Shown piece by piece: positions 1 to 35,492 of a DNA stretch of 35,492 nt. Source of the DNA: an uncultured Oscillospiraceae bacterium (lineage in GTDB: Bacteria > Bacillota_A > Clostridia > Oscillospirales > Oscillospiraceae); NCBI GenBank assembly GCA_900754605.1, contig CAAEDK010000110.1, positions 1 through 35,492 on the forward strand, given 5' to 3'. Positions within the stretch are counted from its first letter, which is position 1. The number at the start of each line of letters is the position of its first letter. Made by a program: the position numbers and the translations under genes. The notes beneath the pieces are model-generated. The model saw nothing but the letters and a program-made list of their open reading frames with translations. It had not been told where the DNA came from and did not search any database.

Positions 1-99
1 GGAGCACGACACCAATCCACAGCATCCCTTATAGTGTAGCACAGCCCTTGGAGAGGGGCTTTAATAACTACTACTCTATAATACAAGGAACATGATAGG

Positions 100-579
100 A
101 TGAATACGACAAAGAGTGAGCAGATCAAAGCTGGGCTTCGAAAAAGTTTCCAAACTGGGGAATCTGCAAAAGCCTCCACTGTGTGTTACGGATATAAAGT
201 AACATCCGAAGGCAAGTTGGTAGCTTATCCCACAGAGGCGATTATTGTATTCCATATTTTTGAACGATTTGCCGATGGAGACAGTCTAGGGAAAATCGCT
301 GCTTCTCTGGCCCGTATGAAGGTGAAATCTCCCACCGGCAAAGAGTTGTGGACGCGAGAGACAATTAGCAAGATTTTGAGTAATGAGAAATATGTGGGCG
401 ATGTGATTTTAGGAAAAACGCAGGTGCAAAATGGCGTGCAGGTCAAGATGGTCGATCACACTTCTCAGACAGTCATAAATGGTCATCATGAGGCAATTAT
501 CTCCAGAGAACTATTTGATATTGTCCAACAAGAAAAAGCCCATAGGAGCAGGCTAAAAAGTCATTCTCATGTAGTGTAA
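100..579 (+). pseudogene. Large serine recombinase, C-terminal fragment (catalytic domain missing)
   Basis: The 159-aa reading frame begins inside what is normally the middle of a large serine recombinase. It holds the Recombinase DNA-binding domain (KSEQIKAGLRKSF, then the W-T-R-E-T-I-S-K-I-L-S-N-E-K-Y-V-G-D motif typical of the family) and the start of the region leading to the zinc ribbon. The N-terminal resolvase domain with its catalytic serine is absent. The same frame upstream has stops at 37-39 and 67-69, so the lost half is not simply outside the window. The next gene (597-1454) is a paralogue covering the same domain. I read this as a decayed remnant of an integrative element, unable to recombine DNA by itself. 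A stand-alone DNA-binding derivative is possible but less likely. Confidence 0.75.
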
Positions 580-596
580 ACTTTAAGGGGAAAATC

Positions 597-1454
597 ATGT
601 GGTCCGTCAGAACAATACCACCAAATAATCTCGTCCCCACGCAGCTAAAGGTGGCGGCATACTGCCGTGTCAGTACGAACAGCTTAGAGCAACAGACCAG
701 TTTGTCCTCACAGGAACAATACTATGAGGAATGGATTAAGCGAATTCCTCATTGGACATTCGCCGGTATTTATTCCGACATTGGAAGCGGGACACAGGCG
801 AAGGGACGCCGTAGATTTAATGCGATGATATCGGCTTGCCAGCGGGGAAAGATCGATACGATCCTTACAAAATCGGCACACCGTTTTGCCCGTAATACTG
901 TAGATGCGTTGGAAACTATACGGATGCTGCGACGGTGGAAGGTCGACATTTATTTTGAAATAGAGGGAATCCATTCCCTCTATGAAAGTTCGGAGTTTCT
1001 TCTGGCGGTAGTCTGCGCTAGAGCACAGGAAGAAAGCTATTCCAAAAGCGAAGATATCAAATGGGGGCTGAGAAAAGCATTTGAGAACCCAGAGTCTAGG
1101 TATTATCAGAGAATCTGTTATGGATACACTCATAACAAAGATGGCCGACTCGTAATCAATGAGAAGGAAGCGCAAATCGTCCGGCTCATTTATGAGATGG
1201 CCGGTGAGGGTAAAAGTCTCTCAAGGATATCCTCTCGCCTAAAAGAAATGGGGATTCCTTCTCCGAGAGGCAAGGAGACATGGAGCAGGGAAACCTTGCG
1301 AAAGATTTTGAAAAATGAGAAGTATACGGGTAGTGTGATATTGCAAAAGACCTATGTAAAAAATTTTCTGGAACACAAACAAGTACAAAATGAAGGACAA
1401 TTGGATCTATATCAGATAAATAACAATCATCAACCGATTATTGATGATAGATAA
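597..1454 (+). pseudogene. Large serine recombinase, truncated at the C-terminus
   Basis: This 285-aa protein has the resolvase catalytic domain at about residues 17-150, with Ser26 in YCRVST as the expected nucleophile and the RFARNT arginines. The Recombinase domain follows at about 160-270, again with the W-S-R-E-T-L-R-K-I-L-K-N-E-K-Y-T-G motif. Family members usually run to about 450-550 aa with a zinc ribbon and coiled coil. Here the frame stops right after NNNHQPIIDDR, where relatives continue as PIIDREMF or similar, so the C-terminal half is missing. The start is supported by AAGGGG upstream with normal spacing. The catalytic domain may fold, but loss of the zinc-ribbon part should prevent att-site recognition. 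It lies directly upstream of the Gabija-type operon. Some unusual positions (SAHRFARNT where SISRFARNT is common) suggest further drift. Confidence 0.7.
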
Positions 1455-1508
1455 AGATGGTAGTATAGTCTCTTTTGATAGGGAGTGCAAAGACGGGATT
1501 TTTGTAGA

Positions 1509-1537
1509 TTGAATGATTTTATTGCTAAATTTTATCA
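1509..1537 (+). promoter_or_regulatory. Possible promoter of the Gabija-type operon
   Basis: TTGAAT and TTATCA are separated by 17 bp in the AT-rich gap between the truncated recombinase and the OLD nuclease gene. The -10 is a poor match, so this is tentative. Confidence 0.3.
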
Positions 1538-1577
1538 TGCCATATTGTAGTAACATCTACTTCAAAGGAGAGACAGT

Positions 1578-3764
1578 ATGCGAATAATAGGAATTGATAT
1601 TCAGAATTTTCGAAAACTATTTGGATGTCACATTGATATCAGTAAAGAAACAACTCTGTTTGTGGGGGCAAATAACAGCGGAAAAACTTCAGCGATGGAT
1701 GCTCTTGCAAAATTTTTAGCAAATCGCAGTTTTGTTTTTAATGACATAACCATTGCAAAACGTATTGATATAAACAGAATAGGAACTAAATGGGTGGAAG
1801 CGGATTGCGAGCAGCCTGCTGATTTATTAGATTGGGATACTATTGTTCCTAAAATGGATATTTGGCTTGATGTGGCTCCTAATGAAATGCATTATGTTGC
1901 CAGCATAATTCCTACCTTAAAATGGCGCGGAGGAAAATTGGGAGTTCGGTTAGCTCTCTTACCAAAAGATGTTTCTAATTTATTTAATGAGTATCGAGAA
2001 GCGTACTCTTCAGCTCGCACCACAGAACATGCAAGGGTTGAAAAAAGTTCTTTCAATCTCTTCCCAAAAGACTTGTGTGAATTTCTTGATAGAAAATTGA
2101 CTACATATTTTTCTATCAAGGCATTTATCCTTGATCCGTCACATTTCGAAGATGCCCCTGTACAACCAACATCCTTTGAGGCAGAATGTTTAACAGATAA
2201 CCCACTAAAGGACATCGTAAGGGTTGACATGATTGACGCACAACGCGGATTTGCAGATCCTGACAGTTCAGAAGGAACAGAAAAGGTTCGGAAACAGTTA
2301 TCTGCCCAAATGCGCAATTATTATGAAAAACATCTAGATCCAGAAAAGGCTCCTTCTCCAGAAGATTTAGATATTTTAGAAGCTACTGAAGGCGCACGCC
2401 AAGTTTTTGATAAGACACTTGCATTAAAATTTGCTCCTGCAATAAAAGAATTAGAAGGGTTGGGTTATCCGGGTATTAGTGATCCCAAACTTACAATAAC
2501 AACTAAAGTTATGACTAGCGAAACATTAAAACACGATTCAGCCGTACAATATGCGCTCAGTAAAACCGACAATACTTTGAAACTACCAGAAAAGTATAAT
2601 GGGTTGGGTTATCAAAACCTTATTTCAATGGTTTTTGATTTGATGGGTTTTAGAGATGACTGGATGCGTGAAGGAAAAGCTAAAGATACTAATACCGTAA
2701 TTGAGCCGATGCATTTGGTGCTGGTAGAGGAACCAGAAGCTCACCTCCATATTCAAGTGCAGCAAGTTTTTATACGCCAAGCATATAAAGTTTTAACTAA
2801 CCATAAATTTCTCAAGCAAAACTTGAATTTTACAACGCAATTGGTGATCAGCACCCATTCGAGCCATATTGCTATAGAAACTACTTTTGGAAATTTAAGA
2901 TATTTCAAACGGCTACCAGAAGGGACTGAATGCGCAGTAGCGACATCCAAAGTAATTAACTTATCTGATGTATTTGGGGATTCAGATCAGACCAACAAAT
3001 TTGTTACACGTTATCTGCAATCAACCCATTGTGATTTGTTTTTTGCTGATGCAGCAATTCTGGTCGAAGGTGTAGCCGAAAGTATGCTATTACCACATTT
3101 TATACGCTCAAAGTTTCCAGAACTATATCAGCGGTATATTACAATTCTTGGGGTTAATGGACGTCATGCTCACCGGTTAAGTCCTCTGATTGAAAAGTTA
3201 TGCCTCCCAACATTGGTTATTACAGATTTAGATCCAGCAGAAAAAGAAGGTTATCACAAATCTGTAGTTCCCAAGAGAGGAGAAGGCCAAATCAGTGGAA
3301 ACTACGCTATTGCAAAGTGGCTGATGAAAGAAAAAGACATCGACAAGTTGGTAGATTATTCAGAAGATAAAAAGGAATTTTCTTTTGCTTCTCCGTATCG
3401 ATTTTCTATTCGTTTAGCCTATCAAACTCCTGTAAAAGTGGACTTTGAAGGAGAAGAAAAAGAGGCCATACCTGGAACTTTTGAAGATTGTCTTATATAT
3501 ACAAATTATGATCTTTTCAAGAAGATAAAAGTCACTGATTCTGGGAACTTGGTTGAACAAACGCATGATTTACTTAACTCTAATGACACATTCGAAATGA
3601 TCCATGAAAAAATTTATAAAATGCTGCGTGCAGGAAAATCAGAGCAGAAGGCAGAATTCGCATTAGACGTAATTTTTGAAATTAGTCCAGACGAGCTTTC
3701 GGTTCCACCATATATTAACCAAGGTTTAATGTGGCTACAGGACTATTTACATCCGGAGGATTAA
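1578..3764 (+). CDS. OLD-family ATP-dependent endonuclease (ABC-type ATPase plus TOPRIM), GajA-like
   Basis: The 728-aa protein has an SMC/ABC-type ATPase domain with Walker A GANNSGKT at residues 30-37 and Walker B LVEEPEAHLH (Glu384/Glu385), then a TSSHIA-type switch segment (STHSSHIA). A TOPRIM nuclease domain follows: ILVEGVAE supplies Glu497, and ITDLDP supplies Asp550 and Asp552, which should bind the catalytic metals. About 170 residues follow the DLD motif. The start is preceded by AAAGGAGAG. The next gene, a UvrD-like helicase, begins 2 nt after the stop codon. That pair defines Gabija (GajA plus GajB), equivalent to class 2 OLD systems, in which GajA nicks DNA and is held off by nucleotides. 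At 728 aa it is longer than the Bacillus cereus GajA (about 580 aa from memory), so it is a divergent member. Base composition is clearly more AT-rich than the rest of the window, suggesting transfer. Confidence 0.85.
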   Translation: MRIIGIDIQNFRKLFGCHIDISKETTLFVGANNSGKTSAMDALAKFLANRSFVFNDITIAKRIDINRIGTKWVEADCEQPADLLDWDTIVPKMDIWLDVAPNEMHYVASIIPTLKWRGGKLGVRLALLPKDVSNLFNEYREAYSSARTTEHARVEKSSFNLFPKDLCEFLDRKLTTYFSIKAFILDPSHFEDAPVQPTSFEAECLTDNPLKDIVRVDMIDAQRGFADPDSSEGTEKVRKQLSAQMRNYYEKHLDPEKAPSPEDLDILEATEGARQVFDKTLALKFAPAIKELEGLGYPGISDPKLTITTKVMTSETLKHDSAVQYALSKTDNTLKLPEKYNGLGYQNLISMVFDLMGFRDDWMREGKAKDTNTVIEPMHLVLVEEPEAHLHIQVQQVFIRQAYKVLTNHKFLKQNLNFTTQLVISTHSSHIAIETTFGNLRYFKRLPEGTECAVATSKVINLSDVFGDSDQTNKFVTRYLQSTHCDLFFADAAILVEGVAESMLLPHFIRSKFPELYQRYITILGVNGRHAHRLSPLIEKLCLPTLVITDLDPAEKEGYHKSVVPKRGEGQISGNYAIAKWLMKEKDIDKLVDYSEDKKEFSFASPYRFSIRLAYQTPVKVDFEGEEKEAIPGTFEDCLIYTNYDLFKKIKVTDSGNLVEQTHDLLNSNDTFEMIHEKIYKMLRAGKSEQKAEFALDVIFEISPDELSVPPYINQGLMWLQDYLHPED

Positions 3765-3766
3765 CG

Positions 3767-5629
3767 ATGGATAAAATAAAAGAGGTAACCGAAGAATTAT
3801 TAGATGATCATGTAGATGACCATGTAGATGAAGAAATTCAGAGATGCTTTTTAAAAGAAGATCCAAAATGTTTCTTTGTTTTTGCGGGAGCTGGGTCAGG
3901 GAAAACTCGAAGCTTAATAAAAACCTTAACTTTCTTGGATGAAACACTAGGTGACTGGCTTCTAACGAATAGAAAACAGATAGCCGTAATTACTTACACC
4001 AATGCAGCTTGCGATGAAATATCCAGGCGATTACATTACAAGTCGATTTTCTCAGTCTCAACTATACATAGTTTCTTGTGGGAGCTTATTAAAAACTATC
4101 AGTCAGATATCAAAGCGTGGGTAATCAATTCGATAAACCTTGAAATCGCAGAACTTGAAGAAAAGCAAAGAAAAAGCAAAGCGGGAAAAACTTCAGAAAA
4201 ACGAGCAGAGGATATACGAAAAAAGCAAGAGCGACTAGCTAAAATCAATACGGTAAGAAGGTTTACCTATAATCCAAATGGAGATAATGTAGGATATGAT
4301 TCTCTCAACCATAGTGAAGTAGTAAAAATGGGGTCGAAATTTATCTGTGCAGAAGATACTATGCAGAACATTTTGATTTCCCAATATCCTATTCTCCTCA
4401 TTGATGAAAGCCAAGATACAAAAAAAGAACTGGTAGATGCCATTTTTACCGTATGCGAAAGGCACAAAGGAAAGTTCATAGTTGGCATGTTTGGGGATAC
4501 AATGCAACGAATCTATCAAGATGGCAAAGAAAACCTTTCTCAGTGTATCCCTGATGACTGGGTAAAGCCCCAAAAAATCATGAACCATCGCAGTGCATCT
4601 CGAATAGTTACTTTGGCAAATGCCATAAGGTTTACAGTCGATACTCAACAACAACGCCCTCGGTCAGACGCAGAGGTGGGAAATGTAAGGTTGTTTATCG
4701 TTTCTTCAGATGCTAATAAAGAAGTGACGGAGCAGCGAGTTGCGGAAATCATGTCTGAAGAAACTGGTGATGGTGAGTGGCGTGACAGTAAACAATATAA
4801 AAGTCTCATACTAGAACACCATATGGCTGCTAGTCGCTTTGGCTTTTTAGAACTGTATTTACCACTTAATGAGGTTCCTGTATTTAACACATCTTTGCGA
4901 GATGGGTCAATTTCAGAACTTTCTTTTCTGTCAAAAGTTATATCTCCGCTTGTTCAGGCCTATAAAGGCAATAATGACTTTGAAGTACTAAAAATAGTCA
5001 AAGAGTATTCTCCTTTAATGGAAAGCAAGAAATGGATTTCTCTTGACGATCAAACAAAAGCACTGCAGCAAGTCGAAAGTGCTGTAGATAAATTGATGGA
5101 ACTATGGAAAGATGATGCTATTCCAACTTGCTTGGATGTCCTCCGCTCAATTCAAGACACAGGGCTATTTAAACTGGATGAACGTGTAGATAACATATTG
5201 TCATCTCCTGCCGCAGACGAATCTATAAGGATAACGGCTTTAAGAAAGGCTCTATCTGTCCCATTTACCACTTTAGAAAAATATTTTGCATATGTCTCTG
5301 ATAATACGAGGTTTGCAACACATCAGGGTGTTAAAGGCTTGGAATTCCCAAGAGTTATGGTTATTATAGATGACGCAGAAGCAAAAGGATTTCTTTTTAG
5401 TTATGAAAAACTTTTTGGCGTCAAACTAAAAACAGAAACTGATATCAAGAATGAAAGAGAGGGTAAAGACAATAGTATAACAAGGACAACCCGTCTGTTT
5501 TATGTTGCTTGTACTCGCGCACAAAAAAGTTTGGCTATAATTGCTTATACATATGACTGCGAAGCAGTGAAAGCAACTGCCATGAAAAATAATTGGTTTG
5601 AAGATGATGAAATTCGTCTTTTGGAGTAA
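3767..5629 (+). CDS. UvrD/PcrA-like superfamily 1 helicase, GajB-like
   Basis: This 620-aa SF1A helicase has Walker A GAGSGKT at residues 41-47, motif Ia ITYTNAACDEI, motif II IDESQDT (Asp213/Glu214), motif III GDTMQRIYQ, motif IV NHRSASRIV, motif V THQGVKGLEFPRV and motif VI YVACTRAQ (Arg584), all intact. A charged, probably coiled-coil insertion of about 50 residues follows THSFLWEL. The ATG at 3767 is preferred over an in-frame GTG at 3731 because GGAGG lies 7 nt before it and it starts 2 nt after the preceding stop. The N-terminus carries a short direct repeat (DDHV twice). In Gabija, GajB senses or processes DNA and activates GajA by depleting nucleotides. Tight coupling to the OLD nuclease gene supports this role. 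A stand-alone repair helicase is the alternative but would not explain the pairing. Confidence 0.85.
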   Translation: MDKIKEVTEELLDDHVDDHVDEEIQRCFLKEDPKCFFVFAGAGSGKTRSLIKTLTFLDETLGDWLLTNRKQIAVITYTNAACDEISRRLHYKSIFSVSTIHSFLWELIKNYQSDIKAWVINSINLEIAELEEKQRKSKAGKTSEKRAEDIRKKQERLAKINTVRRFTYNPNGDNVGYDSLNHSEVVKMGSKFICAEDTMQNILISQYPILLIDESQDTKKELVDAIFTVCERHKGKFIVGMFGDTMQRIYQDGKENLSQCIPDDWVKPQKIMNHRSASRIVTLANAIRFTVDTQQQRPRSDAEVGNVRLFIVSSDANKEVTEQRVAEIMSEETGDGEWRDSKQYKSLILEHHMAASRFGFLELYLPLNEVPVFNTSLRDGSISELSFLSKVISPLVQAYKGNNDFEVLKIVKEYSPLMESKKWISLDDQTKALQQVESAVDKLMELWKDDAIPTCLDVLRSIQDTGLFKLDERVDNILSSPAADESIRITALRKALSVPFTTLEKYFAYVSDNTRFATHQGVKGLEFPRVMVIIDDAEAKGFLFSYEKLFGVKLKTETDIKNEREGKDNSITRTTRLFYVACTRAQKSLAIIAYTYDCEAVKATAMKNNWFEDDEIRLLE

Positions 5630-5745
5630 GGCAATAAAAGCCGTTGCAGAAGTTATTAGACTGAAACGCTTCCAAAATGCTTATTCTGTTTCGTTGCAAA
5701 GCTTTTGAAAGTGTGCATCTTTTTTGTCCACACATTTCATTCATA

Positions 5746-5777
5746 GAAAACGCCGCAGTGAAAACTGCGGCGTTTTC
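5746..5777 (+). terminator. Rho-independent terminator after the Gabija-type operon
   Basis: A perfect 14-bp stem, GAAAACGCCGCAGT pairing with ACTGCGGCGTTTTC around a GAAA loop, lies about 120 nt after the helicase stop. The A-rich left and T-rich right arms make it bidirectional in principle. Confidence 0.8.
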
Positions 5778-5825
5778 TCGTTTGACCACAGAAATACCAC
5801 AGACGGATTTCTGCTTTAACTACTT

Positions 5826-5861
5826 GACGGGTACCCCCTTTCAGGAGTGCCCGTCTTTTTT
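5826..5861 (+). terminator. Second hairpin with T tract
   Basis: GACGGG pairs with CCCGTC around a loop with partial extra pairing, followed directly by TTTTTTG on the plus strand. It may be a backup terminator or the remnant end of another unit. Confidence 0.5.
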
Positions 5862-6001
5862 GTTTGTGCCAATACTGTTTAGCGCCTCCCAACTAATCTC
5901 GTTGGAAGTTGCCGCTATCTCTCAAACAGTCGCATTTTCAGCATAAATCTTCTCTTATATTTTCTGAGAATATTTCTTGACCACAAATTTGCCCATAGAC
6001 A

Positions 6002-6043
6002 GAAAAAATCAGCCCGCCGGATGGGCACCTTCCATCGGCGGGC
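6002..6043 (-). terminator. Rho-independent terminator of the minus-strand integrase unit
   Basis: Read on the minus strand, GCCCGCCGATGG pairs with CCATCCGGCGGGC (one bulged base) and is followed by TGATTTTTT. It lies just after the stop codon of the integrase pseudogene at 6059. Confidence 0.8.
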
Positions 6044-6058
6044 CGGTTTTGCAACATT

Positions 6059-7227
6059 TCAGCTTGCTTTGCGACTCCATCGTTTCCTTGCTTGGAAGTT
6101 TGTCATGGAATGTTCTCTCCGCTCTTCTGGTTGTTTGACCTCTGCTTTCGCGGTATCACGGTCAATCTTTTCCGCCGCCAATTGCTGCATCTCGTCGGTT
6201 ATGTGGGAATATGTGTTCAGGGTAGTAGCGCTGGATACATAACACAAAATTGTCGGCAGGGTCTTGATGTCCATTCCGTAGGCCTAGGCGTTGGTTGCAA
6301 AAGTATGGCACGGACCATGAAATCTCACCCGTTCACATCCCGCATAATCCAAAATTCTGTGCAGGCGCTTATGGGGCGAGGATGGACGCATGGGCAAGTC
6401 TTCTTTCTTTGGGGATGGAAACATCCATCGTGAATCCACCTTGGTCTTATACTCTGCCAGCACTCGCCTGACGGATGGCGGCAGGATCATGGTACGAACC
6501 GCCGCTTTTGTTTTGGGTTCACAGATGACTACCTCTGATCCGCCAATGCTAGCTTGCTTGTCGATCCGCAGCTCTCCAGTCGTTAAGTTCAAATCGTCCC
6601 ACTGAAGGGCGGCCAGTTCCCTCAGTCGCAGGCCAGTGGCAAACTCCAGAAGGAAGAGTTCATAGTAATTTTCCTCTTTGGCCTGGATGAGTACTCTCTG
6701 CATAGTTTCCCCTGAGGGAATTTCATCTCTTCTCGTTTTGCAGGCGGACACTTGCATCCAATGGCCAGGTTGCAGAGGATCAAATGCTCCTCAACTGCTT
6801 TCTCCAGTGTCTGCCGGCATAGACTGCGGCAACATCGAATCTGGCTGTCAGCAATACCTTTTCCATTGGCATGCTCATCTGGCTTCATCCACACACAAAT
6901 TTGCTGCTTATCATTTTCTGTTAGTTTGTTCAGTGGAATATCGCCTAGCCTTGGTTTGATGTATAGCCGGAGATACCCTTCGTAGGTTCGATGGGTTCTG
7001 GGCCGGATTTATGGTTTGCTGTAGGTTTCGTACCAATAGTTCAGACACTCCCCAAATGGCATATCTGCCCGAACCTTGGACGGATTTGCAGGTGCAATGG
7101 TGTCTTTCAGTGTTTTCAATTTATCCACGCACTCACCTTTGGTCTTGGCCAGCACATTTTTCGTCTTGGGAAGGCCGTCCTTTCTCAGCTGGGCGGTGCC
7201 TTCGCCGTTTTTTCGCTTTATTCCCAT
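6059..7227 (-). pseudogene. Tyrosine integrase, pseudogene (nonsense codons, frameshift, active-site loss)
   Basis: Joining three frames gives one phage-type integrase. The N-terminal arm/core-binding part starts at the ATG at 7227 (MGIKRKNGEGTAQLRK). A TAA at 7009-7011 interrupts it between YSKP and IRPRTHRTYEGYL. The frame shifts near 6720-6760, after CKCPPAKREEM. The catalytic domain ATGLRLRELAALQWDDL follows. A TAG at 6284-6286 splits HTFATNA from AYGMDIKTL, and the end contains NTYSHI with the would-be catalytic tyrosine. The box II HxLRHTF arginine is Cys (HGPCHTF), so the enzyme would be dead even without the stops. Its start overlaps the end of the next pseudogene by 10 nt, so the two were once a coupled tandem pair. 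It is a relic of an integrative element. Confidence 0.85.
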
Positions 7228-8393
7228 AGCTTCAACTCCTCTTCAAAGATATTTTTAAGAAATTCCTCTACGATCTCAGCCGCCCGCTTTTGTATATCCG
7301 TAGTGGTGTGGGTAGGTGTCTTGGGCGAACGCCGACCTGGTATGTCCCAGGATTCCAGACAGAGTCTTTACATCTACACCAGATGCCAACGCATGGGTGG
7401 CAAAAGTGTGGTGCAGACCATGAAACCGGATATCAGGCAGCTCCGCCCGTTTTAACAGGGCTTTCAGCCGATCATAGGCAGTACTCGGGTGGGTAGGCTG
7501 TTCTGGTTTCCACGGATGGGGGAAGATCCATTCCGTCAGAGCGGACTTTTTCCTCTCCCGGAGCAATTCTACAGTACTGGGCGGCAGGGTGATCGTTCTG
7601 GCACCAGCTGATGTCTTGGTATCCCAAGTAGTCAGTTTTCCGCCACGCTCCTCATGTACAGCGCGGCAAATCTTGAGCCTTCCATCATCTGCATCAAAGT
7701 CCCTCCACTGGAGGCCGCAGATCTCACCTCGCCGCAGTCCGGTTGTCAGTTCTGTATAGAAGAAGTCATACCAGACGGCATCCTCCCGTATAATCTCCAC
7801 AAATCGTTCCAACTGCTCATCCGTTAAAATTTGTTTTGCCTCCCCCAGTGCTTCATGGAGCATGGAGTGAATCCCACGGACAGTACTGCTGGCAAGCACT
7901 CTCCTGTGGTTCGGTTTCCCTGACGAGCCAGCGTATCATATAACTTTTTAATGTCTTTTCCGGTTATCTGAGTGATTGGCTTGTCTCCCATAAAGGGAAC
8001 AATGTGGTTCCGCACGGTACCTTCATATCGTCTCAAGGTAGAGGGGCGAATGTTAGGAGCTATGTTTTTCAACCATTGCTCCAGCCACTGGCCCAGTGCC
8101 ATCCGACTCTCCTCAGTCAGCTCGACACTCTGATACACCTCAATACTCTGCCGGAGCTTAACTGTCAGTTCCTTCTGGATATCAGTATAGATATAGCGGA
8201 AGATGGACTCACCGTTCTCTTTGTGGCCCACTACGGGATGTGCCTTGAAATTAGGGACGGCTGGTTCACACACGTAGTCCCTCGGACACCGTTCGGCGCA
8301 CATCGGCCCGGCTGTGGCTGAGCCCCCCTGGATCAAAGGCAGGGCAGTCTTATAACGGATGGCCTTGCAGCGGAGCTCACCGGCCATGTCCAA
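7218..8393 (-). pseudogene. Second tyrosine integrase, pseudogene with two frameshifts
   Basis: The 5' part holds an arm region (KENGESIFRYIYTD, KELTVKLRQSIEVYQ) and the SAM-like core-binding domain (MALGQWLEQWL, RPSTLRRYEGTVRNHIVPFMG, GKDIKKLYDTL). A frameshift near LARQGN, at about 7910-7925, moves to the frame encoding the catalytic domain (TELTTGLRRGEICGLQW). Box II reads HGLHHTFATHAL, so the conserved HxLRH arginine has become His. A single-base loss just after the catalytic tyrosine codon (DTY) shifts the tail. Restoring the base gives THTTTDIQKRAAEIVEEFL and a stop at 7218-7220, inside the start of the neighbouring integrase. The 5' boundary is uncertain: residues before about 8270 look degraded. 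Both integrases having lost the same arginine is noted in the findings. Confidence 0.8.
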
Positions 8394-8772
8394 AGTCTCC
8401 TGTATCTTTCAGCTTTCGTGGCCGTTGACCGTCTCTTTAAAAAGTATCTACGCACCGTGCTCTGACTGCGCCGCATAAGCCAGCAGAAAAACCAACCTCC
8501 TGGATCTAATTTAAAAGTTATCCGACAAAAAGTGATTCCCGCACAAAAAAACACGCCCCATGCCGTCCGAAAATGGAATGGCATGGGGCGCAGCTTTATT
8601 TTATACCGGCCGAGCATAGGCGGAACTATGGTCGGCCCCGGCCCTTGCCGCCGGTGGCTGGATGCGGAGGACAGCACGTCCTCCCCTCTACAGACTCATA
8701 TGGCTGGTTTTCCATCTCACCACAAATATCAAAAAACTGTGAGGATAAAGATAACTGGAATGCAATATGTAC
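8394..8772. other. Intergenic region with no recognisable gene
   Basis: Between the integrase remnant and the GntR gene I see one strong terminator (8544-8590) and otherwise short frames without ribosome binding sites or recognisable motifs. Part of it may be decayed upstream sequence of the integrase element. Confidence 0.5.
8544..8590 (-). terminator. Rho-independent terminator of the gntR gene
   Basis: A perfect 11-bp stem, CGCCCCATGCC with GGCATGGGGCG, is followed on the minus strand by TGTTTTTTTGTG. It lies about 180 nt downstream of the GntR stop codon. Confidence 0.8.
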
Positions 8773-9519
8773 TCAGCGCTCCCTTTGTTCCGGGAGAGGA
8801 ATCACCGAGTTGTTTGCCAACTCAATCCGAAACGCATATTTATCGCCGCGGACAATGGATTTTGTATATTCAATCAGGACATTGCCCTCATAGCTGTATC
8901 GCTCCAAAAGAGTACACGGAACATTGGATGAGATATGCAACAGCGTTCTTTCTTCTGAGCGCGGCATAACAGGCCGGAATTTTTCCGTGGCCCGATCTGC
9001 ATGGAAGTTATACTGTTCTCGCAAAAACTCATATAGAGAGCCGCAGGAGAGCGCCTCCGTGTCCAGCGTCAAGAAACGGCTTTGGGGAAGAAAGGTGGTT
9101 TCCAGCATCAGAGGATACGTCCTGGCCGAGCGGAGCCGGAGCAGTTTATGGAACACTGTTCCCTCCTGATACCCGGTTTCAATCGCCAAAGACTTATCGG
9201 CTTTGACCAGATCATAGTGAATGACAGAATTCTGAATTAGAATATTGCTGCTTTTAAGCGTATCAGTAAACGAGTAGAAATCAGATAGGGGCTGGGTGAA
9301 TACGAACGGCTTAATATAGGTTCCATTACCCTGGACCGAGTAAAGTACACCGGTTTCTTTCAGCATGTTGAGTGCACGCCGGAGAGTGCTACGGCTTGCG
9401 TTATACTTCCGGCACAACTTTTCTTCGGGGGGGAACAGTGAATTTTCCGGATAGAGCCCCGTCTGTATATCACGAAGCATCTCCGTGTAAACGTCTATGT
9501 AGACCGGCCTTTGAGCCAT
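8773..9519 (-). CDS. GntR family (HutC/UTRA-type) transcriptional regulator
   Basis: The 248-aa protein has an N-terminal winged helix at about residues 5-72 (LFPPEEKLCRKYNASRSTLRRALNML, then the wing GVLYSVQGNGTYI). A UTRA effector-binding domain follows at about 95-240 (LLRLRSARTYPLMLETTFLP, the ATEKFRPV region, LLERYSYEGNVLIEYTKSIVRGDKYAFRIEL). The family usually represses sugar or amino-sugar operons and is released by a phosphorylated sugar. The gene is divergent from the kinase-isomerase-glycosidase series starting at 9844. Two inverted repeats in the shared intergenic region are candidate operators. I infer that it controls the galactosamine pathway, with GalN-6-P or a related sugar phosphate as a plausible but unproven effector. 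It has its own promoter and terminator. Confidence 0.9.
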   Translation of the reverse strand: MAQRPVYIDVYTEMLRDIQTGLYPENSLFPPEEKLCRKYNASRSTLRRALNMLKETGVLYSVQGNGTYIKPFVFTQPLSDFYSFTDTLKSSNILIQNSVIHYDLVKADKSLAIETGYQEGTVFHKLLRLRSARTYPLMLETTFLPQSRFLTLDTEALSCGSLYEFLREQYNFHADRATEKFRPVMPRSEERTLLHISSNVPCTLLERYSYEGNVLIEYTKSIVRGDKYAFRIELANNSVIPLPEQRER

Positions 9520-9620
9520 ACCGCACCCCCCGCTTGCCGCTGCTTCACGTCACTTCAGATAGCCAATCAACCCATAGATCCTTACAAGTATTTTTAGAGA
9601 CTATTACTATTTTGCCAATT

Positions 9621-9649
9621 ATTTTATCATATGGGGAGTGAATTTACAA
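9621..9649 (-). promoter_or_regulatory. gntR promoter
   Basis: On the minus strand TTGTAA (-35, 9644-9649) and TAAAAT (-10, 9621-9626) are separated by exactly 17 bp. The palindrome GGAAATATTTCC sits immediately upstream at 9650-9661. Confidence 0.6.
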
Positions 9650-9675
9650 GGAAATATTTCCCTGTTAAAAAAAGA

Positions 9676-9732
9676 GATACAACTCAGGTCAGTTGTATCG
9701 ATTCAAAATGCATACAACTGAGGGTAGTTGGC
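9676..9732. promoter_or_regulatory. Paired GntR operator candidates
   Basis: Site 1 (9676-9699) is a perfect inverted repeat, GATACAACT, 6 bp, AGTTGTATC. Site 2 begins at 9712 with ATACAACT, 6 bp, AGTTG and loses symmetry at its last bases. The two sites have the same spacing and lie 35 bp apart, between the divergent genes, as expected for a self-regulating UTRA repressor. Confidence 0.65.
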
Positions 9733-9843
9733 CTATTTTACCCAAAACCATAGACAAAATTAGCAAAAAACTATACAGTATATACAGAAGCAGCCGATCC
9801 GCACGCGTTATTACAGTTAAAAGTACCACATGGAGGAGCCAAT

Positions 9844-10779
9844 ATGAAGCAATGGTATGTCGGAGTAGACGGCGGAGGCACAAAAACCGCCGTCGCGATC
9901 TCCACCGCTGACAGTGTTCCGATCCAAACCATGACCTACCCGACCTGTTCCTATCAGTCCATCGGTATTCCGGAATCCGTTGCCCTGATCACGAAGGTGG
10001 TACGGGAGGCCCTCTCCGGGGGCGGGGTAAGCCCACAGGATTGTGCCGGGTGTTGCGTGGGTATGCCCTGTTATGGCGAAAACCCAGCAAATGACCGGGA
10101 GATCGTTCGCCTGCTGACGGATGCTCTGACTCCAGTCCCAGTGTATGTTGTGAATGACGGTGAAGTTGGCTGGGCTGGATCCCTCGCCTGTGGGGAGGGA
10201 ATCCATATTGTTTCCGGCACAGGTTCTATCGCATTTGGACGCGGGTGTGACAAAGAATTTGCCCGCTGTGGGGGGTGGGTGGAGTTTTTTGGGGATGAGG
10301 GCTCCTGCTACTGGATTGGTCGGCAGGGAATGAGTCTGTTTTCCAAAGAGGCCGATGGCCGGTTGCCGAGGGGTCCGCTCTATGATCTAGTCCACGGGGA
10401 GTTTGGCCTGACGGAGGACTACCAGTTTATTGATCGGATTGTCCGGGAATTTGCCCCCTATCGGGAAAAAGTCGCGGGGTTCCAGCGGTACGTCCTACAG
10501 GCCGCCCGGGCTGGCGACACAGCCGCTGCCGCGCTGTATGAAACGGCTGCGCTTGAGTTGGCGCTCATGATTCGCACGCTCAAGGCAAAACTTCGTTTCT
10601 CCGCCGAGCCCATCAGCGTTTCCTACTCCGGCGGTATCTTCCATGCCGGAGAATTCATCCTGGCCCCTCTCCGTAAAAAGGCCGAAGAGCTGAACTGCAT
10701 ACTTTGTGAACCCAAATACTCCGCGACCGAGGGCGCGCTCATGTTGGCCATGGAACGGTTCCCTTTATCACCCAGTTAA
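9844..10779 (+). CDS. BadF/BadG/BcrA/BcrD-type sugar kinase (predicted galactosamine/amino-sugar kinase)
   Basis: The 311-aa protein belongs to the ASKHA superfamily. VGVDGGGTKT at residues 6-15 is the phosphate-1 motif, VVNDGEVGWAG resembles the catalytic-Asp segment of N-acetylglucosamine kinases, IVSGTGSIAFGR is phosphate-2, and VSYSGGIFHAG is the adenosine motif. Family members phosphorylate amino sugars such as GlcNAc. It is the first gene of the plus-strand series and is followed at short distance by an AgaS-like isomerase/deaminase. With the secreted GalNAc deacetylase and galactosaminidase downstream, I infer that it phosphorylates imported galactosamine at O6. GlcNAc/MurNAc kinase activity cannot be excluded from sequence. 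GGAGG lies just before the ATG. No membrane segments are seen. Confidence 0.8.
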   Translation: MKQWYVGVDGGGTKTAVAISTADSVPIQTMTYPTCSYQSIGIPESVALITKVVREALSGGGVSPQDCAGCCVGMPCYGENPANDREIVRLLTDALTPVPVYVVNDGEVGWAGSLACGEGIHIVSGTGSIAFGRGCDKEFARCGGWVEFFGDEGSCYWIGRQGMSLFSKEADGRLPRGPLYDLVHGEFGLTEDYQFIDRIVREFAPYREKVAGFQRYVLQAARAGDTAAAALYETAALELALMIRTLKAKLRFSAEPISVSYSGGIFHAGEFILAPLRKKAEELNCILCEPKYSATEGALMLAMERFPLSPS

Positions 10780-10801
10780 ATGTCCGAAGGAGAATGATGT
10801 T

Positions 10802-11839
10802 ATGTTTTTGACCGAAGCTGAGATTCTGGATACCCCGCTGTCCCTGAACTACACCTGCCAATACTTTGAGAAGAACAAAAAAAATCTGGAGCAGTTCTTC
10901 CAGGAAAACCAGCAAAAGAAGTTTACCATTTTGGGCTGCGGCTCCAGCTATATGCTGGCGAAGAGCACAGCATCTCTGTTTGCGTCGCTCCCGGGAACCA
11001 GCGCAAATGCGATCGCCGCCGGCGACTACATTGTGGACCCTCTATTCTGGTATGAGACGGTGAAGGGCAGCATCGTGCTCCTGCTTTCACGGTCCGGAAA
11101 GACCTCTGAAATGGTATGGGCCCTGAAGCACATCAAAGAGGCTCACGGATGTCCAGCGGTGTCCATCACAACGGAGGATGGGAATGATCTGATGCCCTTG
11201 TGCGACCTGAACCTGACGCTGAACTGGTGCCATGATGACAGTGTCTGCCAGACCCGAACTGTCACGAACCTGTATGCCTCCACACTGCTTCTGGCGGCGG
11301 AATACGCAAGGGATGACCGCCTCCGAGAGAGTGTCCTGGCAGCCATGCGGGAGAGCACCTCGTTTCAGCTGAAGTACCGGCCGGTGCTGGCCGAGATCGC
11401 AAACCTTGATTGGGACAATGTGGTGGTGCTGGCGGACGGCCCCATTTGCGGCATCGCGGAGGAGGGCGCCCTCGCCTTTACGGAGATCTCCATGCTGACA
11501 GGCCGCTATTTCCATCTGCTGGATTACCGTCACGGGCCTATCGTGGTCAGTGGAAAACGGACTCTGACTCTCGCGTTGCTGCGGCCCGGTGAAGAAAAGC
11601 TCCAAAGCGCTATGATGAAAGATGTGATTCAGCGCGGCGGCCCTGTGGTCACGATTTCCCACTGCACAGAAAATAGGTACGACGCGGCAGCCCATATTCA
11701 GATTCCGGAAGTCGGCGAGTTCGCCGCATGGGGCATTCTGTTCATCTATGTCGCGCAAATGACAGCTCTGCTGAAAGCAATTGCCCTAGGCGGAAACCCC
11801 GACCAGCCCAAGGGCCTGGACGCCTACATATCCCTGTAA
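10802..11839 (+). CDS. agaS: SIS-domain sugar isomerase, AgaS-like (predicted GalN-6-P deaminase/isomerase)
   Basis: The 345-aa protein has two SIS domains. The first shows GCGSSYMLAKS near residue 43 and LLSRSGKTSEM near residue 95. The second includes GPICGIAEEGALAFTEIS and DYRHGPI. This matches AgaS and related GlmS-isomerase-like proteins, which convert galactosamine-6-phosphate to tagatose-6-phosphate plus ammonia. The ATG at 10802 is chosen over a longer frame because AAGGAG lies 9 nt upstream and the extension overlaps the kinase gene out of frame. Its place between a sugar kinase and tagatose-bisphosphate aldolase subunits fits the assignment. Other SIS sugar-phosphate isomerases, such as fructosamine-6-P deglycases, are the main alternative. 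Confidence 0.78.
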   Translation: MFLTEAEILDTPLSLNYTCQYFEKNKKNLEQFFQENQQKKFTILGCGSSYMLAKSTASLFASLPGTSANAIAAGDYIVDPLFWYETVKGSIVLLLSRSGKTSEMVWALKHIKEAHGCPAVSITTEDGNDLMPLCDLNLTLNWCHDDSVCQTRTVTNLYASTLLLAAEYARDDRLRESVLAAMRESTSFQLKYRPVLAEIANLDWDNVVVLADGPICGIAEEGALAFTEISMLTGRYFHLLDYRHGPIVVSGKRTLTLALLRPGEEKLQSAMMKDVIQRGGPVVTISHCTENRYDAAAHIQIPEVGEFAAWGILFIYVAQMTALLKAIALGGNPDQPKGLDAYISL

Positions 11840-11981
11840 ATTTTTCTTACAAGGATCGTTTGCCTTGTCTGAGAGAAACGATTTGAAAACAGAGGGGAGA
11901 GGATAGCTCCAAATATGAAACTGCCGGATCAGGCGTCGTTAACAGGATAAGGACGGACTACAAAGGAGGAATAGAAGGGAT

Positions 11982-14300
11982 ATGAGAAATCGAAGGAAAG
12001 CTGTTTCGCTTCTAACGGGCCTACTCGTGACGGCCCAGTTATTTCCAACCGCGGCGCTTGCGGCAGACTCCAGCGAGTCCGCATTGAACAAGGCCCCCGG
12101 ATATCAGGATTTTCCCGCCTATTACAGCGACAGTGCGCATGCCGATGACCAGGTGACTCACCCGGACGTAGTTGTCCTGGAAGAACCGTGGAACGGCTAT
12201 CGCTATTGGGCCGTTTATACGCCCAACGTGATGCGGATCTCCATCTACGAAAACCCGTCCATCGTTGCCTCCAGCGACGGAGTGCATTGGGTAGAACCGG
12301 AGGGGCTTTCCAATCCCATTGAGCCGCAGCCGCCCAGCACCCGCTACCACAACTGCGACGCTGATATGGTCTATAACGCGGAATACGATGCCATGATGGC
12401 CTATTGGAACTGGGCGGATGACCAGGGCGGAGGCGTTGGGGCCGAAGTCCGGCTGCGGATTTCCTATGACGGCGTACATTGGGGCGTCCCCGTGACTTAT
12501 GATGAGATGACCCGCGTATGGTCGAAGCCCACCTCCGACGCGGAGCGTCAGGTTGCGGATGGAGAGGATGACTTCATTACCGCCATTGCTTCTCCAGACC
12601 GCTACGATATGCTCTCTCCCACTATTGTCTACGATGACTTCCGGGATGTGTTCATCCTGTGGGCCAACAATACCGGCGACGTGGGGTATCAGAATGGTCA
12701 GGCGAACTTCGTGGAAATGCGTTATTCGGACGACGGGATCACCTGGGGTGAGCCAGTCCGCGTCAACGGCTTCCTGGGGCTTGACGAGAATGGGCAGCAG
12801 TTGGCCCCCTGGCATCAGGATGTCCAGTATGTTCCAGATTTGAAGGAGTTTGTTTGTATCTCCCAGTGCTTTGCCGGTCGAAATCCGGATGGCTCTGTCC
12901 TGCACCTGACCACATCAAAGGATGGAGTCAACTGGGAGCAGGTGGGCACCAAGCCCCTGCTGTCCCCCGGGCCAGACGGCAGTTGGGATGATTTCCAGAT
13001 CTATCGCTCCAGTTTTTACTATGAGCCAGGCAGTTCCGCCGGAGATGGTACCATGCGCGTCTGGTACAGTGCCCTGCAGAAGGACACCAATAACAAGATG
13101 GTCGCGGATTCCTCCGGGAATCTGACCATTCAGGCCAAAAGTGAGGATGACCGCATCTGGAGGATCGGCTATGCGGAAAACAGTTTTGTTGAGATGATGC
13201 GCGTGCTGCTGGATGACCCCGGCTACACGACGCCCGCCCTGGTTTCCGGCAATTCCCTTATGCTGAGTGCTGAGACCACTTCCCTTCCCACAGGGGATGT
13301 CATGAAGCTGGAAACCAGTTTCGCGCCTGTGGACACCTCTGATCAGGTCGTGAAATATACCTCCAGTGATCCGGATGTGGCGACGGTGGATGAGTTTGGA
13401 ACCATTACAGGCGTTTCTGTCGGTTCAGCGCACATCATGGCGGAGACCCGGGAGGGCCTGTCCGACGACCTTGAATTTGCAGTGGTGGAGAATCCGTACA
13501 CGCTGATTCCCCAGTCCAATATGACGGCAACCGCCACCAGCGTCTACGGCGGGACGACGGAGGGCCCCGCCTCCAATGTCCTCGATGGAAACGTCCGCAC
13601 AATATGGCATACCAACTATGCTCCCAAAGATGAACTGCCGCAGAGTATCACCGTTTCCTTTGACCAGCCCTATACCGTCGGCCGCTTCGTCTATACCCCA
13701 CGTCAAAACGGGACAAATGGCATAATTTCGGAGTATGAGCTGTACGCCATCCACCAGGACGGCAGCAAGGACCTAGTCGCCTCCGGCTCAGACTGGGCGC
13801 TCGATGCCAAGGATAAAACCGTGAGCTTTGCACCGGTAGAAGCCGTCGGCCTGGAGCTCAAGGCGATTGCCGGCGCAGGTGGGTTCGGTACTGCCGCCGA
13901 ACTCAATGTGTATGCGTATGGTCCAATCGAGCCTGCGCCCGTATATGTCCCGGTGGATGACCGGGATGCTTCCCTGGTGTTTACGGGTGCATGGAATAGC
14001 GACAGCAACGGAAGCTTTTATGAAGGGACGGCCCGTTATACCAACGAGATCGGCGCGTCCGTGGAGTTCACATTTGTGGGGACGGCCATTCGGTGGTATG
14101 GTCAAAATGATGTAAATTTCGGCGCTGCGGAGGTATACGTGGACGGCGTTCTGGCAGGGGAGGTAAATGTGTATGGGCCGGCGGCGGCTCAGCAGCTTCT
14201 ATTTGAGGCGGACGGTCTGGCCTATGGGAAGCATACCATCCGCATCGTCTGTGTGTCTCCGGTGGTTGACTTCGACTATTTTTCGTATGTGGGAGAATAA
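11982..14300 (+). CDS. Secreted alpha-GalNAc (blood-group A) deacetylase with Big2, CBM32 and C-terminal beta-sandwich module
   Basis: The 772-aa protein has a signal peptide (RNRRK, then a hydrophobic stretch, cleavage probably after ALA27). The N-terminal catalytic part, about residues 35-400, has propeller-like repeats of the SSDGVHW/SYDGVHWG/SDDGITWG/SKDGVNW type. A bacterial Ig-like Big2 domain follows at about 420-505, then an F5/8-type C (CBM32) domain at about 507-645 and a 110-residue beta-sandwich module from Val658. Candidate metal/active-site residues are Glu90 (YENPS), His123 and Asp126 (HNCDAD) and His278 (WHQDV). Subtracting 26 gives 64, 97, 100 and 252, the positions I remember for the F. 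plautii GalNAc deacetylase. The neighbouring GH36 enzyme has the same tail module, so the two act together on mucin or blood-group glycans outside the cell. The start has AAGGAGG upstream. Confidence 0.88.
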   Translation: MRNRRKAVSLLTGLLVTAQLFPTAALAADSSESALNKAPGYQDFPAYYSDSAHADDQVTHPDVVVLEEPWNGYRYWAVYTPNVMRISIYENPSIVASSDGVHWVEPEGLSNPIEPQPPSTRYHNCDADMVYNAEYDAMMAYWNWADDQGGGVGAEVRLRISYDGVHWGVPVTYDEMTRVWSKPTSDAERQVADGEDDFITAIASPDRYDMLSPTIVYDDFRDVFILWANNTGDVGYQNGQANFVEMRYSDDGITWGEPVRVNGFLGLDENGQQLAPWHQDVQYVPDLKEFVCISQCFAGRNPDGSVLHLTTSKDGVNWEQVGTKPLLSPGPDGSWDDFQIYRSSFYYEPGSSAGDGTMRVWYSALQKDTNNKMVADSSGNLTIQAKSEDDRIWRIGYAENSFVEMMRVLLDDPGYTTPALVSGNSLMLSAETTSLPTGDVMKLETSFAPVDTSDQVVKYTSSDPDVATVDEFGTITGVSVGSAHIMAETREGLSDDLEFAVVENPYTLIPQSNMTATATSVYGGTTEGPASNVLDGNVRTIWHTNYAPKDELPQSITVSFDQPYTVGRFVYTPRQNGTNGIISEYELYAIHQDGSKDLVASGSDWALDAKDKTVSFAPVEAVGLELKAIAGAGGFGTAAELNVYAYGPIEPAPVYVPVDDRDASLVFTGAWNSDSNGSFYEGTARYTNEIGASVEFTFVGTAIRWYGQNDVNFGAAEVYVDGVLAGEVNVYGPAAAQQLLFEADGLAYGKHTIRIVCVSPVVDFDYFSYVGE

Positions 14301-14357
14301 AGCGATTCTAGCAGGCGACTTTCAACACAAAGGATTATAGAGAAGGAGGACTCGGAA

Positions 14358-17300
14358 ATGCGTGGTAAAAAGTTCATATCACTCACGCTCAGTACGATGC
14401 TGTGTCTGCAGCTCTTGCCCACCGCTTCTTTTGCGGCGGCGCCTGCAACGGACACCGGCAACGCAGGACTGATTGCAGAAGGTGATTATGCCATTGCCGG
14501 CAATGGCGTCCGCGTCACTTATGACGCGGACGGGCAGACAATCACTCTGTACCGCACAGAGGGATCTGGGCTCATCCAGATGAGCAAGCCTTCTCCATTG
14601 GGAGGGCCAGTGGTTGGAGGGCAGGAGGTTCAGGACTTCAGCCATATTTCATGTGATGTGGAGCAGAGCACCAGCGGAGTGATGGGCAGCGGTCAGAGAA
14701 TGACCATTACCTCTCAGAGCATGAGCACGGGCCTAATTCGTACCTATGTGCTGGAGACCTCTGATATCGAGGAGGGTGTGGTATATACTGCAACATCCTA
14801 TGAGGCAGGAGCTTCTGATGTGGAAGTGTCTTGGTTCATTGGCAGTGTGTATGAGCTTTATGGTGCGGAAGATCGTATCTGGAGTTATAACGGCGGCGGT
14901 GAGGGGCCGATGCACTACTATGATACGCTTCAAAAGATTGACCTGACCGACTCTGGCAAGTTCAGTAGGGAGAATAAACAGGATGACACGGCTGCAAGTA
15001 TTCCTGTGTCAGATATTTACATTGCTGATGGAGGGATTACCGTTGGCGATGCTTCTGCAACCAGGAGGGAGGTACATACTCCGGTTCAGGAAACCAGTGA
15101 TTCAGCTCAAGTTTCTATCGGGTGGCCAGGCAAAGTCATTGCCGCCGGAAGCGTGATCGAAATTGGTGAGAGCTTTGCTGTAGTCCATCCGGGTGACTAT
15201 TATAACGGCTTGAGAGGTTACAAAAATGCAATGGATCACTTGGGCATGATTATGCCTGCACCTGGGGATATTCCTGATAGCAGCTATGATCTCCGATGGG
15301 AAAGCTGGGGCTGGGGGTTTAACTGGACGATCGACTTAATAATCGGCAAATTGGATGAACTTCAGGCAGCCGGAGTCAAGCAGATCACTTTGGATGATGG
15401 TTGGTATACCAATGCAGGAGACTGGGCCTTAAATCCAGAAAAGTTTCCAAATGGAGCCTCCGATGCGTTGCGGCTGACAGATGCAATTCATGAGCATGGT
15501 ATGACTGCACTCCTTTGGTGGAGACCTTGTGACGGCGGGATCGATAGTATACTCTATCAGCAACACCCTGAATATTTCGTTATGGATGCAGATGGAAGAC
15601 CTGCAAGGCTTCCTACTCCTGGTGGTGGGACCAATCCCAGCTTGGGATATGCACTTTGCCCTATGGCGGATGGTGCGATTGCAAGCCAAGTTGACTTTGT
15701 AAACCGTGCAATGAATGATTGGGGGTTCGATGGCTTCAAGGGAGATTATGTGTGGAGTATGCCTGAATGCTACAATCCTGCACATAACCACGCCTCGCCA
15801 GAAGAATCCACTGAAAAGCAATCCGAGATATACCGCGTCTCTTATGAGGCTATGGTGGCCAACGACCCCAATGTGTTCAATTTGTTGTGCAACTGCGGTA
15901 CGCCCCAGGACTACTATAGTTTACCATATATGACACAGATTGCTACGGCTGACCCCACTTCTGTGGATCAAACAAGGAGACGCGTGAAAGCCTACAAGGC
16001 ACTGATGGGAGATTATTTCCCTGTTACAGCCGACCACAATAACATCTGGTATCCAAGTGCCGTCGGTACGGGCTCTGTTCTCATTGAAAAACGTGACCTT
16101 AGCGGTACTGCCAAGGAAGAATATGAAAAATGGCTTGGGATTGCGGATACAGTTCAGTTGCAGAAAGGCCGGTTTATTGGCGATCTTTACAGTTATGGTT
16201 TTGACCCTTACGAAACCTATGTGGTGGAGAAAGACGGGGTTATGTACTATGCCTTCTACAAAGATGGGAGCAAATATAGCCCCACTGGCTATCCAGATAT
16301 TGAGTTGAAGGGGCTAGATCCAAATAAAATGTATAGGATTGTTGACTATGTCAATGATCGTGTCGTGGCAACAAACCTGATGGGTGATAACGCTGTATTC
16401 AATACACGTTTTTCCGACTATCTACTGGTTAAAGCGGTGGAAATTTCGGAACCGGATCCAGAACCTGTTGACCCTGATTATGGTTTCACCTCTGTTGATG
16501 ACAGAGACGAGGCTCTTATTTACACAGGGACATGGCATGATGACAACAACGCATCTTTCAGCGAAGGGACTGCACGTTATACCAACAGTACGGATGCTTC
16601 GGTTGTATTCTCCTTTACTGGAACTTCCATTCGCTGGTATGGCCAGAGGGATACCAATTTTGGCACGGCAGAAGTTTATTTGGACGATGAACTGAAAACA
16701 ACAGTTGATGCGAATGGGGCCGCAGAAGCAGGCGTATGTCTTTTTGAAGCGCTTGATCTTCCGGCTGCCGAGCATACCATTAAAATTGTGTGCAAGAGCG
16801 GAGTGATTGATATTGACCGCTTTGCATATGAAGCTGCTACCCTTGAACCCATCTATGAAAAGGTCGATGCGCTCTCGGATCGGATCACTTATGTTGGGAA
16901 TTGGGAAGAGTATCACAACAGCGAGTTCTACATGGGAAACGCAATGCGCACAGACGAAGCCGGCGCTTATGCTGAACTGACTTTCCGTGGTACAGCCGTA
17001 CGCCTGTATGCAGAGATGAGCTTCAATTTTGGCACTGCAGATGTCTATTTAGACGGAGAGTTAGTGGAAAACATAATCCTATACGGCCAGGAAGCAACTG
17101 GGCAGCTAATGTTTGAGCGTACGGGACTGGAGGAAGGAGAACATACCATTCGCCTTGTACAAAACGCCTGGAACATCAATTTGGACTATATTTCTTATCT
17201 ACCAGAGCAAGATCAACCAACGCCGCCGGAGACGACGGTTACTGTTGATGCAATGGACGCCCAACTGGTGTATACAGGCGTATGGAATGATGACTATCAT

Positions 17301-17594
17301 GACGTCTTTCAGGAAGGAACCGCCCGTTATGCCATTAGTGCCGGCGCCTCGGTCGAGTTCGAATTTACTGGAAGCGAAATCCGTTGGTATGGACAAAATG
17401 ATTCCAACTTCGGTGTTGCCAGCGTTTATATCGATAATGAGTTTGTGCAGCAGGTAAATGTTAACGGAGCTGCGGCTGTGGGAAAGCTTTTGTTTCAAAA
17501 GACTGATCTACCAGCCGGTTCGCACACGATCCGCATTGTGTGCGATACTCCGGTTATTGATTTGGACTATTTGACTTATACCACTAACGCATAA
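14358..17594 (+). CDS. Secreted GH36 galactosaminidase (blood-group A GalN-releasing) with three C-terminal modules
   Basis: The 1078-aa protein has a signal peptide (cleavage probably after ASFA26). A beta-sandwich domain leads to a clan GH-D TIM barrel at about residues 300-570: RWESWGWGFNW, QITLDDGWY, LLWWRP, GFDGFKGDYVW with the likely nucleophile Asp463, and ATADPTSVDQTRRR with the likely acid/base Asp532. Three copies of a roughly 110-residue module follow, starting near 713, 836 and 963, each with a GTxIRWYG-like and VYxDGEL-like core. The module also occurs at the end of the deacetylase 57 nt upstream. This matches the F. plautii galactosaminidase that removes alpha-GalN after deacetylation; ordinary alpha-galactosidase activity is the alternative. 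AAGGAGG precedes the ATG. Base composition is visibly more AT-rich than in the deacetylase gene. Confidence 0.88.
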   Translation: MRGKKFISLTLSTMLCLQLLPTASFAAAPATDTGNAGLIAEGDYAIAGNGVRVTYDADGQTITLYRTEGSGLIQMSKPSPLGGPVVGGQEVQDFSHISCDVEQSTSGVMGSGQRMTITSQSMSTGLIRTYVLETSDIEEGVVYTATSYEAGASDVEVSWFIGSVYELYGAEDRIWSYNGGGEGPMHYYDTLQKIDLTDSGKFSRENKQDDTAASIPVSDIYIADGGITVGDASATRREVHTPVQETSDSAQVSIGWPGKVIAAGSVIEIGESFAVVHPGDYYNGLRGYKNAMDHLGMIMPAPGDIPDSSYDLRWESWGWGFNWTIDLIIGKLDELQAAGVKQITLDDGWYTNAGDWALNPEKFPNGASDALRLTDAIHEHGMTALLWWRPCDGGIDSILYQQHPEYFVMDADGRPARLPTPGGGTNPSLGYALCPMADGAIASQVDFVNRAMNDWGFDGFKGDYVWSMPECYNPAHNHASPEESTEKQSEIYRVSYEAMVANDPNVFNLLCNCGTPQDYYSLPYMTQIATADPTSVDQTRRRVKAYKALMGDYFPVTADHNNIWYPSAVGTGSVLIEKRDLSGTAKEEYEKWLGIADTVQLQKGRFIGDLYSYGFDPYETYVVEKDGVMYYAFYKDGSKYSPTGYPDIELKGLDPNKMYRIVDYVNDRVVATNLMGDNAVFNTRFSDYLLVKAVEISEPDPEPVDPDYGFTSVDDRDEALIYTGTWHDDNNASFSEGTARYTNSTDASVVFSFTGTSIRWYGQRDTNFGTAEVYLDDELKTTVDANGAAEAGVCLFEALDLPAAEHTIKIVCKSGVIDIDRFAYEAATLEPIYEKVDALSDRITYVGNWEEYHNSEFYMGNAMRTDEAGAYAELTFRGTAVRLYAEMSFNFGTADVYLDGELVENIILYGQEATGQLMFERTGLEEGEHTIRLVQNAWNINLDYISYLPEQDQPTPPETTVTVDAMDAQLVYTGVWNDDYHDVFQEGTARYAISAGASVEFEFTGSEIRWYGQNDSNFGVASVYIDNEFVQQVNVNGAAAVGKLLFQKTDLPAGSHTIRIVCDTPVIDLDYLTYTTNA

Positions 17595-17628
17595 TGTTTC
17601 ATTCCAAATAAAATAGGAGGTTACTCAT

Positions 17629-19011
17629 TTGGATAAAATTACATTTCTTGGCGCAGGCAGTACCGTCTTTGCAAAAAATGTTTTAGGCGACTGCATTACG
17701 ACGGATGCTATGCGCGAGTTTGAGTATGCGCTCTATGACATTGACCATCAGCGGTTGGAAGAGTCCTATATGATGCTTTCTAATATTAACCGGAACTCTA
17801 ACGACGGAAAGGCTAAGGTCGTCAAATATGCAGACCGGCTGGATGCTTTACGTGGAGCAAAATACGTCATTAACTGCATTCAAGTGGGAGGATATGACCC
17901 CTGTACGATTACAGACTTTGAAATTCCCAAAAAATATGGACTGCGCCAGACGATCGGAGATACGCACGGCATCGGTGGAATGTTCCGGGCACTGCGCACC
18001 ATCCCTGTAATGTTGGACTTTGCGAAAGACATGGAGAAGGTCTGTCCTGATGCACTCTTCATCAATTATACAAACCCCATGTCCATGCTATGCTTGGCGA
18101 TGTTCCGAGCCAGTTCTGTCAATACAGTTGGTCTGTGCCACTCCCACCAGGCCTGTGTACCTGAACTCCTCGCCGAGCTTGGCATGCCCTGGGACGGCGT
18201 TTCTTACAAGATTTCGGGCATCAACCACATGGCCTGGCTATTAGAGATTAGCCGCAACGGCGAGGATCTCTATCCCATCATCCGCAAGCGTGCCCAGGAG
18301 GGACCAATTTACGCCCCCACGCTTGCATTGCGTGAGTTACATCCTGAGTATGCGGACAGAATTCCGTCAGTGGCCGAGCAGTTTACTCCTGATAATCATC
18401 ATGATATGGTTCGCTTCGAAATCATGAAGCAGTTCGGCTACTTCGTCACAGAATCCAGCGAGCACAGCAGCGAATATTACCCCTGGTTCATCAAAAAGGA
18501 CCATCCTGAGCTTATCGACCGCTTTCACATCCCGCTGGATGAGTACCCCCGCCGTTGCCGCGATCAGATTGCGCGGTGGAAGCAGCAGGCCGAGCATCTG
18601 GTCCACAATGAGAACCTGACCCACACAAGGAGCAGCGAGTACGCCGCCGGCATCATCGAGGCACTGGAGACCGGCAGAACCTTTGGATTTGCTGGTAACG
18701 TTCTCAATACTGGGCTTATTGACAACCTGCCCTTCGATGCCTGTGTGGAAGTCTCCTGTATGGTAAACGAGGGTCATCTCTCCCCCTGCCACATGGGGCC
18801 GCTTCCCAATCAGCTCGCCGCGCTGAATCGGCGGCAGATCGAGGTGCACCAGCTCACCGTAGATGCCGCTCTCACCAGGAAGAAGGAGTACATCTATCAG
18901 GCCGCCATGCTGGACCCCCATGCCGGGAGCGAACTGACCATCGATGAGATCCGCAGCCTTGTGGACGACCTCATACAGGCCCACGGCGACTGGTTGCCGG
19001 AGTATCATTAA
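17629..19011 (+). CDS. melA: GH4 family NAD/Mn-dependent glycosidase (alpha-galactosidase MelA-like)
   Basis: The 460-aa protein starts at a TTG preceded by AGGAGG at 8 nt spacing. ITFLGAGSTVF at the N-terminus is the Rossmann NAD-binding loop. GLCHSHQ (Cys170) and GINHMAWL (His200) are the GH4 metal-binding residues, and the CHS form is typical of alpha-galactosidase-type members. These enzymes oxidise C3 of the sugar using NAD+ with Mn2+ and cleave by elimination. There is no signal peptide, so it acts in the cytoplasm. It lies between the secreted GH36 enzyme and a GPH symporter. It could therefore hydrolyse imported alpha-galactosides or alpha-galactosaminides. Substrate cannot be fixed from sequence: alpha-galacturonidase or alpha-glucosidase remain possible. 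Confidence 0.85.
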   Translation: MDKITFLGAGSTVFAKNVLGDCITTDAMREFEYALYDIDHQRLEESYMMLSNINRNSNDGKAKVVKYADRLDALRGAKYVINCIQVGGYDPCTITDFEIPKKYGLRQTIGDTHGIGGMFRALRTIPVMLDFAKDMEKVCPDALFINYTNPMSMLCLAMFRASSVNTVGLCHSHQACVPELLAELGMPWDGVSYKISGINHMAWLLEISRNGEDLYPIIRKRAQEGPIYAPTLALRELHPEYADRIPSVAEQFTPDNHHDMVRFEIMKQFGYFVTESSEHSSEYYPWFIKKDHPELIDRFHIPLDEYPRRCRDQIARWKQQAEHLVHNENLTHTRSSEYAAGIIEALETGRTFGFAGNVLNTGLIDNLPFDACVEVSCMVNEGHLSPCHMGPLPNQLAALNRRQIEVHQLTVDAALTRKKEYIYQAAMLDPHAGSELTIDEIRSLVDDLIQAHGDWLPEYH

Positions 19012-19098
19012 ATAAATGCAAGAGCCACAGGGACCCATGCCAAGGTTATTCGCGCTTGCCCCGCAACTCGTTGAGGAAGAAACAAGGAGGGAAATTTT

Positions 19099-20490
19099 GT
19101 GTCTACCGAAGTCGTTAAGGAAGCTAAATTAGAGGAAGAACCAAGGCAATGTACCAAGAAGGAAAAGCTCGGCCACGCAATTGGTGTACTCGGGCATGAT
19201 TCTATGTATACCTTGTGGTCTACCTGGACTACTCCGTTTTTAACGGATATTCTAAAGCTGCCCGCCGGCTTCCTAGCGTTCCTTTTTGGTGGGGCTCGAT
19301 TCTTTGACGCCTTTACCGATATCTCTATGGGTATCATTGCAGACCGTACTAGGAGTAAGTGGGGCCGGTTTCGCCCGTGGCTTCTCCGCTCAGGTCCTCT
19401 TATGGGGATCTGTTTAGCACTCTCTTTCTTTAAGCCCGATATCGGCACCATCGGACTGTGCATTTTTGCAGGTATTATGTATATCATCACAGGCAGTATT
19501 GTGTTTACCTCTGTGGATATACCATTCTGGAGCTTGCCTGCGGCAATGACCAGCAATACGAAAGAGCGCTCGGAAATTGTTGGCTTCACTACCACCGCGT
19601 CCAATACCATTACTGGAATTATTGGATTAGTGATGCCAATGGCACTGGCCTTCTTTGGCGAATTTAACTGGTATGTTTACTTTTTCCTTGCACTTGCTGT
19701 TGCCGTCTGGGGTGTGACCATGTACCTGATTTCCTTCAAGTTGGTACGGGAGCATGTGGTACCAGACGACAGTGAGAAGTTTGAGCTCAAACTGGCACTA
19801 AAAAATATTTTTCAAAACAAGCCCTTGCTCCTGATCCAAATCTCAAATATCTTTTGCCTGCTAGGTATGATGCTGAAAGGCTATCTCAATTATTATTATT
19901 GTGTATATAACTGGGGCAGCCTGGGTTATATGACTGTGCTGAACTTGATTAATCTGGTTGGTATGGTTGTAGGCGCATTGATCTTCACCTTTCTCTCTCA
20001 GCATATTGGGAAAAAGAATTGCATGTTTCTCTTTGCCGGGCTCATGACAATATCCAGCCTCGTTCTCTACTTTGCCGGGTATCATAACGCTATTGTACTT
20101 TTTGCCACATCTTCTGTCTCAACTGTATGCGTTGGAGCTGTCATGGTCTGTGTCAACGCGATGATGATGGATACAATTGAGTATGGCGAATGGAAAACCG
20201 GCCAGCGCAATGAAGCTATGATTACCTCTACCCGTTGCTTCGTGACCAAGTGTGTCATGGCAGTCGCAGGTATCGCTGTTGCCGCTGTAATCGGTCTGAC
20301 TGGCTACATTCCCCAAGAGACCGTACAGCCGGTGAACGTATTAAATTCTTTCCACTTTGTATATACGCTAGTCAGTGCTGGAATTATAATCCTTGCAGTT
20401 GTCCCCATGCTGTTCTATAAGCTGACCGAGAAGCGCCACGCTGAGATCATGGAGGAGTTGGCCGCCCGCAAAGCCAGCAAGACCCAATGA
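19099..20490 (+). CDS. GPH-family (MelB-like) glycoside/sugar:cation symporter
   Basis: The 463-aa protein starts at GTG with GGAGG 8 nt upstream. It has about 12 hydrophobic segments and the GPH signature near the N-terminus: GHDSMYTLWSTWTTPFLTD, then GGARFFDAFTDISMGIIADRTRSKWGRFRPW, where the Asp residues of helix II and the R-x-K-W-G-R-x-R-P loop are typical of MelB. A MDTIEYGEWKTGQRNEA segment occurs in the C-terminal half, as in family relatives. It probably imports the mono- or disaccharide freed by the extracellular enzymes using Na+ or H+. Galactosamine is the inferred substrate from context, alpha-galactosides the alternative. It is the only transporter in the locus; no PTS or ABC sugar importer is seen. 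Confidence 0.88.
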   Translation: MSTEVVKEAKLEEEPRQCTKKEKLGHAIGVLGHDSMYTLWSTWTTPFLTDILKLPAGFLAFLFGGARFFDAFTDISMGIIADRTRSKWGRFRPWLLRSGPLMGICLALSFFKPDIGTIGLCIFAGIMYIITGSIVFTSVDIPFWSLPAAMTSNTKERSEIVGFTTTASNTITGIIGLVMPMALAFFGEFNWYVYFFLALAVAVWGVTMYLISFKLVREHVVPDDSEKFELKLALKNIFQNKPLLLIQISNIFCLLGMMLKGYLNYYYCVYNWGSLGYMTVLNLINLVGMVVGALIFTFLSQHIGKKNCMFLFAGLMTISSLVLYFAGYHNAIVLFATSSVSTVCVGAVMVCVNAMMMDTIEYGEWKTGQRNEAMITSTRCFVTKCVMAVAGIAVAAVIGLTGYIPQETVQPVNVLNSFHFVYTLVSAGIIILAVVPMLFYKLTEKRHAEIMEELAARKASKTQ

Positions 20491-20534
20491 AGAAGTTCTT
20501 AAATTTTATCGTCTGAAAACAGAACGTGCCAATG

Positions 20535-20563
20535 GGGCACCCGGCGGCTATCGCCGGGTGCCC
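20535..20563 (+). promoter_or_regulatory. Strong GC hairpin between transporter and aldolase genes
   Basis: A perfect 12-bp stem, GGGCACCCGGCG and CGCCGGGTGCCC with a GCTAT loop, is followed by TCTGTGC and no T tract. It probably stabilises or processes the mRNA or modulates expression of gatZ, rather than terminating transcription fully. Confidence 0.6.
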
Positions 20564-20588
20564 TCTGTGCAAAAGGAAAGGGGAAGCT

Positions 20589-21911
20589 ATGACCAATCTA
20601 CAAATTCAAAATCCGATTTCTGAACTCTTGCAAAAGCGCGGACAGAATCGTGAAATGGGCCTCTATTCTTGCTGCAGTGCCAACGAGTATGTAATTCGGG
20701 CGGCCCTTCGCCGGGCCAAGGACCGTGATACGGTGGTGCTGGTAGAGGCGACTGCAAATCAAGTGAACCAGAACGGCGGCTATACCGGTATGACCCCGGT
20801 AGCGTTCCGGGCGTTTCTGAACCGTTTAGCTGAAGAGGAAAATTTCCCGATTGACAAACTGTTCTGCGGCGGCGACCACCTGGGTCCGCTGACCTGGACC
20901 CATCTTCCCGAGGCTGAGGCAATGAAAAACGCAGGGGAACTGATCCGCTCCTATGTACTGGCTGGCTTTTCCAAAATACATATTGATACCAGCATGTGCC
21001 TGGCGGACGACGCTCCCAATGAGCGGTTATCGGATGTTGTGATCGCCCACCGCGGCGCCCAACTCTGCCGTATCGCCGAGGAAGCTTTTGCCCAATACAG
21101 TGCGTGGCACCCGGAAGCCCCTGCGCCGGTCTATATCATCGGCAGTGAGGTGCCCATCCCAGGCGGCGCCCAGGAAAATGAGGACAGCGTAACCGTAACC
21201 GCGCCGGAGGACTGCGAAGCCACGCTGTCCACGTTCCAGGCGGCGTTCTGCTCCAATCATTTGGAGGCGGCATGGGAGCGTGTGGTTGCCATTGTGGTGC
21301 AGCCCGGGGTGGAATTTGCCGACGAAAGCGTGATCGAATATGACCGGACGGCCGCCCACAGCCTGACGGAGCATTTAAAGCGGCACCCCAACCTGGTCTT
21401 TGAAGGACATTCCACGGATTATCAGCCGCGGCAATGCCTTCGAAAGATGGTAGAGGACGGGATCGCCATTCTCAAGGTCGGACCAGCTCTGACCTTCGCC
21501 CTCCGGGAAGGACTGTTTGCCCTGGAGCAGATCGAACGGGAATTGTATGGGATGATGGATTTCCCGTGTTCCCATTTTCGTGAGATCCTGGAGCAAGTCA
21601 TGCTGGAGGACCAGGGCCAGTGGGCCAAATATTATCATGGCTCTATGCCGGAGAAGCGGTACGCCCGGGCCTTCAGCTACTCAGACCGGGCCCGGTATTA
21701 CCTGACCAACAGCAAGGTGCAGGGTGCGCTCCGCCTCCTGCTGGATAATTTGAACACAGCAGGCATCCCAATGGCCCTGATCAGCCAGTATATGCCAGTC
21801 CAATACGCCAGAGTCCATGTGGGTATATTGCCTCCCAAGGCTGAAGACCTCCTGATGGACCGTGTGGGGGACTGCATCGACGACTATCTCTATGCGGTAC
21901 TCAGGGACTGA
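20589..21911 (+). CDS. kbaZ: D-tagatose-1,6-bisphosphate aldolase accessory subunit GatZ/KbaZ
   Basis: The 440-aa protein matches the GatZ/KbaZ family: GLYSCCSANEYVIRAALRRA, VLVEATANQVNQNGGYTGM, LFCGGDHLGPLTW, KIHIDTSMCLADD and FEGHSTDYQ. GatZ/KbaZ has a TIM-barrel fold but is required mainly to activate and stabilise the catalytic subunit GatY/KbaY, which follows 52 nt downstream. The ATG at 20589 is chosen because AAAGGGGAAG lies just upstream. A longer frame from 20526 would run through the 20535-20563 hairpin and has no ribosome binding site. The role is the last step of galactosamine or galactitol breakdown, cleaving tagatose-1,6-bisphosphate to DHAP and glyceraldehyde-3-P. GatZ and KbaZ cannot be told apart here; AgaS nearby favours the Kba name. 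Confidence 0.88.
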   Translation: MTNLQIQNPISELLQKRGQNREMGLYSCCSANEYVIRAALRRAKDRDTVVLVEATANQVNQNGGYTGMTPVAFRAFLNRLAEEENFPIDKLFCGGDHLGPLTWTHLPEAEAMKNAGELIRSYVLAGFSKIHIDTSMCLADDAPNERLSDVVIAHRGAQLCRIAEEAFAQYSAWHPEAPAPVYIIGSEVPIPGGAQENEDSVTVTAPEDCEATLSTFQAAFCSNHLEAAWERVVAIVVQPGVEFADESVIEYDRTAAHSLTEHLKRHPNLVFEGHSTDYQPRQCLRKMVEDGIAILKVGPALTFALREGLFALEQIERELYGMMDFPCSHFREILEQVMLEDQGQWAKYYHGSMPEKRYARAFSYSDRARYYLTNSKVQGALRLLLDNLNTAGIPMALISQYMPVQYARVHVGILPPKAEDLLMDRVGDCIDDYLYAVLRD

Positions 21912-21963
21912 AGCAAATCTGGAGAAAGCAAAGCCTTGAATACGGAAAGGGTGGAAATATTAT

Positions 21964-22836
21964 ATGGCACTGGTAAACAGCAGAGGACTTTTGAGGGATG
22001 CCCGTGCAAACGGTTATGCGGTAGGCGCGTTCAATGTAGAAAACATGGAGATGATGCAGGCTGTCATCGCGGCGGCGGAGGCCGAGCACGCGCCGGTCAT
22101 ACTTCAGACGACGCCATCCACATTAAAATACGCGGAGCCAGCAGTCTTCGCGGCCATGGCCCGTGCTATGGCCGGTAAGGCGTCTGTGCCAGTGGCTATG
22201 CACCTGGATCACGGAGACCGGTTTGGACTATGTCAGCAGGCCGCGTCAGACGGTTATACCTCCCTGATGATCGACGGCTCTAAACTGCCGCTGGACGAAA
22301 ATATCGCCCTGGCCCGCAGAGTGGTGGAGATGGCAAGCGGGATGTCTTCCCGGCCTTGTGTGGAAGCGGAGCTGGGGAAACTGGGCGGTAAGGAGGATGA
22401 TCTGGAGGTCAAGCCAGGTGAGGATCTTTACACAGATCCAGGCGAGGCGGCCCGTTTCGTCCGGGAAACGGGAATCGACTCTTTAGCCGTAGCCATTGGG
22501 ACCGCACATGGTTTCTACAAGGGCAAGCCCAGGCTGGCCTTTGAGCGGCTGACTCAGATCCGGGAAGCGGTAGATATCCCCCTGGTGCTCCATGGCTCCT
22601 CCGGTGTCCCGGACGAAGATGTGCAGCGTGCGGTATCCATGGGTGTGTGTAAGGTCAACTTCGCCACGGAGCTTCGGGCCGCCTATACCCAGGCGGTACG
22701 GGACTGTCTGGCTCATGACGCCGCGCTCTACGATCCCAAGAAATATGGGGGCCCCGCGCGGGAGGCCGTCATCTCTCTAGTGCGGCATCGTATAAAAATT
22801 TGCGCTGGTAAAGTTGGCTTGATTGCTCCCTTGTAA
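21964..22836 (+). CDS. kbaY: Class II ketose-bisphosphate aldolase, catalytic subunit GatY/KbaY
   Basis: The 290-aa protein is a zinc-dependent class II aldolase. HLDHGD supplies the catalytic Asp82 and zinc ligand His83. AIGTAHGFYKG supplies His182 and LHGSSGVPD supplies His210, at the positions expected of KbaY. VNFATELR closes the phosphate-binding region. It follows GatZ/KbaZ, so the pair should form tagatose-1,6-bisphosphate aldolase; fructose-bisphosphate aldolase activity is the alternative for the subunit alone. The last residues (AGKVGLIAPL) run a little beyond the usual ICGCAGKA-like end. No clear terminator follows, so transcription may continue into the Mn-catalase gene. No tagatose-6-P kinase lies in the window and must be supplied elsewhere, for example by a phosphofructokinase. 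Confidence 0.9.
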   Translation: MALVNSRGLLRDARANGYAVGAFNVENMEMMQAVIAAAEAEHAPVILQTTPSTLKYAEPAVFAAMARAMAGKASVPVAMHLDHGDRFGLCQQAASDGYTSLMIDGSKLPLDENIALARRVVEMASGMSSRPCVEAELGKLGGKEDDLEVKPGEDLYTDPGEAARFVRETGIDSLAVAIGTAHGFYKGKPRLAFERLTQIREAVDIPLVLHGSSGVPDEDVQRAVSMGVCKVNFATELRAAYTQAVRDCLAHDAALYDPKKYGGPAREAVISLVRHRIKICAGKVGLIAPL

Positions 22837-22990
22837 ATATATATGACCTTTCTTTCCTAATGCGTATCGTATTCTTTTGGTGGTAAAGGTATTTCAATCT
22901 GCCGCCTGTATCATGCAAAACGAACAGAGCCCGCATAGCTTTTCTAAATTGCGGAAAGCTAAACACAACCAATCGGAAGGGGTGATATGC

Positions 22991-23656
22991 TTGTTCAAGC
23001 ACGAAAAACAACTGTTTCATCCAGTAGAAGTGGAGCAGCCCAATCCTCAGTATGCCGCACTATTGCAGGAGCAGCTCGGCGGCGGCAACGGCGAGCTAAA
23101 AGCTGCCATGCAATATATGTCCCAGAGTTTCCGCATCAGAAACCCCAAGATCAAGGATCTGTTTATGGATATCGCGGCGGAGGAGCTGAGCCACATGGAA
23201 ATGGTAGCTCAGACCATCAATCTGCTCAACGGTCATGACGTGGAGGCAGACAAGGTCCAGGCAGGCGAGATCGAAACACATGTTCTGCTTGGTTTGAATC
23301 CCGGTCTCATCAACGCCTCCGGCTATTCCTGGACAGCAGACTATGTCACTGTCACTGGAGATCTCTGCGCGGATCTGCTGAGCAATATTGCCTCCGAGCA
23401 GCGGGCCAAGGTAGTATACGAATACCTCTACCGCCAGATTGAGGACAAAAAGGTACGGGAAACCATCGACTTCCTGCTCAACCGTGAGGAGGCGCACAAC
23501 CAAATGTTCCGGGATGCCTTTAATGAGGTGCAGGACAGCGGCTCCAATCAGGACTTCGGTACGACTAAGGCGGCAAAGATGTATTTCTCCCTGTCCAACC
23601 CCGGCCCCAATGCATTTGCGGGAAATGAAGTATCCGCGCCCAAGTTTGCAAAATAA
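22991..23656 (+). CDS. Manganese catalase family protein (CotJC-like)
   Basis: From the TTG at 22991 the protein is 221 aa (MFKHEKQLFHPVEVE). AAGGGG lies 8 nt upstream, and the longer frame upstream has no conserved residues. The ferritin-like four-helix fold is indicated by GGGNGELKAAMQYMSQS, DIAAEELSHMEMV with the ExxH dimanganese ligands, and a second pair, IASEQRAKVVYEYLY and NREEAHNQMF. Family members break down hydrogen peroxide with a di-Mn centre, and some (CotJC) are spore-coat proteins. The short length and start resemble CotJC, but cotJA and cotJB are not next to it. It is probably a separate stress or sporulation gene rather than part of the sugar pathway. A bidirectional terminator follows. 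Confidence 0.88.
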   Translation: MFKHEKQLFHPVEVEQPNPQYAALLQEQLGGGNGELKAAMQYMSQSFRIRNPKIKDLFMDIAAEELSHMEMVAQTINLLNGHDVEADKVQAGEIETHVLLGLNPGLINASGYSWTADYVTVTGDLCADLLSNIASEQRAKVVYEYLYRQIEDKKVRETIDFLLNREEAHNQMFRDAFNEVQDSGSNQDFGTTKAAKMYFSLSNPGPNAFAGNEVSAPKFAK

Positions 23657-23770
23657 AAAGCGGCAGGGGCCGTGTGGTCAAGAGTTCTTCTGCTTTATAA
23701 ACCATCCTTTCCCTCAAGCCTTTGCTCCGCAGGGTCCTAATGGGTGCATTTTTATCATAGGCCAAAACAA

Positions 23771-23797
23771 GAGCCGACTTGTCAAACAAGTCGGCTC
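23771..23797. terminator. Bidirectional terminator between Mn-catalase and ABC permease genes
   Basis: A perfect 12-bp stem, GAGCCGACTTGT with ACAAGTCGGCTC around CAA, is followed by TCGTTTTAT on the plus strand and by TTGTTTTGG on the minus strand. It lies between converging genes. Confidence 0.85.
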
Positions 23798-23822
23798 TCG
23801 TTTTATATCCTGCGCCCGTTTG

Positions 23823-26489
23823 TCATTCCGCCTCCCGCAGGCGCTCCACCACGGTGTGCCGGGCGATGGAGCGGTAGGTCAGCAGGGGGATCACCAACCC
23901 CAGGACCACGAAGATGGGGAAAATAAGCAGGATGGGCGCCAGGGTGAAACGGTAGGTGAAGAACCAGAACAGGCTGTTCACGGCGGTACCCAGCAGCGGC
24001 CCCATGACCACGGTGAGGAGCAGGGAGGCCAGCACGGCCGCCAGGGTGTAGAGGAGGCCCTCCAGCACCAGCATCTTCTTGAGCTGCCCGCCGGTCATAC
24101 CGATGGACTGGAGCACGGCGAACTCCCGCCGGCGGGTGATGATGCCGGTGAGCACGGCGTTGAAGAAGTTGAGCACGCCCACCAGGCCCACGATGAAGCT
24201 CAGCGCCCCGCCCAGCATCAGGAACATCCCCCGGAAGCCCTCAAACTCTGCGGCGTAGGTGGCCTTGCTCTCGTAATCGAGCTGGGGGTTGACGTTCTCC
24301 GTGTAGTCCCGGAGAAAGCCCTCCATATCCGCCGTCGCGCCGTCGTCCACGTCAAAGGCGTAGTACATGATATCCGCCGTGCCGGTGTCCTGGAGGAAGG
24401 TCTGGTCGTTGAGGATAAACTCGTCGGCCCCGTAATAGCGGTAGCTCAGGGCGGTGGGGACGCTGACCAGGGCTGCCACCTCATACTCGAGGTCCCGGTA
24501 CCTCACCGCCCGGGCGGCAAAGGGCGCGCCCTCCGGAATGTCCTCCTCTCCGCCGTACACCTCGCCGGTGTTGGGGTTGTAGTACTCGTACTCCTCCACG
24601 TGCCGCAGTGTAATTTTATCCCCAAGGCGGGCCCAGTGGCTGTCCATCCGCGGGCTGCCGTAGTCGTCCTCGGAGTACACAGCGGCCACGTACCGCCCGC
24701 CCGGCTCGTAGAGCTTGGAGATATCCCCCTCCAGCACGGTCAGGCGGTCCAGGGCAAACCGCTCCATACCGTAGAGCTGGGCCCGGTCGGCCAGCAGGCC
24801 GTCCTCCGTGCGGTCCATGCCGGACACCATCTGATCCAGGGTTTCCGCGTCGTTCCACCGGCCCCACACCGAGCGGTAGTACTCCTCGGTGATGAACTCC
24901 TCCACCGGGGAGGTGCAGCCGTAGGTGCGGCCGCCGGCCGTGATGCCGCCCCGGGCCTCCACCTCTTCCACCGCGTTCTCCGGCAGGGCCATGTCCGGGT
25001 TGAATACCTCCCCGCCGGTCTGGAAGTGTCCGGCATCGGCCAGGATAAAGTCGCTGGCCGTAAAGGCGGCGATATACTTATCCATGTCGAAGCCCTTGGC
25101 GAAGGTGACCGTCATGGTGAGCAACACCACCGCCAGACACATGGAGAGCACGGTGACCACCGTCTTGCCCCGGTTCCGGCCCAGGTTGGCCCAGGCCATG
25201 GAGAGCAGGGAGACCCCCTTCCCCGCCCGCTTCCCGGCCTTCCTGCGGGTTTTGCTCCCCTCGGTGTAGCGCACCGCCTCAACAGGGGACACCTTTGCCG
25301 CCATCCGGCCCGGCTTGCGGCAGGACAGGAGCACCGTCACCAGGGCGAACAGGGCGGAGGCCGCAAAGAGGACGGGGTTGACGGACACAACATTGGTCAC
25401 GCCGTTCAGCCGGCCGATCACCGCCGGGGTGAGACCCGCCCCCACCAGCCAGCCCAGCAGCAGCCCCACCGGGATCCCCGCCAGGGAGAGGGCCAGGGCC
25501 TGGTAGCGGATGATGCGCCGGAGCTGGCGGCCGGTGGTGCCGATGGTCTTGAGCAGGCCGTAGAAGCGGATGTCGTTGGTGACGGAGATCTGGAACACGT
25601 TGTAGATGACCAGATAGCCGGTAAAGAGGATGAGCAGCAGCACGGCGGCAATGGCGGCCACCACCTGGACGTCCAATCCGCTGGCGAGCTGGGCGCCGGT
25701 GTAGCCCCAGTTGACGCCGGAGCGAATATAGTACTCCCCGGCGGCGTCCTCGCTCTGGAACCCGTGGCCGGCCAGAATCTGCTCCATGTCCCGCTCGATG
25801 TGGGCCGAGCCGCTCTTGAGCATCACGTCCAGGTTCCAGGCGCCGGTCATGCCGTCCTCCGGGGCGTTGGGGTTCACCCCCGCCTCGTCCAGCAGGGCGT
25901 CCACCCGGCTCTCCGGGATGAGCACGTGGTTGGCTACGATGGCCTCGTCGTACTCCCACCAGCCGGAGAGGGTGAAGGTCTGAGTGGTCTCATGCCCGTC
26001 CACATCAAAGGTGAGGGTGAACCGGGCCCCCAGCTCCGGCTCCACGCCCAGCAGCTCCAGCACGTGGGTGTCGGTGGCCGCCTCGTCGGTGCCCTCCCGG
26101 GGCAGGCGGCCCTCCGCCGGGTCGCAGTACATCCAGTGGGCATCGTTGGCGTCGGCGTAGCTCACCTCCACGTGGGCTTTGTTGAAAGGGTCCTGAGTCG
26201 GCATACCCACGAACCGCCGCAGGCCGGTCTGCCCAATCAGGGGGTCGTCCTTCAGCGCCTCGTACTGCGCTTCGGTCAGGTATCTGAAGCCGCCGTGGGA
26301 GTAGCCGCCCACCTGCCGGAAGTTGTTCTGCTGGAATCCGTCGTTGATGGACAGGGCGATGGTGAACAGGGAGGTAAAGAGCACCGTGGTCAGCGCAATG
26401 GCCAGCACCGCGATGAGGTTGCGGGTGCGGCTGGCCCGCAGGCTCCGCCGGGCCAGGGTGCGCACACACTTGCGGTTGGAGACGTTCAT
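23823..26489 (-). CDS. FtsX-like ABC transporter permease
   Basis: The 888-aa membrane protein has one N-terminal membrane segment (IAVLAIALTTVLFTSLFTIAL, about residues 26-46), a large extracytoplasmic MacB-PCD-type domain, and a cluster of membrane segments beginning with VVAAIAAVLLLILFTGYLVIY and forming a first FtsX domain. Another single segment (TVVTVLSMCLAVVLLTMTV) leads to a second large external domain and a final FtsX domain (LGGALSFIVGLVGVLNFFNAVL to the C-terminus). The duplicated FtsX arrangement in one chain is usual for Gram-positive exporters, unlike the four-segment MacB. It starts 12 nt after the ATPase gene. With the adjacent two-component system it is a plausible peptide or antimicrobial export or sensing module; the substrate is unknown. 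Base composition is very GC-rich. Confidence 0.88.
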   Translation of the reverse strand: MNVSNRKCVRTLARRSLRASRTRNLIAVLAIALTTVLFTSLFTIALSINDGFQQNNFRQVGGYSHGGFRYLTEAQYEALKDDPLIGQTGLRRFVGMPTQDPFNKAHVEVSYADANDAHWMYCDPAEGRLPREGTDEAATDTHVLELLGVEPELGARFTLTFDVDGHETTQTFTLSGWWEYDEAIVANHVLIPESRVDALLDEAGVNPNAPEDGMTGAWNLDVMLKSGSAHIERDMEQILAGHGFQSEDAAGEYYIRSGVNWGYTGAQLASGLDVQVVAAIAAVLLLILFTGYLVIYNVFQISVTNDIRFYGLLKTIGTTGRQLRRIIRYQALALSLAGIPVGLLLGWLVGAGLTPAVIGRLNGVTNVVSVNPVLFAASALFALVTVLLSCRKPGRMAAKVSPVEAVRYTEGSKTRRKAGKRAGKGVSLLSMAWANLGRNRGKTVVTVLSMCLAVVLLTMTVTFAKGFDMDKYIAAFTASDFILADAGHFQTGGEVFNPDMALPENAVEEVEARGGITAGGRTYGCTSPVEEFITEEYYRSVWGRWNDAETLDQMVSGMDRTEDGLLADRAQLYGMERFALDRLTVLEGDISKLYEPGGRYVAAVYSEDDYGSPRMDSHWARLGDKITLRHVEEYEYYNPNTGEVYGGEEDIPEGAPFAARAVRYRDLEYEVAALVSVPTALSYRYYGADEFILNDQTFLQDTGTADIMYYAFDVDDGATADMEGFLRDYTENVNPQLDYESKATYAAEFEGFRGMFLMLGGALSFIVGLVGVLNFFNAVLTGIITRRREFAVLQSIGMTGGQLKKMLVLEGLLYTLAAVLASLLLTVVMGPLLGTAVNSLFWFFTYRFTLAPILLIFPIFVVLGLVIPLLTYRSIARHTVVERLREAE

Positions 26490-26501
26490 ACCCTCGCCCC
26501 C

Positions 26502-27170
26502 TTACCGCGTGACGATGCGCCCGTCCTCGATGCGGACGATGCGGTCGGCCAGCTGGGCGATCTCCTCGTTGTGGGTGATCATCACCATGGTCTGGGCGAA
26601 CTTCTGCCCGGTGACCTTCATCAGTCCCAGCACATCCTGGCTGGTGCGGGAGTCCAGGTTGCCGGTGGGCTCGTCGGCCAGGAGGATGGCGGGCTTGGCG
26701 GCCAGGGCCCGTGCGATGGCCACCCGCTGCTGCTGGCCGCCGGAGAGCTGCCCGGGCAGGCTGTCCAGCTTCTTCTCCAGCCCCAGGACGGCGATCACCT
26801 CCCTGACGTAGCCCTCGTCCACCGCGCCGCCGTCCAGTTGAATGGGGAGGACGATGTTCTCATACACGCTGAGCACCGGCACCAGGTTGTATGCCTGGAA
26901 CACAAAGCCGATCTTCCGCCGCCGGAAGATGGTCAGCTCCTCGTCCTTCAGGGTGGACAGCTCCCGGCCGTCCACCGTCACCGTGCCGGAGGTGGGCCGG
27001 TCCAGCCCGCCCAGCATGTGCAGCAGGGGGGACTTGCCCGACCCCGATGTGCCGATGATAGCCACGAACTCGCCGTTCTCCACGCTCAGCTCCACCCCGT
27101 CCAGGGCTTTCACCAGGGTGTCCCCCGCGCCATAATATTTCTTCAGTTCCCTGGTCTGCAAAATCGCCAT
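26502..27170 (-). CDS. ABC transporter ATP-binding protein (MacB/LolD-type)
   Basis: The 222-aa ATPase has Walker A GTSGSGKS at residues 40-47, Q-loop VFQAYNLVPVLSVYENI, signature LSGGQQQRVAIARAL, Walker B ILLADEPTGNLDS and the switch His in MVMITHNEEI. It is the nucleotide-binding subunit for the FtsX-type permease just downstream. The residue after Walker A is Pro48 (GKSPLL) where nearly all relatives have Thr (GKSTLL), which is unusual. AGGAGGAG lies just before the ATG. A hairpin followed by six Ts lies immediately upstream of this ribosome binding site, so expression may be set by attenuation or by read-through from the two-component genes. Confidence 0.92.
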   Translation of the reverse strand: MAILQTRELKKYYGAGDTLVKALDGVELSVENGEFVAIIGTSGSGKSPLLHMLGGLDRPTSGTVTVDGRELSTLKDEELTIFRRRKIGFVFQAYNLVPVLSVYENIVLPIQLDGGAVDEGYVREVIAVLGLEKKLDSLPGQLSGGQQQRVAIARALAAKPAILLADEPTGNLDSRTSQDVLGLMKVTGQKFAQTMVMITHNEEIAQLADRIVRIEDGRIVTR

Positions 27171-27190
27171 TTGGAATCTCCTCCTGTGGA

Positions 27191-27223
27191 AAAAATGGGT
27201 ACTGCCTTCTGACAGTACCCATT
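27191..27223 (-). terminator. Terminator/attenuator in front of the ABC ATPase gene
   Basis: On the minus strand AATGGGTACTG pairs perfectly with CAGTACCCATT and is followed by TTTTTT, ending about 8 nt before the AGGAGGAG of the ATPase gene. It either ends the histidine kinase transcript or works as a leader attenuator. Confidence 0.75.
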
Positions 27224-27234
27224 GTAGTGGATCA

Positions 27235-27276
27235 ATCTTTCCACACTCTTTCTCAAATCTTACAGTTTGGAAAGAT
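27235..27276. promoter_or_regulatory. Inverted repeat upstream of the ABC exporter genes
   Basis: ATCTTTCCA (27235-27243) and TGGAAAGAT (27268-27276) form a perfect 9-bp inverted repeat with a 24-bp gap, between the histidine kinase stop and the terminator. It could bind the response regulator. No good promoter hexamers are visible within it. Confidence 0.4.
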
Positions 27277-27281
27277 CCGCC

Positions 27282-28184
27282 CTATTCCCGCGGGAGATAG
27301 AGGGAAAAGGTGGTTCCCTGGCCGGGGTGGGAGGCCACCTTGACATAGCCCCCCTGCCGCCGCAGGATCTCCCGGACCAGGTAGAGGCCGATGCCCACCC
27401 CCTCCTCCGCCCGCACAGCGCCGCCCCGGTAGAAGCGGCCGAAGATCCGCCCCTGCTCCTCCTCTGGGATGCCGATGCCGGTGTCGGACACGTCCAACCG
27501 GCAGAACTGCCCCAGGGGGACAGCGGAGAGGGTCACCCGTCCCCCCGCCGGGGTGTACTTCACCGCGTTGTCCACCACATTAAAGAGGGCCTCCGCCGTC
27601 CACTTCCGGTCAAAGCGGGCGGCCGCCCCACATGGCTCCGCCGCCAGGGTGAGCCCCTTGGCCTCCGCCTGGGGACGGGCCTGAGCCAGCGCCCCCTCCA
27701 GCAACGGCCCCACCGGCTGGGGCTCCGGCGCGGTGGTAATGATCCCCGTCTCCAGCCGGGAGGCTTTCACCAGGGCCTGGATCAGAAAGGACAGCTTCTC
27801 CGCCTGCCGCGACAGGGTGGCCGCCTGGGCGGCCTGCTCTGGGGACAGCTCCCCCTCCGCCAGCAGGGAGGCGTACAGCAGGATGTTGGCGATGGGGGTC
27901 TTGGTCTGGTGGGAGATGTCGGAGATCAGGGTCTGTATGGCGGCCCGCTTCCCCTCCAGCTCCCGGGCCGAGGCGGCGCTGCCGTTGAGAAACCGGGCCA
28001 GCCGGCCCTCCAGGGCGGAGAGGCGGGACTCGTCAAAGCGGCTCTCCCGAAAGCTGCCGTCCACCGCATCGGCGAGCATCCGGTCCAGCCGGGCCAGCAG
28101 CCGCCGGGTGTAGAGCCACTGGGCCAGCCCGAAGCCCACCCCCAGCGCCGCCAGGGCCAGGGCCCCGCACACCGCCGGGGTCAC
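27282..28184 (-). CDS. Sensor histidine kinase
   Basis: The 300-aa protein starts at a GTG that overlaps the response regulator stop as GTGA, with GGGAGGAAAA upstream. A longer frame from 28310 is rejected for that reason. One membrane segment lies at residues 5-24. The HisKA domain carries ISHQTKTPIANI with His92. The ATPase domain has N-box NVVDNAVKYTP, G1 DTGIGIPEEE and G2 GVGIGLYLVREI. With almost no extracellular region, the kinase probably senses through its membrane segment or the neighbouring ABC exporter, as in BceS/intramembrane-sensing types. However, two segments are more usual for those. Confidence 0.9.
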   Translation of the reverse strand: MTPAVCGALALAALGVGFGLAQWLYTRRLLARLDRMLADAVDGSFRESRFDESRLSALEGRLARFLNGSAASARELEGKRAAIQTLISDISHQTKTPIANILLYASLLAEGELSPEQAAQAATLSRQAEKLSFLIQALVKASRLETGIITTAPEPQPVGPLLEGALAQARPQAEAKGLTLAAEPCGAAARFDRKWTAEALFNVVDNAVKYTPAGGRVTLSAVPLGQFCRLDVSDTGIGIPEEEQGRIFGRFYRGGAVRAEEGVGIGLYLVREILRRQGGYVKVASHPGQGTTFSLYLPRE

Positions 28185-28840
28185 CGTTTTTCCTCCCAGG
28201 TGTAGCCCAGGCCGTACACCGTCTTGATGGGGGCATCCGTCAGCTTGTCCCGCAGCCGTTTCACCGCCACCGACAGGGCGTTGGCATCCACAAACTCGCC
28301 CCCGTCCCACACCCGGTCCAGGAGCTGCTCCCGGGTCAGGGTCTGCCCCCGGTGCTCCACCAGCAGGTGCAGCAGCCGCTGCTCCGTCTTGGACAGCTCC
28401 ACCTCCGTCCCGTTCCGCATAAAGCGCAGGCGCTCAAAGTCGAAGGAGAAGGGCCCCAACTCCAGCGCGGCCGCCGGGGCGCTCTCCCGCCGCAGCAGGC
28501 GGTTCACCCGGGCCCGCAGCACCGCCAGGGAGAAGGGCTTGGTCACGTAGTCGTCCGCCCCCAGCTCCAGGCCCGCCACCTGGTCACTCTCCAGGTCGTT
28601 GGCGGTGAGAATCAGCACCGGCACCCCGCTGGTTCGCCGCAGCGCGGTGAGAAAATCCAGTCCGTTTCCGTCGGGCAGGTTGAGATCCAGCAGCACCAGC
28701 GCGTATTCCTCTTCGCCCAGGGCCGCCCGGCCCTGGGCCAGGGTGGCCGCCACCCTGATTTCCCGGCCCTCTCCGGCCAGCGCCAGGGCGATCCCCCGCC
28801 CCAGCGCCTGATCATCTTCTATCAGCAGAATCCGCTCCAT
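28181..28840 (-). CDS. OmpR/PhoB-family response regulator
   Basis: The 219-aa protein has a receiver domain (IEDD acidic pair, phosphoacceptor Asp52 in LLDLNLPDGNG, LTAN switch Thr, VTKPF lysine). A winged-helix DNA-binding domain follows (SKTEQRLLHLLVEHRGQTLTREQLLDRVWD, then VAVKRLRDKL, VYGLGYTW). It is the first gene of the minus-strand unit RR-HK-ABC. GGGGAGGG lies upstream of the ATG. It probably controls the ABC exporter genes; the inverted repeat at 27235-27276 is a candidate site. Confidence 0.92.
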   Translation of the reverse strand: MERILLIEDDQALGRGIALALAGEGREIRVAATLAQGRAALGEEEYALVLLDLNLPDGNGLDFLTALRRTSGVPVLILTANDLESDQVAGLELGADDYVTKPFSLAVLRARVNRLLRRESAPAAALELGPFSFDFERLRFMRNGTEVELSKTEQRLLHLLVEHRGQTLTREQLLDRVWDGGEFVDANALSVAVKRLRDKLTDAPIKTVYGLGYTWEEKR

Positions 28841-28869
28841 GCTCCGCCCTCCCCTGTTTCGCGCCTCTT

Positions 28870-28898
28870 ATCATAACACACTCCGGTCCCTCCGGCAA
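28870..28898 (-). promoter_or_regulatory. Promoter of the two-component operon
   Basis: On the minus strand TTGCCG (28893-28898) and TATGAT (28870-28875) are separated by 17 bp, about 30 nt before the response regulator start. Confidence 0.6.
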
Positions 28899-29003
28899 CC
28901 GCCGCCTTGTCCGCATAGTGCCGCCCGTTCCGCCATATCCTAGCGTTGTTCCCTTTGAACAGGAGACCGAATATAATTTCAAAAATTATATTTAAAGTTT
29001 CTA

Positions 29004-29033
29004 TTGATTATATTGTGCGGCATGTGCTATACT
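29004..29033 (+). promoter_or_regulatory. Promoter of the trhA gene
   Basis: TTGATT (29004-29009) and TATACT (29028-29033) with an 18-bp spacer lie 23 nt before the start codon, in a short AT-rich stretch between GC-rich genes. Confidence 0.6.
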
Positions 29034-29056
29034 AAAGATAAGGAAAGGTGATCCAT

Positions 29057-29812
29057 ATGAATCAGGAAAACGCACTCCCCCGCCGCAAGGCCATGCTCTA
29101 TTATCCTTCCCAACCAAAGCCGCGCCCGGTCAGGCTGCGGGAAAAGGACCGGGACCCCTATGACGGGCTGCGTCCCTGGTCCGCCATTACCCACGGCATT
29201 GGGGCCGCCCTGGCCCTGCTGGGCACCGTGCTGCTCCTGCTGCGCTGCGCCGCCCTCTCCCTCAGCCCGTGGCACGTGGTCTCCTTCCTCATCTACGGCG
29301 TGAGCATGGTGGGCCTGTATACGGCCAGCACTCTCTATCACTGCCGCAACGTCAGCGTCAAGGGCCGTATCGCCCTGCGCAAGTACGACCACGCCTCTAT
29401 CTACTTCCTCATCGCCGGTACCTATACCCCTATCTGCCTGGTGGTGCTCCGCACCGACGGTGCCTGGGGCTGGGCCCTGTTCGGTGTCATCTGGGCCTTG
29501 GCCCTGGCCGGGCTGGTGCTCACCCTGGCCTGGATCACCGCCCCCCGCTGGCTCACCGCCGGCATCTATATCTTCATGGGCTGGCTGGCTGTGGTGGCCC
29601 TCGTCCCCCTGCTGCGCCTGCTCCCCCCTGCCGGCTTTTTCTGGGTGCTGGGCGGCGGCATTCTCTACACCGTGGGCGGCGTGCTCTACGCCGTCAAGTG
29701 GCCTGGCCGCGATAATCCCCGCTTTGGCTGTCACGAGATTTTTCACCTGTTCATCCTTATGGGCTCGGTGTTTCACTTCATGCTCATGTACCGGGTGGTC
29801 GCGTTTCTCTGA
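29057..29812 (+). CDS. trhA: Hemolysin III / TrhA (PAQR) family membrane protein
   Basis: From the ATG at 29057 the protein is 251 aa with about seven membrane segments. The PAQR/hemolysin III hallmarks are present: a Ser/His pair near the first segments (SAITHGIGAALALLG, STLYHC), DHASIYFLIAGTYTP, and a C-terminal GCHEIFHLFILMGSVFHF with the zinc-binding histidines. Family members are small metal-dependent membrane hydrolases involved in membrane homeostasis. The upstream GTG at 29048 is less likely because GGAAAGG is placed for the ATG. It has its own promoter and terminator and stands alone. Confidence 0.9.
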   Translation: MNQENALPRRKAMLYYPSQPKPRPVRLREKDRDPYDGLRPWSAITHGIGAALALLGTVLLLLRCAALSLSPWHVVSFLIYGVSMVGLYTASTLYHCRNVSVKGRIALRKYDHASIYFLIAGTYTPICLVVLRTDGAWGWALFGVIWALALAGLVLTLAWITAPRWLTAGIYIFMGWLAVVALVPLLRLLPPAGFFWVLGGGILYTVGGVLYAVKWPGRDNPRFGCHEIFHLFILMGSVFHFMLMYRVVAFL

Positions 29813-29820
29813 GCACAAGT

Positions 29821-29855
29821 AAAGGAGCTTCCGCCATACAGCGGAAGCTCCTTTT
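29821..29855. terminator. Bidirectional terminator between trhA and trmB
   Basis: A perfect 14-bp stem, AAAGGAGCTTCCGC with GCGGAAGCTCCTTT, continues into TTTTTG on the plus strand, 8 nt after the trhA stop and just beyond the trmB stop. Confidence 0.88.
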
Positions 29856-29862
29856 TGCGCGG

Positions 29863-30534
29863 TCATTCCTCTGCTGGAGGCTCCGGCACTTCGGGCAGCG
29901 GGCCCATGGTACCCACACAGCGGTTGATCGGGGTCCCCAGGTTGTGGAACTTCTCCTCGTAGTCGGTCATTACACCGTGGATGCCGTCGGCGTGCAGGTC
30001 GCGGGTGACCTCAGACACCCCAAAGCCCACCCTGGGGAACTGGAACAGGGACCACTCGAATAGATCCCGGTTGTCTGTCTTGAAGTGGATCTCCCCCGCC
30101 TCTGCCAGCACCTGCCGGTAACGCAGCAGGAAGTCCGGGTGGGTCAGCCGCCGCTTGGCGTGGCGGTTGCTGGGCCAGGGATCGCAGAAGTTGATGTAAA
30201 TGCGGTCTACCTCACCCGGAGCAAAGAACAGCGGAAGCTGCGCTACGTCCCCATCCACAAAAAAGACGTTGTGCAGCTCCTGGGCACAGACCCGCTCCAT
30301 GGCGATCACCATGGCGTCCGGCACCCGTTCCACCGCAATATAGAGCGCCTGTGGATTCTGCGCCGCAGTCTCCGCCGTAAAGCGGCCCTTGCCGCAGCCC
30401 AGCTCCAGAAAGACCTCCTTCGCCTCGGGCATCAGCTCCCGCCACTTTCCCTTCCACTCCTCCGGGTCGGAAATCAGCACCCGGGTACAGCGTTCCATCC
30501 GCACTCCCAGGTTCGGTTTTTTTCTCATTCGCAT
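29863..30534 (-). CDS. trmB: tRNA (guanine-N7-)-methyltransferase TrmB
   Basis: The 223-aa protein carries the class I SAM-binding motif FLELGCGKGRF, then ALYIAVERVPDAM, YINFCDPWP followed by the RHAKRRLTHPDFL loop, and HFKTDNRDLFEWSL, all typical of TrmB, which makes m7G46 in tRNAs. The length is normal. It is a housekeeping gene, transcribed alone toward the shared terminator. Confidence 0.95.
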   Translation of the reverse strand: MRMRKKPNLGVRMERCTRVLISDPEEWKGKWRELMPEAKEVFLELGCGKGRFTAETAAQNPQALYIAVERVPDAMVIAMERVCAQELHNVFFVDGDVAQLPLFFAPGEVDRIYINFCDPWPSNRHAKRRLTHPDFLLRYRQVLAEAGEIHFKTDNRDLFEWSLFQFPRVGFGVSEVTRDLHADGIHGVMTDYEEKFHNLGTPINRCVGTMGPLPEVPEPPAEE

Positions 30535-30656
30535 AGCCTAGCTCACCTCGTATGGGCTATCATATCATATCAAAATGCCCTCTTGCAATCCTTCTGTCTA
30601 TATATTATAATAGAAAAGCTGACTGAGCAACAAAGTGGAACACTCCAACAAAATAT

Positions 30657-30730
30657 CCGGGTGTAGCGCAGTTGGTAGCGCGCTTGCTTTGGGAGCGTGA
30701 GGCCGGAGTTCGAGCCGCACTTTCCTGAAA
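30657..30730 (+). pseudogene. Partial tRNA-Pro copy (5' half only)
   Basis: The first 40 nt (30657-30696) are identical to the start of the intact tRNA-Pro at 30840: acceptor 5' strand, D-arm and anticodon loop with TGG. After that the sequence diverges. The anticodon stem 3' side is GCGTG instead of GCAAG, the T-arm does not pair, and there is no matching acceptor 3' strand or CCA. It cannot form a normal tRNA. Confidence 0.8.
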
Positions 30731-30839
30731 TCCCGGAAAGCTCTGGGACGCTAAGGCCGACGGAGTTTTGCCCCCCGCTGGGAACTGGTCAAAAACCGGC
30801 GCTGACCCCATATTTGACCACAATCAGAAAACTTCATAA

Positions 30840-30915
30840 CCGGGTGTAGCGCAGTTGGTAGCGCGCTTGCTTTGGGAGCAAGATGCCGGGAGTTCGAGTC
30901 TCCCCACTCGGACCA
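30840..30915 (+). tRNA. tRNA-Pro (anticodon UGG)
   Basis: The 76-nt gene folds fully. The acceptor is CCGGGTG with CACTCGG (one G-T pair), the D-stem GCGC/GCGC with loop AGTTGGTA, and the anticodon stem CTTGC/GCAAG with loop TTTGGGA giving anticodon TGG. The T-stem is GGGAG/CTCCC with loop TTCGAGT, the discriminator is A, and CCA is encoded. A strong terminator follows at once. Confidence 0.95.
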
Positions 30916-30951
30916 AAAACCGCCTCAAAACTGATGTTTTGAGGCGGTTTT
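30916..30951 (+). terminator. Terminator after tRNA-Pro
   Basis: A perfect 16-bp stem, AAAACCGCCTCAAAAC with GTTTTGAGGCGGTTTT and a TGAT loop, begins right after the CCA end. Confidence 0.85.
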
Positions 30952-31299
30952 CATAACTTTTCAAACAATAATTTGTTTAACGTTCTGCACAAATATGGTC
31001 TCAAATGTGGTCAACTCACTTTTGCGGATCTGTTTTGAATTTTCGTTGTAGACATAGTTTTTGGTCCGCCTTCGCCACGATTCGTTCTGAAAAGAAGCAA
31101 AGGCAAACTGCACAATTTTTGAAATATGGGGTCATGACCACCTGTTCACAATCAGTTCACGCGGCCGCAACCTTATCTTTGAATCTTGCGTCGCAAAATC
31201 TGATAGGCTTGGCTGCACTTTCCCGGCCTTGTCCCTCTCGGTGAGGCCGTGTATAATGGCAGTGGAAAACAGTGAAATAAACGAGTAAGGAGCAGTGCC
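30952..31299. other. Intergenic region downstream of tRNA-Pro
   Basis: This 348-nt stretch holds CAAATATGGTC and CAAATGTGGTC in tandem near 30989-31012, an inverted TTGACCACA at 31006-31014, the palindrome GGTCATGACC near 31136, and a promoter at 31229-31257. I see no gene. The repeats resemble integrase arm or core sites near a tRNA attachment site. Confidence 0.5.
31229..31257 (+). promoter_or_regulatory. Promoter of the SGNH hydrolase gene
   Basis: TTGTCC (31229-31234) and a perfect TATAAT (31252-31257) are 17 bp apart, 42 nt before the start codon. Confidence 0.7.
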
Positions 31300-31872
31300 A
31301 TGCGCATTCTCATGCTGGGCAACAGCTTTACCTTCACCAATGATATGCCCCAGATGCTGGCTGACCTGACCGGGGCGGAAGTGACCCACCACGCCCGGGG
31401 CGGGGCGCGGCTGTCGGAACAGCTGAACCCCTGCACCAGGCTGGGCAGTCAGACCCAGGCGGCACTCCAAAAGGAGAAGTGGGACTATGTGGTGCTCCAG
31501 GAGATGAGCCACGGCCCCATCACCGCCTCTAAGAGCTTCTTCTCCAGTGTGGAGGGGCTTTGCCGGCAGATCCGGGCAAACGGAGCGGTCCCCATTTTGT
31601 TTGCTACCTGGGCCTATCAGAGGGGCGGAGCCAAGCTGACGGACAAGGGCTGGGACTACGACGAGATGGCCCGAAAGCTGTCCGAGGCCTACCACAAGGC
31701 GGCACAGGAAAATAACGCCCTGATCGCCGATGTGGGCCGGCGGTTTTATGAATGGTCCGTTCCTCAGGACCTCTATGCCGCCGACGGCGTCCACCCCAGT
31801 GAGTTGGGTTCCCATATTGCGGCGGAGACCGTTGCGGCAGTGATCCGGCAGTGGGAGGAGGGTGTGCAATGA
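31300..31872 (+). CDS. SGNH/GDSL-type hydrolase (small esterase)
   Basis: The 190-aa protein has block I LMLGNSFTFTND with nucleophile Ser9, a Gly in ARGGARL (block II), and block V AADGVHPSELG with Asp162 and His165 completing the triad. VVLQEMSHGP is the block III-like region. There is no signal peptide, so it is cytoplasmic. Substrates are probably small esters or acetylated sugars, but sequence does not say which. AAGGAG precedes the ATG. Its stop codon overlaps the start of the next hydrolase gene (ATGA), so the two are translationally coupled. Confidence 0.85.
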   Translation: MRILMLGNSFTFTNDMPQMLADLTGAEVTHHARGGARLSEQLNPCTRLGSQTQAALQKEKWDYVVLQEMSHGPITASKSFFSSVEGLCRQIRANGAVPILFATWAYQRGGAKLTDKGWDYDEMARKLSEAYHKAAQENNALIADVGRRFYEWSVPQDLYAADGVHPSELGSHIAAETVAAVIRQWEEGVQ

Positions 31873-32591
31873 CGGCAGAGGCAAAATCCTGCCGCAAAAA
31901 GTGGAAGATAGCCGTCAGTATTTTGCTGGCGGTCCTGATTCTGCTGGCGGGCGGCTTTTTCTGGTATGTGTCCAACTACTACCGGGCGGAGGACGTGGCT
32001 CTGGAGGTACTGGCAAGCGGAGATCATCTGGAGGTTCGGGATGATCTGACCATCCTCTCCCCGTCCTATCCCACGGACACCGCGATCATCTTCTACCCCG
32101 GGGCCAAGGTGGAGGCCGCCGCCTATCTGCCCCTGTTGAACCAGCTCCGGCAGACCGGCCTCACCTGCATTCTGGTGGAGATGCCCTTCTACCTGGCCAT
32201 CTTCGACGTGAATGCGGCAGAGGATGTGATGGCCCAGTTCCCGGATATCCAGCACTGGTACATCGCCGGCCACTCCATGGGCGGGGCCATGGCCTCCCAG
32301 TTCGCTTCGGAGCACCCGGACGAGGTGGACGGCCTGATTTTGCTGGGAGCCTACCTCTACGGCGACTATCCGCCTGCCGATACCCTCACCGTCTATGGCT
32401 CCCTGAACCAGAGCGTGGAAGACGAAATTGACTATACTGAGAACGTGGTGGAAATCCAGGGTGGCAATCACGCCCAGTTCGGTAACTACGGGCCGCAGGA
32501 GGGGGACCTGCCCGCCACCATCTCGGCGGAGGAACAACAGGCCCAGACGGTGGAGGCTATCTCGGATTTCATCGCCCAGCGACAGGAGTGA
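31869..32591 (+). CDS. Membrane-anchored alpha/beta hydrolase
   Basis: From the ATG at 31869 the protein is 240 aa. GGAGGAGGG lies upstream and the start overlaps the preceding stop by 4 nt. A lysine-rich start and one membrane segment (IAVSILLAVLILLAGGFFWYV, about residues 14-34) anchor it with the catalytic domain outside. The hydrolase core has FYPGAKV near the oxyanion position, GHSMGG with nucleophile Ser136, an Asp-containing region after LLGAYLYGDYP, and GGNHAQFGNYG with His201. It resembles the family of Firmicutes alpha/beta hydrolases of unknown substrate. With the SGNH gene it forms a two-hydrolase operon. Confidence 0.85.
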   Translation: MTAEAKSCRKKWKIAVSILLAVLILLAGGFFWYVSNYYRAEDVALEVLASGDHLEVRDDLTILSPSYPTDTAIIFYPGAKVEAAAYLPLLNQLRQTGLTCILVEMPFYLAIFDVNAAEDVMAQFPDIQHWYIAGHSMGGAMASQFASEHPDEVDGLILLGAYLYGDYPPADTLTVYGSLNQSVEDEIDYTENVVEIQGGNHAQFGNYGPQEGDLPATISAEEQQAQTVEAISDFIAQRQE

Positions 32592-32622
32592 AAGAGCTGT
32601 TTTCGGATAGGGGAGTGAGCTC

Positions 32623-32685
32623 ATGACGATATCACCCTGGGTGATAAGTTCGACTCTGACAGTTTATATGCGGAGGAAGATATAA
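32623..32685 (+). CDS. Possible 20-aa leader peptide before the GIY-YIG genes
   Basis: An ATG at 32623 with GGGGAG about 8 nt upstream opens a 20-codon frame (MTISPWVISSTL and on) that stops at 32683-32685, 1 nt before the ATG of the GIY-YIG gene. Its 5' part overlaps a 17-bp palindrome. It may couple translation or be chance; there is no homology evidence. Confidence 0.35.
   Translation: MTISPWVISSTLTVYMRRKI
32630..32646. promoter_or_regulatory. Palindromic operator candidate upstream of the GIY-YIG genes
   Basis: TATCACCC, T, GGGTGATA is a perfect 17-bp palindrome about 40 nt before the GIY-YIG gene. A regulator bound here could block transcription. A TGATAA/TATATG pair with a 17-bp spacer overlaps it but is a weak promoter match. 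Confidence 0.45.
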
Positions 32686-32686
32686 A

Positions 32687-33538
32687 ATGGCGATTTTTTA
32701 TTTCTCGGACGTGTTAAGAAAAGTAGGACTGAATCCCTCAAAAGTCAAATTAATTCGTCATGCACTGACAGATCGTGGATTTCGAGAGTGTTATAAAGCA
32801 AATGTGGTATATGAATATACCTGTCATCAGAAATCTGGATTCAGCAAAGGGTACGATTATTGGGTGACCTTTATAAGCGACCAGGGGACTCTCTGTAAGC
32901 TGGATTCCTGCTATAAAGTAGGTGCTGCTGTTCTGGATACGCCCGATATGATCCCAAAGGGTATCCCGGAAATTGAGGCCAGAAAATTCCAGGGCAAGAA
33001 CGCATATTTTCATCTCGAACCCCTCGATTTGCTGAAAGAATATGAGGGCAGACTGATCATCGATTGGGGGAAGTCTGCGCGCATGTGGCATCAGAAGGGA
33101 ACGACCGAAAAGCCTGTTGTGGCAATTCAGGCAGATGAAAAGAAAGTCTTTTCCGGCTTTGAAAATCTGATCCTTACATATGATGAACTGAAGGAAATCG
33201 TTGAAAATCCAACCGTTTATGAGGCGTGGCACACAGCGCTGTCCTCCGTCAACGCTATTTATCTCATCGTTGACCGGGAGACGGGAAAGCAGTATGTGGG
33301 ATCGGCTTATGGAAAAGATGGACTGCTGGGGCGGTGGGCCTGCTATGTGGATTCCCTGCACGGCAATAATAAGCTGATGAAGGAACTGATTTGCGCCTAC
33401 CCCGAACGTTACCACGATTTCCAGTTCTCCATTTTGCAGATATTGCCCAAAACTGTGACAGATGATGAGGTCATCCGGACAGAGAGCCTATATAAAAAGA
33501 AATTGCTCACGATTCCTTTTGGAATGAACGACAATTGA
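32687..33538 (+). CDS. GIY-YIG nuclease family protein with N-terminal domain of unknown function
   Basis: The 283-aa protein has an N-terminal half I do not recognise in detail (VTFISDQGTLCKLDSCYKVG, GRLIIDWGKSARMWHQ, LILTYDELKEIV). A C-terminal GIY-YIG domain starts at about residue 188: NAIYLIVD (Tyr192), KQYVGSAYG (Tyr203, Gly205), LLGRWACY with the conserved Arg, and RTESLYKKKL (Glu266), then FGMNDN with the Asn. All catalytic positions look intact. Proteins of this arrangement occur in many bacteria as GIY-YIG nuclease family protein; restriction, repair or mobile-element functions are possible. GGAGGAAG precedes the start. A second GIY-YIG-like gene follows 18 nt downstream, so they form an operon. 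Base composition is more AT-rich than neighbouring genes. Confidence 0.85.
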   Translation: MAIFYFSDVLRKVGLNPSKVKLIRHALTDRGFRECYKANVVYEYTCHQKSGFSKGYDYWVTFISDQGTLCKLDSCYKVGAAVLDTPDMIPKGIPEIEARKFQGKNAYFHLEPLDLLKEYEGRLIIDWGKSARMWHQKGTTEKPVVAIQADEKKVFSGFENLILTYDELKEIVENPTVYEAWHTALSSVNAIYLIVDRETGKQYVGSAYGKDGLLGRWACYVDSLHGNNKLMKELICAYPERYHDFQFSILQILPKTVTDDEVIRTESLYKKKLLTIPFGMNDN

Positions 33539-33556
33539 ATATCGGGAGATGCGTCT

Positions 33557-34399
33557 ATGACAGAAAATTTGTTTTTAGACTGGGCGATCAAATTGCTGGA
33601 GCAAATCGAGACTTCTGAGGAAAAGAAGCTTTGGTGCCGCCGTTATTCCGTGTATTCCCGTAGTCCTGGGCAGAAAACACTCGCTCGCGATTTACATGAT
33701 TTTGTAGACAGAACCTACCAGGCGGGATTGGTGATCCAGAATTATCACGAGGTGATCCAAAAGTGGGGCCTCGAGGAGCGGAATATCGCGATAGCCCCTC
33801 CGGGATGGCTGGAGATGCAGCCCTATTTGTGTGTATTGGCCTGTATCGCATGGCATTTCCGCAGAGACCATTTTTGCGAGGGTTCCCTGATCAGTCAAAG
33901 CATCGCGGAAGGGGTCCTGTTACGCCTGTTTCGTCGGCTCAAAGCGCTCTGTCCCACAGCGGTTCCCGCCGTCACACTACAAGAACTCTGTTGTAACGAT
34001 TGTCATTCTGTCCCTGAGGTGCCAGGAGTCTATTGGGTATTTGCGCCTGAGGGAATGGCAATCCGTTTCTCGGAACAGGAGTACCGCCCTAAGGCTAAAA
34101 TCTATCCTGCGAAAAAGCTTCAGGAGAAATATGAGGGATGTGCCGACCAAAGTATCCTGTATATTGGAAAAGCGGAAGGAAAGCGTGGCCTGCGGCAGAG
34201 ACTGAGGCAGTATATGGACTACGGACTGGGAAGAGGAAATATCCACGCAGGCGGACGTGCTGTCTGGCAGATCTCGGACTGCGGACTTTTGCTGCTTGCT
34301 TACGAAGCCTGTGAAAACCCAGGAGAACGGGAACGACAATTGCTGCAGGAATACCGAGAGAAAAACGGCTCCTATCCACTGGCAAACTGGCGGGGATGA
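33557..34399 (+). CDS. DUF6508-like / GIY-YIG-like two-domain protein
   Basis: The 280-aa protein begins with an alpha-helical domain at about residues 30-130 (RDLHDFVDRTYQAGLVIQNYHEVIQKWG, later WHFRRDHFCEGSLISQSIAEGVLLRLFRRL), which resembles DUF6508 as I remember it. From about residue 152 it has GIY-YIG features: PEVPGVYWVF (Tyr159), ILYIGKAEGKRGLRQRL (Tyr202, Gly204, following Arg), and an acidic ENPGERERQLLQEY helix, ending PLANW. The match is weaker than for the preceding gene but in the right order. It is 18 nt downstream of that gene with GGGAG before the ATG. A paired nuclease function is inferred from context only. A terminator follows. Confidence 0.65.
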   Translation: MTENLFLDWAIKLLEQIETSEEKKLWCRRYSVYSRSPGQKTLARDLHDFVDRTYQAGLVIQNYHEVIQKWGLEERNIAIAPPGWLEMQPYLCVLACIAWHFRRDHFCEGSLISQSIAEGVLLRLFRRLKALCPTAVPAVTLQELCCNDCHSVPEVPGVYWVFAPEGMAIRFSEQEYRPKAKIYPAKKLQEKYEGCADQSILYIGKAEGKRGLRQRLRQYMDYGLGRGNIHAGGRAVWQISDCGLLLLAYEACENPGERERQLLQEYREKNGSYPLANWRG

Positions 34400-34427
34400 G
34401 AGAGGGAAAGCAAGAAATGACCTTGAG

Positions 34428-34466
34428 AAAAGAGGTTGGCATCACATTGTGATACCAACCTCTTTT
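34428..34466. terminator. Bidirectional terminator after the GIY-YIG operon
   Basis: AAAAGAGGTTGG pairs with CCAACCTCTTTT, and the inner ATCA/TGAT arms pair around a short loop. It lies between converging genes and serves both strands. Confidence 0.8.
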
Positions 34467-34492
34467 GAACGTTCAGAATGCCGATATGACTT

Positions 34493-34978
34493 TCAAAATC
34501 CCGACAGGTCTACGCCCAGGAGGACGAGGGCGATGCCGGCCAGGATCCAGGGCAGAAAGATGACCGGAAGCAGGAGCAGCCCTTTGTGGTTTTCGTAGTG
34601 GTACTCCTCACAGGAGAACAGCTTGTCAGGATCATCGACATAATAGAGATACAGGTACAGGGGCGGTGTCGATGGATGCTTGAAATAGGCGGTATACTGC
34701 CGCTCCTTGCCGTCGATCGTGTAGTGGTAGGTAGCGTGCCAATCATAGCGGGATACTTCACCGGAGGGGTGCTTGTCCGCCAGAGACGCTTTGATGACGT
34801 GGTCCCTGCTCTTTGCGATGTCCCGTTTCCGTTCCCAGCTGACGCCGTGGGACACCTTTTTGTAGAGCGGCACCGCGATGGCATAGCCGCCGATCAGGAC
34901 GGCGAATACGATTGCCCATTTGAGCCAGTTGACAGGATCGTCGGTAAACATCGTGATGAGAGCCTCTTGGATACTCAA
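34493..34978 (-). CDS. Two-membrane-segment protein of unknown function
   Basis: The protein has membrane segments near each end (WLKWAIVFAVLIGGYAIAVPLY and GLLLLPVIFLPWILAGIALVLLG) and a soluble middle domain of about 95 residues, rich in Tyr and charged residues (YDWHATYHYTIDGKERQYTAYF). This middle looks like the DUF3592-type beta domain, where a sequence between two helices is compared with a dictated unit, but I am not certain. A TTG at 34978 is preferred because GGGGGAGG lies 8 nt upstream. ATG at 34999 would sit directly on AGGAG with no spacing. No neighbour suggests a function. Confidence 0.7.
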   Translation of the reverse strand: MSIQEALITMFTDDPVNWLKWAIVFAVLIGGYAIAVPLYKKVSHGVSWERKRDIAKSRDHVIKASLADKHPSGEVSRYDWHATYHYTIDGKERQYTAYFKHPSTPPLYLYLYYVDDPDKLFSCEEYHYENHKGLLLLPVIFLPWILAGIALVLLGVDLSGF

Positions 34979-35099
34979 TTTCAGCACCTCCCCCGGCATC
35001 TCCTGTGCTCATCATACGATATTTGGCGGCGCTCCGCAAGGCAGAATGATACTTTTGATGATGCATTATAAAATTTGATAAGATAGGCAGGCCGTCTTT

Positions 35100-35492
35100 T
35101 TACGCCGCCCGCCCCAGCATTCCCCGCATCATCTCATACCACTTAGCCGCAGTATGCCTCGTCACCCCGGCGCCCCTGGCAATAGCTCGATAGCTGGTCA
35201 CGTCGGGGTGGAACTTCATGAACAACCAGATTTTCTTCTGCGTTTTGGTGAGCTTATCCGGCGGAGTGATGCCCCGCATTTTGTCCCGTAGGGCCTGCCG
35301 CTCTGCGTTCATCTGCTGAATCAGCACCTTCAGCTTCGCTTCGCATTCCTCCTGGGTATGAGCGTAGACGCATTTAGAGTGCTTGGTGCCGTCCGGCCAG
35401 GTGGGGGAGTAGCGGCCTTCGAACAGGTGGTCATTGATCTGAGTGATGCACCCGGTGCCAGGCTTTCGGGTCTTTCTCAGCACCGGCTGGAA
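35100..35492 (-). CDS. DNA-binding protein with integrase-arm-like N-terminus and HTH, 5' end cut by the window
   Basis: The frame stays open to the window edge, and the first in-frame start (GTG at 35483) lacks room to check a ribosome binding site, so the gene may begin outside. The visible 127-130 aa start with GTGCITQINDHLFEGRYSPT and CVYAHTQEECEAKLKVL, which resemble the arm-type DNA-binding domain of tyrosine integrases. A basic linker follows, then a helix-turn-helix, YRAIARGAGVTRHTAAKWYEMM. There is no catalytic domain. It may be an excisionase/regulator-like accessory protein of a mobile element or a remnant. Confidence 0.6.
   Translation of the reverse strand, partial: FQPVLRKTRKPGTGCITQINDHLFEGRYSPTWPDGTKHSKCVYAHTQEECEAKLKVLIQQMNAERQALRDKMRGITPPDKLTKTQKKIWLFMKFHPDVTSYRAIARGAGVTRHTAAKWYEMMRGMLGRAA

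Follow-up and report, generated by a model that had tools for sequence, protein, structure and literature searches.

The closest described system is the enzyme pair of Flavonifractor plautii, a GalNAc deacetylase (FpGalNAcDeAc; PDB 6n1a/6n1b; P0DTR4 as cited in PMC11762096) and a GH36 alpha-galactosaminidase (FpGalNase; PDB 9awt, 9ay8, 9ayu, 8x1b; P0DTR5 as cited in PMC11762096), for which A-to-O conversion has been reported and which has been used toward universal donor blood (PMC11762096) and, according to the available part of PMC10981661, on group A kidneys. The structure 8x1b is that of FpGalNase, nine GH36 active-site residues of which have been named and the D463A, C513A and D532A variants of which are reported to be nearly inactive (PMC11762096). 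The same source reports A-antigen deacetylation for a protein near-identical to the deacetylase considered here (PMC11762096). Characterised GH98 endo-beta-galactosidases also act on blood-group structures, namely type 2 A, B or Lewis Y antigens, and RgGH98 is described as an N-terminal galactose-binding-like domain, a catalytic domain and a C-terminal domain (PMC8730463, in the part available).

The stretch of DNA analysed here (the window) comprises 35,492 nucleotides of an uncultured Oscillospiraceae bacterium. Positions 5738-23256 correspond to a 17,520-base match to F. plautii ATCC 29863 with 99.56% identity, which spans the whole of the following cluster.

8773..9519, minus strand: GntR/UTRA regulator, divergent from the cluster (Pfam PF00392, PF07702).
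9844..10779, plus strand: BadF/BcrA-family kinase, probably a GalN kinase (PF01869; NagK_SO3507 72 bits against a cut-off of 370).
10802..11839, plus strand: SIS-domain protein, probably an aminosugar-phosphate deaminase/isomerase (PF01380).
11982..14300, plus strand: GalNAc deacetylase (FpGalNAcDeAc), an ORF of 772 aa near-identical to PDB 6n1a; signal-like N terminus, catalytic domain at about aa 36-425, Big_2 428-487, F5/8 type C 516-641, C-terminal module 648-772.
14358..17594, plus strand: GH36 alpha-galactosaminidase (FpGalNase), an ORF of 1078 aa near-identical to 9awt/8x1b; signal-like N terminus, GH36 core at about aa 44-698, tandem C-terminal modules 703-830, 831-951 and 954-1078.
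17629..19011, plus strand: GH4 NAD-dependent alpha-galactosidase-type enzyme (PF02056/PF11975; PRK15076 613 bits, cut-off 486).
19099..20490, plus strand: GPH-family cation symporter, probably a GalN importer (TIGR00792 317 bits, cut-off 231).
20526..21911, plus strand: GatZ/KbaZ-like tagatose-1,6-bisphosphate aldolase subunit (PF08013 575 bits; TIGR02810 517 bits, below its cut-off of 569).
21964..22836, plus strand: class II ketose-bisphosphate aldolase, GatY-like (PF01116; TIGR00167 305 bits, cut-off 216).

The initial annotation had proposed that two adjacent genes for secreted proteins of 772 and 1078 amino acids form the blood-group A converting pair of F. plautii, and the ORF list matches these lengths and positions exactly; by inspection, both translations begin with hydrophobic, signal-peptide-like N termini. 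The deacetylase is homologous to 6n1a over the full length of the latter (1118 bits, residues 19-509), with 479 of 481 residues identical and two substitutions in an alignment counted by eye that covers residues 29-509 of the 772, and the propeller-like domain ascribed to it follows from this near-identity. Glu90, His123, Asp126 and His278, which we take to be the metal-binding residues, are all in place and are common to FpGalNAcDeAc. Presumably they are the residues 64/97/100/252 of the F. plautii protein, an offset of 26 with which the arithmetic is consistent; this numbering was not found in the literature examined. The galactosaminidase scores 1560 bits against 9awt, from which it differs by four substitutions, and 1533 bits against 8x1b, and is also near-identical to 9ayu. 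Against 8x1b, 656 of 658 residues are identical (counted by eye), and one of the two substitutions, P566L, was reported by PMC11762096 for its own isolate. The Asp463 and Asp532 of the annotation are present, as is the entire GH36 active-site set (W317, D346, D347, W387, K461, D463, Y464, C513, D532; 9/9), and the GH36 barrel follows from the near-identity to 9awt/8x1b and from the Melibiase match (PF02065).

Scores of 1118 and 1560 bits mean that neither protein match is due to chance. Low identity or substituted metal residues, which the annotation had named as evidence against its proposal, were looked for, and the identities and residues given above speak the other way. Judged by its sequence, the pair is the published A-to-H system itself in another strain, already known rather than new, and we put the probability that this locus encodes the blood-group A antigen pathway already published for F. 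plautii at about 0.97.

The two extracellular steps are established in other work and are represented here by the identity and order of the genes, by their intact residues and by the modules that both proteins carry. The secreted metal-dependent deacetylase would convert the terminal alpha-GalNAc of A antigen to alpha-GalN, and the secreted GH36 galactosaminidase would then free GalN, leaving H antigen. A homologous type of C-terminal module is common to both enzymes, in one copy on the deacetylase and in three on the galactosaminidase, and probably tethers the two to a common glycan. GalN is then probably imported by the GPH symporter, phosphorylated by the BadF-type kinase, and deaminated and isomerised to tagatose-6-phosphate by the SIS enzyme; a putatively assigned kinase would make tagatose bisphosphate, which GatY/GatZ probably cleave. 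The cluster around the pair is a probable GalN-use cluster. The substrates of the kinase and the SIS protein are given as probable because the scores fall far short of the respective family cut-offs, in the case of the SIS protein with 84 bits against 580 for GlmD and 72 bits against 529 for the AgaS family. For the SIS gene, the GTG at 10706 given in the ORF list seems a less likely start than the ATG at 10802, which is preceded by GAAGGAG. The GatY-specific models score below their cut-offs for the aldolase at 21964..22836. The best solved relative of the GH4 protein is 3fef (140 bits), and no signal peptide is apparent in it by eye. No tagatose-6-phosphate kinase was found in the cluster, and in ATCC 29863 the best score for the 1-PFK family, the one family searched as this kinase, is 92 bits against a cut-off of 216.

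No member of the nagA/agaA family was found among the cluster proteins scanned, as expected if deacetylation takes place outside the cell. A genome search of F. plautii ATCC 29863 found two nagA genes above cut-off outside the cluster (G001 and G061, with identical coordinates in this search, were taken as one genome). Outside deacetylation is therefore not the sole possible route, and the idea that the genome has no intracellular deacetylase and hence depends on it was rejected.

With the whole deacetylase sequence as query, matches occur in 33 of 60 genomes and are full-length only in G001; in the others, the matches listed fall within residues 350-770, mainly in the Big_2, F5/8C and C-terminal modules. 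At E <= 1e-20, a deacetylase-like domain is present in 8 of 397 genomes of one set and in 5 of 394 of another, in which G001 is the only strong match. Three of the eight (G078, G163, G402) carry divergent deacetylase-like domains with no GH98 at that position; G402 has a GH98 elsewhere, and none of the three yielded a galactosaminidase at E <= 1e-12. A scan of one genome per species, which rests on two short patterns and misses divergent relatives, gave 37 stretches fitting a pattern, 3 of which were confirmed. The deacetylase-bearing proteins compared below number at least 169 and were drawn from the best 120 of 282 matches, the best 120 of 139, and a listing of 46 of 46. One protein, P0278, has a deacetylase-like domain joined to GH31.

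Among these at least 169 proteins, the deacetylase is joined in one chain to GH98 endo-beta-galactosidase in 31 and to GH36 galactosaminidase in 10, near-duplicates counted and P0156, with just 48 deacetylase residues, left out. P0224 and P0242 are nearly one protein, as are P0241 and P0243, and equal lengths and similar scores are found within P0248/P0249, P0255-P0257 and P0258/P0259. According to the profile of 5 sequences used for both the counts and the residue check, the deacetylase Glu/His/Asp/His set is intact in all ten GH36 fusions and in 30 of the 31 GH98 fusions, P0277 having Tyr in place of His123. The GH98 carboxylates E1184, D1279 and E1334 (L022 numbering) are invariant in the 27 domains aligned out of the 31 and are presumably catalytic, so that activity at both sites of the deacetylase-GH98 chains is plausible from residue conservation. 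Such chains occupy one open frame on their contigs at L022:9287-14611, which belongs to Lachnoclostridium sp. An76, and at L072:6107-11443, L072:11706-19721, L073:5198-9244 and L074:3986-7897. The order of deacetylase followed by GH36 in the ten natural proteins (e.g. P0143, P0167, P0179, P0200, P0224) is the same as that of engineered FpGalNAcDeAc-FpGalNase fusions (PMC11762096), whereas the natural chains add Big_2, F5/8C and, in some, NPCBM or DUF4214; the pair in the window, unlike the engineered proteins, is encoded as two separate proteins. A natural deacetylase-GH36 chain is also encoded by Anaerobium acetethylicum.

The GH98 domain of fusions such as L022:9287-14611 is the one also found in Sp3GH98 (2wmi), Sp4GH98 (2wmg), RgGH98 (7pmo) and C. 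perfringens E-ABase. Compared with solved chains, the three fusions typed differ: the L022 domain is nearest the A/B type (425 bits for Sp3GH98 2wmi, 391 for 2wmf), P0256 is nearest the Lewis Y type (128 bits for 2wmh, 71 for Sp3GH98 2wmi), and P0271 is about equal (398 and 395 bits, Lewis Y-type and Sp3GH98 chains). The lack of a uniform A/B type in P0256 and P0271, and the presence of more than one kind of carbohydrate-binding-type module on the enzymes, would suit a native target defined by a terminal alpha-GalNAc on whatever mucin or glycolipid bears it (e.g. Tn-like or Forssman-like), A antigen being one of several. We consider this unlikely, in view of the frequent union of deacetylase relatives with GH98, whose characterised members cut the type 2 antigens named above (PMC8730463, in the part available), and of the closeness of the L022 domain to Sp3GH98. 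The A antigen is the target in the pathway favoured here.

Of four genomes sampled that encode a deacetylase-GH98 protein, three yielded no galactosaminidase at E <= 1e-12, and in two of these three the neighbours of the fusion gene code for a Gfo/Idh/MocA oxidoreductase and for solute-binding proteins. The deacetylase may therefore have a second use, in an endo-cutting route. It could be a general partner of mucin glycosidases, in an exo route in F. plautii, where GH36 frees GalN, and an endo route in Lachnospiraceae and others, where a tethered GH98 would cut off the trisaccharide whole, with deacetylation before or after and import. For this idea, which leaves the main explanation of the window itself untouched, we hold the odds to be even. 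The 31 GH98 and 10 GH36 fusions and their retained metal residues argue for it together with the gene neighbourhoods, whereas the fourth genome (G241) has a galactosaminidase, P0277 has its Tyr, the genomes are of unstated completeness (the G225 contig being just 10.7 kb), the root of the deacetylase tree is uncertain, and the activities of the fusions are putative. Moreover, Lys788 of RgGH98, conserved in Sp3GH98, touches the N-acetyl group of GalNAc (PMC8730463, in the part available), and an amino group might bind poorly there. The main text of that paper contains no word starting with "deacetyl".

A single origin of the deacetylase-galactosaminidase fusions was rejected by an AU test on a careful tree of 49 rows; the group tested, the GH36 fusions, was picked after a quick tree had been seen, and the p value is therefore not one for a group fixed in advance. 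The careful tree omitted 13 rows (P0005, P0006, P0008, P0010, P0156, P0245, P0273, P0274 and P0277-P0281), rows that filled fewer than 230 of its 390 columns, and any row more than 90% identical to a kept row of the same label. Because the two trees differ in the attachment of P0224 and the GH98 groups, the suggestion that GH98 is the older partner of the deacetylase is weak. It is a tentative view, to which we lean slightly less than to the general partnership, that the deacetylase is a mobile module independent of, and perhaps older than, its partnership with the galactosaminidase, that a range of Lachnospiraceae-like bacteria have it joined to GH98 so that deacetylated A trisaccharide is imported whole, and that nature fused deacetylase and galactosaminidase more than once before engineers did.

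Homologues from Clostridium tertium (as Ct5757) and Robinsoniella peoriensis were reportedly tested in Rahfeld 2019 or a related patent; in that case, those authors may be aware of some fusions already. A literature search for Ct5757 returned only papers unrelated by title. In the literature searched, whose coverage is partial and excludes the founding 2019 paper, neither a deacetylase-GH98 fusion nor a natural deacetylase-galactosaminidase fusion was found described.

What the window adds to the known pair is its genomic context in a further strain, together with a coherent predicted cluster for uptake and breakdown. The deacetylase fused to GH36 or GH98 is a natural form less familiar than that pair. 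Natural single-chain relatives would be ready-made fused A-to-O enzymes, would supply deacetylase domains that work beside an endo-glycosidase, and would mean a second bacterial way to claim blood-group A sugars. If the endo route is real, deacetylated A trisaccharide would be a private sugar, perhaps out of reach for competitors whose enzymes are specific for GalNAc.

The gene pair in the window is the already published blood-group A-converting system of F. plautii, in which a deacetylase turns the GalNAc of the A antigen into GalN and a galactosaminidase then releases the GalN. Both open reading frames are present where the initial annotation placed them, all six residues that it named (Glu90, His123, Asp126 and His278 in the deacetylase; Asp463 and Asp532 in the galactosaminidase) are correct in the translated proteins, and its naming of the pair agrees with near-identity to 6n1a and 8x1b.

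8773-9519, minus strand: GntR/UTRA regulator, facing a run of plus-strand genes
11982-14300, plus strand: deacetylase, 772 aa
14358-17594, plus strand: GH36 galactosaminidase, 1078 aa

As counted by eye on the alignments, the deacetylase differs from PDB 6n1a at 2 of 481 residues of the catalytic and Big_2 parts (tag residues excluded), and the galactosaminidase differs from the published FpGalNase structure 8x1b at 2 of 658 residues and from PDB 9awt at 4 of 672. One of the two 8x1b differences is P566L, which PMC11762096 describes as a change in its own laboratory's isolate; the window protein has Pro. The F. plautii ATCC 29863 locus matches window 5738-23256 as a single 17,520-base block (99.56% identity), whose right edge lies there because the locus itself ends. 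This block and the near-identical enzymes point to F. plautii, or a strain very close to it, as the source of the window. The finding is real and correctly named.

The plus-strand genes are, in order, a BadF-type kinase, a SIS enzyme (probably starting at 10802 rather than 10706), the deacetylase, the galactosaminidase, GH4, a GPH symporter, a GatZ-like subunit and a class II aldolase. Taken together, these genes suggest a path from secretion and release through uptake and phosphorylation to deamination/isomerisation and aldol cleavage. The steps inside the cell are predicted from families only, and several of these proteins fall short of the cut-offs for named subfamilies. A homologous C-terminal module occurs once in the deacetylase and three times in the galactosaminidase, and the first galactosaminidase copy, used as query, matches the other two at 129 and 64 bits and the deacetylase copy at 132 bits.

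After the aldolase gene lies a manganese-catalase-like ferritin-fold protein (22877-23656; score under the NCBIfam cut-off). Farther right, a 1257-aa plus-strand open frame (23439-27212) overlies an 888-aa FtsX-type permease gene (23823-26489, minus) and is probably a shadow frame. On the left, PADLOC models of the Gabija anti-phage system hit two overlapping genes (1578-5629), one with GajA at 931 bits and the other with GajB at 803 bits; the pair adjoins two recombinase-type genes (100-1454). Because the ATCC 29863 match stops at 5738 and neither GajA- nor GajB-like genes were found within its locus, the strains differ at this place. Two minus-strand ORFs with phage integrase matches (6284-7899), of which the second has an identical counterpart in ATCC 29863, may be signs of a hotspot for insertions directly left of the sugar cluster.

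Among 60 relatives, the full-length deacetylase was found in the nearest genome only, also F. plautii, and the gene is thus sparsely spread. In a scan that took a single genome for each species, three loci were confirmed: F. plautii, Anaerobium acetethylicum, where deacetylase and GH36 galactosaminidase form a single ORF (1787 aa), and Lachnoclostridium sp. An76, where one ORF joins the deacetylase to a GH98 endo-beta-galactosidase (1774 aa). When a length limit confined the search to large proteins, 46 matches were obtained. In the profile search, 169 of 281 proteins among the matches listed carry the deacetylase domain, 30 also with GH98 and 11 with GH36; adding P0266 (GH98 from the Pfam listing) and dropping the fragment P0156 gives 31 GH98 and 10 GH36 fusions among the matches listed, near-duplicates included. 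These fused relatives, predicted from sequence alone, may be the sole new part of the results. All 10 GH36 fusions keep the deacetylase metal residues intact, as do 30 of 31 GH98 fusions; the exception, P0277, carries Tyr in place of His123. All nine GH36 active-site residues are kept in 9 of 10 (Phe replaces Tyr464 in P0200), and three carboxylates are invariant across the 27 GH98 domains, of 31, that were aligned.

Deacetylase-like domains with the Glu/His/Asp/His set kept also occur in P0278 (1569 aa, 152 members; 38% identity), joined to GH31-type domains, and, in divergent form, in two neighbouring genes at L075:4068-8602 (37% and 33%), where a search for GH98 and GH36 gave no match; one of these proteins has 1150 aa.

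The GH36 label requires four gains or losses on the 49-row deacetylase-domain tree and six on a quick tree, four of them forced by starred branches. A single GH36-fusion clade was rejected on the deacetylase tree (p-AU 7.1e-9), in a test that was itself picked after the quick tree had been seen. P0232, P0239 and P0247 form one group nested in GH98 fusions; other GH36 fusions are nested among unfused proteins, and one supported group (100/97) comprises unfused proteins and four GH36 fusions. A number of the deacetylases at greatest distance are fused to GH98, a hint that this partner is the older one, but the root is unsafe owing to long branches, and some distant relatives carry different partners.

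Deacetylase-GH98 proteins occur in four sampled genomes, An76, G241, G246 and G225. At E <= 1e-12 a galactosaminidase was found in G241 (62% identity) and not in the other three; a looser cut-off gave two weak partial matches of ~100 residues in An76. In G241, two adjacent genes (L072:6107-11443 and L072:11706-19721) each specify a deacetylase-GH98 protein, and the two products belong to different subgroups. Next to the fusion gene of G246 lie genes for a Gfo/Idh/MocA oxidoreductase, for two solute-binding proteins and for an ABC permease. Beside that of G225, the contig runs out after an oxidoreductase and a single solute-binding protein. The G246 oxidoreductase has no close relative among solved structures (best 62 bits), so a GH109-type glycosidase label would be a guess. 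This picture is compatible with endo-release and trisaccharide import, to which deacetylation would be added. However, the GH98 parts are not uniformly of A/B type: that of P0256 is closer to Lewis Y-type chains, and that of P0271 equally close to both. Moreover, PMC8730463 describes an RgGH98 lysine, common to Sp3GH98, that holds the N-acetyl group of GalNAc, and the deacetylated sugar might therefore be a poor GH98 substrate unless this contact differs. Endo-release with import is reported for RgGH98 of R. gnavus in PMC8730463 and summarised in PMC10154618, and the endo route in the deacetylase-GH98 genomes would be a comparable picture with deacetylation as an added step.
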